DNA from: a virus
Reading direction: 5' to 3' (one strand)
Virus record (IMG/VR): IMGVR_UViG_3300025120_000048
Span: 1 to 61,608 of that record
DNA length: 61,608 bases
Shown here: positions 1 through 61,608 of the stretch, piece by piece
Layout: each line of letters opens with the position of its first letter
Position numbering within the stretch: the first letter of the stretch is position 1
Notes under the pieces: model-generated
The model's input: only the letters and a program-made list of their open reading frames with translations
Database searches by the model: none
Told to the model about the DNA's origin: nothing
Position numbers and translations under genes: made by a program

Positions 1-2
1 CA

Positions 3-176
3 GTTGAAACTCCTGAACGAGCAAAAATTTGGAGAGATAGTGAATTAAAAGGATCTGATTATATAGTTCCATTAACTGACCATCCTGATCATGCAGCAAC
101 TATAACATATAGACAAGAATTAAGAGACTGGCCATCTACAGATGCCTTTCCAGACACTAAACCTATAAAACCTTAA
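3..176 (+). CDS. Tail-assembly-chaperone-like protein, C-terminal fragment
   Basis: The gene enters from outside the window, so only the last 57 residues are visible. They contain W-R-D-S-E-L followed by a D-Y-I-V-P-L-T-D stretch and Y-R-Q-E-L-R-D-W-P. This pattern is typical of small phage tail-fibre assembly chaperones, where 'R..LL..SD' is followed by 'YRQALRDLP'. It ends three bases before the next start codon and sits beside fibre-like genes, which fits a role in fibre folding or attachment. The family call is from memory of the motif and is moderately sure. Confidence 0.6.
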   Translation, partial: VETPERAKIWRDSELKGSDYIVPLTDHPDHAATITYRQELRDWPSTDAFPDTKPIKP

Positions 177-178
177 TT

Positions 179-565
179 ATGGCATTAACTAAAGTAAACA
201 CAGGAGTAATAGCTGATGATGCTGTCACTAGTGTTAAGGTTGGTACTGAGTTTACAACAGCATCTGCTTTGACAGCAGCTGCTACTATAAATGTGGATTA
301 TACAACAGCTCAAGTATTTACATTAACACCTAACGCTAATACAACATTAAATATTACAAACCCCGTTATTGGAGTAGCTAAAACAATAATTGTAACTGGT
401 GCAGGTGGAACTTATACAGTAGCATATACAGTTGGTGGTGCTGCGGGTACATTTAATTTAATTGCAGGAGAATATGATGACACTTCAGCAAAAAAGAATT
501 TTATACAAATAACGTGTGTAAGTGCTACTGAATTTTGGTATTCAATTTCACAAATAGCAGTTTAA
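179..565 (+). CDS. Small beta-rich tail/fibre-associated protein
   Basis: 128 residues, rich in Thr, Ala and Val with almost no charge, typical of beta-structured virion surface proteins. The N-terminus (A-L-T-K-V-N-T-G-V-I-A-D-D-A-V) resembles the short repeat-bearing starts of marine phage fibre proteins. The remainder (about 40-128) has alternating Thr/Asn/Val strands and a G-A-G-G-T-Y-T-V hairpin. It lies between a chaperone-like fragment and a glycine-rich adhesin-like gene. No specific family is recognised; a structural role is inferred from composition and place. Confidence 0.55.
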   Translation: MALTKVNTGVIADDAVTSVKVGTEFTTASALTAAATINVDYTTAQVFTLTPNANTTLNITNPVIGVAKTIIVTGAGGTYTVAYTVGGAAGTFNLIAGEYDDTSAKKNFIQITCVSATEFWYSISQIAV

Positions 566-566
566 T

Positions 567-1496
567 ATGTTTGGACAAGGTTTAGTTTTTGGAGGAATTG
601 CCGGTGCTGCATCGACTTTAGTTGATTTTCTTGTTGTTGCCGGTGCGGGTACAGGTGGTTCAGGACATAGTCAATACTCATCGTTTTCAGCCGTTGGCGT
701 TTCCGCCGGAGGAGGTGGAGCCGGTGGTTTACGAACATCATACGGGTCAACATCTGGAGGTGGTGCGTCGGCGGAATCACAACTTGAATTTTCATCAGGA
801 ACAACATACACAATCACAGTCGGTGCGGGTGGTGCGGGTGGTTCTTCCCCCGGACCAATCAATGGAAATAATACATTAATATCCGGTTCAGATATAACAA
901 CAATCACTTCAACTGGTGGTGGTTGTGGTGCTAAGACACCAACCTTCAGTTCTTCACCAGCGGGAACAGGTGGTTCCGGTGGTGGTGGTGGTTATAATCA
1001 AATAACCGGAGGCGCGGCAACATCAAGTCCAACTCAAGGATTTGCCGGTGGAAATGGTAACGCTAATGCTGCATCCGGTGGAGGTGGTGGAGCCGGTCAA
1101 GTTGGAGAAAATGCCGGAAGTTATGCGTCCGGAGACGGCGGGGATGGTTTAGCAGTTTCAATTACTGGGTCGTCAATATTTTACGCTGCAGGTGGCGGTG
1201 GGGGAAGAGCATCAACCGGCGGAACTCGTGGTCTTGGTGGAAACGGAGGCGGTGGCGATGGTTCTAACATCCGATACCAAAATATGAATGGCGTCGGAAA
1301 TGGTAGCGTCAACACCGGAAGCGGTGGCGGTGGTGCTTTTGATAGCGATTTTCATTCCGGTGGCGGATCGGGTATTGTTATTTTAAGGGTACCAACCGCA
1401 GAATATTCCGGAACTACGACAGGAAGTCCTACAGTAACTACGGATGGATCTGATACAATTTTAAAATTTACAGGAAGCGGTTCTTATACACATTAA
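567..1496 (+). CDS. Glycine-rich adhesin-like tail-fibre protein
   Basis: 309 residues, dominated by long Gly tracts between about residues 20 and 275. It starts with a hydrophobic strand (D-F-L-V-V-A-G-A-G) and ends with S-G-I-V-I-L-R-V-P. This is the familiar marine phage 'VEYLVVAGGG ... GIVIIRY' glycine-rich family, thought to form polyglycine-type surface domains that contact host receptors. The ending T-I-L-K-F-T-G-S-G-S-Y-T-H is typical of that family. Its coding sequence uses many GCC-GGT/GCC-GGA codons and is visibly richer in G and C than its neighbours, compatible with recent exchange of receptor-binding modules. Receptor binding is inferred. Confidence 0.65.
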   Translation: MFGQGLVFGGIAGAASTLVDFLVVAGAGTGGSGHSQYSSFSAVGVSAGGGGAGGLRTSYGSTSGGGASAESQLEFSSGTTYTITVGAGGAGGSSPGPINGNNTLISGSDITTITSTGGGCGAKTPTFSSSPAGTGGSGGGGGYNQITGGAATSSPTQGFAGGNGNANAASGGGGGAGQVGENAGSYASGDGGDGLAVSITGSSIFYAAGGGGGRASTGGTRGLGGNGGGGDGSNIRYQNMNGVGNGSVNTGSGGGGAFDSDFHSGGGSGIVILRVPTAEYSGTTTGSPTVTTDGSDTILKFTGSGSYTH

Positions 1497-1497
1497 T

Positions 1498-1854
1498 ATG
1501 GCACATTTTGCAAAATTAGATTTAAACAATATTGTTACACAAGTTTTAGTAGTAAACAACGATGTTCTTTTAAATGCTGATAATACTGAAAGCGAATACA
1601 AAGGAAAGGTATTTTTAAATTCATTATTTGGAAACGCAACTTGGATACAAACTTCTTATAATGGAAACATAAGAAAACAATTTGCGGCAATTGGTTTTAA
1701 ATATGATTCAACAAATGATGTTTTTATTGTTCCACAACCTTTTGCAAGTTGGACACTTGATTTAAATCACGATTGGCAACCGCCTACACCTTATCCAACA
1801 GACGGGGAATTGTATAAATGGAATGAAGACAATCAATCTTGGGATTCAATCTAA
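1498..1854 (+). CDS. Tail-fibre-associated protein of the T4-like cyanophage 'MAHFAKLD' type
   Basis: 118 residues beginning M-A-H-F-A-K-L-D, with T-S-Y-N-G-N-I-R-K-Q-F-A at about 60-71 and a W-Q-P-P-T-P-Y-P motif near 97-104. I know this pattern from small virion proteins encoded next to fibres in marine myoviruses, where its exact role is unknown. It starts one base after the adhesin stop. The frame stays open beyond the TAA at 1852-1854 as far as 1951 (see the separate entry). Confidence 0.65.
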   Translation: MAHFAKLDLNNIVTQVLVVNNDVLLNADNTESEYKGKVFLNSLFGNATWIQTSYNGNIRKQFAAIGFKYDSTNDVFIVPQPFASWTLDLNHDWQPPTPYPTDGELYKWNEDNQSWDSI

Positions 1855-1953
1855 TGGAATACATACAAACAAATAGCACCTACACCTAGTATAGTAGGCA
1901 CAGACTCAGTATTAATCTTTACAACTGGAACAGGAACAATAAAATTTAGCTAA
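1855..1953 (+). other. In-frame open extension beyond the stop at 1852-1854
   Basis: The reading frame of the preceding gene continues directly after its TAA with 32 sense codons (starting W-N-T-Y-K-Q-I-A-P) to a second TAA at 1951-1953. The peptide is Thr/Gly/Ile-rich, like a fibre tail. It may be a remnant of a longer C-terminus cut by a nonsense change, or the product of rare stop read-through. No separate ATG serves this frame. Confidence 0.35.
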
Positions 1954-1963
1954 AAACAATAAA

Positions 1964-2089
1964 ATGGCAGGAACAGTAGTAGAATCAACAAATGTAGATT
2001 CATCAATTATAAAAACAATAACATTAACACAAGCAGCATATGATGCATTAGGATCGTATAGTGCAAGTACAATATATATAACAACATAA
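1964..2089 (+). CDS. Small hypothetical protein, 41 aa
   Basis: An ATG preceded by an A-rich leader opens a 41-residue frame (M-A-G-T-V-V-E-S-T-N ... I-Y-I-T-T). The segment L-T-Q-A-A-Y-D-A-L-G resembles the end of short fibre or adaptor peptides ('T..EYDALGT.D..TLYI'), and a similar phrase (L-T-S-A-E-Y-T-A-I-G) occurs in the 795-residue fibre at 55250. It lies between fibre-type genes in the same direction. A structural accessory role is plausible but not shown. Confidence 0.5.
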   Translation: MAGTVVESTNVDSSIIKTITLTQAAYDALGSYSASTIYITT

Positions 2090-2099
2090 AATATAAATA

Positions 2100-2966
2100 A
2101 TGGCAATATATTTAGGAGCAACAGAATTATCAACCGGCGGCGGTGGAGGCGGCGGTGGTGGCTTTACAAAAGAATATAATTTAAGAGGTAATATTGCACA
2201 AGGTCGAGTTTATCCTTTTGGATATACAGGTGGCAATACAGCTATTACTATTGATCAAGCTAATACAACCGCTTTAGCTAATGGAACTAAATGTACTCTT
2301 TGGTTTGGTTATCCTATTACAGATGGGCCTTATATTATACAAAAAACAGGTAGTTCTGGAGGAAATTACAACAATTTTGATTTTGTGAGTACTCCACCGA
2401 GTACCACACATAATAATAATACTGTTACTATTTGTAATATTAATACAGATATAGCAGTTAATCCAGCTACAGATTTAGGTTTAGTAGATGGCGCTTCAAT
2501 TGGTTATTTTATAATTGGAGGAGGAGCAAACGGATATGATCCTACCAATCAATCAGGAAGTGCTGGAGGAGGAGGTAATGGAGGAAGATTTACAAGTGGG
2601 ACATTAACTATAGCTACAGCATCAACAAATTTAGTACTAACATGTGGTAATGGTGGTGGAAGATCTCTTAGTGAAGGTAATTCTACAATTGTTTATGGAA
2701 GCACTACACTTTCAACTTCTGGATTTCCTTTTGGAAAAGGAGCATTTCGAACAGATGGATATGGTAACAGTTCGTGGCGTTTAGCTGAAGGTTTTCAAGG
2801 AGTTAATGGCTACGGAATGGGAGGAGGAGCTGGTAATAATATATATGATGTAGGAGGTGTGGGACCCGGTTTTCCTCAAGGTTATGGCTCTGGTGGAGCT
2901 TGTAGCACGTCAACGGCATTTGCAAATCATGGTGGCGGTGCCGGATCAGTAATTTTATATTACTAA
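2100..2966 (+). CDS. Glycine-rich tail-fibre/adhesin-like protein
   Basis: 288 residues. The N-terminal M-A-I-Y-L-G-A-T-E-L-S matches the 'xVYLGxxx' peptide repeated in the small protein at 55136, followed by nine consecutive Gly (13-21). The second half (about 145-288) has Gly clusters like the adhesin at 567, ending G-G-G-A-G-S-V-I-L-Y-Y. The composition suggests a second receptor-contacting glycine-rich protein. Its base composition is more AT-rich than that of the 567-1496 gene, so the two probably have different histories. Confidence 0.6.
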   Translation: MAIYLGATELSTGGGGGGGGGFTKEYNLRGNIAQGRVYPFGYTGGNTAITIDQANTTALANGTKCTLWFGYPITDGPYIIQKTGSSGGNYNNFDFVSTPPSTTHNNNTVTICNINTDIAVNPATDLGLVDGASIGYFIIGGGANGYDPTNQSGSAGGGGNGGRFTSGTLTIATASTNLVLTCGNGGGRSLSEGNSTIVYGSTTLSTSGFPFGKGAFRTDGYGNSSWRLAEGFQGVNGYGMGGGAGNNIYDVGGVGPGFPQGYGSGGACSTSTAFANHGGGAGSVILYY

Positions 2967-3005
2967 AAAATAAAAAAAACAAGTAATAATATATTATAAA
3001 CCAAT

Positions 3006-3092
3006 ATGCTAAAGAAAGCTTACCTTTGGCATTATAATAATTTGTGTAAGCTAAAAAACCAATACCAAAATGACACTATATTACCGGACTAG
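3006..3092 (+). CDS. Possible 28-aa peptide
   Basis: An ATG at 3006 opens 28 codons (M-L-K-K-A-Y-L-W-H-Y-N-N ...) that overlap the start of the next gene in another frame. It fills the gap between 2967 and 3069. It has basic and aromatic character but no recognised family and may be a chance frame. Confidence 0.25.
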   Translation: MLKKAYLWHYNNLCKLKNQYQNDTILPD

Positions 3093-3360
3093 TACGTGGA
3101 ATAGTCAACCACAAATTTCAGAAGAAACCAAAAACCTTTGGAAGCACATCGCTGATAAAGAAAATTGGCGTATAACCCAATTACCAAACGGATTTTTTCA
3201 AACTGAATATCAAGATTTTAAAATAGATACTGATTGGAATGATGTAACTAGAAGAGAAACATTAGAAGGAGCTGAGGCTGCTATTGATGCTTCAATTGAA
3301 TATTACAAAAAGAAAATTGGTTATCTTGAAGGACCTAAAGTTGTAAAAACTTTCAAATAA
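3070..3360 (+). CDS. Hypothetical protein, 96 aa
   Basis: 96 residues, hydrophilic, with many aromatic residues in the first half (Y-Y-R-T-S-T-W-N-S-Q-P-Q) and a helical charged second half (E-T-L-E-G-A-E-A-A-I-D-A-S-I-E-Y-Y-K-K-K). It directly precedes groEL with a 27-base gap. I do not recognise the family. It looks soluble and cytoplasmic. Confidence 0.6.
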   Translation: MTLYYRTSTWNSQPQISEETKNLWKHIADKENWRITQLPNGFFQTEYQDFKIDTDWNDVTRRETLEGAEAAIDASIEYYKKKIGYLEGPKVVKTFK

Positions 3361-3387
3361 ATATTACTAATCAAATTTAATTAAATT

Positions 3388-4941
3388 ATGTCAGACGCAA
3401 TCGTCAAAAACCTTAGCTTTGGAAATGAAGCTAGGGAAAAAGTATTTGAAGGTATAAATAAACTCACTAATGCTGTCAGCTCTACATTAGGAGCTGGTGG
3501 TAAGTGCGTAATGCTGGAAGATGGATCAGGTAAACCTGTTATTACAAAAGATGGAGTAACTGTAGCAGATAGTATTATACTATTAGACCCAGTTGAAAAC
3601 ATGGGAGCAACACTTTTAAAAGAAGCAGCTCGCAAAACAGTTAAAGAAGCCGGAGATGGAACTACTACAGCTACCGTATTAGCTCATGCAATACTTCATG
3701 AAGCCTCTAAAATACATAAAAGTGTAAGTGTAAGAGATGTTAAATTTGGAATTGATTCAGCTCTTAAAAAGACTTTAAAATATTTAGATAAAATTAAAGT
3801 TCCTGTTAAAGGAAATATGATTGATCAAATAGCTACAATATCAACTAATAATGATTCTGATCTTGGTAAAATAATTGGTGATGCTTTTAGAGCAGTAGAT
3901 GAAACAGGTGTAGTTATGATGGAAATGTCATCACTTGCAGAAACAGAAATTGAAATTGTAGATGGTGTTCAATATGAAAAGGGATTAATAAACTCTCATT
4001 TTATAACAAGTAAAGAAAATAGAACAGCTGAATTAGAAAATCCGGAAGTTTTATTAATTGAATCACCAGTAGAAAATGTAAGACAAATACAAAGTATATT
4101 AGAATACGTTATAAAAAACAATAAACCTTTATTAATAGTAGCAGATATTGAGCAACCAGTTATAGCTGCTTTAGCCATGAATAAAGTAAAGGGTAATATA
4201 AAAGTTAATGTTATAAATGCTCCTACATATGGAATAACTAAAAAAGAAATGTTAACTGATTTAGCTATGTTAACGGGAGCAACAATAATTAATGAAGATT
4301 TAGGTGATGATTTAGATTTTATTAAACCAGAATTTTTAGGGACATGCTTAAAAAGTATTACAACAGATGAAGAAACTATAATTCAAGTTTCTGAACCTTC
4401 AGGAGAAGTTTTAAAATCTATAAAACAAATAAAAAAAGATTTAAATAAAAATAAACCTCCCGCTGAAATCATTAGATTAGAAAAACGTTTAGCTCGTTTA
4501 TCGGCTAAAATAGCAATAGTAAAAGTAGGTGCTAATTCAGATATAGAATTAAAAGAAAAATCAGATAGGGTTGAAGATGCAATATGTGCAACTAAAGCTG
4601 CAATAAAAGAAGGTATTGTTCCAGGTGGAGGTATAGCATTACATAACGCGGCTGATTCAATTAAAAATCCATCAACATCTGAAAAAATACTTATAAATGC
4701 AATTAAATATCCATATAAAACAATATTAAGTAATGCGGGTATTACATATGGACCATTTTTAGGTGAAGGTACTGGTATTAATGTAATAACAGGTAAAAGT
4801 TGTAATCTTATTAAAAGTGGTATTATAGATCCACTGCTAGTTACAAAAAGTGCATTATCAAATGCAGTATCTGTTGCAACTACAATATTATCTACAGATT
4901 GTGTAATCAATAATTTAAGAGTTGATGAAGGCAATAGGTAG
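3388..4941 (+). CDS. groL: Phage-encoded chaperonin GroEL (Hsp60)
   Basis: 517 residues against about 545 in bacteria. The equatorial ATP site is intact: L-G-A-G-G-K (34-39), D-G-T-T-T-A-T-V (90-97), V-P-G-G-G-I-A-L in the C-terminal third, and the D-R-V-E-D-A motif carrying the catalytic Asp. The intermediate and apical domains are recognisable (V-Q-Y-E-K-G-L-I-N-S-H-F; K-P-L-L-I-V-A). Differences are seen in the apical substrate/GroES-binding groove: the bacterial Y-L-S-P-Y-F is L-I-N-S-H-F, and A-P-G-F-G-D is A-P-T-Y-G-I. The Gly-Met tail is absent. It overlaps groES, forming one operon, and probably folds phage virion or replication proteins. Confidence 0.95.
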   Translation: MSDAIVKNLSFGNEAREKVFEGINKLTNAVSSTLGAGGKCVMLEDGSGKPVITKDGVTVADSIILLDPVENMGATLLKEAARKTVKEAGDGTTTATVLAHAILHEASKIHKSVSVRDVKFGIDSALKKTLKYLDKIKVPVKGNMIDQIATISTNNDSDLGKIIGDAFRAVDETGVVMMEMSSLAETEIEIVDGVQYEKGLINSHFITSKENRTAELENPEVLLIESPVENVRQIQSILEYVIKNNKPLLIVADIEQPVIAALAMNKVKGNIKVNVINAPTYGITKKEMLTDLAMLTGATIINEDLGDDLDFIKPEFLGTCLKSITTDEETIIQVSEPSGEVLKSIKQIKKDLNKNKPPAEIIRLEKRLARLSAKIAIVKVGANSDIELKEKSDRVEDAICATKAAIKEGIVPGGGIALHNAADSIKNPSTSEKILINAIKYPYKTILSNAGITYGPFLGEGTGINVITGKSCNLIKSGIIDPLLVTKSALSNAVSVATTILSTDCVINNLRVDEGNR

Positions 4942-5185
4942 AAATTTAATAATAAATAAGACAGCTAAAGAAATATCTAAAACAGAAGGAGGATTGCTTT
5001 TAGCGGATGCTCATAAAGATGATGTAAGATATATAGAAGCAGAAGTAATATCAGTAGGTGATGAAGTTGAAGGCATAAAACAAAAAGATAAAATATATTT
5101 TGATAAACATGCTGGACATATTATAGAAATAAACAAAACAGCTTATCATGTTATAAAATCTTCTGATATAGTTGTAGTGTTATGA
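4925..5185 (+). CDS. groS: Phage-encoded co-chaperonin GroES
   Basis: 86 residues from the ATG at 4925; an in-frame TTG lies one codon upstream. The first segment (K-A-I-G-R-N-L-I-I-N) corresponds to the GroES beta-barrel edge. The mobile loop shows E-G-G-L-L-L, matching the G-G-I-V-L hydrophobic hook that docks onto GroEL. The tail has G-D-E-V-E-G-I-K-Q-K-D-K-I-Y-F and S-S-D-I-V-V-V-L, the usual GroES ending. It overlaps the end of groEL by 17 bases, so the pair is probably translationally coupled. A dedicated GroES fits the altered groove in the phage GroEL. Confidence 0.92.
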   Translation: MKAIGRNLIINKTAKEISKTEGGLLLADAHKDDVRYIEAEVISVGDEVEGIKQKDKIYFDKHAGHIIEINKTAYHVIKSSDIVVVL

Positions 5186-5628
5186 AAAAGCTTGAGGCAA
5201 GTGAATTAAGAGATATAAACTTGCTAAAACATTATAGAATAATTCGAAAGTGGGCTTGTCGTAATAACAATTTAAATGATGCTGATTTAGAGCTTTTAAT
5301 TTATTTTGATTGCACTAAATTATTTACAAAACAAGATTATAAGATAGGTACGTACGCTTACAGCTGGGATAATAAGCGCTGGAACAGATTATTGAAAGAG
5401 AGTTGGATTGAAGTATGGAGACGTCGGAATCAAACTACTCAAAAGTATAACATATACAAAGTTTCATTTAAGTGTAAACAGCTAATAAGTAGAATGTACC
5501 GTATTATGCTTGGTGAAGAAGATATTCCTAGTAGTGAAAAAAGAAATTCAATTATGAGGGGTAAAACTTACACTGATATTGTTTTGCAAACTGCAATAAA
5601 AAATGTAAATAATGATAAAAATAGATAA
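5182..5628 (+). CDS. Winged-helix-like putative DNA-binding protein
   Basis: 148 residues, overlapping the groES stop by four bases. It has an N-terminal helical block (L-K-H-Y-R-I-I-R-K-W-A-C) then L-E-L-L-I-Y-F, a Trp/Arg-rich centre (W-D-N-K-R-W-N-R-L-L-K-E-S-W-I-E-V-W) and a basic wing (R-R-R-N-Q-T-T-Q-K-Y). The helix-turn-wing order and 'YKVSFKCKQLISRMYRIMLGE' ending remind me of MarR-like small proteins common in marine phages. The function is unknown; transcriptional or packaging-linked DNA binding is inferred. Confidence 0.55.
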   Translation: MKKLEASELRDINLLKHYRIIRKWACRNNNLNDADLELLIYFDCTKLFTKQDYKIGTYAYSWDNKRWNRLLKESWIEVWRRRNQTTQKYNIYKVSFKCKQLISRMYRIMLGEEDIPSSEKRNSIMRGKTYTDIVLQTAIKNVNNDKNR

Positions 5629-5629
5629 T

Positions 5630-5872
5630 ATGAAAAAAGAAGAATCAGCATTTAGTTATTTAGGAGCTGTTGATCCTATGGGAACAACATTACCTTCTGC
5701 TGACTTACAAGGAATTATGCCAATTCCAGGACAAGCAAGTAGGGGTCCTGCTATGTCTCCCTCACCATTTACTCCTAGAGAAATGCAAACTGGAGCACAA
5801 ATATTTGGACAACCCATACCTAATTCATTTGATAGAGAAATACCAACAACAAATTTAAATAATACACAATGA
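5630..5872 (+). CDS. Hypothetical proline-rich protein, 80 aa
   Basis: I chose the ATG at 5630 (M-K-K-E-E-S-A-F-S-Y-L-G), since the earlier in-frame ATG at 5612 overlaps the preceding gene. The protein has little predicted structure: it is Pro/Gly/Ser-rich with P-S-P-F-T-P-R-E-M and ends L-N-N-T-Q. It overlaps the next gene by four bases. It is a low-complexity peptide typical of minor virion or scaffold-associated proteins; no function is assigned. Confidence 0.55.
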   Translation: MKKEESAFSYLGAVDPMGTTLPSADLQGIMPIPGQASRGPAMSPSPFTPREMQTGAQIFGQPIPNSFDREIPTTNLNNTQ

Positions 5873-6141
5873 AAGAAGATAAAGCATACAATGCAGCATC
5901 AAAAAATAAAAAAGTAGGAATAGTAGGTGAATCACATATATGGGACGGGCCTTTAAGTCAAGACAATCGTCAGCACGCACCAGGTTCTAGTAGTGGTATT
6001 AATGGAATGGAAGTTTCTAAATATCCTACAAAAGCATATCCTGCAGGTACACCTATTACTTCAATAGCTCAAGCTAATAAAGGAGGAGATGCAAATGCCC
6101 TTAAGTCTGTAAAAAGATATACAGGTAATGCTAAATTTTAA
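5869..6141 (+). CDS. Hypothetical protein, 90 aa
   Basis: 90 residues, hydrophilic, with Lys-rich N-terminus (K-E-D-K-A-Y-N-A-A-S-K-N-K-K) and a Gly/Ser/Pro middle. There is no membrane segment or known motif. It begins at an ATGA overlap with the previous gene, so translation is probably coupled. The function is unknown. Confidence 0.5.
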   Translation: MKEDKAYNAASKNKKVGIVGESHIWDGPLSQDNRQHAPGSSSGINGMEVSKYPTKAYPAGTPITSIAQANKGGDANALKSVKRYTGNAKF

Positions 6142-6148
6142 ATCGACA

Positions 6149-6301
6149 ATGACGGATTTGAAGCTTTACATTATAAATGGTGCATCGCTGATGGTTTCAT
6201 TAATGAGCATCGACGCATATTTAAAAATAACTTTATTGCTTTTAACAATTGGTTATACTATTCATAAGTGGTATATTTTGAGTAAAAGCGCTAAAAAATA
6301 A
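6149..6301 (+). CDS. Small membrane protein, holin-like
   Basis: A 50-residue frame starting at 6149 contains two hydrophobic stretches (I-N-G-A-S-L-M-V-S-L-M-S and L-K-I-T-L-L-L-L-T-I-G-Y-T-I) and a basic end (S-K-S-A-K-K). It stops five bases before the endolysin start. Small size, two potential membrane spans and adjacency to a cell-wall hydrolase suggest a holin, but a larger holin-like gene also exists at 9528, so the assignment is tentative. Confidence 0.6.
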   Translation: MTDLKLYIINGASLMVSLMSIDAYLKITLLLLTIGYTIHKWYILSKSAKK

Positions 6302-6306
6302 GTAAT

Positions 6307-6774
6307 ATGAAAAGTAAGTATATTAGTGAACATATAACTTACAGTGAATCTATAAAATCCTCAACCGCAATACGAAAAGGTATTGAAAATATACCAACAG
6401 AATATCAAATGCAAAACATGAGCCAAGTAGCTGATAAAGTATTTGAACCACTACGCGAATGGGTTGGAGGACCAATTAAAGTAACTTCGTTTTTTCGCTG
6501 TGAAAAATTAAATAAAGCAATAGGAGGGAGTTCCCGGTCACAACATTGTGAAGGAAGAGCAATTGATGTAGATGATATATATAATTATAAATCTAATGCT
6601 GAAATGTTTCATTTTATAAAAGACAATTTAGATTTTGATCAATTAATATGGGAATATGGAGATTCTCATAATCCCGACTGGGTACATTTTAGTTTTATAT
6701 CAGAAATGGAAAATAGAAAAAGAATACTCCAAGCTTTTAGAATAGATGGTAAAACACAATATAAAATAATATAA
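6307..6774 (+). CDS. Endolysin, peptidase M15 (D-Ala-D-Ala carboxypeptidase-like)
   Basis: 155 residues. The zinc-site signature S-Q-H-C-E-G-R-A-I-D is present at about 78-87 (SxHxxGxAxD family pattern), and the second part D-W-V-H lies near 128-131. A V-T-S-F-F-R-C segment precedes it, as in M15 subfamily enzymes. It should cleave peptide crosslinks of peptidoglycan to release progeny. There is no signal peptide, so export through a holin is expected; a holin-like gene lies directly upstream. Confidence 0.88.
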   Translation: MKSKYISEHITYSESIKSSTAIRKGIENIPTEYQMQNMSQVADKVFEPLREWVGGPIKVTSFFRCEKLNKAIGGSSRSQHCEGRAIDVDDIYNYKSNAEMFHFIKDNLDFDQLIWEYGDSHNPDWVHFSFISEMENRKRILQAFRIDGKTQYKII

Positions 6775-7094
6775 TGCCGTACGTACAAACAAATTCACCA
6801 TTCCTTAAAAAATCAAAGCCCCCTGCTCCTTCAAAAAAGAAGTCATTAGGCTATTATAATAAAGCTAAGTCTACAGGTACAGGAGCTGCGGCTGGGGGAG
6901 GAATGTCTGAAAAAGGCGTTAAAAAATATAAAAGAGATAATCCAGGTAGCAAACTGCAAACGGCAGTTACTAAAGATCCTAAGAAAATTAAAAAAGGAAG
7001 TAAAGCTTGGAAAAGACGTAAATCATTTTGTGCTCGATCTAAAGGATGGAAATCTAAAAGAGGTAGAGCTGCACGACGTCGATGGAACTGCTAA
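6774..7094 (+). CDS. Small basic protein of the DUF6321-like type
   Basis: 106 residues, extremely Lys/Arg-rich. The segment G-G-G-M-S-E-K-G-V-K-K-Y-K-R-D-N-P-G-S-K then T-A-V-T-K-D-P-K-K-I-K-K-G-S-K-A-W-K-R-R-K-S-F-C is highly conserved in marine phages in my memory. It ends with a basic R-A-A-R-R-R-W-N-C. The charge suggests binding to DNA, perhaps as a packaged nucleoid-like protein. It overlaps the endolysin stop (ATAATG). Confidence 0.7.
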   Translation: MPYVQTNSPFLKKSKPPAPSKKKSLGYYNKAKSTGTGAAAGGGMSEKGVKKYKRDNPGSKLQTAVTKDPKKIKKGSKAWKRRKSFCARSKGWKSKRGRAARRRWNC

Positions 7095-7104
7095 AATAAA
7101 AATT

Positions 7105-7287
7105 ATGAAAAAATTTCCACAAATTAAAAAAGCAAACAGAGGTAAATTTACAACATGGGCAAAAGCTAATGGTTTTAAAGATGCTTGTTCTGCAGCTTCA
7201 GCAGTGATGAAAGCAAAAAAAGGTAAGTATAGTAAAGACGTTAGAGAAATGGCAAACTATGCAAATAACTTTGGTTGCAAAAAATAA
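7105..7287 (+). CDS. Small basic protein, 60 aa
   Basis: I chose the ATG at 7105 (M-K-K-F-P-Q-I-K-K-A-N-R-G-K-F); the longer frame from 7030 would lie inside the previous gene. Lys-rich, with K-F-T-T-W-A-K-A-N-G-F and a Y-A-N-N-F-G-C-K-K end. It resembles short phage proteins with 'I.K..RGKFT.WAK' motifs that often sit near DUF6321-like genes. DNA association is suggested only by charge. Confidence 0.6.
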   Translation: MKKFPQIKKANRGKFTTWAKANGFKDACSAASAVMKAKKGKYSKDVREMANYANNFGCKK

Positions 7288-7308
7288 TTAATAATTAAAA
7301 TTAAACAA

Positions 7309-7521
7309 ATGGGAACTAAAATAACTAAAGGCAATGTACGTGCCGCAATGAGAGATGATAAAGCTCACATTGATTATTTAAAGAGAGATGTACTTGATGA
7401 TCAGCGTAAGGGTGGTAAATATAAAGATATTAATCAAACAGCTGATGAAAAACATATTTCAAAACTAGCAGGGGACATCAAGAGTGATGGATCTTTTTTA
7501 AGTAAACACATGAAACACTAA
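7309..7521 (+). CDS. Hypothetical protein, 70 aa
   Basis: 70 residues, helical and charged (A-M-R-D-D-K-A-H-I-D-Y-L-K-R-D-V ... F-L-S-K-H-M-K-H). It lies in a run of small basic genes, all plus strand. I do not recognise the family; it may be a minor virion component. Confidence 0.55.
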   Translation: MGTKITKGNVRAAMRDDKAHIDYLKRDVLDDQRKGGKYKDINQTADEKHISKLAGDIKSDGSFLSKHMKH

Positions 7522-7525
7522 TATT

Positions 7526-7795
7526 ATGAAAAAAATGGGATACAATCAAAGCAAACACCCTTTAAGCATGAAGGGCGTAACAGATAATAATAAATTTGGA
7601 GCACCTTTAAATGGTAATGCCTTTGGAGGAAAAATGGCTGAATATAAAGCAAAAGGAATGAGCAAAGAAGCTGCTGCTAAACAAGCTGCGGCAGATTTAA
7701 AAGACATGCCTGTTGATAATAGAGGTTCTGCGCTTGCAAATCTTAACAAAGGTTACGGATCAAAAATGGGTAAACCTGCTAATTCAAAAAAATAA
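7526..7795 (+). CDS. Hypothetical protein, 89 aa, basic
   Basis: 89 residues with K-M-A-E-Y-K-A-K-G-M-S-K-E-A-A-A-K-Q-A-A, a short amphipathic helix. The phrase D-M-P-V-D-N-R-G-S-A-L-A-N-L-N-K-G-Y echoes P-I-D-N-R-A-T-S in the 9039 gene and S-A-L-F-N-L-N-K-G-Y in the next gene. These shared phrases suggest a small family of related peptides with a common binding or processing signal. The function is unknown. Confidence 0.55.
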   Translation: MKKMGYNQSKHPLSMKGVTDNNKFGAPLNGNAFGGKMAEYKAKGMSKEAAAKQAAADLKDMPVDNRGSALANLNKGYGSKMGKPANSKK

Positions 7796-7796
7796 C

Positions 7797-8537
7797 ATGA
7801 AAAAAAATTCAGCTCTTTTTAATCTTAATAAAGGTTATAAAACTCCCTTAGAAGTTGACGGATTAATTATAAAAGCTTTAAGAAGTATAGGTACTAAAGA
7901 AGTTGCAGATAAAGTGCAACAAAGAAGAAGAGCTTCTGGTAATCTTACTATGGCTGAATTAGCTGCTAAAAAAACGTCTACATCCAATAAAGCCAATTTA
8001 GGTCCTGTTGGATCTGCAAAAAATGATTTTGGTCCTATGACTGAAAAACAAGCTAACTATGCATCTAATCAGTTAAAACCACCAACTCAAATAAAATCTA
8101 TTGGAACAAGTGGTGTGCAAAATGATGGATCCGGAAATGAAGGATTTGGTATAGGCTCTTCAGCTAAAACAAAGCCGGCGGTAAAAACAAAACCAAAAGT
8201 AAAAGCAAGAAAGAAAGTTAAAGCTGTAAAAACTACTAACACTTATGCACAAAAAATTAAAACTGATGGACCAAAAGTTAAATCTGCAGAAGCAAAAGCT
8301 GATTTAAAAATTATGCCTATTGTTAAAGATGCAACAAATTCTAGAAAAAGTAGAAGATTAAAAAAGACTATTGCAAAAGCTAGTCAAGCAAGAGCTAAAG
8401 GTGAAAAAGCTATTAAAAATATTAAGTCTTCAAGTAGTACATCTGATATTGCTAAAAATCAATCAAAAGCACTTAAGCAAAGAAGAAAATATGATAGAAT
8501 GGCTAAAAGAGCAGAACGTATTGGAAAAAGAATGTAA
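7797..8537 (+). CDS. Lys-rich hypothetical virion-like protein
   Basis: 246 residues from the ATG at 7797, one base after the preceding TAA; the longer frame from 7713 overlaps the previous gene and is unlikely. It starts M-K-K-N-S-A-L-F-N-L-N-K-G-Y, a motif shared with its neighbours. The middle is Lys/Ala/Pro-rich (K-P-K-V-K-A-R-K-K-V-K) and the end is a helical basic block (R-R-K-Y-D-R-M-A-K-R-A-E-R-I-G-K-R-M). It looks histone-like in composition; a DNA-packing role is speculative. Confidence 0.6.
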   Translation: MKKNSALFNLNKGYKTPLEVDGLIIKALRSIGTKEVADKVQQRRRASGNLTMAELAAKKTSTSNKANLGPVGSAKNDFGPMTEKQANYASNQLKPPTQIKSIGTSGVQNDGSGNEGFGIGSSAKTKPAVKTKPKVKARKKVKAVKTTNTYAQKIKTDGPKVKSAEAKADLKIMPIVKDATNSRKSRRLKKTIAKASQARAKGEKAIKNIKSSSSTSDIAKNQSKALKQRRKYDRMAKRAERIGKRM

Positions 8538-8550
8538 TAAAAATAATTAA

Positions 8551-8733
8551 ATGAAATCAAGAGGATTAGGTGATACAGTAGAAAAAATTACTACTGCTAC
8601 AGGAATTAAAACAATTGTAGATAGAGTTTCAGAAGGATTAAACATTCCCTGTGGATGCAGTCATCGTAAAGAAGCATTAAATAAAATGTTCCCATATAAA
8701 CAACAACAAAAAAGTGGCATTCAGTTTGACTAA
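8551..8733 (+). CDS. Small conserved phage protein with C-G-C motif
   Basis: 60 residues: G-L-G-D-T-V-E-K-I-T-T-A-T-G-I-K-T-I-V-D followed by C-G-C-S-H-R-K-E-A-L-N-K-M-F-P-Y. I recall this 'GDTVEKxTxATGIK ... CGCxxRxxxLN' pattern from many phages, where it lies near virion genes. The two Cys and one His could bind zinc. The biochemical function is unknown. Confidence 0.6.
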   Translation: MKSRGLGDTVEKITTATGIKTIVDRVSEGLNIPCGCSHRKEALNKMFPYKQQQKSGIQFD

Positions 8734-9028
8734 CCCCCCATATACTATTGATAACACTCCTATCTATAATGTAGATTTAGGTGACGGTGTTTTAGGTAAG
8801 GCTAATCGAAATGGTAGCATCTTAGTTAATAAAGATATTACTGATAAAGATCAGTTAAGAAATGTTATAAACCACGAGCAAGTTCATTTAGATCAAATGC
8901 GTCGTGGTGATTTAGATTATAATGATTCTGCAGTATTTTGGAAAGGTAAAACATATCCGCGCGCAACAATGAAAGAAGGTGCTTTAAATTTACCGTGGGA
9001 AAAAGAAGCGTACAATAAAACAACTTAA
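8714..9028 (+). CDS. HExxH-containing putative metallopeptidase-like protein
   Basis: 104 residues with a GTG start at 8714, overlapping the previous gene; no ATG precedes the conserved core. Residues near 54-58 read H-E-Q-V-H, a HExxH zinc motif, followed by Q-M-R-R-G-D-L-D-Y and an E-G-A-L-N-L-P-W-E-K-E-A-Y block whose Glu residues could supply the third ligand. The size suggests a minimal metalloprotease or a virion protein that keeps the fold. Activity is not certain. Confidence 0.6.
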   Translation: MAFSLTNPPYTIDNTPIYNVDLGDGVLGKANRNGSILVNKDITDKDQLRNVINHEQVHLDQMRRGDLDYNDSAVFWKGKTYPRATMKEGALNLPWEKEAYNKTT

Positions 9029-9038
9029 TATAAACAAA

Positions 9039-9524
9039 ATGAATAAAGATTTAAAATATATGCCTATTGACAACAGAGCTACTTCTGATGGAAGCCCTTT
9101 TAGAAATAATGCAATTAAAAAAATGGAATCTAGTGCATTATTTAATCATATAGATGGTCATAAAAAAGATCCATTTGGACCAGCACCAAAAGGTTTTGAA
9201 GATTCAAGAACAGGCTCTAATAAAAAAGAAGTGGGTGGATCTGCTCGCACATTAGGATCTTTAGAAAAAGAATTTGAAACAAAAATGAGTGGTAGGCAAT
9301 CAACTCCCTCAGTTAAAGGACCAGATAGATTAACTCAATTTCAAGCTCAAAAGTCCGCTGATGCTTATGGAAGATTAAGTAGAACAGACCCAAATCAAGC
9401 AAAAAGAATTTCAAGTATTGCTAAACAAAGAGGTATACAACCGGGTGATCTTTCAAAAATGAAAAGATTACAAGAATTAAAAATACAAAGAATGAATGCT
9501 AAAAGTTCTGTTAAGAAAAATTAA
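9039..9524 (+). CDS. Hypothetical protein, 161 aa
   Basis: 161 residues, hydrophilic and basic, starting M-N-K-D-L-K-Y-M-P-I-D-N-R-A-T-S. S-S-A-L-F-N-H-I-D-G-H-K resembles S-A-L-F-N-L-N-K-G-Y in the 7797 gene. The C-terminal third is helical (R-L-Q-E-L-K-I-Q-R-M-N-A-K). It is probably part of the same family of minor virion peptides; no function is recognised. Confidence 0.5.
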   Translation: MNKDLKYMPIDNRATSDGSPFRNNAIKKMESSALFNHIDGHKKDPFGPAPKGFEDSRTGSNKKEVGGSARTLGSLEKEFETKMSGRQSTPSVKGPDRLTQFQAQKSADAYGRLSRTDPNQAKRISSIAKQRGIQPGDLSKMKRLQELKIQRMNAKSSVKKN

Positions 9525-9527
9525 ATC

Positions 9528-9908
9528 ATGTGGCAGGTATTACTTGGGTTATTAAAAGGTGGTCGTGGAGGTAAAACACCAATAGGTAATTTAGCCTGGG
9601 ATATACGGGAAGCAATAAAAGGCAAAGAATTAGATCCTAATGAATTAATATCTTTACAAACTAAAATAAATGAAATTGAAGCTGGTCATAGAAGTATATT
9701 TGTTGCTGGTTGGAGACCGTTTATTGGATGGATTTGCGGAATTGCTTTAGCTTATAATTTTATTATACGCGATTTATTTATATGGATATTAAAACCTATT
9801 GATATTCCACCAGCTTTACAAATGGAACATTTAATGACAGTATTATTAGGTATGCTTGGTCTTGGTGGCCTACGAACTTTTGAAAAAATAAAAGACAAAA
9901 CAAAATAA
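9528..9908 (+). CDS. Holin of the 3TM type
   Basis: 126 residues. After a cytoplasmic N-terminal part (about 1-55) come the H-R-S-I-F-V-A-G-W-R-P-F-I-G-W motif and three hydrophobic segments: about 62-82, 84-96 and 104-116, with a L-L-G-M-L-G-L-G-G-L-R-T-F-E-K end. This is the pattern of the phage 'holin of 3TMs' family (PF11351-like). It would form inner-membrane lesions that let the M15 endolysin reach peptidoglycan. Confidence 0.8.
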   Translation: MWQVLLGLLKGGRGGKTPIGNLAWDIREAIKGKELDPNELISLQTKINEIEAGHRSIFVAGWRPFIGWICGIALAYNFIIRDLFIWILKPIDIPPALQMEHLMTVLLGMLGLGGLRTFEKIKDKTK

Positions 9909-9946
9909 AATAATTATATTTACAAATAACAATTAAATTTAATAAA

Positions 9947-10204
9947 ATGAAAAAAGTGGAAACTACATCTATTTCTTCTGAGGAATTAGAAAAGATTCAA
10001 AAACAGCAAGAAACTTTAAGCGATACCATAAAAGCTATAGGTCAATTAGAATCTCAAAAGCATGCATTACTGCATCAGCAAGCTGGACTTAGTCAAGAAA
10101 TTGAAGAATTTAAACAAGAACTTGAAACTAAGTACGGCAGAATAAGAATTAATATTGAAGATGGTTCTTATACTGAAATACCTGAAGAAGAAAACAAAGA
10201 ATAA
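9947..10204 (+). CDS. Small coiled-coil protein
   Basis: 85 residues, nearly all charged helix with regular heptads (L-E-K-I-Q-K-Q-Q-E-T-L; Q-L-E-S-Q-K-H-A-L-L-H-Q-Q). The last 25 residues (Y-G-R-I-R-I-N-I-E-D-G-S-Y-T-E-I-P) form a short beta segment, a layout I know from small marine phage proteins of unknown role. It is preceded by an A/T-rich leader. Confidence 0.6.
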   Translation: MKKVETTSISSEELEKIQKQQETLSDTIKAIGQLESQKHALLHQQAGLSQEIEEFKQELETKYGRIRINIEDGSYTEIPEEENKE

Positions 10205-10206
10205 TA

Positions 10207-10434
10207 ATGTCTTCTATTATTAGAAAAATAAGTATTGGAGCTGATTACAAAAATGAAGCTATGCATTATGCTATAGGGCAACAAGTTTATGGGGGCCATG
10301 AAATAGCTTATATTTTATTTGAAGATCAAGATAGTTCATATAATATTCATATTAAAAAAAATAATGAAATAATGCCCTGGAAAAAATTTAATTCTAATAT
10401 GGCAATTTCAGTAGAATACGATCTACAGTATTAA
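10207..10434 (+). CDS. Conserved small phage protein ('MSSIIRKISIG')
   Basis: 75 residues starting S-S-I-I-R-K-I-S-I-G-A-D-Y-K-N-E-A-M-H-Y, followed by beta-like strands and a P-W-K-K-F-N-S-N-M end. The same beginning is familiar from many uncultured marine phages, always near terminase genes. The function is unknown. It is separated from its neighbours by only a few bases, so it is probably co-transcribed. Confidence 0.6.
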   Translation: MSSIIRKISIGADYKNEAMHYAIGQQVYGGHEIAYILFEDQDSSYNIHIKKNNEIMPWKKFNSNMAISVEYDLQY

Positions 10435-11040
10435 ATGAAAAGTATATACGATTTTATTATAGAACCTGCAGGGGAACGATACAATAATGAAATTAAAATT
10501 AAAAATAAAAAATTAATTTTAAATACATCTATTGAAAACTGGAAAGCAATAAATAGAATTGCTTTAGTAATTGAAACACCCATTGCATATTCAACTAAAG
10601 TAAAAAAAAACGATTTAGTAGTTGTTCATCAAAATGTTTTTAGAAAGTTCTATAACATGAAAGGTAAACAACAAAATAGCCGATCGTGGTTTAAAGAAAA
10701 TCAATATTTTTGTGATATAAGCCAAATGTATTTATATAAACAAAATAATAAATGGAATACAATTTCTGAACGTTGTTTTGTAAAACCAATACTTGATACA
10801 AACACTTTAACGCTTGATAAAGAAAAAAAGCTTGTTGGTATATTAAAATACGGTAATAAGTCCTTAAAAGCTACTGGAATTAATCCAGGAGACTTAGTAG
10901 GATTTACACCAAATAGTGAATGGGATTTTATTATTGATAATGAAAGACTTTATTGTATGCAATCTAATGATATAGTAATCAAATATGAATACGAAGGAAA
11001 CGAAGTTGAATATAATCCAAGCTGGGCAAAAAGCAGTTAA
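10435..11040 (+). CDS. Two-domain GroES-like protein
   Basis: 201 residues. Two related beta-rich halves are visible. The first (about 1-105) has F-I-I-E-P-A-G-E-R, then K-N-D-L-V-V-V-H-Q-N-V-F-R and I-S-Q-M-Y-L-Y. The second (about 113-201) has C-F-V-K-P-I-L, then G-D-L-V-G-F-T-P-N-S-E-W-D-F and M-Q-S-N-D-I-V-I-K-Y. Each half follows the GroES order 'KP...', 'xGDxVxF', 'Y.M...DI.IK'. The mobile-loop motif is not evident, so it may be a structural relative rather than a co-chaperonin. It sits just before the terminase. Confidence 0.5.
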   Translation: MKSIYDFIIEPAGERYNNEIKIKNKKLILNTSIENWKAINRIALVIETPIAYSTKVKKNDLVVVHQNVFRKFYNMKGKQQNSRSWFKENQYFCDISQMYLYKQNNKWNTISERCFVKPILDTNTLTLDKEKKLVGILKYGNKSLKATGINPGDLVGFTPNSEWDFIIDNERLYCMQSNDIVIKYEYEGNEVEYNPSWAKSS

Positions 11041-11257
11041 AGAATTAATTAAAGTAGCTGAAGAAAAAATTGTTACAGGAGGAGACGATGATATATCTGC
11101 AGATAGATTAAAAAATGCAGCAGCAACAAAAAAATTAGCAATATTTGATGCATTTGAAATACTTACACGTATTGAAGCTGAAAAAAATTTATTAGAAAAC
11201 AAGCCATTAGATAAAAAAGAATCATTTGGTGGATTTGCTGAACGAAGATCAAAATAA
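10985..11257 (+). CDS. Putative small terminase subunit-like protein
   Basis: 90 residues, helical, overlapping both neighbours and ending exactly where the large terminase begins. The core I-S-A-D-R-L-K-N-A-A-A-T-K-K-L-A-I-F-D-A-F-E-I-L is conserved next to TerL in related marine phages I recall. Small terminases recognise the packaging site; the call rests mainly on position and size. Confidence 0.55.
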   Translation: MNTKETKLNIIQAGQKAVKELIKVAEEKIVTGGDDDISADRLKNAAATKKLAIFDAFEILTRIEAEKNLLENKPLDKKESFGGFAERRSK

Positions 11258-13464
11258 TGTACGCTCAAACATTAGCTCAAAATGTTTCCCCAATAAAACC
11301 TAATATAATAAAAAAAAATAATAGGTATAAAAAATGGGAGTATGGTTATAATAAAGAACACAATATAATTGTAATAAGCAGAAACGGTACTATTGGGAAT
11401 ATTGTTAAAATACAAAATTTAGTAGTAGCCTTGCCAAAAGAACCTAAAGTTGTTGAAAACAATAACAATATTTGGGAACCTCATATTTTTCCAAAAGAAT
11501 TATCTCAAATTAAAAGCATATTTGAATGGGAAACATACCCAAGTAATTTTAAAGATAAATGGTATGATTATATCAATAGAGAATTTACAAGGCGTGAAGA
11601 AGGTTATTGGTTTATTAATAATAAAATTCCTACTTATATTACTGGCTCTCATTATATGTACCTGCAACACACCAAAATTGATGTTGGGAAGCCAGACTTC
11701 AGAGAGGCTAATAGATTCTTCTTCATTTTTTGGGAAGCCTGCAAAGCCGATAAACGATGTTATGGAATGTGCTATCTTAAAAACCGTAGATCCGGTTTTA
11801 GCTTTATGTCTTCAGCAGAAACCGTCCATCAAGCTACAATTACTTCAGACGCACGGTTTGGGATATTGTCCAAATCAGGTTCTGATGCTAAGAAAATGTT
11901 CACAGATAAAGTTGTACCCATATCAGTTAACTACCCGTTTTTTTTCAAACCAATACAAGACGGAATGGATCGACCCAAGTCAGAGCTTGCATACAGGGTT
12001 CCAGCATCAAAGTTTACTAAAAAGAGTATTACTGAAACCAGTGAAAAACAAATATTAGAAGGATTAGATACAACTATTGATTGGAAAAACACTGGAGACA
12101 ATAGTTATGATGGTGAAAAATTAAAATTATTAGTACACGATGAATCAGGCAAATGGGAAAGACCTGACAATATTCTTAATAATTGGCGAGTAACAAAAAC
12201 TACATTAAGATTAGGTAGTAAAATTATAGGTAAGTGTATGATGGGATCAACATCTAATTCACTTGATAAAGGCGGAAAAAATTTTAAAAAATTATATTAC
12301 GAATCTGATGTTACAAAAAGAAACCGCAATGGACAGACTAGCTCAGGATTATATAGTTTGTTCATACCTATGGAATGGAACTACGAAGGATTCATTAATA
12401 CTTATGGATTTCCTGTATTCGAAACACCCGAACAAATTGTTCAAGGTATCGACAACGAAGAAATTGATATAGGAGTAATACAACATTGGGAAAACGAAGT
12501 TGATGGTTTAAAAGATGATCAAGATAGTTTAAATGAATTATATCGGCAATTTCCAAGAACAGAAGATCATGCTTTTAGAGATGAAGCTAAACAAGCTTTA
12601 TTTAATTTAAGTAAAATTTACGAGCAAATAGATTATAACAATGATTTGCGTAATACAAATGTAATAAGTCAAGGTAATTTTCAATGGTATAATGGAATTG
12701 TAGATACAAGAGTTATCTTTACTCCAAATAAACAAGGAAGATTTAAAATAAGTTGGATACCACCATATAATCTTCAAAATAGAACAATAGAAAAAAATGG
12801 AATTAAATACCCCGGAAACGAGCACCTGGGTGCTTTTGGTTGTGATAGTTATGATATTTCTGGTACGGTTGATAGGAGGGGTTCGAATGGATCACTTCAT
12901 GGGCTAACAAAGTTTTCAATGGAAGAAGCTCCATTAGATCAATTTTTTTTAGAATATATAGCCAGACCACAAACAGCAGAAATATTTTTTGAAGATGTAT
13001 TAATGGCATGTGTTTTTTATGGAATGCCAATACTTGCAGAAAATAATAAACCAAGATTATTATATCATTTTAAAAGAAGAGGTTACAGAGGCTTTTCAAT
13101 GAATAGACCTGATAAAAAATTTAGTAAATTATCTGTAACAGAAAAAGAAATTGGTGGAATACCTAATTCAAGTGAAGATATAAAGCAGGCTCATGCAGCT
13201 GCTATAGAATCTTATATAGAAACTAAAGTGGGTTTTTTAGGAGAAGGATATGGCGATATGTATTTTCAAAGAACGTTAGAAGATTGGGCAAAGTTTAATA
13301 TTAACAATAGAACTGCTCATGATGCATCAATTAGTTCAGGACTTGCAATAATGGCTTGTAATAAAAATAGATATGCACCTGTGAGTAAAAGAATTAAAAC
13401 CACAATAAATTTAGGTATAAAAAAGTACAATAATGATGGTAGTACCTCAAAAATTATAAAATAA
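11257..13464 (+). CDS. terL: Terminase large subunit
   Basis: 735 residues. The ATPase half shows a Walker A-like K-N-R-R-S-G-F-S-F at about 169-177, preceded by C-Y-G-M-C-Y-L, and a Walker B-type L-L-V-H-D-E-S-G-K-W. The nuclease half shows the RNase-H-like G-A-F-G-C-D-S-Y-D-I-S-G (about 524-535) and later acidic residues. It packages DNA into proheads and cuts concatemers. It starts at an AATAATG junction and ends directly at the portal start, a standard late-gene order. Confidence 0.88.
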   Translation: MYAQTLAQNVSPIKPNIIKKNNRYKKWEYGYNKEHNIIVISRNGTIGNIVKIQNLVVALPKEPKVVENNNNIWEPHIFPKELSQIKSIFEWETYPSNFKDKWYDYINREFTRREEGYWFINNKIPTYITGSHYMYLQHTKIDVGKPDFREANRFFFIFWEACKADKRCYGMCYLKNRRSGFSFMSSAETVHQATITSDARFGILSKSGSDAKKMFTDKVVPISVNYPFFFKPIQDGMDRPKSELAYRVPASKFTKKSITETSEKQILEGLDTTIDWKNTGDNSYDGEKLKLLVHDESGKWERPDNILNNWRVTKTTLRLGSKIIGKCMMGSTSNSLDKGGKNFKKLYYESDVTKRNRNGQTSSGLYSLFIPMEWNYEGFINTYGFPVFETPEQIVQGIDNEEIDIGVIQHWENEVDGLKDDQDSLNELYRQFPRTEDHAFRDEAKQALFNLSKIYEQIDYNNDLRNTNVISQGNFQWYNGIVDTRVIFTPNKQGRFKISWIPPYNLQNRTIEKNGIKYPGNEHLGAFGCDSYDISGTVDRRGSNGSLHGLTKFSMEEAPLDQFFLEYIARPQTAEIFFEDVLMACVFYGMPILAENNKPRLLYHFKRRGYRGFSMNRPDKKFSKLSVTEKEIGGIPNSSEDIKQAHAAAIESYIETKVGFLGEGYGDMYFQRTLEDWAKFNINNRTAHDASISSGLAIMACNKNRYAPVSKRIKTTINLGIKKYNNDGSTSKIIK

Positions 13465-15876
13465 ATGAATGTATATACAAACCCTAATAGCTCATTTCCA
13501 AGTCAAGTAGTAAGCAATGAAGAAAAAGCCAGTATAGATTATGGTAGACAAGTTGCTCATGCTATAGAAAGAGAGTGGTTTAATCAAGGTAGAAGTAATT
13601 GGAATAGATACCAAACTTCTTGGAATAATTACCACCAATTAAGATTGTATGCCAGAGGTGAACAATCAATTCAAAAATATAAAGATGAATTATCTATTAA
13701 TGGTGATTTGTCTTATTTAAATTTAGATTGGAAACCTGTACCGGTTATACCAAAGTTTATAGACATTGTAGTAAATGGTATTTCAGATAAAGATTTTGAA
13801 ATAAAAGCTTTTGCACAAGATCCAGCATCATTACAAGAAAAAACAGAATATGCAAGAAGTGTATTAAGAGATATGTATACACAAGAATTGCAGGGGATGG
13901 CTAATAAATTATTAGGTGAGGATTTTTCTAATTCACCTATAGCTGCAGAACAATTGCCAGAAACTCCAGAGGAGTTAGAAGTTATGATGCAAACTAGCTA
14001 TAAACAATCTGTAGAAATAGCTGAAGAAGAAGCTATAAATAATGTGCTTGCTAATAATAAATATGATAACATTAAAAAAAGATGTGTATATGATTTAGCT
14101 GTATTAGGTATTGGTGCTTCAAAAACATCATTTAATGTAACAAACGGAATTGTTGTTGATTATGTTGATCCAGCTTATTTAGTTTATTCATATACCGAAG
14201 ATCCTGATTTTGAAGATATATATTATGCTGGTGAAGTAAAATCAATAACAATACCAGAATTAAAAAAGCAATTTCCGTATATTTCTGAAGAAGAATTAAA
14301 AGATATACAAAATATGCCAGGTAATAAGCAATACGTTTCAGGCTGGGGTAATTATGATGAAAATACAGTTCAAGTATTATACTTCGAGTATAAAACTTAC
14401 ATGAATCAAGTATTTAAAATAAAGCAAACAGAAAGTGGATTAGAAAAAGTAATTGAAAAACCAGACACTTTTAATCCTCCCCCAAATGATAATTTTGAAA
14501 GAGTTTCAAGAACAATTGAAGTATTATATGATGGAGTTAAAGTATTAGGTAATAATACAATGTTAAGGTGGGAGTTATGTGAAAACATGACTAGGCCTTA
14601 CGCAGATACTACTAAAGTTAAAATGAATTATGCTGTTACGGCACCTAGAATGTATAAAGGTCGTGTAGAATCGCTAGTAAGTAGAATTACGGGATTTGCT
14701 GATATGATTCAATTAACTCATTTAAAATTACAACAAGTAATGTCTAGAATAGTTCCTGATGGAGTATTTTTAGATATGGATGGATTAGCAGAAGTGGATT
14801 TAGGTAATGGTACAAATTATAATCCAGCCGAAGCTTTAAATATGTATTTTCAAACAGGTAGTATTGTAGGAAGATCTTTAACACAAGATGGCGAATTAAA
14901 TAGAGGTAAAGTTCCTGTACAAGAACTAACTTCCTCTGCGGGCCAAGCAAAAATAAATTCATTAATTGGTACATATCAATATTATTTGCAAATGATAAGA
15001 GATGTTACCGGATTAAATGAAGCAAGAGATGCAAGCACCCCTGATAAAAATGCATTAGTTGGATTACAAAAAATAGCAGCAAATCAATCTAATATTGCAA
15101 CTAAACATATTTTAAAATCTAGTTTATTTTTAACATTAAGAATATGTGAAAATATATCATTAAGAATTGCTGATTGTTTAGAAAATCCATTAACTAATGA
15201 ATCATTAAAACAAAGTATTTCAAAATTTAATGTTAAAACATTAAATGAAATAAAAGATTTAAATTTATATGATTTTGGTATATATTTAGAATTAGAACCA
15301 GAAGCAGAAGAACAAGCCCAATTAGAACAAAATATTCAAGTTGCATTACAATCAGGTGGAATTGATTTAGAAGATGCAATTGACATAAGACAAATTAAAA
15401 ATTTAAAGCTTGCTAATCAAACTCTTAAATTTAAACGTAAGAAAAAACAAGAAGCAGTTGAAGCACAGCAATTAGCTAATATAAATGCTCAAGCTGCCGC
15501 AAATGCAAAAGCTTCTGAAGCAGCCGCATTAGCAGAAGTACAAAAGCAGCAGGCTATTACAGCTGAAAAAGTTAGCATTGAACAAGCTAAGTCACAATTT
15601 GAAATTGAAAGAATGCGTACAGAGTCTCAAATTAAAAGAGAACTTATGGCAGAGGAATTTAATTATCAGGTTCAATTAGCTCAAGCTAAAGGTAAATCTG
15701 AAACAAATAAAGAAAAAGAAATTGAAGATCGTAAAGATCAACGTGTTCGAATACAAGGAACACAACAATCTGAGTTAATAGATCAAAGACAAAATGATTT
15801 ATTACCTAAGAATTTTGAATCCGCTGGAAATGACAACTTAGACGGATTTGGATTAGAACAATTTAATCCTAGATAA
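13465..15876 (+). CDS. Portal protein
   Basis: 803 residues, beginning at the terminase stop. It follows portal layout: an N-terminal region, a central mixed region with L-R-W-E-L-C-E-N and I-R-D-V-T-G-L-N-E-A-R-D-A, and a long C-terminal coiled coil (about 660-770: E-A-V-E-A-Q-Q-L-A-N ... I-E-R-M-R-T-E-S-Q). The helix carrying G-L-N-E-A-R matches the portal clip/stem region of podovirus-type portals. It forms the dodecameric DNA gate. Confidence 0.85.
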   Translation: MNVYTNPNSSFPSQVVSNEEKASIDYGRQVAHAIEREWFNQGRSNWNRYQTSWNNYHQLRLYARGEQSIQKYKDELSINGDLSYLNLDWKPVPVIPKFIDIVVNGISDKDFEIKAFAQDPASLQEKTEYARSVLRDMYTQELQGMANKLLGEDFSNSPIAAEQLPETPEELEVMMQTSYKQSVEIAEEEAINNVLANNKYDNIKKRCVYDLAVLGIGASKTSFNVTNGIVVDYVDPAYLVYSYTEDPDFEDIYYAGEVKSITIPELKKQFPYISEEELKDIQNMPGNKQYVSGWGNYDENTVQVLYFEYKTYMNQVFKIKQTESGLEKVIEKPDTFNPPPNDNFERVSRTIEVLYDGVKVLGNNTMLRWELCENMTRPYADTTKVKMNYAVTAPRMYKGRVESLVSRITGFADMIQLTHLKLQQVMSRIVPDGVFLDMDGLAEVDLGNGTNYNPAEALNMYFQTGSIVGRSLTQDGELNRGKVPVQELTSSAGQAKINSLIGTYQYYLQMIRDVTGLNEARDASTPDKNALVGLQKIAANQSNIATKHILKSSLFLTLRICENISLRIADCLENPLTNESLKQSISKFNVKTLNEIKDLNLYDFGIYLELEPEAEEQAQLEQNIQVALQSGGIDLEDAIDIRQIKNLKLANQTLKFKRKKKQEAVEAQQLANINAQAAANAKASEAAALAEVQKQQAITAEKVSIEQAKSQFEIERMRTESQIKRELMAEEFNYQVQLAQAKGKSETNKEKEIEDRKDQRVRIQGTQQSELIDQRQNDLLPKNFESAGNDNLDGFGLEQFNPR

Positions 15877-15908
15877 TTTTTTATTAATCAATTTTATACT
15901 ATTATATT

Positions 15909-17117
15909 ATGTCAACAACACCAGAAATTAAAGAGGGGGATTTCAAAATAAAGAAAAAACCTAAAATGAAAAAGCTTGGGAAAAAAAACGAAATTACAAA
16001 AGTAAATTTGGTTGAACCTAAAGTTGAAAAAGAAGAAACAGTTACAAAAGTAATTGTACCTAACGAAAAAAAAGAAGAAGATGCCGTTCAGGAGCAAAGC
16101 ACAAATGAAGTGGATGTTCGCAAATCATCCGAAAATGGCAAAAAAGTGGTTGAAGGAAACAATGAACCCGAAACTACTGCCAAAGATTCTAAAGAAGAAA
16201 CAGTCTTAGAAGAAATTGTTGAAATTGGGGACAAAGAAGAAACCAAGCAAGAAACAATTAAAGAAGAAATTAAAGAAGCGGTAAAAGACGAAAGAATTTT
16301 ACCCGAAAATATTGAAAGCTTAGTTTCATTTATGAAAGAAACTGGTGGAAATATTGAAGATTATGTTCGACTAAATGCAGATTATAATAATGTTAATGAT
16401 AAAACGCTTTTAAGAGAATATTATAAAAATACTCGTCCTCATTTAGATTTTGAAGAAATTAGCTTTCTTATGGAAGATGAATTTGAATATGATCAAGACG
16501 TAGATGATGAGCGAGATGTACGTAAAAAGAAATTAGCGTACAAAGAAGAGGTTGCAAAAGCCAAAAGTTATTTGGATGAGCTTAAAAGTAAATACTATCA
16601 GGAAATCAAGTTGAAACCTGGTGCTACTCAAGAGCAACAAAAAGCTTTAGACTTTTTTAACAGATATAATGAAGAACAAGATGTCGCTAAACAGCAGCAT
16701 GAACAATTTAAATCTAATACTAAACAATTATTTAATAATGATTTCAAAGGTTTTGATTTCAATGTAGGTGATAAAAAGTTTAGATATAAAGTTCAAAATA
16801 CAGATCAAGTTGCTGATAATCAATCTAATATCAACAATATTATTGGGAAGTTCCTAAATGATAAAGGTGAAGTTGTGGATACTAAAGGTTATCATAAAGC
16901 TATGTATGCAGCATCTAATGTAGATAAAATTGCAAATCATTTTTATGAACAAGGAAAAGCTGATGCAGTTAAGAACGTTATTGATAAATCCAAAAATGTT
17001 AGCACAGAGCCTAGAGCTACTGCTGACGGAAATGTATTTGTTAATGGTCTTAAGGTCAGAGCTATAAGTGGACTTGATTCTTCAAAATTAACAATTAAGA
17101 AAAAAAGATTCAATTAA
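15909..17117 (+). CDS. Putative scaffold protein
   Basis: 402 residues, highly charged. The first 130 residues are repetitive Lys/Glu/Val sequence (K-P-K-M-K-K-L-G-K-K; E-E-T-V-T-K-V) and probably disordered. The centre has D-E-R-D-V-R-K-K-K-L-A-Y-K-E-E-V-A-K helices. The C-terminus is basic (S-K-L-T-I-K-K-K-R-F-N). Acidic/helical composition, and position between portal and capsid, match scaffolds that guide prohead assembly and are lost later. No protease domain is seen in it. Confidence 0.75.
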   Translation: MSTTPEIKEGDFKIKKKPKMKKLGKKNEITKVNLVEPKVEKEETVTKVIVPNEKKEEDAVQEQSTNEVDVRKSSENGKKVVEGNNEPETTAKDSKEETVLEEIVEIGDKEETKQETIKEEIKEAVKDERILPENIESLVSFMKETGGNIEDYVRLNADYNNVNDKTLLREYYKNTRPHLDFEEISFLMEDEFEYDQDVDDERDVRKKKLAYKEEVAKAKSYLDELKSKYYQEIKLKPGATQEQQKALDFFNRYNEEQDVAKQQHEQFKSNTKQLFNNDFKGFDFNVGDKKFRYKVQNTDQVADNQSNINNIIGKFLNDKGEVVDTKGYHKAMYAASNVDKIANHFYEQGKADAVKNVIDKSKNVSTEPRATADGNVFVNGLKVRAISGLDSSKLTIKKKRFN

Positions 17118-17136
17118 AAATTAAAAATTAAAAATT

Positions 17137-18573
17137 ATGGCAACAGTTCCAGTGGCCCCAGTATTTGGGTCAATTAAACCGTCTCAAAAGCAACAGCTTT
17201 TAGAGACAAATTATTTAAGTTTCACCGATGGTAACAATGACTTCGCGCAACAATACCTTCCTGAAATTTATGAACAAGAAGTAGAGCGTTATGGAAACAG
17301 AACATTATCTGGCTTCTTAAGAATGGTTGGTGCAGAAATGCCCATGACTTCTGACCAAATCGTATGGTCTGAGCAAAACCGTTTACATATTGCTTATGAT
17401 GGATGTACTCACTCAGCTGCAGTAGCAGATGATATTACATTTGCTGTAGGTGGTGCAGGTGCAGCATTTGTTGAAAATGTTATTTCTGTAAATCAAACTA
17501 TCGTTATTATGAATCCAGCTAATGGAGCAGAAGTTAAAGCTCTTGTAGTTGCAAGCGTAACAGCAGGTGGTGTGGCTAGTATTTCTGTTAAATCGTATAC
17601 ATCAGCTAATGTTGCTCCTACGATTGCACAGGCTACAGCAGGATTAAAAATATTTGTTTATGGTTCTGAATATAGAAAAGGAACTACAGACAATGATATT
17701 AAAAGTGTAACTCCAAGTTTTACACAGTTTCAAAATTCTCCTATCATTATTAAAGAAAAGTATGCGATCAATGGATCTGATACTGCTCAAATAGGATGGG
17801 TTGAAGTAGCAACTGAAGATGGAACATCTGGATTCTTATGGTATTTAAAAGCTGAATCAGAAACTCGTTTACGTTTTGAAGATTACTTAGAAATGGCTGT
17901 AGTTGAAGGAGAATTAGCAGCAGCTGGTTCTGGTGTTGCAGGAATTGCAGGTATTGCTTATGGTGGTACTCAAGGTTTATTTGCAGCTATTCAAGATAGA
18001 GGTAATGTAGTAAGTGGCTTCGTTGCTGCTGGTGGATTAGGTACATTTGACAATATCCTTAAAAATTTAGATACTCAAGGAGCTATTGAAGAAAACATGC
18101 TTTTCTTAAATCGTTCTACGTCTTTAGATTTTGATGATATGTTAGCTACTCTTTCTGCTGGTGCAAATGGAGGAACAGCTTATGGATTATTTGAAAACTC
18201 TGAAGAGATGGCATTAAATCTTGGATTTACTGGTTTCCGTAGAGGTTCTTATGATTTCTATAAAACTGATTGGAAATACTTAAATGATGCTTCTACTAGA
18301 GGTGCAATGGCAGACAATCCTATTGATGGTGTCCTTGTTCCAGCTGGTACATCAACTGTATATGACCAAATCTTAGGAACTAATATCAGACGACCTTTCT
18401 TACATGTACGTTACCGTGCATCTGAAGCGGATGATAGAAGAATGAAGTCTTGGTTAACAGGATCTGTTGGAGGTGCATATACATCTTCATTAGATGCGAT
18501 GGAAGTTCATTTCCTATCTGAAAGATGTTTAGTAGTTCAGGCTGCAAACAACTTCGTATTATTTACTAAATAG
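17137..18573 (+). CDS. Major capsid protein
   Basis: 478 residues after the scaffold. It has an N-arm with P-E-I-Y-E-Q-E-V-E-R-Y-G-N-R-T-L-S-G-F-L, an Ala/Gly/Val-rich inserted beta domain (about 95-180), and an HK97-like helical core (E-S-E-T-R-L-R-F-E-D-Y-L). The end shows D-A-M-E-V-H-F-L-S-E-R-C-L-V-V-Q-A. Codon use is more regular and slightly more GC-rich than neighbours, as in highly expressed genes. A strong hairpin follows the stop. Confidence 0.85.
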   Translation: MATVPVAPVFGSIKPSQKQQLLETNYLSFTDGNNDFAQQYLPEIYEQEVERYGNRTLSGFLRMVGAEMPMTSDQIVWSEQNRLHIAYDGCTHSAAVADDITFAVGGAGAAFVENVISVNQTIVIMNPANGAEVKALVVASVTAGGVASISVKSYTSANVAPTIAQATAGLKIFVYGSEYRKGTTDNDIKSVTPSFTQFQNSPIIIKEKYAINGSDTAQIGWVEVATEDGTSGFLWYLKAESETRLRFEDYLEMAVVEGELAAAGSGVAGIAGIAYGGTQGLFAAIQDRGNVVSGFVAAGGLGTFDNILKNLDTQGAIEENMLFLNRSTSLDFDDMLATLSAGANGGTAYGLFENSEEMALNLGFTGFRRGSYDFYKTDWKYLNDASTRGAMADNPIDGVLVPAGTSTVYDQILGTNIRRPFLHVRYRASEADDRRMKSWLTGSVGGAYTSSLDAMEVHFLSERCLVVQAANNFVLFTK

Positions 18574-18596
18574 TAGATTATACATATTATTATTCA

Positions 18597-18624
18597 GGGG
18601 GCGCAAGCCCCTTGGGTAATTTTT
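18597..18624 (+). terminator. Strong GNRA-loop hairpin after the capsid gene
   Basis: GGGGC (18598-18602), loop GCAA (18603-18606), GCCCC (18607-18611), then TTGGGTAATTTTTT. The stem is GC-only in an AT-rich genome, closed by a stable GNRA tetraloop and followed by a T-run. It should act as an intrinsic terminator or attenuator, or protect the 3' end of capsid mRNA. Confidence 0.8.
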
Positions 18625-18652
18625 TATATTAACTTTTAAATTATATTATATC

Positions 18653-19477
18653 ATGGCTAAAAAAGCTAAAAATATTGATGCTCCAGTAATTGAACAGGAA
18701 GCACCAGTGGTAAAAGAAACAATTAAAAAATCCACTAAACCACAGTGGGAAATTAAAGACAGAAATTATTATTTAACAGGAAATAAAAGTCCTTTAACAT
18801 TAACAATACCTTCTCGTCATACAACTAAAGTTCCATTACTATGGTTTGATTCTAAAACTAATGAACAAAAGGAACTAAGATATGCAACTAATCAAACTTC
18901 TCCATTTGCTGCGGAGCAAAAAGGTGAAGCAACATTAGGGCATATTATTTTTAAAGACGGAACATTAACAGTTTCAAAAGAAAAACAAAATTTGCAAAAA
19001 TTATTGTCATTATATCATCCAAAGTTAAATGTTGCATATACAGAATTTGATGCAATAGAAGAAGCTAAAGATGAATTAGATGATTTAGAAATGCAAATTG
19101 ATGCGTTAAATGCTGCTAAGAATATTGATATAGATCATGCAGAAGCAATCTTAAGAGTTGAAGTAGGTTCTCAAGTAACCACAATGAGCTCAAAAGAAAT
19201 AAGAAGAGATCTATTATTGTTTGCTAAACGTAAACCAGATTTATTTTTAGATTTAGCTGCTGATGATAATGTTGAGCTACGTAATATTGCAATTGTAGCA
19301 CAGGAATCAGGTATTATAAAATTATCACAAGATCAAAGAACATTTTCTTGGGCTTCAAACGATAAAAAATTAATGACCGTTCCATTTGATGAAAATCCAT
19401 ATTCAGCAATGGCGGCTTTTTTCAAAACAGATGAGGGTACTGAGGTATTTAAATCTATTGAGAAAAAATTAAAATAA
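18653..19477 (+). CDS. Virion-associated hypothetical protein
   Basis: 274 residues. A Lys-rich N-tail (A-K-K-A-K-N-I-D-A-P) precedes a beta region (Y-Y-L-T-G-N-K-S-P-L-T-L-T-I-P-S-R-H) and an acidic helix (D-A-I-E-E-A-K-D-E-L-D-D-L-E-M). Its place between capsid and connector genes suggests a head-decoration or completion role. The family is not recognised. Confidence 0.6.
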   Translation: MAKKAKNIDAPVIEQEAPVVKETIKKSTKPQWEIKDRNYYLTGNKSPLTLTIPSRHTTKVPLLWFDSKTNEQKELRYATNQTSPFAAEQKGEATLGHIIFKDGTLTVSKEKQNLQKLLSLYHPKLNVAYTEFDAIEEAKDELDDLEMQIDALNAAKNIDIDHAEAILRVEVGSQVTTMSSKEIRRDLLLFAKRKPDLFLDLAADDNVELRNIAIVAQESGIIKLSQDQRTFSWASNDKKLMTVPFDENPYSAMAAFFKTDEGTEVFKSIEKKLK

Positions 19478-19487
19478 CATGTAATAT

Positions 19488-19525
19488 TAATATAAGGGGG
19501 ATATAAAAATTATCCTCCTATATTA
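19488..19525 (+). terminator. Hairpin between two head genes
   Basis: TAATATAAGGGGGATA (19488-19503) pairs with TATCCTCCTATATTA (19511-19525), giving a long, nearly perfect stem. An A-rich tail follows on the plus strand. It could terminate, or serve as an RNA processing or stability site after the 18653 gene. Confidence 0.6.
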
Positions 19526-19540
19526 AAATAATAAAAAATA

Positions 19541-20299
19541 ATGGCTATAAACGTAAACACCGTATATCAAACCGTTTTATTAATATTAAATAAAGAACAA
19601 AGAGGTTATATGACACCTCAAGAATTTAACAATATTGGTAATCAGGTTCAGCTTGAAATATTTGAAAAGTATTTTGAAGATTTAAATCAGCAAATACGTG
19701 TTCCACAAGCCGATACAGATTATTCAGATAGAATAACAAATTTAGATGAAAAAATATCTATTTTTAAAACATTTGGAAATGCTACGTATGATTCAACAAC
19801 GAATCCAGCAACTCCATATTTTACATTACCTACAACTGATGGTTTTGGTGACACCATAACATTTTATAGATTAGGCACTGTATTATATAATGATGAAGTT
19901 GAACTTCAAAGACTTCAAAGAGGTGATTTTTATTATATTAATAAATCACAATTAACAAAGCCGTCTACTTCTTGGCCTGTTTATTTATATGAAAATAATA
20001 AACTTTTTGTAAAACCAACTGAAATAGTTTCTAAAATAACTGTTGATTTTATAAGAAAGCCTAAAGACGTTATATGGGGATTTGATGTAGGAGGTTTAGG
20101 CCAATATATATATAATTCAACTCCTTTTAATGCGGCAACACAACCAACTGGATCAATAAATTTTGAATTGCAAGATTCTGAGCAAACAGAAGTGATATTA
20201 AGAATATTAATATATGCAGGAATAGTTATTAGAGATCCACAAATTATTCAAGCAGCAACTCAACAAGTTCAAATGGACGAAATAAATAAAAAAAGCTAA
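19541..20299 (+). CDS. Putative head-tail connector/tail protein
   Basis: 252 residues with an early helix (T-V-Y-Q-T-V-L-L-I-L-N-K-E-Q-R-G-Y) and a beta-rich middle (P-V-Y-L-Y-E-N-N-K-L-F-V-K-P; D-F-I-R-K-P-K-D-V-I-W-G-F). The W-G-F and 'xFxRKPxxxxW' features are seen in podovirus adaptor proteins I know from marine phages. It starts after a hairpin and continues into the next gene with six bases between. Confidence 0.6.
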   Translation: MAINVNTVYQTVLLILNKEQRGYMTPQEFNNIGNQVQLEIFEKYFEDLNQQIRVPQADTDYSDRITNLDEKISIFKTFGNATYDSTTNPATPYFTLPTTDGFGDTITFYRLGTVLYNDEVELQRLQRGDFYYINKSQLTKPSTSWPVYLYENNKLFVKPTEIVSKITVDFIRKPKDVIWGFDVGGLGQYIYNSTPFNAATQPTGSINFELQDSEQTEVILRILIYAGIVIRDPQIIQAATQQVQMDEINKKS

Positions 20300-20305
20300 T
20301 AAATT

Positions 20306-21538
20306 ATGGCAGAAGTTGACGGTGGTTTAATAACCGAAACAAATAGACAATATTACGAAGGTGCTCAAAGCTTTAAGGTTGCAGCTAATCAATTATCTTT
20401 TACTACAACTTTTAATACTAATTTAGTATATGGTAATTTTTCACCTACAGATTCAAAATTTGGATTAAATAATTTTGTTCTTTATACAAGTTTAACTGGG
20501 TTGCCCGGTAGTTTTGTAGAGTATATACAAGAATATAGTATTTTTCAAAATACAATAACTTTTGCAAATGCTTTAGTAACTGGTAGTTTTATTGTTGTAC
20601 AATTAAAAACTCAAACCGGTGGCGAATATGGCAATAGAGATGCTTTTGGAAAAACAACTCAAGAAAATTATGGAAGTTATCAATATACATCTATGAATGA
20701 TGTAATTAATAATTTTATGATTGCATATGTAGGTGCTGGAAAGTTAATACCAAGTGTTAAAAGAACAGATGTATTGTTTCATGCTAAAAGAGGATTACAA
20801 GAATTTAGCTATGATACTTTAAAAAGTATTCATTCTTCAGAAATGACAGTTCCGCCTACCCTTTCAGTTCCTTTGCCACAAGATTATATTAATTATGTGG
20901 GTTGTTCATGGATTGATAGATTAGGAGTTAAACATCCTATATATCCTACAACTTTAACAACAAGACCTTATAGTACACCTTTACAAGACAATGATGGTAT
21001 ACAAACCTCTGGTTCTTATGATCAAGGACTTGAGGGTTCATCTCAAACTAATGAAAGATGGGATAAAGCAAACCCAAGATTATTAAGTGGAGGTATTACA
21101 ACTGAAGATATTAATAATGGATTAGCACCATTAGATATATGGAATTTTGATTGGGGTTATGGAGGATTTTATGGACAACGTTATGGGTTAGACCCAGAAT
21201 TAACGCAAGTTAATGGATGGTTTACAATAGACGAAAGAATGGGTAAGATGTCTTTTTCAAGTGATTTAAATGGAGCATTAATAATTTTAGAGTATATATC
21301 AGATGGTGTTGCTTATGATGCGACAATGAAAGTACCTAAAATGGCTGAAGAAGCATTATATGCTCATATTAGTCATGCTATATTAGCTAGCCGCATTAAT
21401 ATACCTGAATATGTAATTAACAGATTAAAGCGTGAACGAAGCGCTAAATTAAGAAATGCTAAAATTAGATTATCTAATATTAAATTAGAAGAATTTACTC
21501 AAGTAATGACTAATAAATCCAAGTGGATTAAACACTAA
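20306..21538 (+). CDS. Putative tail tube/adaptor protein
   Basis: 410 residues. It begins with T-N-R-Q-Y-Y-E-G-A-Q-S-F, followed by beta-rich sequence, a central G-L-Q-E-F-S-Y-D-T-L-K-S-I helix and V-P-L-P-Q-D-Y-I-N-Y-V-G. The 'P.DYINYV' pattern is typical of phage tail tube or nozzle proteins. The C-terminus is basic helical (I-N-R-L-K-R-E-R-S-A-K-L). It probably joins the head-tail channel. Confidence 0.6.
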   Translation: MAEVDGGLITETNRQYYEGAQSFKVAANQLSFTTTFNTNLVYGNFSPTDSKFGLNNFVLYTSLTGLPGSFVEYIQEYSIFQNTITFANALVTGSFIVVQLKTQTGGEYGNRDAFGKTTQENYGSYQYTSMNDVINNFMIAYVGAGKLIPSVKRTDVLFHAKRGLQEFSYDTLKSIHSSEMTVPPTLSVPLPQDYINYVGCSWIDRLGVKHPIYPTTLTTRPYSTPLQDNDGIQTSGSYDQGLEGSSQTNERWDKANPRLLSGGITTEDINNGLAPLDIWNFDWGYGGFYGQRYGLDPELTQVNGWFTIDERMGKMSFSSDLNGALIILEYISDGVAYDATMKVPKMAEEALYAHISHAILASRINIPEYVINRLKRERSAKLRNAKIRLSNIKLEEFTQVMTNKSKWIKH

Positions 21539-21544
21539 AATTAA

Positions 21545-24500
21545 ATGGCTGAAGTAAAAAATGCTTTTATTAAATCCAAAATGAATAAAGATCTTGATGC
21601 TAGATTGCTACCATCAGGTGAATATAGAGAAGGAATTAATATACAAGTTAGTAGATCCGAAGGAGCTGACGTTGGGGCCTTACAAAATGTAAGAGGTAAT
21701 AAATTACTTTTAGATTTTGCAGCATTAACAGGCGCACCTAATCTGACTACTATAGGACAATTTACGGATGTTACTAATGAGGTAATTTATGTTTTTTTAA
21801 CAAATTATGTTCCACCTTCAACTAATCCTAATGCTTTTAATCCTACCGCAAGTAATTTTGTTTATTCTTATAATGTAAATTCAAATACAGCTACTCCTTT
21901 ATTACAAGGTGCATTTTTAAATTTTGCTACAACTAATTTAATTATTGGTGTAAATGTTTTAGAAAACTTTTTATTTTTTACAGATAATAGAAATCAACCC
22001 CGTAAAATAAATATTGCTTCTGCAGCACCTATACCTCCAGCCACAACACCTACTTATTACACTAAAGAAGAACAAATATCAGTTGCTAAATATAATCCAT
22101 TTGAGCCTATACAACTTTACAAAGAAACAGGTGCAAATACAGGCATTTATGAAACAGCTATGTATGATAGAACTAGCCAAAATTTACCAAATGGCACACC
22201 AAATCCATATTATGCAGCTAATTATCCTGGAGATCCAAATTATTTAAATGATAAATTTGTAAGATTTAGTTATAGATTTAAATTTGATGATAATGAATAT
22301 TCATTAATTGCACCGTTTACTCAACCTGCTTTTATACCAGATCAAGATGGATATTTTTTAAATAATACTACCCCTACTGGTAATTCTAAAGATGAAAATT
22401 CAGCTTATAGAAGTACAATAGTAGATTTTATGGAAAATAAAGCAGATAATATTTTGTTACAAATTCCACTACCTTCTAATGCAAATCAATTAAACGATAG
22501 CTTTAAAGTAAATGAAATTGAAATTTTATATAAAGAATCCGATGGAACTACAATAAAAGTTATAGATACTATTGATATACAAACTGCAGATTTTGTGTCT
22601 AATACTACAGACATTGTTCAATATAATTATCAAGCCAGAAAACCTTTTAAAACATTACCAAATGCAGATTTAATCAGAGTATATGATAAAGTACCTGTAA
22701 AAGCTTTTGGTCAAGAAATTATTAGCAATAGAGTTGTATATAGTAATTTTCAAGATAAACATACTCCACCTGCTAATATAGAGTATTCAGTAAATGCATC
22801 TAATAAATCCGCATTTAATGTTTCAGGAACGAATGAAACACAATGGGATACAAGTATTACTGAATATCCTATGCATACTTTAAAACAAAATAGAAATTAT
22901 CAAATTGGTATTGTTTTATCTGATAAATTTGGAAGAACATCTTCTGTAATTTTATCTTCTGTAACAGCAGACGACGTTACTGAAAGCGGTAGCGTATTTA
23001 AAGGATCTACATATTACCATCCTTATAAAACATCAAGTAATAATTTACCTGCTACTTGGCCAGGGGATTCATTAAAAGTTTTATTTACAAGCGAAATTAC
23101 TGGTGGTGGTGCGGGATTATATAATGGAAATACTGGATCAGCTAGTTATAATCCACTTGGATGGTATTCATATAAAATTGTTGTAAAACAAACAGAACAA
23201 GATTATTATAATGTTTATTTACCTGGTATTTTAAATCAAGATCCTGGAGGTTTATTAGATGATCCTAAAAATACTGTTTCTTATATAACTCTTTTAAATG
23301 ATAATATAAATAAAGTACCACGTGATTTAAGCGAAGTTGGGCCAGAACAAAAACAATTTAGAAGTTCTGTACAGTTGTTTGGAAGAGTTACTCCTGATGC
23401 TTCAACTAATATTCCAGCTTTTAATGAACAATATTATCCTGGTCAATCATCTGATACAGTATCAACTATTGGAGAACAAAATGATATATTAGGAACAACA
23501 ACAGATTATTCAGATATTTATCAATCTAAATCTAATCCTTTATTAGCAAGATCAACACAAGGAAATTCTATTAACCCTATAGGCGCGGATATACATGCTT
23601 CAGGCAATTATAATATACTTTTAGGTATATACGAAACAAGTCCTGTGTTATCACTGTTAGATATTTATTGGGAAACATCTACAACAGGTCTTATATCTGA
23701 TTTAAATTTAGCAATTAATACAGGTAATCAAAATCCAACAGGATTTAGCATTATTACTTATGCTCAATCTGAAGCAAATGCAATAGGTACAACAATTACA
23801 AATGATTTTTGGCCATTAGATTTAACTGATAACCCTATACCAACTTCTCAAGTTGATATAAATACTATAGTAGACGGAACTGGGGCTAATAGAACTGGAA
23901 TAATAATAATTAAAACAGCTGGAGGAGCTACAACTCCAAATGGAGCAACATATTCGCAAGATTCTTATGTGTTACAAACTTCGGCATATTTCTTTTTTAA
24001 CTCGGATCCTAATCAAAATAATTTTACATTTAATTTTAATGTTCAAGATTTAGGTAATGCTTCTTCTACAATAATAGATTACCAAGCTAGCTTAGCAAAT
24101 GCTACACCTCAAATAACTAACTGCCCTTCAACTATAGCTGTTGTTCCAGGAACACAAAACATATTTACATTTACAGGAAATAATGGCTCAAATACAAGTG
24201 GAAGTTACACAAGTCAAGGTTTAGTATGGAGCTTAGTTAATGATGACGCAACGTCACCTATAACAATTGATTCATCTACGGGTGTATTACAAGATTTAAC
24301 AGGAACTGCTACAGGATCTTTTTCTGGAACAGTTACATTAACTGATGCAGATGGAGGATCAGCTAATGGTGCGTTAAGTACAACATGTGCAATAAATACC
24401 ACAGTTGGAGCTGAGCCTGCTAATGGAGCTTTTGCTGATTGCAAAAGTATTACGGGCGGTTTAGGGGCAATAAGTCAAGGTTTTTATTGGGTATCTGATG

Positions 24501-25849
24501 TAACCAATGCAGCTCAACAAAGTCCTATAATAGATAATTTAAGACAACCTATAACTGCATTACAATTAAATGATAATTTAGCTTCACCAACAGAAGTTGC
24601 TGTTACTGTAACAAATTCTAATTGTCATACATTACAATCTCAACCACCCGTTATAACTAATAAAAATAATAATATTATTTATAATAGTAATCAATCTGCA
24701 AGTAATCTAACACAAGGTACTGCATATATAAGTGTTGATTTTCAATTAGAACAATATAGTGCTTTTCAATTATCTGGAAATAATATTGGTTTACCTGCAT
24801 CCGGAACAGATTGGTCACAAGGTCCTTATGTAACTTGGCCTTGCTATTTACAATATCGCCCTAATGCTGCAAGTCCTTGGGTAAGAGCAACTGATATAGA
24901 AAATAAACAAATATTTTTTGGAGGTGCTCAAGAAGTAAATTATGAAGCTAGTTCTGTAAATTCTGGTTTTAATATATTTTCTTCAGATACAAGTTCTAAT
25001 ACAATAAATAAAGAAGGTGTTATAAATCAATCTACAACTGCAACTCCTGTTTTAGGAAATAATTTTGTAAATGGAATTGACACTACGGATGTAATGTCAG
25101 TTATGACCCAATACTATGCAGCTGGATCTCCCACTCCTAATTATACTAGATTATTTGGAAAAGCAAATAGAACTTTTGCAATTGGTAAAGATCAAGGATA
25201 TAAACAAGAATCAGATAAATTTGGAGATTATAGACTTATAGTTGGTTATCCTTGGGGACAAGCTCAATATTATAATGGAAATTATGTTGGTCAAAATGCT
25301 GCTGAAGGGGTAGTTACCGTAAATTTAAATATTTTAAATCCATCTTCAACAAACGTAAGATGCCCTGAAACAACATCTGTTTTTTATAATGGTAATCGTT
25401 ATAAAATAACAGTAAAATATGGAGATTTTTATTATCCTAAAGATTATCCTACTTGCTCTTCATCATCACCAACATTTTTTGAATATAAAGTTTCATCAAG
25501 TGGCGATAGTGCAAGTATTAACTCATTAAAAAATTCAACTCCATCAGTGTCAGTATTTGCAAAAGAATGGCATTGTAAATATGTTACTCAATTTTATACA
25601 GATTCAGCATTATCAACAAAATGGACACCAACTAGTCAATCATCAGGCAAATGGCATACTTATATTCCTGCATTTAGTAATACTAAAACAGGTAGAGATG
25701 GAACATGGAATTCATGGGTAAAAGGAGAAGGCCAACCAATTACAAATAATTTTGCTTATACTGATCAAGATAGAAGATGGGCGGCACAATTTAATGCTAC
25801 TGGAGAAAAATTAACTAGGACTGCAACACCTTCAGAAACTGGTCAGTAA
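21545..25849 (+). CDS. Large tail/stabilization-like structural protein with Ig/cadherin-like insert
   Basis: 1434 residues. The N-terminal part (N-K-D-L-D-A-R-L-L-P-S-G-E-Y-R-E-G-I-N) and F-F-T-D-N-R-N-Q-P-R-K-I-N match phage DNA-stabilization/nozzle-type proteins that often open with 'KDTDxRLLPxGEYRDAxN'. A region around 850-950 (I-T-I-D-S-S-T-G-V-L-Q; V-T-L-T-D-A-D-G-G) looks like a cadherin/Ig-type beta sandwich. The C-terminus is rich in Tyr, Trp and Cys. It should form a tail needle or nozzle, with the insert as an exposed sugar-contacting domain. Confidence 0.65.
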   Translation: MAEVKNAFIKSKMNKDLDARLLPSGEYREGINIQVSRSEGADVGALQNVRGNKLLLDFAALTGAPNLTTIGQFTDVTNEVIYVFLTNYVPPSTNPNAFNPTASNFVYSYNVNSNTATPLLQGAFLNFATTNLIIGVNVLENFLFFTDNRNQPRKINIASAAPIPPATTPTYYTKEEQISVAKYNPFEPIQLYKETGANTGIYETAMYDRTSQNLPNGTPNPYYAANYPGDPNYLNDKFVRFSYRFKFDDNEYSLIAPFTQPAFIPDQDGYFLNNTTPTGNSKDENSAYRSTIVDFMENKADNILLQIPLPSNANQLNDSFKVNEIEILYKESDGTTIKVIDTIDIQTADFVSNTTDIVQYNYQARKPFKTLPNADLIRVYDKVPVKAFGQEIISNRVVYSNFQDKHTPPANIEYSVNASNKSAFNVSGTNETQWDTSITEYPMHTLKQNRNYQIGIVLSDKFGRTSSVILSSVTADDVTESGSVFKGSTYYHPYKTSSNNLPATWPGDSLKVLFTSEITGGGAGLYNGNTGSASYNPLGWYSYKIVVKQTEQDYYNVYLPGILNQDPGGLLDDPKNTVSYITLLNDNINKVPRDLSEVGPEQKQFRSSVQLFGRVTPDASTNIPAFNEQYYPGQSSDTVSTIGEQNDILGTTTDYSDIYQSKSNPLLARSTQGNSINPIGADIHASGNYNILLGIYETSPVLSLLDIYWETSTTGLISDLNLAINTGNQNPTGFSIITYAQSEANAIGTTITNDFWPLDLTDNPIPTSQVDINTIVDGTGANRTGIIIIKTAGGATTPNGATYSQDSYVLQTSAYFFFNSDPNQNNFTFNFNVQDLGNASSTIIDYQASLANATPQITNCPSTIAVVPGTQNIFTFTGNNGSNTSGSYTSQGLVWSLVNDDATSPITIDSSTGVLQDLTGTATGSFSGTVTLTDADGGSANGALSTTCAINTTVGAEPANGAFADCKSITGGLGAISQGFYWVSDVTNAAQQSPIIDNLRQPITALQLNDNLASPTEVAVTVTNSNCHTLQSQPPVITNKNNNIIYNSNQSASNLTQGTAYISVDFQLEQYSAFQLSGNNIGLPASGTDWSQGPYVTWPCYLQYRPNAASPWVRATDIENKQIFFGGAQEVNYEASSVNSGFNIFSSDTSSNTINKEGVINQSTTATPVLGNNFVNGIDTTDVMSVMTQYYAAGSPTPNYTRLFGKANRTFAIGKDQGYKQESDKFGDYRLIVGYPWGQAQYYNGNYVGQNAAEGVVTVNLNILNPSSTNVRCPETTSVFYNGNRYKITVKYGDFYYPKDYPTCSSSSPTFFEYKVSSSGDSASINSLKNSTPSVSVFAKEWHCKYVTQFYTDSALSTKWTPTSQSSGKWHTYIPAFSNTKTGRDGTWNSWVKGEGQPITNNFAYTDQDRRWAAQFNATGEKLTRTATPSETGQ

Positions 25850-25878
25850 TTAATATAATAAATAAGTAATAATAAAAT

Positions 25879-27309
25879 ATGGCAGCAGTAGTAGAAGTTA
25901 AATATTTTAACAGCTTTATATTAAGAAAAGTTGTAGATGCAAGCGGCGATAATGTTATTTGGAATGGTATTAATGGTTCAGCTAAAGCTATACCACAAGA
26001 TGCTACAGCAAATCAATCAAAATCATGGTTTATTGAAGAAGCTAGAATACGTGGTGGTTATAATAATACTAATGTAGACTATGGAGTACGTGCCTATTTA
26101 GTTGAATCTGAACCAAATGCTATACACAAACAAAATTCATTAATATATTCAGGAATATTTAATTCAAGAACAGGTATTAATGATACAAATGTATTTTCAG
26201 TTGGTGAAGACATTACTAAGTCTGTTGATCCAGCTAATGGTTCAATACAAAAGTTATATGCAGAAGATACAAATCTTGTTATATTTCAAGAAAATAAAGT
26301 TAATAGAGCTTTAATTGATAAAGATGCAATCTATTCAGCTGAAGGTAATGCTACTGTAACTACTGGGCCTAATGTAATTGGTCAAATACAAGCTTTTGCT
26401 GGAAACTTTGGTATAAGTAAAAACCCAGAAAGTTTTGCAGTATATGGCTATAGAAAATATTTTACTGATAAAGAAAGAAATGCTGTACTAAGATTGTCAG
26501 TTGATGGTATATCAGAAATATCTAAATATGGGATGTATGATTTTTTTAGAGATAACTTAAGCTCATTAAATAGTACAACTACAAGTGGTAAAGCAATGGG
26601 TATGTGGGATATTTACAATAAACAATATGTATTATCATTACAACCAGATATGAATAAGGCACCAGCACCTAACCCTACATATCATACATTATCATTTAAT
26701 GAAGATGTAAAAGGATGGGAAAGTTTTTATACATATAAGCCAACATTAGGAACAAGTTTAAAAAATAACTTTTATACTTTTAACGATGCAGCATTATATA
26801 TTCATTACAGCCCTGATGTAAGCCATGGAACGTTTTATGGTGCTACCAGCTCATCTTCTATAGAGTTTGTATTTAATCCTCAAGTAAGCTTATCAAAAGT
26901 CTTTAAAACAGTTAATTATGAAGGTGATAATGGATGGCAAGTTGATAGTTTTAAATCAGATTTACAAAAAGTTGGTAATCCTATAGCTGTATCTGCTATA
27001 AATCAAGATGTAACTACAAAAGTATATAGTTATAATGAGGGTGCTTATGATAATTATGGCAATCAATTTCCTAATGTATTAACTCCGCCAATTAATTATG
27101 CCGGATTTGTACGTATGGAAAACAAATACAAAGCTAATTTAGTAAACAATAGTGTAGCTGCAGCAGGTGAAGTAATATTTGGAAATGCCGTTACAGGTAT
27201 TAAAGGCTATTTTGCAACAGTTAAAGTATCTACTGATTCTGTTACTGATCCTGGAGGTGCAAAAGAATTATTTGCTGTATCTTCGGATTATATAGAATCA
27301 TCTTATTAA
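25879..27309 (+). CDS. Putative tail/virion structural protein
   Basis: 476 residues, beta-rich, with K-S-W-F-I-E-E-A-R-I-R-G-G-Y-N-N and Y-A-E-D-T-N-L-V-I-F-Q-E-N-K-V. A repeating hydrophobic-polar pattern and G-K-A-M-G-M-W-D-I-Y-N-K-Q-Y-V-L-S-L suggest a beta-propeller-like tail protein. It continues the 21545 gene with a 29-base gap and runs into the cupin gene with one base of overlap. The precise role is unknown. Confidence 0.6.
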   Translation: MAAVVEVKYFNSFILRKVVDASGDNVIWNGINGSAKAIPQDATANQSKSWFIEEARIRGGYNNTNVDYGVRAYLVESEPNAIHKQNSLIYSGIFNSRTGINDTNVFSVGEDITKSVDPANGSIQKLYAEDTNLVIFQENKVNRALIDKDAIYSAEGNATVTTGPNVIGQIQAFAGNFGISKNPESFAVYGYRKYFTDKERNAVLRLSVDGISEISKYGMYDFFRDNLSSLNSTTTSGKAMGMWDIYNKQYVLSLQPDMNKAPAPNPTYHTLSFNEDVKGWESFYTYKPTLGTSLKNNFYTFNDAALYIHYSPDVSHGTFYGATSSSSIEFVFNPQVSLSKVFKTVNYEGDNGWQVDSFKSDLQKVGNPIAVSAINQDVTTKVYSYNEGAYDNYGNQFPNVLTPPINYAGFVRMENKYKANLVNNSVAAAGEVIFGNAVTGIKGYFATVKVSTDSVTDPGGAKELFAVSSDYIESSY

Positions 27310-27719
27310 TGGAAATAGAAAAATTAAATGACGATATTGTTTTAGTACATAATAATGGTAAAATAGCAACTCATGATGCTTTTCCTGTTAAACATACTTT
27401 TGCAGATCAAATTTATTTAAGAGAAATGAAAATGCACGCTGGAGGCATTGTACTAGGTGCAATACACACATTTGATCATGCATGGTTTTTAACTGAAGGC
27501 ACTGTATCTATTAAAACAAATGATAAAATAATAAAATATTCAGCACCTTTTTATAAAAAATCTAAAGCTGGTGATCAAAGAGTAATATATGCCCATACTA
27601 ATAGCACATTTGTAACGGTACATAAAAATCCTAATAATATTAAAAACATTGAGGAATTAGAAAAAATATTAGCTTCATCTAGTTATGAAGAATTTAAATT
27701 TAAAACAAGTAAATTATGA
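27309..27719 (+). CDS. Cupin-fold-like protein
   Basis: 136 residues. L-R-E-M-K-M-H-A-G-G-I-V-L-G, then I-H-T-F-D-H-A-W-F-L-T-E-G-T-V-S-I, resembles a double-psi beta barrel with His ligands (cupin motif 1). The later I-Y-A-H-T-N-S-T-F-V-T-V-H-K could form motif 2. It may be a sugar-binding or small enzymatic accessory for the tail. Placement among tail genes suggests a virion part. Metal binding is not proven. Confidence 0.55.
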   Translation: MEIEKLNDDIVLVHNNGKIATHDAFPVKHTFADQIYLREMKMHAGGIVLGAIHTFDHAWFLTEGTVSIKTNDKIIKYSAPFYKKSKAGDQRVIYAHTNSTFVTVHKNPNNIKNIEELEKILASSSYEEFKFKTSKL

Positions 27720-28483
27720 GTATGTTAATAGTTGGCATCGCTTCAGCGGCAGTTTCATTAGGTGGTACTATTATTGGCGCTGTTGGAGCTAAAAAACAGC
27801 GTAAAGCAGAAGAAAAAGAAAAAGAAAGAATAGGTAGAAAAATGAATGCTTTAGAAAGTAAAAGGCAACCTATTATTAATCCTTATGCTAATGTAAAAGA
27901 TCTTAGTTCAATGGCTACCGATCTTAGTGGAATGATGTCTAATCCTTATGGTGATTTAGGTGTTGCTACTGGTGCTGCTGAAATACAAATGGAGCAATCA
28001 GATTTAGCATTAGCTAATACATTAGATACTTTAAGGGCAACTGGTGCTAGTGCTGGTGGTGCAACTGCTTTAGCTCAAGCGGCATTACAAAGTAAAAAAC
28101 AAGTTTCTGCAGATATTGAAAAACAAGAATTAAGTAATGAAAGATTAAAAGCACAAGGAGAAGCACAATTACAACAAGTTAAATTAAGTGAAGCTCGAAG
28201 AGTTCAAGGTGCTCAATTAAGTGAAGCTCAAAGAATGCAATCAGCTGATGTTGCTGGGCAACAATTTATGTTTGGTCAAAAAGAAATAAGAGAACAAACA
28301 CAATTAGATAGACTAGCAGGCCAACAAGCTCAAAGCCAAGCAAATATTAATCAAGCAAGAGCAGATCAAGCTTCTATAATATCTGGTGGTATGAGTTCTT
28401 TAGGAAATATAGGAGCTTCAGTTGCGGGTAATTACCAAGGCGGATCTGTTCCTGGTCCTGGTGGAAGTGGTAAACCAAGTTAA
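27716..28483 (+). CDS. Internal virion protein-like, membrane segment plus coiled coil
   Basis: 255 residues. The first 25 residues form a Gly/Ala-rich hydrophobic span (I-V-G-I-A-S-A-A-V-S-L-G-G-T-I-I-G-A-V-G), followed by basic K-K-Q-R-K-A-E-E-K-E-K-E-R. The body is Gln/Ala-rich helix (A-L-A-Q-A-A-L-Q-S-K-K-Q-V). This mirrors T7 gp14-like internal proteins that enter the host membrane during ejection. It is followed by two larger internal-protein candidates. Confidence 0.65.
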   Translation: MSMLIVGIASAAVSLGGTIIGAVGAKKQRKAEEKEKERIGRKMNALESKRQPIINPYANVKDLSSMATDLSGMMSNPYGDLGVATGAAEIQMEQSDLALANTLDTLRATGASAGGATALAQAALQSKKQVSADIEKQELSNERLKAQGEAQLQQVKLSEARRVQGAQLSEAQRMQSADVAGQQFMFGQKEIREQTQLDRLAGQQAQSQANINQARADQASIISGGMSSLGNIGASVAGNYQGGSVPGPGGSGKPS

Positions 28484-28501
28484 GATTATAAAAAATAAAT
28501 T

Positions 28502-30067
28502 ATGAGTTATAGAAATCCACAAATAGTACAGCCTAGTAAAGCAGGTCAGATATATGCAGCAGGTTTAGAACAAGTTGGGAAGCAAGCGGCTAGAGGCATT
28601 GAAATGTATGCTAAAAAACAAGAAAAATTACTTAAAGAGCAAGAAGCAGCTTTAAAAAAAGAACAAGATTTATTTAATAGAGTTGATCTTGAAAAAGCTA
28701 AAATGAATGCTAATTTTCAACAGCAAACAAAAAAATACCAACTATCAGATGAATTACGACCAATAGCTGATAACGCTATAAAACAATATGGAGATGCTAA
28801 AATAGCTTTGCTTACTGAAACAAATCCTCAAAACAGAGCATATTATAATAAATTATTACAAAATTCTTATACAACACTAATAGATGCAGAAGCTTTCGTA
28901 GGTTCTATGCAAGCTGATGGCCAAAATTATTTAAGTATACAAAACAAAAACGAGTTAGGATATACTAAAGGTATTGCTGGAGAAAATGAGCAAGAAAGAT
29001 TAATAAATCAAGAATTTATACAAGTAGCAAGTGGTAGACAACCCGGAGGAACAGTTAGAATGATCCAATTAGAAGATGGTTCTATGGACATGATGGCTTA
29101 CCGTGAAGATGGATCCTTAATACGAAGTTTAAATTCAGTAAAATATTTGCAATCTGGCAATAGTTTATTATACGATATACCTGATACTAAAACAGAGTTT
29201 TTAAAAGACGTAGACAAACAAATACTTAATGATCAAGGTGGTTATAAAGAACAATTTTTAAATACAGAAGAAAGTATTACAACAACAATTGGTGGAGATA
29301 AATATAAACAACTATATAAAACAATAAATAAAGAGGCTATTGTTGATGCTTCATCTGCAACATTAGATGGACAAGTTGCTGCTTATTATGGTTTAGACAA
29401 TCAACAAAAAAGAAATGTTTGGAAAAATCAATTAAATCAATCAACTGAAGTTCCGTTAACAGATAATGAAGAAGGTGTAAGAAAAGCTTATACTGAACTT
29501 TTATTAAATGATATTGCATCTCAAAAAGATGTAATTCAAATTGAAGGTGATTTTGCTCTTGCAACTACTAAAAGACAATTAATTGTTCCACCAAAGCCTA
29601 CAAAAGCATCTAAACCTAGTAAAAAAGAAATAACTGCCGGCAAAATGGCTAATGATATATTAGCAGAAGGTAATGTATTTAATTTTCCTAGAGCACCTCA
29701 AAGTAATGTAATACAAACTATAGGCAATTTAGAAATTAAAGAAAATGATACTGCTCTTGAATCAACTTTAAATCGCATGGGCTTTAATGTTAAAACAGCT
29801 AGAGACGAAGACGATAAATTTGTAGGTTATGATATTAATTTAAAAGGAGCTCCAAAAACTTCAAGAATAGAATTAGATATTAATAAACCAATTAGTAAAA
29901 AAGATTTTTATAGAGAATTATTAATTGCTTCTGGTTATGATGTGCCAACCGCTAAAAGCGTTGCAGATGATTTATTAAACGCATTAACAATACAAGGCGG
30001 CTTTACTCCGCCAACTCAAGATGAAATGAATGCAGCTGATTTATTACAAAAATATACAACAAAATAA
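28502..30067 (+). CDS. Putative internal virion protein
   Basis: 521 residues. Long amphipathic helices dominate the first 100 residues (Y-A-A-G-L-E-Q-V-G-K-Q-A-A-R-G-I; K-L-L-K-E-Q-E-A-A-L-K-K-E-Q). There is no membrane segment. The region P-P-K-P-T-K-A-S-K-P-S-K-K is a flexible basic linker, and the rest is mixed. Order (short membrane-tagged protein, this gene, then a giant) follows podovirus ejection-protein clusters. The function is inferred. Confidence 0.6.
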   Translation: MSYRNPQIVQPSKAGQIYAAGLEQVGKQAARGIEMYAKKQEKLLKEQEAALKKEQDLFNRVDLEKAKMNANFQQQTKKYQLSDELRPIADNAIKQYGDAKIALLTETNPQNRAYYNKLLQNSYTTLIDAEAFVGSMQADGQNYLSIQNKNELGYTKGIAGENEQERLINQEFIQVASGRQPGGTVRMIQLEDGSMDMMAYREDGSLIRSLNSVKYLQSGNSLLYDIPDTKTEFLKDVDKQILNDQGGYKEQFLNTEESITTTIGGDKYKQLYKTINKEAIVDASSATLDGQVAAYYGLDNQQKRNVWKNQLNQSTEVPLTDNEEGVRKAYTELLLNDIASQKDVIQIEGDFALATTKRQLIVPPKPTKASKPSKKEITAGKMANDILAEGNVFNFPRAPQSNVIQTIGNLEIKENDTALESTLNRMGFNVKTARDEDDKFVGYDINLKGAPKTSRIELDINKPISKKDFYRELLIASGYDVPTAKSVADDLLNALTIQGGFTPPTQDEMNAADLLQKYTTK

Positions 30068-30078
30068 AATAGTTTAAT

Positions 30079-33000
30079 ATGAATGAAATAGAAGCTATTG
30101 TTCAGCGCATGATTGATGCAGGTGAATCTGAAGAAAATATTGCAGCTGTTATAAAATATTATGAATCCCAAGAATTGGGAAAGCAAACTCCCACAGCACC
30201 GGGTGCGGTTGTGGAGGAAACTGTAGCACCCGTAAGCGCAGATACGGAATTAGTTTCGGAAACCGTTTCTTCGGATTTACCGTCAGCTGAAGTATCTGGT
30301 TTTGAATCTATAAAAAATTCATTATATAATATTGGAACAGACTTTGGAAGAGTTGCTGATTTTTGGACAGGAGATTCAGCTGCTTTAGATATTGCAAGTG
30401 CTGCTATAGCTAACTCTGTTTTTGGTGAAGAAAATGTAGAAGAATTTATTAAAGAAAATAAAGACAATAAATTTATTACAGAAGGATTAGGTACTGAAGA
30501 AATTTTAGAAAAAATACCAGAAAGAGAAAAAGAAAAACAATTACGTAAACCTACTCTTGAAATTATTGAAAGCTTTAAAGAAGGTGAGTTTTTAAAAGGA
30601 GGAGCTGCAATAGCAAGTGCTTTTTTAAATACAGTAGGATCAGCAGCTTATGGTGTTTTAACTGCAGGGGCTGGATATTTCATGGACTATGCAGCAGATA
30701 ATTATATAGAATACAATAAAGGATTAGCTAAAAGAAAAGGAAAATCATTAGAACAACTTATACAAGATGACGAAGCAGATACAGCTAAACCTATGGGTAT
30801 TGCATACTTCCAAGCTTTTGCTGAAAATACTGGTCTTGGTAAAATGATTGCTCCGTTAAAAAAAGAAGCTGCTAAATCAATATCTAAAACTATTATTGGA
30901 AGACAATTTGGTGCTAAAGGATTAGCGGTTTTAGGAGCCGCAAGAGTTGAAGCTGGAACTGAAATGTTCCAATATGGTGCTGAAGAATATAATAAAAAAT
31001 TAGGTGAAACTGGTAGTCAAAAAGAGGCTGCTGGAGAATTTGTTAATGCTGTATTTTCACAACAAGGATTTGAAAGCGGATTACAAGGAGCTTTTGGAGG
31101 TGCAGGTATGAAAGGAGCTAGATTGTTAGCTAGTAGTAATTCAAGACCACCTTCGGACGTTAAAGCAATAAATCAAGAACTTGAAGAACTTACTGTTTTA
31201 AATAAACAATATAATCTTTCAAGATCACCAACAGTAAAAGAAGGTATACAAAATCAAATAGACGAAGTTAAAGCTAAAATAACTACTCGTGTAACAGAAA
31301 ATAATGATAAAATAAATAAACTATCTGATACACAAATTGATGAAATAAATAATTTAGGAGATTTAGCTAATACACAAATTTCAAAAGTTCAAAAGTTAAA
31401 TGAAGAATTTGATGAAGGTAAGATTAATAGAAAACAATATAATACAGCTTTAAAAGGATTTAAAACAGCATATGAAGATTCTCAAAATAGGATTAATAAT
31501 ATTATGCTTGAAAAAAACATTGAAAAAGCAACACAAGCTGTTTCAGAAATATCTGATATAAATGTTGAATCTTTTGAAAATGCTGCAGCTATAAATGAAT
31601 TTTTACAGCAAAACATACCAGGCAAAGTAAGTCAAAAAGCTTCTGAACAGCAAGCATTTATTATACAAAATCGTAATACAGGTAAACAAACTATTGTAAT
31701 AAATAAAGAAATAGCTAAAAAAGACCAAGCAGTTACAGCTCCTTTCCATGAAGTTTTACATGCGTTGCTTTACAAAACCGTTAAAGGTAATCCCGAAGCT
31801 CAGCTTAATTTAGGAAATGCTCTTAGTAAATATTTAAATAAAATTGATGTTAATCAAGTTAAGGATAGTAAATACGCTCAAAGATTAAATCAATATAAAA
31901 ACAAATCTGCTGAAGAACAAGCAGAAGAAGCTATAACTTTATTTTCTGATGCATTAGCTACGGGTGATATTACTTTTAATGAAAATATATTTACTAAAAT
32001 AGGTGATGTAATAAGAAGAACTCTTCAAGCTGCTGGTGTTAAAGTTAAATTTAATACTGGTAGAGATGTATATAATTTTGTTAAGGATTACAATAAAAAT
32101 ATTTCAGAAGGTAAATTAAGTAAATCTCAAATAGCATTAACAGAAACAAAAGCAACAGGTAAGTTAACAGAAACAGAAGCAGAAACTGTTAATGAAATTG
32201 AACCACAAACTGTTAAAGAAGATGAAACAGGTGAACGTGGTCTGTTTGATTTGCTTAAAGCAATAAAAGAAGCTGAAAGTATTGTAAAAGAATCTAAAGC
32301 TGATATTGCATCTGACAAAGTTCAAGAATTATACGATGCAAAAGGTGTAGATAGTGCTCTTGAAATAATTAATTTATTCAAACCTATAACAAATAAAATA
32401 GTACAAAAAAGAAGAGATGCTCCTAATTTTGATAAAGAACTTTTAGAAAGTGAAATTGAAATAGGTCAAAGAGGAATATTAGATTTAATTAGAGCATATA
32501 AACCAGATTCAGGTGTGCCATTAGCCGCTTATATAAACAAATATTTACCAGCTAGAGCTATAGAAGCTTCACGTCGTATATTAGGTGAAAAGTTTACAGA
32601 AGATGTTACAGAAGCTAGAGGTGTTGCAGCAACAGAAGTTACAGATGATATTGTAACACAGTCACAAGATAAAGAATCTAAAGATGCACGTAAAAGTTTA
32701 AGAAGAGAAATAAATTTAAATGAAGCAGCAGTACAGGAAGTACGTGATTCAGTTAAGAAAACATTTGGTACTAAATTACCGCCTGTTGATAGTAAAAAAT
32801 TTAAAGCAGCTTTAACAAAAAGTTTTAGAAATGATTTAACTAAAACATTTAAAAATTTATTAGGTACTGGTGTTGCATATAAGCAATACTTAGATGATAA
32901 TTTTGAAAAAATATTTAAAGCTATTCCTCAACAAACACTTAATAAAAAGTTTTCTGGTTTATTTACTGAAGAAGTTATAAATGAAGAAGGTAAACAATTA

Positions 33001-36000
33001 AGAGAAAAAACACAAATAGGTAAAAAAGTATTTAAACCAAAATCTGAAATAACTAAACAAGAGTTTATTGATTACTTTACTGGGCCTAGCGTATATGCTA
33101 ATTTAGCAAACTCACGTAAAACATCGTTATCACAATTACTTGCAGATGAAATAGCTTTAGATGCTACAATGGAGGTTATACAAAAACCTGAAGTTGCAGA
33201 AAAAAGAGAATTTTTAGATAAAGAACAAAAAACTGAAGAAGTTAGTAGAATTATTGATAGACCAATAGATTTTAAATTTTCTAAATCATTAAATAATGGC
33301 CTTAGTATTATTGGTAATCATGATTCATTATTGTCTATTAAATATTCTAAAACTTCTAGAAAAAATTACGAAAATATATTAAAAGCTAAAAGACCAGAAT
33401 TAAAAGATATACCTAAACAAGTTGATAATTTATTTGATTGGGTTAATAAACTAGATGTACCCAAAAACAAAAAAAGTAAATATGAAAAACTAGCTTTATT
33501 TTACATGGGTAATGGTTATTTAATTTTACCTGAAGATGGATATAAAGTTGAAGATGCTATTAAAATTGCTGCTAATAAAAAATTAGATCCTTTTAGTTTT
33601 AAAAATCCTAATGAATTATTAGAAAAGTTTTCAGGAGTAATTAAACCTAAAAGAATTAATCCAGATAAATTTTTAAACAAAACTTTTTTAGATAAAAGAA
33701 GATTTAAAGATGGAATAGATGTTTATGAAGTTATAAATACTAAACAAGCTCAACTAGATGTTAGAAAAATAATTGATTCTAATTGGGGTGAAAAAGCTAA
33801 TCCTTGGTGTATTGCTGCTAGTATAGATGGAAATTTAGATGAAGCATTTAAGTATTGGAAAAGCTATGGAAGTGGTAAAGAAATAGCTTTTAAAGATGGT
33901 AAGCTATTAGCTTTTAAGGCTAATAATCAATGGTGGGACCGCATGGACCAACCAACAGATAATTTAATTTATAAATTACCAAAAAACAAACAAGGACTTA
34001 GGGAAATTAGATCATTAGATACTGATTCACTTGTTTTAAATTCATCACTAAATAACGCAAATAATGTTAATAGTAAGTTTGAAGGTTATATAAAAGGTTC
34101 AAAAGAATCAAATAATTATGAATTATATAATAAAAATAAAGAACTTACTACATTTTATAAATATGCTTCTGATAAACAAGAAATATTTAACAATAATATA
34201 AAAAACGGATTATATCAAAAGTGGCTTGATGAAGATGAAAATGCTAAATTTGATATGACATTTTATAAAATAGTTCCAAATGGAATTGCTGAAATGGATA
34301 TTGAAGATTATTATCCGGATCCAAATTCAGAATTTAATTCAATACTCCCTTGGGAAATAGTATCAAAAACAAATTTTTTAAAATCACAAAAAGAGGTAAC
34401 ATCAAATAGAGCAGTAGATAAATATATAAATAAAGGTACACACACATTTAAAAGTGGTAAAAACATATATAAAGTTTTTATAGATAGCAAAAACAAATTA
34501 ATAATTAGAGAATTTAATGGAGTAAAATTTATTTTAGGTCAAGATTTAATGCAAGACGCACTTCGCAAAGCTGAATTTAATATAGAAAATTTTAAAGCTT
34601 TAAAAAATGGAGAAGAAGTTAAAAATCCTTTTAATTTTAATTCGAATTCTGCTAATATTCCATTAGAAATAAGACAATTAATAGCAGATAGTGCTTTTCT
34701 TATTGATTCAAAAGGACAACCTATAGTAAATCAAAGTAAACTTAAAAGTTACACAATAAAAAGTGCAAATACAATTAAATTTTCTAAATCACTTTCAGAA
34801 GATTTTAATAAAATACTTGAAGACAAAACAGGTATTTCTGCAGATAAAGTATATGATCAAGCAACAGCTAATGCGGCTGGTGCGAAAAAAGGAAGATTTA
34901 AATTTTTTATCCCACCTTCTGCTGAAGATTTTGTTGGTTTATTATATGCTACTCTAGGAAAAGGTAAAAAAGGTGATAAACAAATGGATTTTTATAAAAA
35001 ATCTTTATTAAATCCTTATGCTAAAGCAATGGGAGAAATAGCTAAAGAGCGTGTTGCGTTAACCGCTAGATATAAAGCTATTGCTAAAACATTTAAAATA
35101 GCTCCTAAAAATTTACGTAAAAAAATTGAAGGTGAAGAATTTACTAGAGAACAAGCTGTCCGTGTATATATGTGGAATAAAGATGGCATTGAAATACCCG
35201 GTTTAGAATTAAAAAATGCTGATAAACTAATTAAATACGTTGAAAAAAACAAAAAATTAAAAGATTTTGGAGATCAATTATTAGCTATGCAACCAGATGG
35301 ATTAGCAACACCAACAGCTGGTTGGACTTCTGGTTCAATTGACCAGGATATATTAGCTTCATTAAATACAATCAAAAGAAAACAATATTTAGAAGATTGG
35401 CAAAGTAATGTTGATGCTATTTTTAGTAATGAAAATTTAAATAAACTTCAAGCAATTTATGGTAAACCATATAGAATTGCATTAGAAAACATACTTAAAC
35501 GTATGGAAACTGGTCGTAATAGATCTTATGGTGGAGATGCTCTTACTACTAGACTTACTAATTGGATTTCAAATTCTGTAGGTGCTATTATGTTTTTTAA
35601 TACAAGATCAGCTGTACTTCAAACAATATCATCAATTAACTTTATTAATTGGTCTGATAATAATTTATTAGCTGCAGCAAGTGCATTTGCTAATCAAAAA
35701 CAATATTGGTCTGATTTTGCAAAACTAATGAATTCTGACTTTTTAAAAGACAGAAGAGGCGGTTTAAAAATAAATGTAAATGAAACTGATATTGCTGAAA
35801 TGGCTGCAAATGATTCAAATAAAGCTAGAGGAGTTATAAGTGGTTTACTTAAATTAGGATTTTTGCCTACACAAATTGCAGATAGTTTTGCTATTGCATC
35901 AGGTGGTTCAACATTCTATAGAAATAGAATTAAATCATTAATGAAAGAAGGCATGCCAAAAGCTGAAGCAGAAAAACAAGCGATGATTGATTTTAGTGAA

Positions 36001-36798
36001 GCAGCTGAAGAATCACAACAATCAAGTAGGCCTGATAGAATTAGTCAGCAACAAGCGGGTCCATTAGGACGCATGATACTAGCTTTTGCAAACACACCTG
36101 CTCAGTATGCTAGATTAACTAAAAAAGCTATTTTGGATCTTAAAAATAGACGTGGTGATGCTAAAGCTAATATTTCAAAGATAATTTATTACGGAGTAGC
36201 ACAAAATATCATATTTACAGCATTACAGCAAGCTTTATTTGCAACATTGTTTGATGATGAAGAAGAAGAAAAAGAATCTGATAAATATATAAAAGGTGCT
36301 AATAGCATGCTTGATAGTTTTTTAAGAGGTATTGGATTTGCCGGAGCAGCAGTTTCTGTTGTAAAAAATATAGGATTAAAAATTGTAGAGCAATCTAAAA
36401 AGAAAAGCCCTAAATATGAAGATGCGGCATTAAAATTATTAGATATATCACCACCTATATCCTCTAAAATTTCTAAACTGCGATCTGCGGGTAGAATTTA
36501 TTCATGGAATAAAAAAGAAATAAATGAAAAAGGATTAAGTTTTGATAATCCAGCTAATGAAGCTATAGGTAAATTAACATCAGCATTTATTAATTTACCA
36601 CTTGATAGAGCTATACAAAAAGCAGATAACATACAAAATGCTTTAGCAGAAGAAACAGATACATGGCAAAGAATTGCACTATTAGCTGGTTGGAAAGATT
36701 GGGAATTAGGAATGCAAGAAAAAAAGAAAAAGAAATCTAAAGGAACAAGAAGCAGAACACGTACACGAACAAGAACTAGAACAAGAAAAAGAAATTAA
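30079..36798 (+). CDS. Giant internal virion/polyvalent protein with HExxH motif
   Basis: 2239 residues. The first 110 residues are acidic Glu/Ser/Val-rich. H-E-V-L-H at 557-561 (F-H-E-V-L-H-A-L-L-Y) is a zinc-metallopeptidase-type motif. About 796-845 (R-G-I-L-D-L-I-R-A-Y-K-P-D-S-G-V-P-L) looks like a sigma-70 region-2 helix set. The last 600 residues are helical, with D-D-E-E-E-E-K-E and an Arg/Thr-repeat tail (R-T-R-T-R-T-R-T-R-K-R-N). It is probably injected with the DNA. Domains are motif-level calls only. Confidence 0.65.
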   Translation: MNEIEAIVQRMIDAGESEENIAAVIKYYESQELGKQTPTAPGAVVEETVAPVSADTELVSETVSSDLPSAEVSGFESIKNSLYNIGTDFGRVADFWTGDSAALDIASAAIANSVFGEENVEEFIKENKDNKFITEGLGTEEILEKIPEREKEKQLRKPTLEIIESFKEGEFLKGGAAIASAFLNTVGSAAYGVLTAGAGYFMDYAADNYIEYNKGLAKRKGKSLEQLIQDDEADTAKPMGIAYFQAFAENTGLGKMIAPLKKEAAKSISKTIIGRQFGAKGLAVLGAARVEAGTEMFQYGAEEYNKKLGETGSQKEAAGEFVNAVFSQQGFESGLQGAFGGAGMKGARLLASSNSRPPSDVKAINQELEELTVLNKQYNLSRSPTVKEGIQNQIDEVKAKITTRVTENNDKINKLSDTQIDEINNLGDLANTQISKVQKLNEEFDEGKINRKQYNTALKGFKTAYEDSQNRINNIMLEKNIEKATQAVSEISDINVESFENAAAINEFLQQNIPGKVSQKASEQQAFIIQNRNTGKQTIVINKEIAKKDQAVTAPFHEVLHALLYKTVKGNPEAQLNLGNALSKYLNKIDVNQVKDSKYAQRLNQYKNKSAEEQAEEAITLFSDALATGDITFNENIFTKIGDVIRRTLQAAGVKVKFNTGRDVYNFVKDYNKNISEGKLSKSQIALTETKATGKLTETEAETVNEIEPQTVKEDETGERGLFDLLKAIKEAESIVKESKADIASDKVQELYDAKGVDSALEIINLFKPITNKIVQKRRDAPNFDKELLESEIEIGQRGILDLIRAYKPDSGVPLAAYINKYLPARAIEASRRILGEKFTEDVTEARGVAATEVTDDIVTQSQDKESKDARKSLRREINLNEAAVQEVRDSVKKTFGTKLPPVDSKKFKAALTKSFRNDLTKTFKNLLGTGVAYKQYLDDNFEKIFKAIPQQTLNKKFSGLFTEEVINEEGKQLREKTQIGKKVFKPKSEITKQEFIDYFTGPSVYANLANSRKTSLSQLLADEIALDATMEVIQKPEVAEKREFLDKEQKTEEVSRIIDRPIDFKFSKSLNNGLSIIGNHDSLLSIKYSKTSRKNYENILKAKRPELKDIPKQVDNLFDWVNKLDVPKNKKSKYEKLALFYMGNGYLILPEDGYKVEDAIKIAANKKLDPFSFKNPNELLEKFSGVIKPKRINPDKFLNKTFLDKRRFKDGIDVYEVINTKQAQLDVRKIIDSNWGEKANPWCIAASIDGNLDEAFKYWKSYGSGKEIAFKDGKLLAFKANNQWWDRMDQPTDNLIYKLPKNKQGLREIRSLDTDSLVLNSSLNNANNVNSKFEGYIKGSKESNNYELYNKNKELTTFYKYASDKQEIFNNNIKNGLYQKWLDEDENAKFDMTFYKIVPNGIAEMDIEDYYPDPNSEFNSILPWEIVSKTNFLKSQKEVTSNRAVDKYINKGTHTFKSGKNIYKVFIDSKNKLIIREFNGVKFILGQDLMQDALRKAEFNIENFKALKNGEEVKNPFNFNSNSANIPLEIRQLIADSAFLIDSKGQPIVNQSKLKSYTIKSANTIKFSKSLSEDFNKILEDKTGISADKVYDQATANAAGAKKGRFKFFIPPSAEDFVGLLYATLGKGKKGDKQMDFYKKSLLNPYAKAMGEIAKERVALTARYKAIAKTFKIAPKNLRKKIEGEEFTREQAVRVYMWNKDGIEIPGLELKNADKLIKYVEKNKKLKDFGDQLLAMQPDGLATPTAGWTSGSIDQDILASLNTIKRKQYLEDWQSNVDAIFSNENLNKLQAIYGKPYRIALENILKRMETGRNRSYGGDALTTRLTNWISNSVGAIMFFNTRSAVLQTISSINFINWSDNNLLAAASAFANQKQYWSDFAKLMNSDFLKDRRGGLKINVNETDIAEMAANDSNKARGVISGLLKLGFLPTQIADSFAIASGGSTFYRNRIKSLMKEGMPKAEAEKQAMIDFSEAAEESQQSSRPDRISQQQAGPLGRMILAFANTPAQYARLTKKAILDLKNRRGDAKANISKIIYYGVAQNIIFTALQQALFATLFDDEEEEKESDKYIKGANSMLDSFLRGIGFAGAAVSVVKNIGLKIVEQSKKKSPKYEDAALKLLDISPPISSKISKLRSAGRIYSWNKKEINEKGLSFDNPANEAIGKLTSAFINLPLDRAIQKADNIQNALAEETDTWQRIALLAGWKDWELGMQEKKKKKSKGTRSRTRTRTRTRTRKRN

Positions 36799-36800
36799 TT

Positions 36801-36977
36801 ATGACATATTTAATAATAATACTTACTATTTTAACATTACTTTTATTAATTACAATAGGATACCATTCTAGAAAAATTAAAGATAGTAATAGAAATTTTA
36901 TTCCAGATTTTATTGACAAAATAATTACTAAAATAAAAAGAGTGTTTAACTATATTAAAAAAACGTTTTTAAAATGA
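36801..36977 (+). CDS. Small single-span membrane protein
   Basis: 58 residues: a hydrophobic start (L-I-I-I-L-T-I-L-T-L-L-L-L-I-T-I) then a basic helical tail (I-T-K-I-K-R-V-F-N-Y-I-K-K-T-F-L-K). It starts after the giant gene and overlaps the next start codon (ATGA). It is possibly a lysis accessory or injected membrane peptide; the function is unknown. Confidence 0.55.
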   Translation: MTYLIIILTILTLLLLITIGYHSRKIKDSNRNFIPDFIDKIITKIKRVFNYIKKTFLK

Positions 36978-37321
36978 GTTCAAGAGGAGCAAAAGATTTA
37001 AGACATTATGCTGGTGCAGCGGGAATATTTTTATTAATTATATTCTTATTATTATTTTTATCATTTAATCAAATACCACCAGTTAACAAAGATGTATTTG
37101 TAAGTATCGTGGGAATGATGGTGGGTTCAATGTCTGTGGTTATATATACAATCATAGGTAAAAATCCCGAAGAGGTTGAACAATTAAAAAATAAAAATGA
37201 ATCATTACAAGCTACCGCGGATCAAATGGAAAAAAGAAATGATCAATTAGAAGCAATGATTATTAAAATTCAAGACGATATTATTAAAAAATTAACTTGT
37301 GAAAGCTGTGAAAAGAAATAA
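36974..37321 (+). CDS. Membrane protein with coiled-coil tail, spanin/holin-like
   Basis: 115 residues. Two hydrophobic segments (A-G-I-F-L-L-I-I-F-L-L-L-F-L; I-V-G-M-M-V-G-S-M-S-V-V-I-Y-T) are followed by a coiled coil (V-E-Q-L-K-N-K-N-E-S-L; E-K-R-N-D-Q-L-E-A-M) and C-E-S-C-E-K-K. The layout resembles small phage membrane proteins near lysis functions. The C-x-x-C at the end is unusual. The call is by topology only. Confidence 0.55.
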   Translation: MSSRGAKDLRHYAGAAGIFLLIIFLLLFLSFNQIPPVNKDVFVSIVGMMVGSMSVVIYTIIGKNPEEVEQLKNKNESLQATADQMEKRNDQLEAMIIKIQDDIIKKLTCESCEKK

Positions 37322-37466
37322 ACTACCCCTGTCAGTATTAGGGTCACCCCTTGCAAAAAAGGATAATTGCTATAGAAAAGCAAAAGCAAAATACAGAGTA
37401 TTCCCGTCTGCTTATGCATCGGGTTATATTGCTAAATGCCGTAAACGAGGCGGAAATATAAAATAA
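37308..37466 (+). CDS. Small conserved protein ('KKDNCYRKAKAKYRVFPSAYASG')
   Basis: 52 residues from a GTG at 37308 inside the end of the previous gene. The core C-Y-R-K-A-K-A-K-Y-R-V-F-P-S-A-Y-A-S-G then I-A-K-C-R-K is a small, highly conserved basic motif known from many marine phages. It commonly accompanies DUF5872-like genes, one of which lies at 37588. The function is unknown; nucleic-acid binding is suggested by charge. The start is uncertain. Confidence 0.65.
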   Translation: MKRNKLPLSVLGSPLAKKDNCYRKAKAKYRVFPSAYASGYIAKCRKRGGNIK

Positions 37467-37468
37467 TT

Positions 37469-37588
37469 ATGAAAAAAACAACCTTACAACAAATATCAAG
37501 AGAGCTAAAAAAAGCTTCAGCTATGCACAAAGGCCAGGCTTTAAAAATAGATAAAATGCTTAAGACATTATCTAAAGAAAAAAAATAA
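37469..37588 (+). CDS. Small basic helical peptide, 39 aa
   Basis: 39 residues, all helix-forming and Lys-rich (L-Q-Q-I-S-R-E-L-K-K-A-S-A-M-H-K-G-Q-A-L-K-I-D-K-M-L). Its stop TAA overlaps the next ATG by one base. It sits between two conserved basic proteins, so it is likely a real gene of unknown function. Confidence 0.55.
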   Translation: MKKTTLQQISRELKKASAMHKGQALKIDKMLKTLSKEKK

Positions 37589-37869
37589 TGGCTGTAAAGA
37601 AAACAAAAAAAGGTGCTAATCTTAAACGATGGTTTAAAGAAGAGTGGGTAGATGTACGCACTGGTAAACCGTGTGGAAGATCTAAAGGTGAAAAAAGAGG
37701 TGTGCCTTATTGTAGACCTAAAAAAAGAGTATCATCTGCTACACCTAAAACAGCATCAGAAATGTCAGCTGCACAAAAAAAGAAAAAAATAGCAGAAAAA
37801 AAACGATTAGGACAACCAGCTGGTAAACCTAGAAGAGTTAAATCGTTAAAAAGGAACAAAAAAAAATGA
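37588..37869 (+). CDS. DUF5872-like basic protein
   Basis: 93 residues. The block L-K-R-W-F-K-E-E-W-V-D-V-R-T-G-K-P-C-G-R then P-Y-C-R-P is the DUF5872 signature as I recall it. The remainder is Lys/Ala-rich and basic. Two Cys may bind metal. It is the last plus-strand gene before the convergent junction. DNA-binding is assumed by charge only. Confidence 0.72.
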   Translation: MAVKKTKKGANLKRWFKEEWVDVRTGKPCGRSKGEKRGVPYCRPKKRVSSATPKTASEMSAAQKKKKIAEKKRLGQPAGKPRRVKSLKRNKKK

Positions 37870-37900
37870 GCACCACACTCAAAGTTCCTATAACTAGATT

Positions 37901-37923
37901 GGGAGGTATGGATAAAACCTCCC
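37901..37923. terminator. Bidirectional hairpin at the convergent junction
   Basis: GGGAGGT (37901-37907) pairs with ACCTCCC (37917-37923) around an AT-rich loop. It separates plus-strand late genes, ending at 37869, from the minus-strand RNR gene, ending at 37937. A perfect 7-bp stem at this position could stop transcription from both sides, although the T-runs are short. Confidence 0.65.
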
Positions 37924-37936
37924 TTTCCAGTTATGT

Positions 37937-39682
37937 CTATCCATCACAGGATAAACAATCGGGATCCATAGCTTTAGCAGCTATATCTCCTCTAAGTACT
38001 GATTCAGTACGCATATAATATAAAGTTTTAATTCCTTTTTTCCATGCTTCCAAATGTATTTTATTAATCCATTTTGGTTCAGCTACAGAAGGAAAAGCTA
38101 AATTTAAACTTACTGATTGATCTATATAATCTTGACGTATACCAGCTTGACTAACTAATTCAAGTTGATTAATTTCTTTAAATGTTTTAAATACATTTTT
38201 TACAGGCTCACCATCTTCTTCGGTAAGTCTTCCAAGGTGATCGTAAAACCATCCATCGAGTTCTTTAATGTCTTGTACGGATCCGCCATCTTCAAGAATC
38301 TTATCCCAAGTTTCTTTAACATCAATTCCAATTTTTCTAAATAATTTTTTAAGTTCATTGTTTTTTCTTATGAATGTACCTTTAGCTGATTGTTCTGTAA
38401 ATACATTAGCAGCCCAAGGTTCAATTCCTGGTGATATATTACCACTAAGTTTACTATTAGATACTGTTGGGGCTACAGCTCTTAAATGAGTATTACGCAT
38501 TTCAGTTCCTGCACACCATAATGGTTCGCCATATACTTCAGCAAGCTTACGTGAAGCTCTTTCTGTTTCAATTTTAATTTTACTAAATATTTCTCTTGTT
38601 TTAAATTGAGCTAATAAACTTTCAAATGCAATACCTTTTTGTTGTAATAATGTATGCCATCCTAATACGCCTAAGCCTAACGCCCTACCTTTACTTGCAG
38701 ATCTTACAGCATTATCAAAACCTCTCATATTTTTAGCACGTTGAATAAACTCTTCCATAACGCCATCTAAAAACCATGTAGCATCATATACTAAGTTTGT
38801 GTTTTTCCATTCATCGTATTTAGCTAAATTTAATGAAGATAAACAGCAAACAAAAGAATGAGATTCATCTGTATGTAATGTTATTTCAGAACATATATTT
38901 GTCATATGAACTTTGAGCCCATTTGATTTATACGCTTTTGGGTTACTCTTGTTTGTATTTCCCTTAAAGAGAATATAAGGCTCTCCAGTTGCTTTACGTT
39001 TTTGTAATAATTTTGCCCATTTTTGTCTAGATTCTGGATCTCCTTGCTCAAGTCTTCGCATAAACTTGTCACCGACCACAGCGCACTGGTGTAAATTAAG
39101 TGATTGTCTGTTAACATCTCCTTTTGGTTCTCTGATCTCCAACCATTCTTCAAAGTCGGGGTGATCAATATTGATGTTAACTGATGCAGCTCCTCTGCGG
39201 ACAGATCCTTGATTAGTGGCAAGTATAGTTGAATCGTATATCTTGCAAAATGGCACCACTCCATCAGACGTTCCATTACCTGTAATTTTAGCACCGGCAG
39301 GACGAATCATATTTATTCCGATACCTACACCCCCACCGTGTTTTGCAAGTAACATCATTTCTAAATTTTTTTGACCTATGTCTGCAATTGAATCCGCAAC
39401 ATCAATCCCAAAACAACTAATAGGTAAACCTCGATCTGTACCTGTATTTGACAGCACAGGTGAAGCTAAACATAACCAACCTTTCCATATATAATCAAAA
39501 AACTTTTCAGCAAGCTCAGGTTTGTATAAACGCCTAGCAACAGCTTTACTTACTCTTTCATAAGCATCTTTTGGTGATTCATCTAATACTAAATAACCAC
39601 CACTTATAGTTTTTTTATATACTTCAGTATCTCCCCATGAAGGATAATCAACACCTTTTTTCCAGTTATTATTCCAAGCCAT
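37937..39682 (-). CDS. nrdA: Ribonucleotide reductase, large (alpha) subunit, class I
   Basis: 581 residues from the ATG at 39682 (a TTG precedes it). The catalytic set is visible: C90 in P-I-S-C-F-G, N-I-C-S-E with N262, C264 and E266, and C-C-L-S-S-L-N-L shortly after. The C-terminus D-C-L-S-C-D-G has the redox Cys pair, and Y-Y-M-R-T-E is present. The N-terminal ATP-cone is missing, so dATP inhibition may be lost. With NrdB it makes deoxynucleotides for phage replication. It ends by the convergent hairpin. Confidence 0.95.
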   Translation of the reverse strand: MAWNNNWKKGVDYPSWGDTEVYKKTISGGYLVLDESPKDAYERVSKAVARRLYKPELAEKFFDYIWKGWLCLASPVLSNTGTDRGLPISCFGIDVADSIADIGQKNLEMMLLAKHGGGVGIGINMIRPAGAKITGNGTSDGVVPFCKIYDSTILATNQGSVRRGAASVNINIDHPDFEEWLEIREPKGDVNRQSLNLHQCAVVGDKFMRRLEQGDPESRQKWAKLLQKRKATGEPYILFKGNTNKSNPKAYKSNGLKVHMTNICSEITLHTDESHSFVCCLSSLNLAKYDEWKNTNLVYDATWFLDGVMEEFIQRAKNMRGFDNAVRSASKGRALGLGVLGWHTLLQQKGIAFESLLAQFKTREIFSKIKIETERASRKLAEVYGEPLWCAGTEMRNTHLRAVAPTVSNSKLSGNISPGIEPWAANVFTEQSAKGTFIRKNNELKKLFRKIGIDVKETWDKILEDGGSVQDIKELDGWFYDHLGRLTEEDGEPVKNVFKTFKEINQLELVSQAGIRQDYIDQSVSLNLAFPSVAEPKWINKIHLEAWKKGIKTLYYMRTESVLRGDIAAKAMDPDCLSCDG

Positions 39683-39908
39683 CAAGATCTAATTTTTTTT
39701 CATTAGCTTTTGATTTTTCTTTTTCATCAATGTCTTTCATTTTTTTTACAATTTTTTGCCATTCATCTTCTCCCATAAATAATTGTAACGCAGTTATAGT
39801 ACCGCGAGATAAGCTATCAAGCTTAACAAAGTCATTAATTATTTGTTGCATTACTTTAGTTAATGATGCAATTTTATTTTGCATTTCAATTAAATTCTTT
39901 TCTTTCAT
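39669..39908 (-). CDS. Small coiled-coil hypothetical protein
   Basis: 79 residues, helical (I-A-S-L-T-K-V-M-Q-Q-I-I-N-D-F-V-K) with M-G-E-D-E-W-Q-K-I-V-K-K-M-K. It lies between the RNR subunits, overlapping the zinc-finger protein and the start of the alpha subunit. The start could be M-K-E-K-N at 39908 or M-Q-N-K-I at 39884, two bases after the preceding stop. The function is unknown. Confidence 0.6.
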   Translation of the reverse strand: MKEKNLIEMQNKIASLTKVMQQIINDFVKLDSLSRGTITALQLFMGEDEWQKIVKKMKDIDEKEKSKANEKKLDLDGLE

Positions 39909-40032
39909 TTTTTTTAATTTGATTTAATGCTTGTTGTAAATGTTCTTTTTCCCAATGCATTCTATACTCAAAACCCCCGGAAAATGTTTTATTACATTGG
40001 CTACATTTAATTATTTTAGTCTTTTGGTTCAT
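39886..40032 (-). CDS. Small C2H2-type zinc-finger protein
   Basis: 48 residues: I-K-C-S-Q-C-N-K-T-F-S-G-G-F-E-Y-R-M-H-W-E-K-E-H. The C-x2-C and H-x4-H pairs are separated by 12 residues, the classical C2H2 layout with the conserved Phe. The start overlaps the NrdB stop (TAATG). Such lone fingers occur in phages, with unknown targets. It may bind DNA or RNA or form a protein contact. Confidence 0.65.
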   Translation of the reverse strand: MNQKTKIIKCSQCNKTFSGGFEYRMHWEKEHLQQALNQIKKNERKEFN

Positions 40033-41000
40033 TACCAAATATCTTCAAAATCTTCTCCTTCGTTTGCTTTAGAATAATCGGTTGGGCGTACTGCAAAAAA
40101 ATCAGTATGAGTATGACCACCGGTAAGATGATAAAACCAATCAAGTTTGTTTGCTCCTTTACTGTCAAAACTAAAGTACTTCCCGAGGTGCGTGTATCCA
40201 AGTTCTTGTAACTTTTCATTAAGTCTTTTTCGAATAAATTGTTTGAGATCGTAGGCTTTAAGATTTTCAATATCTCCTTGTTCGAACATTTTATCAATAT
40301 ATCGTTCTTCTGCTTTAAGCATTGACTCTGCTGCATTTATTATATCTGTTTTACAATCTTCTAATAATTTATTATTTTCTTGACACATATGTCTAAATAA
40401 TTGACAACCCATTTTACTATGCAATGATTCATCGCGAACAGACCATTTCATTTGTTGACCAATTCCTTTTAATAAATTTCTTAATTGAAAAGAATATAAT
40501 ACAGCAAAAGCAGAATAAAGACTGACTCCTTCAGCAAAAGCAGAAAAAATAGCCAAGGACTTTGCGATACCAACCAACTTAGTTCCTTCATAAGCGACGA
40601 GGTTGTTAAATCGCTCCATAGTTGCTTCATCTTGTAAAAAAGCTTCAAAATTTTCAAGTCCAAGTGTTTCATTTAAATAAGAATAAGCTACTGCATGAAT
40701 TGTTTCTTGTGAACCAAACATCATGGCCATTTGTTTTATTTCATGCTTAGGAAACCATGATACAACTTTTTGCGTCCAATAATCAGATACCGCACACTCT
40801 GTTTGAGCAAACCCCAAAAGTATATTTCCCACCAAATTTTTTTCACCTTTGGTAAGCTTTTCATTCCAATCCTTAACATCACCTGACATTGGTATCTCGG
40901 TATGTAACCAAAATGCTTGAGCTTGTTTAAGCCATCCCTCAGTATAGTATTCTGGATATTCAAATGGTTTGTATGGAATTCTTTCATCAAATAAACTCAT
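40032..41000 (-). CDS. nrdB: Ribonucleotide reductase, small (beta) subunit, class I
   Basis: 322 residues, close to the usual length. Metal ligands appear in order: E in Q-T-E-C-A-V-S-D-Y, E and H in S-Q-E-T-I-H, E in A-F-A-E-G-V, and E and H in R-D-E-S-L-H. The radical Tyr is retained in H-A-V-A-Y, seven residues after the E of E-T-I-H. An acidic tail (E-G-E-D-F-E-D-I-W) would bind the alpha subunit. The product generates the tyrosyl radical for NrdA. Confidence 0.95.
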   Translation of the reverse strand: MSLFDERIPYKPFEYPEYYTEGWLKQAQAFWLHTEIPMSGDVKDWNEKLTKGEKNLVGNILLGFAQTECAVSDYWTQKVVSWFPKHEIKQMAMMFGSQETIHAVAYSYLNETLGLENFEAFLQDEATMERFNNLVAYEGTKLVGIAKSLAIFSAFAEGVSLYSAFAVLYSFQLRNLLKGIGQQMKWSVRDESLHSKMGCQLFRHMCQENNKLLEDCKTDIINAAESMLKAEERYIDKMFEQGDIENLKAYDLKQFIRKRLNEKLQELGYTHLGKYFSFDSKGANKLDWFYHLTGGHTHTDFFAVRPTDYSKANEGEDFEDIW

Positions 41001-41003
41001 ATT

Positions 41004-41138
41004 TTATCTTTCAACTTTTAATGCTATATCTACAAAAGGTAAATATATAACATGTTCAATAAATGTTTTTTCAACATAACTTCTCATCCCAATAAGAACT
41101 CCGGGATATAACCCTATAGATAAATCCCAGCTTTTCAT
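41004..41138 (-). CDS. Small conserved phage protein, 44 aa
   Basis: 44 residues: M-K-S-W-D-L-S-I-G-L-Y-P-G-V-L-I-G-M-R-S-Y then I-Y-L-P-F-V-D-I-A-L. The sequence 'GLYPG(I/V)L(I/L)G(I/M)RSY ... YIPFVD' is familiar from marine phages next to nucleotide-reductase genes. It starts from ATGA overlap with the upstream gene and ends three bases before nrdB. The function is unknown. Confidence 0.65.
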   Translation of the reverse strand: MKSWDLSIGLYPGVLIGMRSYVEKTFIEHVIYLPFVDIALKVER

Positions 41139-41269
41139 CGTCCTTGTCCTTTATATAATTTAATATAATTTTTACTATGTTTTAACCCCGAAGTTTTAGT
41201 TTTAGCATGCACACCGGGCCTACGCACTTTAGATTTTCTATTATAATTGTTTAATACTAATTTAGCCAT
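41135..41269 (-). CDS. Small conserved basic protein, 44 aa
   Basis: 44 residues: M-A-K-L-V-L-N-N-Y-N-R-K-S-K-V-R-R-P-G-V-H-A-K-T-K-T-S ends with Y-K-G-Q-G-R. Strongly basic, and similar to short phage proteins with an 'RRPG(V/I)HAKTKTS' motif. ATGA overlap with the next gene suggests translational coupling. The function is unknown. Confidence 0.65.
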   Translation of the reverse strand: MAKLVLNNYNRKSKVRRPGVHAKTKTSGLKHSKNYIKLYKGQGR

Positions 41270-41435
41270 AACATTTTATATTGTATTTATCATGTATTTC
41301 TACTATTTCTCTATACTTAACATATCCCCTACTGTTTATAGACCATCTTATCCATTTTTCAATTTGTCTTTCAGCGTAGCGTTTTCTGGCTATGTCTTTT
41401 TCTTTTGCAATATTATTTGAATAACCTTGTCGCAT
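41262..41435 (-). CDS. Hypothetical protein, 57 aa
   Basis: 57 residues from an ATG inside the end of the nuclease gene. Basic, helical first half (I-A-K-E-K-D-I-A-R-K-R-Y-A-E-R-Q-I) then W-I-R-W-S-I-N-S-R-G-Y. The TAA overlaps the next gene's start region. No known family. Confidence 0.5.
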   Translation of the reverse strand: MRQGYSNNIAKEKDIARKRYAERQIEKWIRWSINSRGYVKYREIVEIHDKYNIKCYG

Positions 41436-41845
41436 TCAGCTTGATTTTGTGGTTTATATAATGTGTAGCCAGGAAATTGTTCAGTCATTAATTTTTTAAA
41501 TAATTTCCATCTAATCGGAAATGATTCATTAGGCCTACCTTTAGTTTCAATTATAAAATTATCTCCTATAAAATCAGGAGTGTATTTAATTGGCAATATT
41601 CTTTTACAACCTCTATTTTTAAATTCGCCTTTACTATTTGCTTGTCTTTCATATACTTCATTTTCAAAATGAAATCCATTTATAAGAACAAAAGTTTCAC
41701 CTTCGTATTTGGATTTTACTTTTGCTTTTTTTAAAGCCATATACATATAACGTTCTAAACCAGAAGCAAAATTAACACCATCATAAGATATTTTTTTTGA
41801 TTGTACAGGTCCTCGTTTTTTATAGCTCTTCCGCGTCTTTAACAT
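41390..41845 (-). CDS. T7-endonuclease-I-like resolvase (PD-(D/E)xK)
   Basis: 151 residues from the ATG at 41845; the longer frame from 41905 runs into the previous gene. E31 in G-L-E-R-Y, then D91 of Y-T-P-D-F and the E100-T-K102 pair in I-I-E-T-K-G form the conserved nuclease site. The order and spacing resemble T7 endonuclease I, a Holliday-junction resolvase. It should resolve branched DNA before packaging or break host DNA. It overlaps both neighbours, as in tight phage operons. Confidence 0.75.
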   Translation of the reverse strand: MLKTRKSYKKRGPVQSKKISYDGVNFASGLERYMYMALKKAKVKSKYEGETFVLINGFHFENEVYERQANSKGEFKNRGCKRILPIKYTPDFIGDNFIIETKGRPNESFPIRWKLFKKLMTEQFPGYTLYKPQNQAECDKVIQIILQKKKT

Positions 41846-42047
41846 AACATTCTTCAATTTCTTCTCGTAATACTGATCTAGCTTTTTCAAGATAATTAAC
41901 AGCATCCATTAATTCTTCTTGTAAATGTTGTAACCATTTGTCTAAAGTTTGATCATCATCTGCTAAAGTTACGCCGTATTTTTTAAAACCAACATCAGAT
42001 CTAGACTTAATTTTATTAATAACTTGTTCTATAATTTTATCTCTCAT
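41820..42047 (-). CDS. MazG-like small helical protein
   Basis: 75 residues, all-helical. L-Q-H-L-Q-E-E-L-M-D-A-V-N-Y-L-E resembles the EExxE/EExxD helix of MazG-type nucleotide pyrophosphohydrolases and their phage relatives. The usual later acidic motif is weak or missing, so activity is unclear. Its neighbour at 42044 carries a fuller MazG domain, suggesting joint work on nucleotide pools. Confidence 0.5.
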   Translation of the reverse strand: MRDKIIEQVINKIKSRSDVGFKKYGVTLADDDQTLDKWLQHLQEELMDAVNYLEKARSVLREEIEECYVKDAEEL

Positions 42048-42808
42048 AATGTGTTTTTTACAAAAGTTCCGTTTTGCATACTTCCTGTACGATTTACAAT
42101 TTGATCATACGAATGTCTAATACAAGTTTCAATGTTATTACCCGTAAGCTCTGCAAAATTTGTTAATACAACTACTGCATCACCTATTGCATCAATAATT
42201 TCTAATTGATCTTCTTTTAAAACAGCTTCAGATAATTCTCCAATTTCTTCGTACAATTTAATTAATTGAGTTTTAGAATCACCTTTAGCATATATACCAC
42301 GATCATCTGCCCACTTTCTAATAAGATTAAAAAGCTCATCTAACGGTATAGGTGGTTCAGCTAATAAGTCTTCATAAAAAGCTTTATTATAAATGTAGCA
42401 TCGGTCGCTGTTATACATAGATGTTTTAGCATTTTTGCATATCCATTTAATAGTTTTTTTATTTAAAGAAAATATGCTTAGATCTGTAACCCATTCCATT
42501 CCTAAGTTTTTATTTAAAACTTTTTTTAAATCAACGGTTTCACATGGAAATGTTGTTGTTTGAGTAGTTACGTTTATTTTCATAAAATTTGATTGTTTTA
42601 ATTTTAAATCACTATATTTTTGTCTATCAATTTTATAGCCGTAATCATGTTGAAGTTCTATTTCTTTTTCAGATATATAATTAATATCATCACTAGAATC
42701 TAAAACTTCATATTCACCTTCTTTATAACCTTGTATAAGTGTAACTCTATTTTTTAAATTACGTGTAACACCAATTTTTTTACCAGGTATATGATAAATA
42801 TAATACAT
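42044..42808 (-). CDS. GIY-YIG-like domain fused to MazG-like nucleotide pyrophosphohydrolase
   Basis: 254 residues. The N-terminal 65 residues (M-Y-Y-I-Y-H-I-P-G-K-K-I-G-V-T-R-N-L-K-N-R-V, and later E-K-E-I-E-L-Q-H-D-Y-G-Y) resemble a GIY-YIG nuclease fold with Arg and Glu. The C-terminal 90 (K-T-Q-L-I-K-L-Y-E-E-I-G-E-L-S-E-A-V then I-I-D-A-I-G-D-A-V-V-V-L) is a MazG domain with E-E-x-x-E. A middle linker of about 90 residues joins them. The MazG half would hydrolyse NTPs or alarmones; the target of the nuclease half is unknown. Confidence 0.65.
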   Translation of the reverse strand: MYYIYHIPGKKIGVTRNLKNRVTLIQGYKEGEYEVLDSSDDINYISEKEIELQHDYGYKIDRQKYSDLKLKQSNFMKINVTTQTTTFPCETVDLKKVLNKNLGMEWVTDLSIFSLNKKTIKWICKNAKTSMYNSDRCYIYNKAFYEDLLAEPPIPLDELFNLIRKWADDRGIYAKGDSKTQLIKLYEEIGELSEAVLKEDQLEIIDAIGDAVVVLTNFAELTGNNIETCIRHSYDQIVNRTGSMQNGTFVKNTL

Positions 42809-42811
42809 AAT

Positions 42812-43348
42812 TTAATTATTAAAATCTGCCATTTTGTCGTATTTAGCTACAACAAAAAAAGTATCTCGACTTGAAGCTATTCCAAAACCTATTTTATTAC
42901 ATTTTTTACATAAAATTTGTTCTGTAGTTAGTTTATTAATATCATCATCAGATAAAGTCCAAAAAACAGAAGCGTGAGCCATTAAATTTTCTGTTTCTTT
43001 AAACCAATTTTTTGGAGCATAAAAAATTAATTCACCTTTTTTATCATCTATTTCTGAATGTTTAGGTTCATTTATAATAGCTAAATAATCAGCCCATTTT
43101 TGTGCTTCTATTGATAATTTTTCATCAAATTCTAAAGGTTTATATTCAAAATAAGATCTAGTAACATTTTGATAATTTATAGCTTTATATACATTTTTTA
43201 AAAACAATTGTTTTTGTTTATTTTCAATTTCTAAATAATCATTTACTGTTAAGGCATCTCTTTTTATTTTTGATTTTGCAAAATTTATACCTCCATATTG
43301 AGCTATTCCTAAAAAAGGAATTAGCATTAATAATAACATTTTTTTCAT
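42812..43348 (-). CDS. Secreted CAP-domain (SCP/PR-1-like) protein
   Basis: 178 residues. An N-terminal signal peptide (M-K-K-M-L-L-L-M-L-I-P-F-L-G-I-A-Q) is of Bacteroidetes style, ending in A-Q. The rest has L-E-F-D-E-K-L-S-I-E-A-Q-K-W-A-D-Y-L, K-H-S-E and I-G-F-G-I-A-S ... F-V-V-A-K-Y, which match the CAP fold order (helix with 'A..WA', 'HS', 'G.G.A', 'VV..Y'). It probably works outside or in the periplasm of infected cells. It is a rare type of cargo between thyA and MazG-like genes. Confidence 0.6.
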   Translation of the reverse strand: MKKMLLLMLIPFLGIAQYGGINFAKSKIKRDALTVNDYLEIENKQKQLFLKNVYKAINYQNVTRSYFEYKPLEFDEKLSIEAQKWADYLAIINEPKHSEIDDKKGELIFYAPKNWFKETENLMAHASVFWTLSDDDINKLTTEQILCKKCNKIGFGIASSRDTFFVVAKYDKMADFNN

Positions 43349-43358
43349 AATATTTAAT

Positions 43359-44189
43359 TTAATTGTTATCTCCTACTGATAGGGGTGCTTTAATTGGATT
43401 ATGTGGATTATACTGTTTTAGTATAATGTCTTCATGACAAGGTATAAAAATATTTTTATTGTTTACTATTTTTAAACCTTTTTTTACCTCCACAACAGGT
43501 AAATTTTTAAAATTTCTTGATAATTGTAGTTTAGCTTGATCTAAATGATTATTATATAAATGGCAATCCCCTAATTGACCTATTAAATTTCCTGGTTTAA
43601 AGTTAAATTCTTTACACAATAATAAGATTAATAAACCATACATAGCTATATCATATGGTAACCCTAAAAATACATCAACAGATCTTTGTTGCCATATTAA
43701 ATCTAATTTATTATTATTTACATAAACCTGAAACCCATAGTGACAAGGAGGTAAAGCCATATCATTAAAATCAGCAGGGTTCCAAGCGTTAAGGAGTAAT
43801 CTTCTTGAGGTGGGATTCTTTTTGAGGTTATCAATAATATATAACAACTGATCAAAACCATTGAAATTTCGCCATTGATTACCATATATCTTCCCAAGAT
43901 TTCCATCTGTCCTACCACTTCGTTCATAGTCGGCATCCCAATAATGAACATTATGTTTATGAAGATATTCAAGATCTGTGCGCCCTTGTAATATCCAGAG
44001 TAACTCTGTAATCGCATGTTTAAAATATATTTTTTTAGTTGTTAATAATGGAAAACCTAAATCCATATTATGTTTAATACTTCTTCCAAAAACAGATATT
44101 GTACCAGTTCCGGTTCTATCTGCTTTTTGTTTTCCACTATATAAAACCCCTGATAATAATCCTCTATATTCATCTTGTATGCTTATCAT
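43359..44189 (-). CDS. thyA: Thymidylate synthase
   Basis: 276 residues from the ATG at 44189 (M-I-S-I-Q-D-E-Y-R-G); the longer frame to 44276 lies inside the previous gene. The ThyA markers are present: D-R-T-G-T-G-T at the folate site, L-P-P-C-H-Y-G-F-Q with catalytic Cys, Q-Q-R-S-V-D-V-F-L-G-L-P and G-D-C-H-L-Y. It converts dUMP to dTMP using methylene-tetrahydrofolate, supplying the T-rich genome together with RNR. Confidence 0.95.
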   Translation of the reverse strand: MISIQDEYRGLLSGVLYSGKQKADRTGTGTISVFGRSIKHNMDLGFPLLTTKKIYFKHAITELLWILQGRTDLEYLHKHNVHYWDADYERSGRTDGNLGKIYGNQWRNFNGFDQLLYIIDNLKKNPTSRRLLLNAWNPADFNDMALPPCHYGFQVYVNNNKLDLIWQQRSVDVFLGLPYDIAMYGLLILLLCKEFNFKPGNLIGQLGDCHLYNNHLDQAKLQLSRNFKNLPVVEVKKGLKIVNNKNIFIPCHEDIILKQYNPHNPIKAPLSVGDNN

Positions 44190-44457
44190 AATAATATTTT
44201 TTGGTTTTATATACTTCTTGCCAAATTTCATGCACAAGATATGTCTTAGGTGTTTTATATATAGTTTTATAATCACTTCCTAAAGAAACAGCTACACGCC
44301 ATTCTTCAGGATAAAATCCGTGTGTGATAGGACTAGGTGAAATTCTTATATTATTTTTAATACAAAAATTATCCCATTTAAGTTGTTCATCTGTAGCTAT
44401 AAAATCCGTGCCTAAGCCTTTGTAATTTTTTCTTTTTTTAATAGCTGCTATTCCCAT
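44170..44457 (-). CDS. Hypothetical protein, 95 aa
   Basis: 95 residues, basic N-terminus (I-K-K-R-K-N-Y-K-G-L-G-T-D-F) then a mixed region ending K-T-Y-L-V-H-E-I-W-Q-E-V-Y. It overlaps the primase-helicase stop and the thyA start. The function is unknown; the gene is supported by tight fit and codon phase. Confidence 0.5.
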   Translation of the reverse strand: MGIAAIKKRKNYKGLGTDFIATDEQLKWDNFCIKNNIRISPSPITHGFYPEEWRVAVSLGSDYKTIYKTPKTYLVHEIWQEVYKTKKYYYDKHTR

Positions 44458-46157
44458 GGTAAATCTTCATTTTTTAAATCATCTATAGGAATATAATCAC
44501 CTGATATGTGATCCCATTTAAAATGAGCTTCGGCTTGGTTTTCTCCTAAATTTTGAAATTTAACTTTAAGAACTTTAACTTTTACTGTTTTACGCTCATA
44601 ATCCCTATGAACTAATAGGCCGTGATAACTAGCATCATACCATTCACCACCACCTTTAATGCTATACATAGTTGGTTCATCAATAGTACCATCATCTTTT
44701 TTATACATTTTTGTTGGGTGAGCAACAACTATTACTAATACATCATATTTTTTAGCAAAAGCTTCTATACGCGTTAAGTATTCCATAGTTGCATCAGGTA
44801 TACTCATTGCACTTGCCCCATTCATTTTTACTTTATTATACGGATCAATAACTAAACATTTAATTCCTTTACGTTTAACAAGTTCAGCACCTTTAAGTAA
44901 TACTGAATCTAAATCATATCTTTCATTTTCAATAAAATAAAAATTATCATTTACTGATTCAGTAATATCATTCCATTTATTAGATCCAATATCACTTTTT
45001 TCAGGTAACCAACCACCTAGCTTTCTTATAAGCTTATGTGCATGTAAAAAAGTAGGTTTATTTTCAGGAGAAGCAAAAGCAGTTTTCCATCCATATTTTA
45101 AGTAGTATCCCACAGCCATTCGATCAACAAAATCAGACTTGCCACTGCTAGGCACGCCTGTAACGGTGATGAATTGTCCTGTGTAAGTAGAGAATATACT
45201 ATCAAAGTTATTAAGGCCGACTTGATAACCCGGTTTAAAACCTTCTTCAATAAATTCTTGTAGTTCATCATTTACATCATTTAAAGTTAAAACATTTTCT
45301 AAAGGAACAGGGGCAGCTTTATCAATAAGCCTATTGAGCATAGCAGAGCCGTAAGCCATAATATATTCGTTAGCATCCTTGAGGTCTCCAAAGCTAATCG
45401 TATAGCATATTTCTGCTCCAAAACGTCTAATGAATTCTTTTTGTAAATTCTGACCGGCTTCGTCTTGATCGACTGCAAGTATAATTTTGGTTTTGTCTTC
45501 GAAATACTCAATGCAGCTATCGAGGTAATCAAGATTAAGCTTATTAATAGTAGCTCCGTTTGGAACGCTGACCACACTATTAACCTTAGCCTCCACAAAA
45601 GATAAAGCATCAATTTCGCCTTCAACAATAACAACATAATCATGGCCGATAGTGCTGTCAATATTATAAAAAACCTTTTCGGCTCCTTTAACCAATTTAA
45701 AATTTTTTCTTCCATCTCTATATTTTATATTTATTAATTCATTATTTATAAAATAATTAAATTGAATTGTATTTTCATTTTGATTTGTTTGTGGCATCCA
45801 TTCAGATCCTTCACTTATTTTTAATTTAGTAAGTGTTGATTGTGAAATACCACGATTTTCAAACCATTTAATTGCATTATTAGTTAAATTTGTTTTATTA
45901 GTCCATTCAGGTTTTATATAAACCTTTTCGCTAGCGCCTTTGCGCTGAAATGTGTGTAATTGAAATGTTTGATCACAGTTATGACAAGTTCCTAAGCCTC
46001 TACCCCAATCGTAAGATGCACATTGTGCTTTCTTATTTTTATCTTTACGACTAGAAGAGCACAGAGGACAAGTGCCTTGTGCTTTTCCAACTTCTAAGTC
46101 GTATTGATTAAACTGGTCGATCAAAAATCCATTGATCTCCGAATTATTTATATCCAT
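44448..46157 (-). CDS. T7 gp4-like bifunctional primase-helicase
   Basis: 569 residues. A zinc-binding domain has C30-P-L-C33 and C58-H-N-C61. The TOPRIM region reads V-V-I-V-E-G-E-I-D-A-L-S and later L-A-V-D-Q-D-E-A-G. The helicase domain has Walker A (G-V-P-S-S-G-K-S-D, around residue 335), C-L-V-I-D-P-Y-N as Walker B, and V-V-A-H-P-T-K as H4-type. This is the Twinkle/T7 gp4 architecture: RNA primer synthesis and DNA unwinding in one chain. The tail E-D-L-P-W-E recalls polymerase- or SSB-contact tips. Confidence 0.92.
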   Translation of the reverse strand: MDINNSEINGFLIDQFNQYDLEVGKAQGTCPLCSSSRKDKNKKAQCASYDWGRGLGTCHNCDQTFQLHTFQRKGASEKVYIKPEWTNKTNLTNNAIKWFENRGISQSTLTKLKISEGSEWMPQTNQNENTIQFNYFINNELINIKYRDGRKNFKLVKGAEKVFYNIDSTIGHDYVVIVEGEIDALSFVEAKVNSVVSVPNGATINKLNLDYLDSCIEYFEDKTKIILAVDQDEAGQNLQKEFIRRFGAEICYTISFGDLKDANEYIMAYGSAMLNRLIDKAAPVPLENVLTLNDVNDELQEFIEEGFKPGYQVGLNNFDSIFSTYTGQFITVTGVPSSGKSDFVDRMAVGYYLKYGWKTAFASPENKPTFLHAHKLIRKLGGWLPEKSDIGSNKWNDITESVNDNFYFIENERYDLDSVLLKGAELVKRKGIKCLVIDPYNKVKMNGASAMSIPDATMEYLTRIEAFAKKYDVLVIVVAHPTKMYKKDDGTIDEPTMYSIKGGGEWYDASYHGLLVHRDYERKTVKVKVLKVKFQNLGENQAEAHFKWDHISGDYIPIDDLKNEDLPWE

Positions 46158-46466
46158 TTAGAACGGTAAATCTGGTGTTGCTGGTTGTTTTGGTTGATTT
46201 ACTTGATTATTATCATCTCTTGGAGCTGCAGCTACATTGTCACCATTAGTCCAAACAACTTGAACATTGCCTAAATAATTTTTAGCTTCTTTATTGTCTC
46301 GTTGTTCTTTTGATTGTGAATCTGTAATTGGTCCTTGATTACCAAATTGATCAACTTCATCATTTAAAGTTATTGTAATAGGATAATACTTTCCTTTTTT
46401 ACCTACAATAATTTTAGATTTATCGATTGCGTCTAAATTGATACTTGATTTAATTATTGATGCCAT
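46158..46466 (-). CDS. Putative single-stranded DNA-binding protein
   Basis: 102 residues: a short beta-rich head (I-I-V-G-K-K-G-K-Y-Y-P-I-T-I-T-L) then an Asn/Gln/Pro-rich linker and P-D-L-P-F at the end. The final motif copies the D-(I/L)-P-F tip by which SSB recruits partners. Its position next to primase-helicase, exonuclease and ERF genes supports ssDNA binding. The head is shorter than a normal OB-fold, so the call is provisional. Confidence 0.55.
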   Translation of the reverse strand: MASIIKSSINLDAIDKSKIIVGKKGKYYPITITLNDEVDQFGNQGPITDSQSKEQRDNKEAKNYLGNVQVVWTNGDNVAAAPRDDNNQVNQPKQPATPDLPF

Positions 46467-46480
46467 TAGATTAAATTTAA

Positions 46481-47212
46481 TTATAATGTTTGATTTTCAA
46501 AATACTGTTCTGGATCAAATCCAGGAGTATTATAAACTAATTTATAGTTTGCGGCTGCCTCTTGTACTTTCCTGTATCCGCTATTAATAAAATCAGGTGA
46601 GCAGTCAAAGAATTTTGGAATTAAAGTATTTTTATCAATTGCAATAAAAAGCATTTCATAACCAAATAATTCTTGATATATAAAGGCTTGACTGTTATAA
46701 CCATACTTATATGCGCTTGATTTAAAATTACTTACATCATTTGTAGTTTTTAAATCAATAATCATTTTTTCATCATGATTTACAACATCAGCTTTTCCTT
46801 TCCACATAAGCTCTTCAATTTTTTTAATTTGAGGAACTTCATATTCAACATTACCTTCATTAATAAAGTAATTAATCATTTCATGATTGCGTGTTTTTTC
46901 AATCATTAGTTGAATCTTATCAACTTCATGTTCTAATAAACACATTTCACCATCTGATAATTCTTTATATTTTTTTGTATTACGTGTTGAACTTTGTATA
47001 ACTCTGTATTTTTTTAATTTATCCGGTTCTAAAATAGCAGTGTGATAATAACCTCCAACTAAAAAAGCTGGTCGCATTTCTTGAGGTTTATGTAATGATA
47101 ATGGATCTTTAATTAAAGTATTTACATTACTATTACTTAAAAACTTTTGACCAAATGAACCATAATAATGCTCATCTTCTTTAAGCTTTTTAATTATCTC
47201 TGCTTTATTCAT
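46481..47212 (-). CDS. RecE-like exonuclease (PD-(D/E)xK)
   Basis: 243 residues. M-W-K-G-K-A-D-V-V-N then M-I-I-D-L-K-T-T (the D-x-K of the active site) and Y-N-S-Q-A-F-I-Y-Q, with an early G-G-Y-Y-H, follow the exodeoxyribonuclease VIII/DUF3799 family. It should resect double-stranded ends to give ssDNA. It is encoded one codon from an ERF annealase (overlapping at 47212), which together make a phage recombination pair. Confidence 0.8.
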   Translation of the reverse strand: MNKAEIIKKLKEDEHYYGSFGQKFLSNSNVNTLIKDPLSLHKPQEMRPAFLVGGYYHTAILEPDKLKKYRVIQSSTRNTKKYKELSDGEMCLLEHEVDKIQLMIEKTRNHEMINYFINEGNVEYEVPQIKKIEELMWKGKADVVNHDEKMIIDLKTTNDVSNFKSSAYKYGYNSQAFIYQELFGYEMLFIAIDKNTLIPKFFDCSPDFINSGYRKVQEAAANYKLVYNTPGFDPEQYFENQTL

Positions 47213-47733
47213 TAAAGAGTTGTTATAGCTTTTTCTATTTTATCATCAACATTATATTTAGCTTTTATAATATTTAAAGCTTTCTTTTTATCTGGTGATT
47301 TAGCAATATAATCTTTAGCTTTTTCAATTTGCTCTTCATTCATTAAAGGATTATCATTGTCTTGAGTATCATCAATAAGTAAAAGATTGCCTAATGCATA
47401 TTTTTTACCATAAGATGAAGCAGAGCCAAATTTTTGTGGCATAGCCATTCCTTTTTGATTAAGATCAACACCTACAAGAGCTGTTTTAAATATAAAATTT
47501 GATGATTCGTTGTCTGTAATTGTTGCAGTTGATTTAAAAGTTGGTATCCCTGCAATTTCTGTTAATTCCCCTTCGTCAATAGTAAAGTTTACTTTGTATT
47601 TAATTATGAAAGGTTTTAATGCTTCAAGTATATCTTCAGCGTTTCTAAAGTTATAATTCCCAAAGTTATTTCTTCTTTTTTTAGCCACTTTGAGTTCGGC
47701 TTGGATGGTTGCTAATTTTTCGTTTATTTTCAT
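47212..47733 (-). CDS. ERF-family single-strand annealing protein
   Basis: 173 residues. Y-N-F-R-N-A-E-D-I-L-E-A-L-K-P near 28-42 and P-Q-K-F-G-S-A-S-S-Y-G-K-K-Y-A-L-G-N-L-L near 99-118 are the ERF hallmarks (Erf of P22). The region ends with I-D-D-T-Q-D-N-D. It anneals complementary strands and pairs with the upstream-encoded exonuclease for recombination-dependent replication or genome circularisation. Confidence 0.85.
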   Translation of the reverse strand: MKINEKLATIQAELKVAKKRRNNFGNYNFRNAEDILEALKPFIIKYKVNFTIDEGELTEIAGIPTFKSTATITDNESSNFIFKTALVGVDLNQKGMAMPQKFGSASSYGKKYALGNLLLIDDTQDNDNPLMNEEQIEKAKDYIAKSPDKKKALNIIKAKYNVDDKIEKAITTL

Positions 47734-47777
47734 TCGTTTGTGTTTTAAATTAGTAATTGGTATTTTGGTATTTGATG

Positions 47778-48539
47778 TTAAAGATAATCAAAAATTTGAT
47801 TTGACTCAACATTTTCAATTAATTTTTTTACTGCTTCTTTTTTTATTTCTGAAATTCTCACATAAGCACTCGGCCCTTCAATTTTTAATAAATCCGCTAT
47901 TTGATTAGCGCTATGCTTATCACAATCAAGACCATAGCTTAATCTTAAGATTTCATATTCTTTTTTATTTAAATGTTTTTTAAGTAAACTTTGCAAATAT
48001 ATATTCATTAAACCAATATTATACGGCTCAGATTGATCAGGTATTTGATATAAGCCATAATCGTCATCTTCATTAATTTGTTCATCAATACTTAAAAATA
48101 TTGAATTAAAAAACATAGCTACCATCTTTTGATTTTTACCATTGTCTTTTCTTATTTCATTTAATTTGTGTTCTGGTATTCTTATATCACCTCTATTAAT
48201 ATCTATGGCTCTTCTTATTGCGCCTTTAATTCTCTTTGATAAAAATGATTTAAGAGTTTTTTCAGGTTCAGTTGATGCTTCTATTGTTTCCCATATAATT
48301 TTATCTACGGCTCTAATTAATCCTAAGCTTCCATCTTGAATTAAATCATTAATACTCATTACGCCACTTGCTTGTTGAGAAGTTGCAAATTTACGCCCGA
48401 TATTTTCGACTAATGGTAAAAACATTGTAATTAATTCGTTTCTGTTATATTCTTTTAATTCTTTTAGCTCGATATTATTTATTGAATCTGTTAAATCTAA
48501 TTTATATCGGATATAATTTCTTACATTATATTTTTTCAT
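47778..48539 (-). CDS. Phage-encoded sigma-70-family RNA polymerase factor
   Basis: 253 residues. Region 2 is seen around 50-105: M-S-I-N-D-L-I-Q-D-G-S-L-G-L-I-R-A-V-D-K, then S-F-L-S-K-R-I-K-G-A-I-R-R-A. Region 4 is near 195-250: L-N-K-K-E-Y-E-I-L-R-L-S-Y-G then S-A-N-Q-I-A-D-L-L and Y-V-R-I-S-E-I-K-K-E-A. It should redirect host polymerase to phage promoters. It overlaps the HTH gene by 14 bases and may recognise the repeated elements in the window. Confidence 0.85.
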   Translation of the reverse strand: MKKYNVRNYIRYKLDLTDSINNIELKELKEYNRNELITMFLPLVENIGRKFATSQQASGVMSINDLIQDGSLGLIRAVDKIIWETIEASTEPEKTLKSFLSKRIKGAIRRAIDINRGDIRIPEHKLNEIRKDNGKNQKMVAMFFNSIFLSIDEQINEDDDYGLYQIPDQSEPYNIGLMNIYLQSLLKKHLNKKEYEILRLSYGLDCDKHSANQIADLLKIEGPSAYVRISEIKKEAVKKLIENVESNQIFDYL

Positions 48540-49155
48540 GTTGCTCGTTCAATAACATTTTTTCTTTCTTTAGATTATTGCTCATGGTCCTGTAAATTGT
48601 TCTAGTTGAACAATGTAAAGCTTTTGAAAGGTTTAAAATGGTTATTTTACGGTTGCTTTCATTTATAAATAACATTGATTCATATATATCTGATTCAGTT
48701 ATTTTTTTTGTTTTACCAATTATATGGCCAACTATTTTAAGCTTCTCTTGTAAAGATAAAATACAATTATCTTTAAATATTATTTTTCTTAATTTATTTT
48801 TAGGTGGTTTATCTAAATCGGCTGTGTTTACTTCAACAATTATTTTTTCTAATATTAATGAAGGTACATAAAATTGTACAAATCCATTTTCTTTATTACA
48901 TATATATGATGCTACTTCTGTAAAGTTTTTTAAATTAAGCTTTGGATTCAAATACCATATAACTAATAAATGCCATTTTAAAGATCGGTATGTTGTTATT
49001 TTTGCTTTACTTCTAAATAGTTCATAACATTGGTAAGTACCTTTATTGTAATATACGCCCCATTCAAATACCTGTGATGGTTTATCGGTTGTTGGGTTTT
49101 GACGGTAAATAATCTTTCTTTGGGTTAAATATCCAAAGCGTCGGTCATATGACAT
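48526..49155 (-). CDS. HTH putative transcriptional regulator
   Basis: 209 residues. The C-terminal 40 (I-T-I-L-N-L-S-K-A-L-H-C-S-T-R-T-I-Y-R-T-M-S) form a typical helix-turn-helix with T-R-T-I-Y-R as recognition helix. The N-terminal 150 are mixed, with W-H-L-L-V-I-W-Y and no known family. Its start codon lies inside a half-site of the 43-bp dyad, suggesting autoregulation. It overlaps the sigma gene, so both are probably made from one mRNA. Confidence 0.65.
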   Translation of the reverse strand: MSYDRRFGYLTQRKIIYRQNPTTDKPSQVFEWGVYYNKGTYQCYELFRSKAKITTYRSLKWHLLVIWYLNPKLNLKNFTEVASYICNKENGFVQFYVPSLILEKIIVEVNTADLDKPPKNKLRKIIFKDNCILSLQEKLKIVGHIIGKTKKITESDIYESMLFINESNRKITILNLSKALHCSTRTIYRTMSNNLKKEKMLLNEQHEKI

Positions 49156-49192
49156 TAGCCTACTACTATTTATATATAATTACCTATTGTCA
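49150..49192 (-). promoter_or_regulatory. 43-bp dyad element, copy A
   Basis: TGACATTAG (49150-49158) and CTATTGTCA (49184-49192) are near-perfect inverted half-sites around an AT core with TATATA. On the minus strand the inner flank reads AGGTAATTATATATAAAT. The regulator ATG (49155-49153) lies in one half-site, so a protein bound here would block its translation start or transcription. Same length as copy B, and one base longer than copy C. Confidence 0.75.
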
Positions 49193-49211
49193 CATTTTTA
49201 TTAGTGACTTA

Positions 49212-49490
49212 TTATAAATTTTTTAATTTTTCTTTAATTCTATTTATTTTGTTTAAAACAATATTAGCTTTTAAATATTCTTCGTGATCAATATATCTTT
49301 TTTCTAATTGATAAAGTCGGTCTAATTGCAAATATAATAAATCCTCTTCTGAAACGGCACGACGGATTAAATCTTCATGGTCTACAGTATAAGTCTTATT
49401 GTTTTCTTCTTCAGCTAAATTATCATAATGCTCAACTAATTTTTTAAAAATCATATTGGAAATTCTATAAATTTCATCATCTGATAACAT
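49212..49490 (-). CDS. Small helical hypothetical protein, 92 aa
   Basis: 92 residues, entirely helical and charged (I-Y-R-I-S-N-M-I-F-K-K-L-V-E-H-Y). The C-terminal R-Y-I-D-H-E-E-Y-L-K-A-N-I-V-L-N-K-I resembles a UvrB/C-type helical hairpin. Starts from TAATG overlap with the upstream gene. The function is unknown. Confidence 0.55.
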   Translation of the reverse strand: MLSDDEIYRISNMIFKKLVEHYDNLAEEENNKTYTVDHEDLIRRAVSEEDLLYLQLDRLYQLEKRYIDHEEYLKANIVLNKINRIKEKLKNL

Positions 49491-49645
49491 TATTCAATTT
49501 CTTCCATTGTTAATATTTGAGATATAATTTGTTTTGCAGTACCTGAAAATTTAATTTCATCTCCATATAAATCAATCCAAGTTAAATTATATAAATCCGG
49601 TTTAATTCTTTTTTTAAACATAGTGTTAAATTTATTTCCAGCCAT
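49490..49645 (-). CDS. Hypothetical protein, 51 aa
   Basis: 51 residues starting M-A-G-N-K-F-N-T-M-F-K-K-R-I-K-P, then L-T-W-I-D-L-Y-G-D-E-I-K-F-S-G and T-A-K-Q-I-I-S-Q-I. A short beta-helix peptide. The TAA overlaps the next ATG. It fills the gap between larger minus-strand genes; no family is recognised. Confidence 0.5.
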   Translation of the reverse strand: MAGNKFNTMFKKRIKPDLYNLTWIDLYGDEIKFSGTAKQIISQILTMEEIE

Positions 49646-49649
49646 AGTT

Positions 49650-49814
49650 TTATATTACGTGATTAAATTTTTCTTTATATATTTTAGCTTGCTTTAAATT
49701 AGCAAAATCTTCATAGCCTCCTCTTATTCCATCTTTATGTTGCCATAAAACTCTGTAAGGAAAGTGTTTAAAAACAGTATTAACTAATTTTGTTTTATAA
49801 CAATTCAAATCCAT
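49650..49814 (-). CDS. Hypothetical protein, 54 aa
   Basis: 54 residues from an ATG inside the end of the KTSC gene: V-F-K-H-F-P-Y-R-V-L-W-Q-H-K-D-G then G-G-Y-E-D-F-A-N-L-K-Q-A. The 'VLW.H.DG..GG..' strand-turn-strand plus helix looks like a small beta-alpha fold. Unknown function. Confidence 0.5.
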   Translation of the reverse strand: MDLNCYKTKLVNTVFKHFPYRVLWQHKDGIRGGYEDFANLKQAKIYKEKFNHVI

Positions 49815-50019
49815 ATTTTTTTCTTATAGTTGAATTATAATACATTCCTATTGATTTATTTGTTCTAAATCTATCATATACTTTTAAAGGTACATTTTTA
49901 TAAAGATATATTCTTCCGTTTCTAAATTCAACGGTTAATTGTTTTGTGTCTTTTTGATAAGTTACTACACTTATTGCTTTTGATTTTACTTCTAATGTCT
50001 CTTTAATTGTTTTTCTCAT
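49795..50019 (-). CDS. KTSC-domain protein
   Basis: 74 residues. A-I-S-V-V-T-Y-Q-K-D-T-K-Q-L-T-V-E-F, then G-R-I-Y-L-Y-K-N-V-P and F-R-T-N-K-S-I-G-M-Y-Y-N follows the KTSC family (PF13619-like: 'LxVxFxxGxxYxYxNVP'). These small domains occur in phages and are often thought to bind nucleic acids. It overlaps both neighbours. Confidence 0.75.
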   Translation of the reverse strand: MRKTIKETLEVKSKAISVVTYQKDTKQLTVEFRNGRIYLYKNVPLKVYDRFRTNKSIGMYYNSTIRKKYGFELL

Positions 50020-50425
50020 TTTCTAATTTATTTAATTTAATTTCTATTTGTTCTATTTTTTTTATAAGTTCATCAATACTTATTTTATATTTAACTTTAT
50101 TTAAAGAATATTTTTCTTCTATAATCTCTTTTAAATCGTCATAAACTTCATCCATATAACGATCAATCTTAGCTTCCACATTATATTTTTTTAATCCATT
50201 AATAACTGTTGCATGGTCTCTATTTACGGCTCTACCAATGGCTGATAAGCTTTTATACCTACATAAGTTTTTAGCTAGTTTAAAGTATATAAAACGAGCT
50301 TGGGATAGCTCTCTGGTTCTAGTTTTTACACCAATATCATGTATTTGCAATTCTTTTTCAACTAAATTTTTTATATCTACAGCTGAAACTAATTTTTTTA
50401 ATATATATTTTTTTCCTATGTTCAT
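50003..50425 (-). CDS. DnaA domain IV-like DNA-binding protein
   Basis: 140 residues. The centre T-R-E-L-S-Q-A-R-F-I-Y-F-K-L-A-K then S-A-I-G-R-A-V-N-R-D-H-A-T-V-I-N-G-L-K-K matches the DnaA C-terminal origin-box-binding helix-turn-helix (family 'GRxFGGRDHTTVxHAxxKI'). No AAA+ domain is present. The C-terminal 50 are coiled coil (I-E-Q-I-E-I-K-L-N-K-L). It may mark the phage origin and recruit host replication proteins. Element 1 lies just upstream. Confidence 0.75.
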   Translation of the reverse strand: MNIGKKYILKKLVSAVDIKNLVEKELQIHDIGVKTRTRELSQARFIYFKLAKNLCRYKSLSAIGRAVNRDHATVINGLKKYNVEAKIDRYMDEVYDDLKEIIEEKYSLNKVKYKISIDELIKKIEQIEIKLNKLENEKNN

Positions 50426-50443
50426 TTATAAAATTTATTTATT

Positions 50444-50474
50444 ATTATCTAATTTAATACGTATTTGCTTCGTG
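50444..50474 (-). promoter_or_regulatory. 31-bp repeat element 1, upstream of DnaA-like gene
   Basis: Plus-strand text begins ATTATCTAA and ends ACGTATTTGCTTCGTG. On the minus strand it reads CACGAAGCAAATACGT and ends in AGATAAT, 18 bp before the start codon of the 50003-50425 gene. It keeps the family length and spacing of the other eight copies. Probably a promoter or activator site. Confidence 0.75.
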
Positions 50475-50666
50475 TTACTTTATTCTTAACTCATCACCAT
50501 TATTGTATCTTATCCAGATTTCAATATTTGTAATTTCTTTGTCTAATGCTTCATTGTATCCATCAACGGGATCATCACTTGTTGAAAAATAACCTCCTTT
50601 AAAATCAGGATAATCTCCTTCAATATAAAACGTATCTATATCTTTAAATTTGTATTCTTGTTTCAT
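50475..50666 (-). CDS. Hypothetical acidic protein, 63 aa
   Basis: 63 residues: F-K-D-I-D-T-F-Y-I-E-G-D-Y-P-D-F-K-G-G-Y-F and E-I-T-N-I-E-I-W-I-R-Y-N-N-G-D-E. Acidic, and likely a beta-rich small protein. Its ATG overlaps the preceding stop. Unknown; belongs to the small early-type array. Confidence 0.5.
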   Translation of the reverse strand: MKQEYKFKDIDTFYIEGDYPDFKGGYFSTSDDPVDGYNEALDKEITNIEIWIRYNNGDELRIK

Positions 50667-50806
50667 ATCTTAGGCTTTCTTTCTTTATTTGGTTTGTGTA
50701 CATAATACCCAACGATCGGATTGACTAAATAATTCCACCAATCCGAAGGAAATTTTTTTGCATCTGTTATTATTAATTTTTTTTTGTCTATATATTTTTT
50801 TTGCAT
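50663..50806 (-). CDS. Hypothetical protein, 47 aa, aromatic-rich
   Basis: 47 residues: K-K-L-I-I-T-D-A-K-K-F-P-S-D-W-W-N-Y-L-V-N-P-I-V-G-Y-Y-V. A different overlapping frame reads longer here, but this one has more natural composition and coupled stop/start (ATATGA). Unknown function. Confidence 0.5.
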   Translation of the reverse strand: MQKKYIDKKKLIITDAKKFPSDWWNYLVNPIVGYYVHKPNKERKPKI

Positions 50807-50808
50807 TT

Positions 50809-51018
50809 TTATAAATTAAATATTGTTTCCATATCTCGCCAGTCATAACATTCTTTATTAGGAAGCTTAGCAAGTTTTTTAAAGTATCTGTCTCGTGTTT
50901 CTTTAATACCCAATTGGGCTCCTATAGTAATTGAAATCCATATTATAGCAATATACTTTAATACGCTTTTAAAAATAGGATTAGAAAGCTTATTTATCAT
51001 CTTCTTCATTGTGTTCAT
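50809..51018 (-). CDS. Small membrane protein, 69 aa or fewer
   Basis: One hydrophobic segment at about 20-40 (L-K-Y-I-A-I-I-W-I-S-I-T-I-G-A-Q-L-G) flanked by Lys-rich ends. The start could be any of three nearby ATGs (51018, 51009, 51000), all inside the previous gene's end. It may target the host envelope. Family unknown. Confidence 0.5.
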   Translation of the reverse strand: MNTMKKMINKLSNPIFKSVLKYIAIIWISITIGAQLGIKETRDRYFKKLAKLPNKECYDWRDMETIFNL

Positions 51019-51307
51019 CTATATAGTCTTGTACTTCACTATCAGGCAAATATATTTCTATGTCTGATATATATACAATTGAATCTTTGTCAAGCTCTTT
51101 AATTCGATCAATAATTTGATCAAAAGATGGTTCATAATAATATACATCATATTCAAAATCAAGGTTTCTTGCGTCTTGTGTTATTACGTGTAATGTATAA
51201 CCATCTGCGGTATTCCATTCACCTATTTCAAGTTCAACACCGGTTTTGTAATCTTCTGAAATTTCGGCCACACCTAAAAGCATGGCCAGTTTTTTTATGT
51301 TATTCAT
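50990..51307 (-). CDS. Acidic hypothetical protein, 105 aa
   Basis: 105 residues, very acidic at the end (E-H-N-E-E-D-D-K). The core E-L-E-I-G-E-W-N-T-A-D-G-Y-T-L-H-V-I-T then D-V-Y-Y-Y-E-P-S and I-V-Y-I-S-D-I-E looks like an alternating beta-sheet. Such acidic early proteins often mimic DNA or bind host proteins; no direct evidence exists here. Confidence 0.5.
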   Translation of the reverse strand: MNNIKKLAMLLGVAEISEDYKTGVELEIGEWNTADGYTLHVITQDARNLDFEYDVYYYEPSFDQIIDRIKELDKDSIVYISDIEIYLPDSEVQDYIDEHNEEDDK

Positions 51308-51308
51308 T

Positions 51309-51539
51309 TTATTTGTTTTTAGTTATTAAATCTTTATTTTTTGGTTCAGGTCTAGTATAACGATTTTCAGCATAAGCTCTAAGCTCAATTGTAAAATAGT
51401 CAACTATATCAGATAATTCAAAGCCATCATCTATTAAAGGTTTCATTTGTTCAGCATTTAATTCCATTGTGTATTTGCCAATTATAGTAGACATGCGATC
51501 GAATTTTGCTTTGTAATCAAAGTAAGTTTGTAAGTTCAT
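51309..51539 (-). CDS. Hypothetical helical protein, 76 aa
   Basis: 76 residues: L-Q-T-Y-F-D-Y-K-A-K-F-D-R-M-S-T-I-I-G, then L-N-A-E-Q-M-K-P-L-I-D-D-G-F. Mostly helical, with a basic end. Directly preceded by element 2. Unknown function. Confidence 0.5.
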   Translation of the reverse strand: MNLQTYFDYKAKFDRMSTIIGKYTMELNAEQMKPLIDDGFELSDIVDYFTIELRAYAENRYTRPEPKNKDLITKNK

Positions 51540-51566
51540 TTTATTTATTTTTTAAGGTTCATATAT

Positions 51567-51597
51567 ATTATCCAGAAGCTTACGTATTTGCTTCGTG
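51567..51597 (-). promoter_or_regulatory. 31-bp repeat element 2
   Basis: Plus text begins ATTATCCAGAAGC and ends ACGTATTTGCTTCGTG. It ends in TGGATAAT on the minus strand, 27 bp before the 51539 start codon. Its inner part also encodes H-E-A-N-T-stop of the upstream gene (51580-51789), so it is both coding and regulatory. Same 31-bp length as others. Confidence 0.75.
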
Positions 51598-51789
51598 TAT
51601 TGTTAATCCTAATTCATTCGCAACATAATTAATATGCTTTGAAGTGGCTGGGCTTGAGGTCATACCTCTTACATTCCATTTTAATTTGTAAAGTTTATTA
51701 TCTTTAATCTCAGCAACACGGGTATTATATGAGATTATGTCATTGCCGATCTGTTTTAGATTTACTTTGTATTTGTCAAATGTTTTCAT
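51580..51789 (-). CDS. Hypothetical protein, 69 aa, ending in the repeat element
   Basis: 69 residues: N-G-x-like basic core (K-L-K-W-N-V-R-G-M-T-S-S-P-A-T-S-K-H-I-N-Y-V-A-N-E-L). Its final H-E-A-N-T-stop is encoded by element 2. It may have a small DNA-binding fold, but no family is known. Starts overlapping the previous stop. Confidence 0.5.
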   Translation of the reverse strand: MKTFDKYKVNLKQIGNDIISYNTRVAEIKDNKLYKLKWNVRGMTSSPATSKHINYVANELGLTIHEANT

Positions 51790-51986
51790 TTTATCATTTT
51801 TTTAATTAATGTAAATAAGAGTTGTTGTTTTATTTTAAATTCTAATTCAAATAAATCAGGGTTTTTAAAATTCTCATCATTATTATCTGTGAGTTGCCAA
51901 TGTATTGTTTTATCAATGTGATATTCAACTTCTTCAATGCATTGATTCGCAATTTTTGATATCATATTTTTCATATTAGTATCCAT
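51786..51986 (-). CDS. Hypothetical protein, 66 aa
   Basis: 66 residues, acidic to neutral helices: I-S-K-I-A-N-Q-C-I-E-E-V-E-Y-H-I-D-K-T-I and F-E-L-E-F-K-I-K-Q-Q-L-L. Overlaps both neighbours by a few bases. Unknown. Confidence 0.5.
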   Translation of the reverse strand: MDTNMKNMISKIANQCIEEVEYHIDKTIHWQLTDNNDENFKNPDLFELEFKIKQQLLFTLIKKMIK

Positions 51987-52176
51987 ATTTGTTGTAATGT
52001 TTAATTGTTTCCAAGCTTGCTTTATTAAACGCGCTTACTCTTTGTCTATACTTTTCATCAGTACAATACTTTTTCATAGCATACACATTTGTTTGGCCAT
52101 GATCGGTACCATATTGTTTTTCAAAGTCTGCTATTTGTAATAGCTTTGCATCAATCATTTTTTTAGTTATATCCAT
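51976..52176 (-). CDS. Hypothetical helical protein, 66 aa
   Basis: 66 residues from the ATG at 52176 (M-D-I-T-K-K-M-I-D-A-K-L-L-Q-I-A-D-F-E-K-Q-Y-G). A longer reading from 52260 would run through element 3, so the shorter start is chosen: it is preceded by AAAATAAA and lies 22 bp after the element. Helical, with Y-R-Q-R-V-S-A-F-N-K. Unknown function. Confidence 0.55.
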   Translation of the reverse strand: MDITKKMIDAKLLQIADFEKQYGTDHGQTNVYAMKKYCTDEKYRQRVSAFNKASLETIKHYNKYGY

Positions 52177-52197
52177 TTTATTTTGTTTTACGTTTAT

Positions 52198-52228
52198 ATT
52201 ATCCAATTCAATCCGTGTTTGCTTCGTA
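52198..52228 (-). promoter_or_regulatory. 31-bp repeat element 3
   Basis: Plus text ATTATCCAATTCAATC then CGTGTTTGCTTCGTA. It overlaps the last codons (E-A-N-T-D-stop) of the upstream zinc-ribbon-like gene, and its minus-strand end is 22 bp before the 52176 start codon. Keeps length and spacing. Confidence 0.75.
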
Positions 52229-52369
52229 TAGGAATAAAGCTCCTTCGTGACATGCCCCACACATTCCTGTATTGTATTTATCTATTTCACCTAAAGGAGA
52301 TTCACCACAGCAATTTGATAACCATTGCCCATTTCTTTCTAATCCTAAGTAGATCATATTATTCATCAT
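52208..52369 (-). CDS. Small zinc-ribbon-like protein, 53 aa
   Basis: 53 residues: L-S-N-C-C-G-E-S-P-L-G-E-I-D-K-Y-N-T-G-M-C-G-A-C-H-E-G. The C-C and C-x2-C pairs with 16 residues between can hold zinc. The tail Y-E-A-N-T-D-stop is encoded by element 3. The start is at the doubled ATG (52369 or 52366). Such lone ribbons in phages may bind tRNA, DNA or host enzymes. Confidence 0.6.
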   Translation of the reverse strand: MMNNMIYLGLERNGQWLSNCCGESPLGEIDKYNTGMCGACHEGALFLYEANTD

Positions 52370-52370
52370 A

Positions 52371-52706
52371 TTAATTCCAAATTGTACTATCAGTTAAAAC
52401 TTTTTCCATCTCATTCCATTGGACCGTGTCATTAGATTCATTTAATGCATCCCACAAAGCATTGTATCCAGCTTGATGCCAATTGTTAGGTCTACCAAAA
52501 TCTAAATGTGTATCAAAAATATCGTAGTTTAATTCGTCACAATATTCTTTGCATTCATAAGTGTTAGTTGTTTTGTTGTCAATCCATTCAGTTTTTAAAG
52601 TATCTAAATCATTAGATTCGTTTATTTCTCCTTGATGAAATGCATACCATGCATCATCTGAAAATTCCTGGGCTATCTCGTCTATTTTATAATTTGAATT
52701 GTGCAT
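52371..52706 (-). CDS. Acidic hypothetical protein, 111 aa
   Basis: 111 residues, Asn/Asp/Glu/Trp-rich: F-S-D-D-A-W-Y-A-F-H-Q-G-E-I-N-E-S-N-D and F-G-R-P-N-N-W-H-Q-A-G-Y-N-A-L-W-D. Strong negative charge and several Trp recall anti-restriction or DNA-mimic type early proteins, but this is speculative. It begins 12 bases after the preceding stop. Confidence 0.5.
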   Translation of the reverse strand: MHNSNYKIDEIAQEFSDDAWYAFHQGEINESNDLDTLKTEWIDNKTTNTYECKEYCDELNYDIFDTHLDFGRPNNWHQAGYNALWDALNESNDTVQWNEMEKVLTDSTIWN

Positions 52707-52718
52707 TTTATTTTGGTT

Positions 52719-52934
52719 TTATTTGTTATATAATATGTCTGCTAATGTTTCACCAATTTCAGAAAAGTATTGGGCTTTGCCTATCATTTCTAGCATTGCT
52801 TCACTTTCCATTTTGGAGAGGTCATTGCCATCTTCATCTTTGCCATTAGTATTTATTAATTGCTCTGCGTAGTCTATACAATCTTGCAAATCTAAGTTTG
52901 TATTGTGAAATCTACAGTGGGTCATATTGCTCAT
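52719..52934 (-). CDS. Hypothetical protein, 71 aa
   Basis: 71 residues: H-C-R-F-H-N-T-N-L-D-L-Q-D-C-I-D-Y-A-E-Q-L-I then L-S-K-M-E-S-E-A-M-L-E-M-I-G-K-A-Q-Y-F. The first half resembles short phage proteins 'CRFxNTxxDLxDC' that I recall from T4-like early regions. Helical; function unknown. Confidence 0.6.
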   Translation of the reverse strand: MSNMTHCRFHNTNLDLQDCIDYAEQLINTNGKDEDGNDLSKMESEAMLEMIGKAQYFSEIGETLADILYNK

Positions 52935-52953
52935 CTTTCTTTGGTTTTAAGGT

Positions 52954-53133
52954 TTATATGGTTTTATATTTTTGTATTAATTTAGTAATGTCTTTTAAGT
53001 TTGAGAAGTGATAATGGTATATAACTTCATCTTTGTAATTAAGTACTGTGAAATCATACATTTTAAATTCAGGTGCATAAGCAATTTGAAAAAATGTTTG
53101 TGATTTTGGATTGTTATTAAAATATTTAGACAT
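52954..53133 (-). CDS. Hypothetical protein, 59 aa
   Basis: 59 residues from M-S-K-Y-F-N-N-N at 53133; an in-frame ATG at 53154 also exists but lies close to element 4 and in a position that the equivalent copy 3 leaves untranslated. F-F-Q-I-A-Y-A-P-E-F-K-M-Y-D-F-T-V-L is beta-like, with an H-Y-H-F-S-N-L-K-D helix. Unknown function. Confidence 0.5.
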   Translation of the reverse strand: MSKYFNNNPKSQTFFQIAYAPEFKMYDFTVLNYKDEVIYHYHFSNLKDITKLIQKYKTI

Positions 53134-53158
53134 TTTATTTGTTTTTATGTTCATTTAT

Positions 53159-53189
53159 ATTATCCAATTCAACACGTGTTTACTCCGTG
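53159..53189 (-). promoter_or_regulatory. 31-bp repeat element 4
   Basis: Plus text ATTATCCAATTCAAC then ACGTGTTTACTCCGTG. Its minus-strand downstream gene is the 52954 one, 25 bp from its chosen start. With flanking AAC/GTT it also forms a 6-bp hairpin (AACACG/CGTGTT). Spacing matches the other copies. Confidence 0.75.
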
Positions 53190-53417
53190 TTTTTACACTT
53201 CCGTCAACAGACATAAAAAAATATCCCTAATTTAATGCTAAATAACTCTTAAAGCATTGAAATAAATAAACTTATTAAAATCCTCTTTATCTCCCAAAAG
53301 GGGGTAAAATATTTGTATTGTAACAAAGTGTTGTATATGTAACACTTTATGTGTATTTATATAATACCAATTATATGTGACATTAGGTAGTTATATATAT
53401 ATAATAACAGGCTATTG
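53190..53417. other. Non-coding control region with dyad B
   Basis: About 230 bases with no convincing gene on either strand: AT-rich, with a CCCAAAAGGGGG palindrome near 53285, TGTAAC repeats near 53320-53345 and the dyad B at its end. Plausible for a promoter/operator block or replication origin, but no DnaA-box set is clear. Confidence 0.5.
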
Positions 53418-53420
53418 TCA
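53378..53420 (+). promoter_or_regulatory. 43-bp dyad element, copy B
   Basis: TGACATTAG (53378-53386) and CTATTGTCA (53412-53420) flank GTAGTTATATATATATAATA-type AT core. Exactly 43 bp, as copy A. Its right half-site contains the stop codon of the 53418-53582 gene. Orientation is ambiguous because it is near-palindromic. Confidence 0.75.
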
Positions 53421-53582
53421 CACTACAATATAAGTTTCTTTAGCTTCTTTTCTTAATTTATACAAGAGGTCTAATTCTTCTTTGAATGAATCCATATCTT
53501 TTGTAAAATTATTTGTACCGTTTGAAATATAAACAAACAATGCTTCTATTAAAATTCCTTCTTCTTTGTTATTAATTTTCAT
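53418..53582 (-). CDS. Hypothetical protein, 54 aa
   Basis: 54 residues, acidic helix (I-N-N-K-E-E-G-I-L-I-E-A-L-F-V-Y-I) and K-E-E-L-D-L-L-Y-K-L-R-K-E-A. Similar in style to the 54113 gene (short peptide, 'I-N-N-K' start, 'D-x-x-x-L-L' helix), suggesting paralogy. Preceded by element 5; ends inside dyad B. Confidence 0.55.
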   Translation of the reverse strand: MKINNKEEGILIEALFVYISNGTNNFTKDMDSFKEELDLLYKLRKEAKETYIVV

Positions 53583-53599
53583 AAGTGTATATTTATTTT

Positions 53600-53630
53600 A
53601 TTATCCAACTAAGCACGTGTTTGCTCCGTA
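53600..53630 (-). promoter_or_regulatory. 31-bp repeat element 5
   Basis: Plus text ATTATCCAACTAAGC then ACGTGTTTGCTCCGTA. It sits 17 bp before the 53582 start codon. Immediately beyond it on the plus strand is a terminator hairpin for the upstream gene. Confidence 0.75.
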
Positions 53631-53638
53631 TGGGCTTT

Positions 53639-53672
53639 AAAAAAAAACCTCAACTAAGGGAGAGGTTTTTAT
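53639..53672 (-). terminator. Terminator between small cassettes
   Basis: On the minus strand, AAAACCTC then a short loop then GAGGTTTT, followed by a run of about nine T. Stem 53644-53651/53662-53669. It lies after the 53686 gene and before element 5. T-runs on both sides make it bidirectional. Confidence 0.75.
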
Positions 53673-53685
53673 TTTTTAATTTAAT

Positions 53686-53883
53686 TTATTTTGTAAAATC
53701 GTAGATTCTTAAATACCATTCTTCTATATTTTCATTATATTTCATTTCACAATTTTCTTTAACTATTACATTTTCCATTATTATTTTTTCATTAAAGATT
53801 TGTTCTTTTGTACCATAATAATCTGTTTTAAAGATTTTATTTAATTCTTCTTTAACTAAACTATTTAATATTTGTGAATTCAT
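53686..53883 (-). CDS. Hypothetical helical protein, 65 aa
   Basis: 65 residues: N-S-Q-I-L-N-S-L-V-K-E-E-L-N-K-I-F-K-T-D-Y then I-E-E-W-Y-L-R-I-Y-D-F-T-K. An ATG 27 bp after element 6 and a terminator after its stop make it a single-gene unit. Unknown function. Confidence 0.55.
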   Translation of the reverse strand: MNSQILNSLVKEELNKIFKTDYYGTKEQIFNEKIIMENVIVKENCEMKYNENIEEWYLRIYDFTK

Positions 53884-53909
53884 ATTTATATTTTTAAAGT
53901 TATAATTAT

Positions 53910-53940
53910 ATTATCCAAGTTAGGACGTGTTTGCTTCGTG
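53910..53940 (-). promoter_or_regulatory. 31-bp repeat element 6
   Basis: Plus text ATTATCCAAGTTAGG then ACGTGTTTGCTTCGTG, the closest to the consensus. Followed on the minus strand by a 26-bp leader and the 53883 start codon. Confidence 0.8.
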
Positions 53941-53948
53941 CTTGATAT

Positions 53949-53976
53949 AAAAAAACCTCAACACAATGTGAGGTTT
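53949..53976 (-). terminator. Terminator between small cassettes
   Basis: AAACCTCA (53953-53960) pairs with TGAGGTTT (53969-53976), an 8-bp perfect stem with an 8-base loop; the minus-strand transcript continues into TTTTTTT. It lies right after the 53985-54116 gene stop and before element 6. Confidence 0.8.
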
Positions 53977-53984
53977 AATTTATT

Positions 53985-54116
53985 TTATTTTATAATTTCC
54001 CAATCAGAATTTTCAAATTGATAACTGAACTCACTATCCCAGAGCATTTCTTCCATTACTTTATTTATTTCTTTTTCACTTAAATGTGTTTCTAATGTAA
54101 TTTTAATATTTCTCAT
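53985..54116 (-). CDS. Hypothetical protein, 43 aa
   Basis: 43 residues: I-K-I-T-L-E-T-H-L-S-E-K-E-I-N-K-V-M-E-E-M-L-W-D-S-E-F-S-Y. Overlaps the preceding stop (ATGA), so likely made together with the 54113 peptide. Beta strand then helix; possible host-factor binder. Unknown. Confidence 0.5.
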   Translation of the reverse strand: MRNIKITLETHLSEKEINKVMEEMLWDSEFSYQFENSDWEIIK

Positions 54117-54256
54117 ATTTTTATTCTTAGTAAATTTAACAATTCAATATCTTCCTTATAATCTTCCATATCAACAGAAAAATCATCTGTTAAATGCTCA
54201 AGGGAAAAATGTAAATGCTCAAGTAAAAGTAATCTTTGTTTATTATTAATAGTCAT
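54113..54256 (-). CDS. Hypothetical protein, 47 aa
   Basis: 47 residues: T-I-N-N-K-Q-R-L-L-L-L-E-H-L-H-F-S-L-E-H-L-T-D-D-F-S. Helical, with a D-M-E-D-Y-K-E-D-I-E-L-L-N-L end like that of the 53418 gene. Preceded by element 7. Unknown. Confidence 0.5.
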   Translation of the reverse strand: MTINNKQRLLLLEHLHFSLEHLTDDFSVDMEDYKEDIELLNLLRIKI

Positions 54257-54282
54257 AATGTATAGTTTTAAGTTATAAATTT

Positions 54283-54313
54283 ATTATCCAAATCAGGACG
54301 TGTTTGCCCCGTG
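54283..54313 (-). promoter_or_regulatory. 31-bp repeat element 7
   Basis: Plus text ATTATCCAAATCAGG then ACGTGTTTGCCCCGTG, with CCCC in place of CTTC. Minus-strand end is 26 bp before the 54256 start codon. On the other side it joins a GC-rich structured segment. Confidence 0.75.
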
Positions 54314-54377
54314 TTCGGTCGACCTCGAGTCGGGCTCGAAGTGCGGGATGAGGTTGGCTCGCGGTATCGTGCGAGGT
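54308..54377 (-). terminator. GC-rich structured segment between cassettes
   Basis: About 70 bases of high G+C in an AT-rich genome, between the 54378 stop and element 7. It contains several inverted repeats: GACCTCG with CGAGGTC (long range), CTCGC-GGTATCGT-GCGAG, and CGAC-CTCGA-GTCG. It replaces the simple T-rich hairpins found at the two neighbouring cassettes, so it may be a structured terminator or small RNA. Confidence 0.5.
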
Positions 54378-54551
54378 CTACCAGGTAGGCCCTGGATCGG
54401 GATTTATCGGGCAGCATAATCCTAGGCTAAGAAGAGTTTCAATTCTATCTTCTAAATAGTCTAGATCCTTTATTTCTTTACTAGTTAAATTATCCATTTC
54501 TATAACAGCATTAATTATTTCTCTGTTGTACTTTTCTATTAGCTTTCGCAT
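54378..54551 (-). CDS. Hypothetical protein, 57 aa, with GC-rich tail
   Basis: 57 residues: M-R-K-L-I-E-K-Y-N-R-E-I-I-N-A-V-I-E-M-D then helices, and an odd final C-C-P-I-N-P-D-P-G-P-T-W. The last 12 codons are GC-rich and unlike the rest, joining the structured segment downstream. This suggests insertion or replacement of the 3' end. Unknown function. Confidence 0.5.
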   Translation of the reverse strand: MRKLIEKYNREIINAVIEMDNLTSKEIKDLDYLEDRIETLLSLGLCCPINPDPGPTW

Positions 54552-54577
54552 AATTTATATTTTTAGATTATAACATT

Positions 54578-54608
54578 ATTATCCAGATCAAGACGTATCT
54601 GCTCCGTA
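54578..54608 (-). promoter_or_regulatory. 31-bp repeat element 8
   Basis: Plus text ATTATCCAGATCAAG then ACGTATCTGCTCCGTA. Its minus-strand end is 26 bp before the 54551 start codon. Flanked by the second GC-rich segment. Confidence 0.75.
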
Positions 54609-54650
54609 CCTGGTTAGCTCTCGGGCTCGCAGTACCGGGTGAGGTTAAGC
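54609..54650 (-). terminator. Second GC-rich segment, related to 54308-54377
   Basis: Shares TCGGGCTCG and GGTGAGGTT-type blocks (GGGCTCG-x-AGT...GGGTGAGGTT) with the first GC-rich segment, and lies in the same place between a stop codon and a 31-bp element. Inverted GGTAC/GTACC pairs are visible. It probably acts like the T-rich terminators of the other cassettes. Confidence 0.5.
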
Positions 54651-54803
54651 CAAATAGCAAATTAGATTGACCGCGCGAGGTGTTACCGGTCCCTCCAGCA
54701 CTTCCTCCAATGCTTGTTGGAAATCTTCTAATTCAATGGTTCCATTTTTGTAACATTCAACATGGAACAATACTTCTTTTTTAATAGTTTCAATTGAGTT
54801 CAT
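54645..54803 (-). CDS. Hypothetical protein, 52 aa
   Basis: 52 residues: I-E-T-I-K-K-E-V-L-F-H-V-E-C-Y-K-N-G-T-I-E-L-E-D-F-Q-Q-A-L then a GC-rich end (L-E-G-P-V-T-P-R-A-V). First gene of the minus-strand array. Preceded by element 9. The tail composition differs from the rest. Unknown function. Confidence 0.5.
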   Translation of the reverse strand: MNSIETIKKEVLFHVECYKNGTIELEDFQQALEEVLEGPVTPRAVNLICYLA

Positions 54804-54826
54804 ATGTAAAAATTTAATTCAAATAT

Positions 54827-54857
54827 ATTATCCAAATTAGTACGTGTTTCCCCCGTA
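54827..54857 (-). promoter_or_regulatory. 31-bp repeat element 9
   Basis: Plus text ATTATCCAAATTAGT then ACGTGTTTCCCCCGTA. It opens the minus-strand array, 23 bp before the 54803 start codon. The Cs replacing GCTT make it the most divergent copy in the upstream block. Confidence 0.75.
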
Positions 54858-55135
54858 AAAAGTCAAATACTTATACAAAATTTTAACAAAAGTCAAAACA
54901 TTTTTCCTAAAGCTCGAAAACATTGGGGAGGTGGGTAAAATCAAAATAACTTTTCAAAAATTTCTTTGTTAAAAAAATAAAGCGTAGCCCCCACATTATA
55001 TATTTGTAACGTACTTTTTCCATTCAGGTGACGTTAGGCTATTATATATAAGAGTAACCCCCTATTGTCGCATAAAGGGGTGTAAATTTTAAATTTTCCA
55101 TGTAAATATATTTATTATAATAAAGAGAAAGAACA
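54858..55135. other. Divergent control region, non-coding
   Basis: About 280 bases without a gene between the first minus-strand gene and the plus-strand fibre operon. It holds poly-A/T stretches, a GGGGAGGTGGGTAAA patch near 54925, TGTAAC near 55005 and dyad C. It is the natural place for opposing promoters and perhaps the origin. Confidence 0.55.
55029..55070 (+). promoter_or_regulatory. Dyad element, copy C
   Basis: TGACGTTAG (55029-55037) and CTATTGTCG (55062-55070) around GGCTATTATATATAAGAG. One base shorter than copies A and B, with both half-sites carrying one G change. It faces the plus-strand fibre operon that starts at 55136, about 65 bp away. Confidence 0.75.
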
Positions 55136-55231
55136 ATGGCAGTTTATTTAGGTGATGAAACCGTAGCGACCCTATATTTAGGAGACGAAGCAGTGGCCAA
55201 TATCTACTTAGGCACTGAGACTGTACTATAA
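55136..55231 (+). CDS. 31-aa peptide with YLGDExV repeats
   Basis: Three tandem copies of a V/L/I-Y-L-G-(D/T)-E-(T/A)-V unit make up almost the whole peptide (M-A-V-Y-L-G-D-E-T-V-A-T-L-Y-L-G-D-E-A-V). The same unit begins the 2100 gene (A-I-Y-L-G-A-T-E). It is the first gene of the fibre operon, with a purine-rich AAAGAGAAAGAACA leader. Possibly a short beta-helix-like or capping peptide for fibres. Confidence 0.6.
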   Translation: MAVYLGDETVATLYLGDEAVANIYLGTETVL

Positions 55232-55249
55232 TCAACAAAATTTTATTTC

Positions 55250-57637
55250 ATGGCAATAATTTATAGCTATCCTAACCAGACGAATCCTGTGGCAACTGAC
55301 CTATTATTGGGTACAGATGCAGATGGCAAGAATAATGTAACAAAAAACTTTACAATACAGAGTATTATTGACCTTGTGAACCCAAGTGTTCCAGGTGGTG
55401 GTACCGTTACTAATATATTGACTACTGGAGACACCTTTGTTTCCTTATCGGGTGGCCCTATTACTACAACTGGGACGATTACTGCTGGACTTACTGCAGG
55501 TGGAGCCCCTTCTGCTACTACATTCCTTCGTGGTGACAATACTTGGGCAGCTGTAAACGCAGATAACACTACATACGTAATTAGAAGCACTCAAAGTGGT
55601 GCAAATGCAAACATATTACTCACCGGGTCTGATTTATTGCAGACAACAGTGAGTCTACAGCCAGGACCGTTCATTACATTAACTGATGACGGATTTAATG
55701 GTATAGAAATTTCTGCGGCAAACGTGCCGTTGGGGACAGTAACGAGTGTGGAACCTGGTAAAGGACTTGCAATGGAAACAGGGGTAGCTGAGGTTAACCC
55801 TGAGTTGCAGGTCGAACCTAATGGCCCTAATAATTATATAAGAGTATTTGATACACCTACTACTCCTACTCAAACTGACTTCATTCCTTTTAATCAAGTA
55901 TCATCTGGTAATGTAAAATCAACATCTTTTAGTACAATACCAATAGATGCAGTAGATTTAATAAAAGCATATATAGATACAGGTGATGATGGTGATGTAA
56001 GAAACAATACTGATACATTTACAACTACAGGTGTAGTTAATCAGGTTGTAAGTTTAACTTCGGCTGAATATACAGCTATAGGGACTAAGGACCCTAATAC
56101 ATTATATGTAGTTATAGCATCTAACCCTAGTTTTACTGTTACTCAAAGCTTAATTAATAATATTACAGGTGGTACTGCAGGTGTGGACTACGTATTATCA
56201 GGCCCGGCTGACGGAGCAACACAAGTTGGTGTAGCCGGAACGCCTTATGCGTTTACAGTTACTGCTAGTCCTGCTAGTGGAAAATATTTTTCGAGCGCCT
56301 TCGCCGCTACTAATCCTTCGGGGGCTATATCAGCAGATGCTACAGTCACAAACACATTGACAGGTACGATTGCTGCCATACCGGCTGGCACGTGTACGGC
56401 TACTGCAGTAATTACAAATAATATATCAGGTGGTGGTAATGGATCGGTGAGTGTAACTCCTGGAACAGATGGAGGAACATGTCCTCACACATATTCATTT
56501 ACAGCATCCGCATCTGCTAATTCAGGATTTGCATTTACATCTGGTCCGTTTTTTAACGGATCGGCGAGCGGAACAATCACAGGTACAGCTACAGGTAATC
56601 AAAATGTACCAATATCAGTTACTGGAACTATTGCAGCATCAACAGCCCCGCAGTGTACAGTAACACTAAATGTAGATACAAGTGGAATAACAGGTACAGA
56701 ATTTACATTATCTGGCGATACCACAGGATCTACAAGATCTGGTAATTGTGGTGATGGTTATGCATTCTCAACACAGGCTATTGCAAATTCAGGATATGAA
56801 TGGGCATCAGGGCCTGTTGTAAATAATAATAGTGGTAATCTATCTAATACTACAGTAACTACAACTATAACAGGAGTAATACAGGTATCAACACCTTCAA
56901 CATGTGTTACGACATTAGCACTACAAAATGGTATTATAAACAATTCCGGTGTACAACCTTCAGTTGCTTATACAATAGGTGGTGATATAGCAGGGGCTAC
57001 AGATTCTAGTAACTGTCCAAATTCATATAGCTTTACTACAACAGTAACACCTAATAGTGGTTATCAGTTTACATCAGGACCAACAATAGTAAATGCGCAA
57101 GGAACTTCTAATACATCTGAAATAGTTTTAACAACTATAACAGGAACAGTTGAAGCAATAGCAACAAATATAACAATAACACCTTTACTTGATACTAGTG
57201 GTATAACTGGTACTCAATATAGCACATCCACTCCTGCAGCAGTAGTAGGATTGCCTCCTCAAAATTATAGTTTTACCCCAACAATTACAGCTAATGCCGG
57301 ATATGTATTTACTTCTGGACCTACATTTAATCCACCTCTTCCTGCAACAGGATCAGCAAGTGTAGATACAACAGTAACAATAACAGTTACAGGTACTGTA
57401 GCAACAACTCCGCCGCTAGGAACACAATTAATAAGATGTGATAATAGTACAACGACATGGTACACACCAACAACTAACATATCTTCAGGATTTACTTATT
57501 ATAGTGCTGGAGGAGTTTGTTACAGAAGTATGGGTAATACTTATAGTCTTACTGGATTAACTAGTGTTGGTACTGGTGGAACAGTTTACCCTCCTGGAGC
57601 GCCAGGAAATCCTTGTATTGGGGTTGGACCTTGTTAA
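55250..57637 (+). CDS. Tail-fibre protein with five beta-sandwich repeats
   Basis: 795 residues. The N-terminal 45 (M-A-I-I-Y-S-Y-P-N-Q-T-N-P) is shared with the next fibre and likely docks to the tail. About 80-110 has T-T-F-L-R-G-D-N-T-W-A. From about 280 to 720 come five units of about 85 residues, each with Y-(S/A)-F-T-x-T and N-S-G-(Y/F)-x-F-T-S-G-P and ending in T-(I/V)-T-G-T. The C-terminus has a Cys-containing tip (P-G-N-P-C-I-G-V-G-P-C). Probable host-receptor binding. Confidence 0.75.
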   Translation: MAIIYSYPNQTNPVATDLLLGTDADGKNNVTKNFTIQSIIDLVNPSVPGGGTVTNILTTGDTFVSLSGGPITTTGTITAGLTAGGAPSATTFLRGDNTWAAVNADNTTYVIRSTQSGANANILLTGSDLLQTTVSLQPGPFITLTDDGFNGIEISAANVPLGTVTSVEPGKGLAMETGVAEVNPELQVEPNGPNNYIRVFDTPTTPTQTDFIPFNQVSSGNVKSTSFSTIPIDAVDLIKAYIDTGDDGDVRNNTDTFTTTGVVNQVVSLTSAEYTAIGTKDPNTLYVVIASNPSFTVTQSLINNITGGTAGVDYVLSGPADGATQVGVAGTPYAFTVTASPASGKYFSSAFAATNPSGAISADATVTNTLTGTIAAIPAGTCTATAVITNNISGGGNGSVSVTPGTDGGTCPHTYSFTASASANSGFAFTSGPFFNGSASGTITGTATGNQNVPISVTGTIAASTAPQCTVTLNVDTSGITGTEFTLSGDTTGSTRSGNCGDGYAFSTQAIANSGYEWASGPVVNNNSGNLSNTTVTTTITGVIQVSTPSTCVTTLALQNGIINNSGVQPSVAYTIGGDIAGATDSSNCPNSYSFTTTVTPNSGYQFTSGPTIVNAQGTSNTSEIVLTTITGTVEAIATNITITPLLDTSGITGTQYSTSTPAAVVGLPPQNYSFTPTITANAGYVFTSGPTFNPPLPATGSASVDTTVTITVTGTVATTPPLGTQLIRCDNSTTTWYTPTTNISSGFTYYSAGGVCYRSMGNTYSLTGLTSVGTGGTVYPPGAPGNPCIGVGPC

Positions 57638-57664
57638 AATAATAAAAAAACAAAAAAATAAATA

Positions 57665-60600
57665 ATGGCAATAATTTACAGTTATCCCCAAGCGACGCCA
57701 AAAGCATCAGACTTTATAATAGGTACAGTAACTTATGATGCGGCATCGTCTAATCCTGAAAGGGAAAATCCTACAAGGCAATTTAAGATAGCTGATTTAG
57801 CATCTGTATTGCCAGGTAATCAATATACACTAACTAGCTCTTCACAAGGATCATCTTCACTAATACAATTAACAGATGGAACTGGTGCTTTAAGCGGTAC
57901 AGTAAATGTAACTGCAGGGGCTGGAATAACTTTACAAGCAAGTACAGCTAATAACATTGTAATAACAAATGATGGTGTTGCAAGCTTTACCGCTGCTGCA
58001 ACAACATTTATAAATCCAGGTTTAGCTGTTGTAAGTGGGGTAACATCAATTGCTCCGTATCTTACAGCAACAGGTAGTCCTGGCGGAACTAATTATTTAC
58101 GAGGTGATAATACATGGTCAATACCAGTAACTACGCTTGATACTACAGATGGTACATTTGTAAATTTAACACCCAACACTGCATCAACAGGTTCAGTTGT
58201 TGTAACGGCTGATCTTTCAGCAACGGGAACACCTGGTAATAGTAATTATTTAAGAGGAGATAATCAATGGTTCACTCCTGTTAATAGTCTTACAACTACG
58301 GATGGTACTTATATAAATCTTACACCTAATACAGCAGCAACAGGAACAGTAACAGTAACAGCTGATTTATCTGCAACAGGTTCAGCTTCTAATCAAACAT
58401 TTTTACGTGGCGATAATGTGTGGGCAACCCCAGGTGGAGGTGGTACAGTAATAGGTACGGGTACTGCTGGTAAAATAACTAAATGGATTGCTACATCAGA
58501 AGTAGGAGATTCTATAATGACAGAAATAGCTACTACTATATCGGTAGCTGGCAATATTAGTACACAAGGTGCTGAAATAAATAAATATCTTACAGATGGT
58601 GCGGGAAATAACGGTACAGACGGACAATTACTTTCAAGTACAACGGTAGGAGGAGATAAAGAGGTGGCATGGATAGATGCCCCTGCTTCAGGGGTAGTTA
58701 CAATAAATACTACTACACCTAATCAGTTAGCTATTACTAATGCTTCAGGACCAACTACTACATTAGATATAACTACACAAGCTATAAGTGGAGCTGGTTC
58801 AACAGGACTAGCAACTGGCGCCCAAATTGCAACTTATGTAACAACTAATATAAATAATAAAATACAAAATATTGTTGATCCCACAAGTGCTCAAGATGCG
58901 GCAACTAAAAATTATGTAGATACAAGTATAGTCGGTTCAGGATCTTTAATATTTCAAGGTGGATATAATGCATCTACAAATACACCTGATTTAACTACAT
59001 CACCAAACTCTATTAAAAAGGGATGGACATATGTTGTTACAGTTGCAGGTGATGCAAGTGGCTTTTGGAGTCCTACTTTAGGAATAGGTGATTTAGTAAT
59101 AGCTAATCAAGATAATCCTACTTCAGCAAGTGAATGGACAGAAGTTCAAAGTAATATAGACGTTGCTACAGATACAATACAAGGTATTGCTAATTTCCCA
59201 ACAGCTGGAGGTTTATCGGTAACAGCAGGTGCTGTATCAATGCCAGATACCGGAGTTACTGCAGGATCATATACAAACTCTGATATTACTGTAGATGCAA
59301 AAGGTAGAATCACTACAGCATCAAGCGGGTCTGCTGGAGGTGTTACATCACTTATAGCAGGATCAGGTATATCAATATCTTCAAGTACGGGTAATGTTAC
59401 TATAACTAATTCAGCTCCCGCATCTGCTAGCCAAGTAAGTGGTGGAGGTACGCAACATTATGGTGCTAAATGGACTACAACATCAGGAGCAATAACATCA
59501 AGCCCAATATTATTTGATTCATCTGGAGGAACAGGTGCATACATGGATTTAGGTAGATTATCCAATCCAAATAATGGAGGACAAATGCAGGTACGTGTAT
59601 CTACATTAAGTTTATATTCTCAATTTTTAGATGCAAATCAATCCGCAGGAACAGCAGGTCAACTATTGTCTTCTACTGCTAGCGGTACTGATTGGGTAGA
59701 TGCACCAGTTGGGGAAATATATACATTATTATCTGCAACAGATGGTTCTAATGTAGATTTAAAATTAGATGCTACAAGTGCTGGAGGAGCAGATTCAACA
59801 GTTCAATTTACTGCAGGCAGCAATATGACCATTACTCAAACTAGTGGAACTGATATTACGTTTGCAGCAGCTGATGAAATAAATGAAATAATAGTTACAG
59901 TTCAAAGTGTAGGAGGAAGTAATAAATATTTTATAGATGGTGCGCAACAAATTTCATTAGAACTTGTAGCAGGTATAACATATAGATTAGATCAATCTGA
60001 TTCTTCAAATAGTACACATCCATTAAGATTTTCTACAAATCCTAACAATAGTCCATCAGCACCTTATACAACAGGTGTTACAGCAGTAGGTACTCCTGGA
60101 TCTGCTGGTGCATATACACAAATAATATTAGAACAAGATACACCTAAACTTTATTATTACTGTACTAATCATTCGGGAATGGGTGGTGAAGTTATAGATC
60201 CAAGAGCAGCTGGACCATTTACATCATTTACAGCAACTGATGGAACATTTATAAACTTCACTCCTAATACATCACAAACAGGTGCTATAACATTAACAGG
60301 CGATTTAAATGCTACAGGTACACCAGGATCTCAATCATTTTTGCGAGGAGATAATCAATGGGTAATACCTTCTACATATTCATTTGATGTTTCTGCAGAT
60401 GCTGCAGCGCCAGGAAATAATAATCCTCAAACTGTTCCAGATGCAGGACAACTAAGAATAATAGGCAATTCTAAAGGTTTAACAAGCACTATTTCATATT
60501 CTAATCCTGTTGTTACTACAGAAATAACCCCTGATTATACAACATCAAGTAATATAATATTATCAGCAGCAGATGGCACATCAGATACACTTATAGATGC

Positions 60601-61426
60601 AGACGATATTATATTTAGTAATGGTAATACTGTAAAATACGCTAATCTTTCACAGGTTAAATCATATATTGGTGGAGTAAGTTCTTCACTAGTTAAAAAT
60701 GATTATACAGGAGATGGCACAACAACTGATTTTACATTATCTAATGCACCATTTTCAAATTTATACACTAATGTATTTATAAATGGTGTTTATCAAGAAA
60801 AAGAAACATATACAGTAACAGGTACAACATTAGCATTTTTAACTGCACCTCCAAATAATTTATCTATTGAGGTACTAACAACAGTAGCAAGTAGTGTAGT
60901 TCCAGGGGCAAATAGCTTAAGTAATTTCCAAACCACAGGTGATGGAACAACAATTGCATTTAATTTATCAGCCGCTCCTGCAAATGAAAACTTTACTAAT
61001 GTATTTATAAATGGAGTATACCAAAATAAAACTACATATAATATAGCAGGTACCACATTATCATTTACGTCAGGTGCACCGGCTACAGGAGATATTATAG
61101 AGGTCATGATTATTACAAGTGCATCGCTTGTTAATCTTACTCCTTCTAATTATGCTACTCAAACAATATCAACAAGTATAACAGGAGTTAAAAATACGTT
61201 ATATGTATTTACAGCAAATTTAACATTAACATTACCCGCTACGCCTGCAAATGGGGATTCAATAAAAATTAGTAACTTGTCGGGAGTTGCAACATGTATA
61301 CTTGCAAGAAACGGAAGTTTAATAATGGGCAGTGCAACAGATTTAACATTAAATAATGCAGCAGCAAGTTTTGAATTAATATATTCTGGTGCGACAAAAG
61401 GTTGGGTAATTATAGGCCCACAATAA
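57665..61426 (+). CDS. Large tail-fibre protein with cupredoxin-like domain
   Basis: 1253 residues, with the same start as the 55250 fibre (M-A-I-I-Y-S-Y-P). Four copies of a unit ending in 'F/Y-L-R-G-D-N-x-W' lie at about 120-260 and 860-900. Around 745-850 a small domain has S-N-S-T-H785-P-L-R-F, then C833-T-N-H836-S-G-M839-G-G, the spacing of a type-1 copper site. A C-terminal pair of F-I-N-G-V-Y-Q-(E/N)-K repeats follows (about 1015 and 1100), and an end resembling fibre-tip domains. It is likely a trimer contacting host glycans. Confidence 0.75.
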   Translation: MAIIYSYPQATPKASDFIIGTVTYDAASSNPERENPTRQFKIADLASVLPGNQYTLTSSSQGSSSLIQLTDGTGALSGTVNVTAGAGITLQASTANNIVITNDGVASFTAAATTFINPGLAVVSGVTSIAPYLTATGSPGGTNYLRGDNTWSIPVTTLDTTDGTFVNLTPNTASTGSVVVTADLSATGTPGNSNYLRGDNQWFTPVNSLTTTDGTYINLTPNTAATGTVTVTADLSATGSASNQTFLRGDNVWATPGGGGTVIGTGTAGKITKWIATSEVGDSIMTEIATTISVAGNISTQGAEINKYLTDGAGNNGTDGQLLSSTTVGGDKEVAWIDAPASGVVTINTTTPNQLAITNASGPTTTLDITTQAISGAGSTGLATGAQIATYVTTNINNKIQNIVDPTSAQDAATKNYVDTSIVGSGSLIFQGGYNASTNTPDLTTSPNSIKKGWTYVVTVAGDASGFWSPTLGIGDLVIANQDNPTSASEWTEVQSNIDVATDTIQGIANFPTAGGLSVTAGAVSMPDTGVTAGSYTNSDITVDAKGRITTASSGSAGGVTSLIAGSGISISSSTGNVTITNSAPASASQVSGGGTQHYGAKWTTTSGAITSSPILFDSSGGTGAYMDLGRLSNPNNGGQMQVRVSTLSLYSQFLDANQSAGTAGQLLSSTASGTDWVDAPVGEIYTLLSATDGSNVDLKLDATSAGGADSTVQFTAGSNMTITQTSGTDITFAAADEINEIIVTVQSVGGSNKYFIDGAQQISLELVAGITYRLDQSDSSNSTHPLRFSTNPNNSPSAPYTTGVTAVGTPGSAGAYTQIILEQDTPKLYYYCTNHSGMGGEVIDPRAAGPFTSFTATDGTFINFTPNTSQTGAITLTGDLNATGTPGSQSFLRGDNQWVIPSTYSFDVSADAAAPGNNNPQTVPDAGQLRIIGNSKGLTSTISYSNPVVTTEITPDYTTSSNIILSAADGTSDTLIDADDIIFSNGNTVKYANLSQVKSYIGGVSSSLVKNDYTGDGTTTDFTLSNAPFSNLYTNVFINGVYQEKETYTVTGTTLAFLTAPPNNLSIEVLTTVASSVVPGANSLSNFQTTGDGTTIAFNLSAAPANENFTNVFINGVYQNKTTYNIAGTTLSFTSGAPATGDIIEVMIITSASLVNLTPSNYATQTISTSITGVKNTLYVFTANLTLTLPATPANGDSIKISNLSGVATCILARNGSLIMGSATDLTLNNAAASFELIYSGATKGWVIIGPQ

Positions 61427-61446
61427 AATAAATAAATAAATAAATT

Positions 61447-61608
61447 ATGAGTAATTTTACAGATTTTTTTCCAGCAGCAGGCGGTGGTGGATTAACACCA
61501 AAGTTTGAAGAATTTAATTCTTCTAGTACATTTACGCCTACTCAAGCTTTAATTGATGCTGGAGGATATATAGAAGTATTTTTAGTAGCTGCAGGAGGAA
61601 GGTCTCAA
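61447..61608 (+). CDS. Glycine-rich fibre/adhesin-like protein, N-terminal fragment
   Basis: 54 residues before the window ends: M-S-N-F-T-D-F-F-P-A-A-G-G-G-G-L-T-P-K then F-N-S-S-S-T-F-T-P and G-G-Y-I-E-V-F-L-V-A-A-G-G. The last segment is the start of the glycine-rich 'VxxLVVAGGG' domain seen in the genes at 567 and 2100. It continues beyond the window. Confidence 0.65.
   Translation, partial: MSNFTDFFPAAGGGGLTPKFEEFNSSSTFTPTQALIDAGGYIEVFLVAAGGRSQ

What the first reader, a model, noticed from the sequence alone, without database searches (positions are those of the whole stretch)
49150..55070. Three-copy 42-43-bp dyad linked to an HTH regulator gene
Seen directly: inverted half-sites TGACATTAG and CTATTGTCA with the same separation occur at 49150-49192, 53378-53420 and 55029-55070, all with a TATATA core. 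One copy covers the start codon of the HTH gene, one lies in a non-coding gap, and one in the divergent control region before the fibre operon. Repeated, spaced half-sites are what a dimeric or tetrameric regulator needs. I infer a switch site, perhaps autoregulated by the 209-residue protein.
Basis: partly seen in the sequence, partly recalled or inferred. Interest (0 to 1): 0.8.

Follow-up and report, generated by a model that had tools for sequence, protein, structure and literature searches.

The report
Phage regulator's self-marking DNA switch site
A group of mostly uncultured phages of Bacteroidota-type bacteria carries a 42-letter, nearly mirror-symmetric DNA signal that sits almost always on the start of one regulator gene and again in front of late genes, which points to a previously undescribed early-to-late gene switch run by that regulator; binding itself has not been tested.

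Summary
The three-copy dyad is real and far beyond chance. A motif model finds 71 such sites in 26 near-complete related phage genomes (1-4 each) and none with a reversed control. In a separate set of loci fetched by the HTH protein alone, 73 of 76 homologues have the dyad at their gene start, usually with the ATG inside one half-site. All ~30 records of 58 kb or more with a genuine dyad encode the HTH protein. Other copies precede late genes: the conserved half-site faces the gene (18 of 18 scorable) and a promoter-like core (GTRA-N1-5-TAT) lies 24-34 bp downstream in 13 of 19 (shuffled mean 1.2). The HTH gene heads a conserved HTH-sigma-Erf order. Best reading: the dyad is the operator of the HTH protein, which autoregulates and drives an early-to-late switch; this works like phi29 p4 but is no relative by the tests run. 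Unexpected: the two half-sites almost never match at positions 5-6 (1 of 69 identical, about a third expected). Against RNA structure: arms do not covary. The HTH family is absent from PHROGs, NCBIfam and INPHARED. No binding was shown.

The parts
49150..49192 (-). Dyad A, 43 bp, over the start codon of the HTH gene (ATG 49155-49153 inside the gene-proximal half CTAATGTCA)
   Evidence: same position in 73/76 homologues found by protein and 34/34 earlier ones
53378..53420 (+). Dyad B, 43 bp, in the minus-strand early-type region, conserved half facing right, no promoter-like core downstream; a leftward promoter-like box lies 211 bp to its left
55029..55070 (+). Dyad C, 42 bp, in the divergent region upstream of the late/fibre operon, conserved half facing the late genes
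55102..55121 (+). Late-promoter-like core GTAAATATATTTATTATAAT, 31 bp downstream of dyad C
   Evidence: same core at 24-34 bp in 13 of 19 late-type sites
54995..55010 (-). Leftward promoter-like box GTTACAAATATATAAT on the other side of dyad C (by eye; similar GTTAGATATATAGG in relatives)
   Evidence: sequence read directly; not tested statistically
48526..49155 (-). HTH regulator gene, 209 aa, C-terminal HTH (recognition helix around RT-I-x-R, residues 185-189)
   Evidence: Pfam HTH_11 sub-threshold, 30/31 homologues hit HTH_11; AlphaFold pLDDT 88.4
47778..48539 (-). Phage sigma-70-family factor, directly downstream of the HTH gene
   Evidence: order conserved in 73/74 loci
47212..47733 (-). 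Erf-like ssDNA annealing protein, next in the same gene order
   Evidence: conserved in 71/74 loci
55136..55231 (+). First small ORF (31 aa, MAVYLGDE...) downstream of dyad C
   Evidence: sequence
55250..57637 (+). Fibre-type gene (MAIIYSYP..., 795 aa)
   Evidence: MAI[IN]YSYP/YTYP genes also lie downstream of dyads in L022, L084, G011

Best explanation
The dyad is the operator of the 209-residue HTH protein. Inferred mechanism: each half-site offers two boxes about one helical turn apart (TGACAWTAG and a TTA box), so a dimer or tetramer covers ~42 bp. On its own start codon, inside the early-type HTH-sigma-Erf operon, the bound protein limits its own synthesis. Upstream of late genes the same protein, with its conserved half facing the gene and a promoter-like core 24-34 bp beyond, helps RNA polymerase (probably with the phage sigma made from the same operon) start late transcription. 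Copies without a promoter core (B-type) sit among early genes and may act as auxiliary or repressing operators. Shown: the site, its polarity, spacing, positions and co-occurrence. Inferred: that the HTH protein is the binder, and the sign of each effect.
For: Dyad at the HTH start in 34/34 homologues of the first set and 73/76 of a set retrieved by protein only. Where the start codon moved (L040, L099, L307 group) the site stayed, so the constraint is on the DNA and not only on the coding sequence. Co-occurrence: 39/48 records, most of them fetched by the DNA pattern, carry the HTH protein, including every record of 58 kb or more except G010, whose match is a chance one without dyad context; two further complete-size records agree. 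71 sites in 26 genomes versus 0 with the reversed motif (the motif was trained partly on the same genomes). HTH-type and other sites in one genome share their variant type (Fisher P=0.002; phylogeny not corrected), as expected for one trans-acting reader. Late-type sites: conserved half proximal 18 of 18 scorable; GTRA-N1-5-TAT core in 13/19 versus shuffled mean 1.2 (maximum 6 in 2000) and 2/19 on the distal side. Conserved HTH-sigma-Erf order. Cultured relatives without the HTH gene (phi38:1, elemoA, MW202828) have no dyad.
Against: No binding or expression data. The sigma factor co-occurs perfectly with the HTH gene and both are missing from the cultured relatives, so co-occurrence cannot separate them. 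The late-promoter core was recognised by eye on the same sequences later used to count it. The list of late-type sites was curated by hand. Six of 19 late-type sites lack the core within the scored window.
Confidence: 0.75

Rival explanations
1. The dyad is (part of) a promoter read by the phage sigma factor: TGACA as an upstream box and the TATATAA centre as the -10, pointing at the gene; the two-fold symmetry is secondary.
For: The sigma gene follows the HTH gene in 73/74 loci and co-occurs with the dyad; the centre is TA-rich and direction-specific (positions 17-18 differ between halves), and the conserved half always faces the gene.
Against: Strong two-fold symmetry over 42 bp with a 41-44 bp length range is unlike a sigma site. 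Late-type copies have a separate promoter-like core 24-34 bp further on. Some sites lack a TATA centre, e.g. G044:22121 TTAAGTAAGAAGAGTAA. In the HTH gene the start codon lies inside the supposed downstream arm.
Confidence: 0.12
2. The dyad works as RNA: a hairpin hides the AUG of the HTH mRNA and structures late leaders.
For: Predicted hairpins of -8 to -18 kcal/mol form over the start codon; one is strong (L122 z=-5.3).
Against: Arms do not covary: pairing in 59 distinct HTH sites equals the shuffled expectation at the variable positions; a mismatch is kept at positions 5-6; four of six z-scores lie between -0.2 and -1.9; in late-gene sites both strand orientations occur. No Rfam match.
Confidence: 0.05
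3. The dyad is a site for a host factor or another phage protein (for example replication, partition or recombination), and its place at the HTH gene is a conserved location only.
For: The outer TGTGA resembles a CRP half-site; 1-4 copies per genome is also compatible with a structural role.
Against: Site types co-vary within genomes; fixed polarity and spacing to a promoter-like core; location at gene starts; spacing fits neither CRP (TGTGA-N6-TCACA) nor dif (11-6-11).
Confidence: 0.08

Closest known systems
[quoted passage not shown]
   Same: Phage-encoded regulator; imperfect inverted repeats with fixed spacing; sites at the early/late divergent junction; one factor proposed to repress early and activate late transcription.
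   Different: p4 sites are CTTTTT-N15-AAAATG (27 bp); here 41-44 bp with TGACAWTAG halves. No p4 family among the Pfam matches shown for the window protein or its 31-member alignment. The site on the regulator's own start codon and the adjacent sigma gene are, as far as I know, not part of the p4 system. No p6-like partner was sought.
Autorepressing phage/bacterial HTH regulators with an operator over their own start (Cro/CI-like, toxin-antitoxin antitoxins)
   Same: Operator overlaps the regulator's gene start; palindromic.
   Different: The site is longer and also sits at late genes with fixed spacing; the protein has no specific match to those families.
T4 MotA-type middle activation (own knowledge)
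   Same: Phage activator plus a -10-like core with a short upstream box at fixed spacing.
   Different: The MotA box is a single ~9-bp box; here a 42-bp dyad at least 24 bp upstream of the core.

Membership tests
phi29 p4-type early/late switch regulator | Sequence homology to gp4 family | tested here: not met
   Pfam scan of 31 homologues lists no p4 family among the families shown, only generic HTH models; fold search of the PDB shows no p4 structure among the listed matches
phi29 p4-type early/late switch regulator | Sites CTTTTT-N15-AAAATG | tested here: not met
   Consensus here is TGACAWTAG-N23-26-CTAWTGTCA (PMC3100819)
phi29 p4-type early/late switch regulator | Sites lie between divergent early and late promoters | tested here: inconclusive
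   Dyad C lies between leftward and rightward promoter-like boxes and late-side core spacing is conserved; no transcript data
phi29 p4-type early/late switch regulator | One protein represses early and activates late promoters | not testable with these tools
   needs binding and transcription assays
Pfam HTH_11 domain | Score above curated cut-off (25 bits) | tested here: not met
   window protein 18.5 bits; 30/31 homologues hit at E<=0.1, best 6.5e-06
CRP operator | TGTGA-N6-TCACA | tested here: not met
   the outer TGTGA and TCACA motifs are more than 30 bp apart
Xer/dif site | 11-bp arms with a 6-8 bp spacer, about 28 bp | tested here: not met
   41-44 bp, several copies per genome, at gene starts
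Intrinsic terminator | G+C-rich stem and T-run at gene ends | tested here: not met
   AT-rich imperfect arms, no pair covariation, positioned upstream of genes
Known RNA element (Rfam) | Match to an Rfam family | tested here: not met
   no match in the window at gathering threshold

The most novel reading that the evidence does not exclude
The operator is an obligately unequal palindrome: one half must be TGACATTAG-like and the other must differ at positions 5-6 (perfectly equal versions are almost absent), so a symmetric site is selected against, either because it would bind too tightly or because the inequality fixes the orientation of the complex and thereby decides repression (own gene) or activation (late genes).
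Probability: 0.2. Interest if true: 0.75.

Novelty: new variant of a known kind. Interest (0 to 1): 0.58.

Why it matters
At least 483 uncultured viral contigs encode a relative of this protein, and loci in MAGs labelled mostly as Bacteroidota (Sphingobacteriales, Lewinella, Flavobacteriaceae, Saprospiraceae) suggest the hosts. A regulator that marks its own start codon gives a sequence-only handle on the regulon of these phages: the late promoters can be predicted genome-wide and tested. The unequal-halves rule is a clean, testable question about how a symmetric-looking operator encodes direction or strength.

Tried and rejected
RNA hairpin: no covariation between arms, weak z-scores in four of six, no Rfam match. 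Chance: exact pattern expected 0 in the window, reversed motif gives 0 hits in 26 genomes; the raw collection scan does contain some chance hits (coding contexts such as L028/L057/L063/L098, and odd lengths 38-39 and 45-47), which were set aside. Homology by structure: no PDB match at E<=0.001 and only one unnamed viral model (A0A516MIB4). Separating HTH from sigma by co-occurrence: failed, both are absent from the cultured relatives. A T/A 'type' rule for the half-sites (one A-type, one T-type) fits fewer sites than the simple rule 'halves differ'. Strict orientation of the TGACATTAG half to transcription: a preference only, about 15 to 5 by hand count in late-type census sites. A fixed distance of B-type sites from leftward promoter boxes: not found (47-217 bp). 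Literature searches found the phi29 p4 parallel but nothing on this site. A DNA search for the early element failed because its spacer was mis-set; the regex found nine copies.

Full report
1. Observation. Copies at 49150-49192, 53378-53420 and 55029-55070 are present as described, except that copy 3 is 42 bp and has TGACGTTAG and CTATTGTCG. The exact two-half pattern is expected 0.00 times in shuffles. No further copy scores in the window.

2. Related sequences. A scan of IMG/VR with the pattern and a free spacer of 20-30 stopped at 120 stretches. The spacing was not uniform but concentrated at total lengths 40-43 in that pattern's counting, which leaves out the last base of the right half (41:50, 42:34, 43:17, 40:14); the few other lengths and some repeated coding contexts are chance. 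Flanks outside the pattern are conserved (T 76%, G 66% just outside; A-rich further out), and so are inner positions (C/G 10, TTA at 14-16).

3. Link to the HTH gene. Loci fetched by DNA alone included 23 homologues of the window's HTH protein, many with the dyad at exactly the same place over the start codon. All 34 homologues of the first set show it, one of them (L131) in a degenerate form. A second set, fetched by protein profile only (483 relatives, 80 kept; 76 loci examined, including 7 from MAGs), has it in 73 of 76. The three exceptions are near-identical loci whose upstream sequence reads like an inserted HNH-type ORF (L300 region; not tested further). In L040, L099 and the L307 group the start codon has moved downstream but the site remains.

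4. Census. A half-site weight matrix found 71 sites in the window plus 25 other near-complete genomes (1-4 each), 0 with the reversed matrix; 25 are HTH-start sites, 44 distinct others. The matrix was trained on loci that partly come from the same contigs; the set is the independent one for HTH-start sites. G001 has a degenerate HTH-start copy below threshold. Every record of 58 kb or more with a genuine dyad encodes the HTH protein. Shorter records without it may be fragments.

5. Context of the other sites. They precede late-type genes (small basic KQKLSP proteins, fibre-type genes, a 274-aa structural gene next to the capsid gene in a subset) or lie among early-type genes. In 19 late-type sites the conserved half (inner box TTACT) faces the gene in all 18 that can be scored. 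A core GTRA-N1-5-TAT occurs 24-34 bp downstream in 13 of 19 (11 at 24-27 bp; shuffled mean 1.2; distal side 2). The motif was noticed on these sequences before counting, and the list of sites was assembled by hand, so the statistics are descriptive. The 274-aa class is not in that list: there the conserved inner box is often on the far half. In the HTH-start sites the conserved half also faces the gene (20 of 20 scorable).

6. Unequal halves. At positions 5-6 the halves are identical in 1 of 25 HTH sites and 0 of 44 others, where 33-39% is expected from their frequencies (P = 8e-5 and 2e-8, relatedness not corrected). Scans of the collection agree: 1 stretch with TGACAATAG/CTATTGTCA, 8 with TGACATTAG/CTAATGTCA, against at least 120 with the mixed form (the spacer ranges and the R in the first pattern differ slightly). 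In the protein-found set, where the ATG fixes the gene-side half as AT, the other half is AA, GA, GT, GC, AC or GG but AT only once together with AT; in L328, where the gene-side half is AA (a TTG start), the far half is AT. I cannot say why. Candidates: tuned affinity (as natural lac operators are weaker than the symmetric ideal; own knowledge), orientation, or avoidance of perfect inverted repeats. RNA pairing is not the reason: there is no covariation at the variable positions.

7. The protein. 209 aa, AlphaFold pLDDT 88.4, a C-terminal HTH, and an N-terminal part with helices and strands that could hold a second DNA-binding unit (inference). No significant PDB match by sequence or fold, one unnamed viral model, no PHROG, no NCBIfam, no INPHARED tblastn match. 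The gene order HTH-sigma-Erf is conserved in 73/74 and 71/74 loci.

8. Mechanism. Most likely an operator for the HTH protein with autoregulation and an early-to-late switch. Which protein reads the site is inferred from co-occurrence, position and within-genome co-variation of site types (P = 0.002). The sigma factor is the main rival because it always co-occurs and the cultured relatives lack both. The HTH gene appears to lie inside a longer minus-strand operon, so autoregulation could be by roadblock or by an internal promoter; the data do not decide.

9. Relation to known systems. The logic resembles phi29 p4 (PMC3100819) but sites and protein differ; see the membership table. I file it as a new variant of a known kind: a phage regulator with its own regulon.

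Noticed in passing
50443, 51566, 52197, 53158, 53599, 53909, 54282, 54577, 54826 (+ strand starts; ~31 bp each): Nine copies of TATTATCCAAnTnAGnACGTGTTTGCTCCGT, i.e. a minus-strand promoter-like element ACGGAGCAAACACGTnCTnAnTTGGATAATA in front of small minus-strand genes; probably an early promoter set. This exact form is rare in the 25 related genomes.
   Followed up: partly
50003-50425 (-): 140-aa protein with a DnaA domain IV (Bac_DnaA_C, E=4e-12); possible replication or regulatory protein.
   Followed up: no
about 54318-54425 and 54610-54705: Two G+C-rich, mutually similar stretches (tcgggctcg-agt--cgggatgaggtt...) inside an AT-rich early region, each directly after an early element.
   Followed up: no
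L300 about 2700-3010 (also L301, L303): An HNH-like ORF reading (HIDHILPIG...) appears inserted at the start of the HTH gene and replaces the dyad.
   Followed up: partly
L010, L018, L021, L061 and similar; window 18590-18652: In a subset the dyad sits between a terminator-like hairpin and the 274-aa structural gene; the window keeps a hairpin and T-run upstream of its homologue (18653) but has no dyad there.
   Followed up: partly
related genomes, e.g. G038, G008, G043, G044: Recurring GTGTATAGC/GCTATACAC elements (up to 20 per genome, 1 in the window), several next to B-type dyads.
   Followed up: no
42812-43348 (-), 3388-4941 (+), 49795-50019 (-): Phage-encoded CAP/SCP-domain protein, Cpn60 chaperonin and a KTSC-domain protein.
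   Followed up: no
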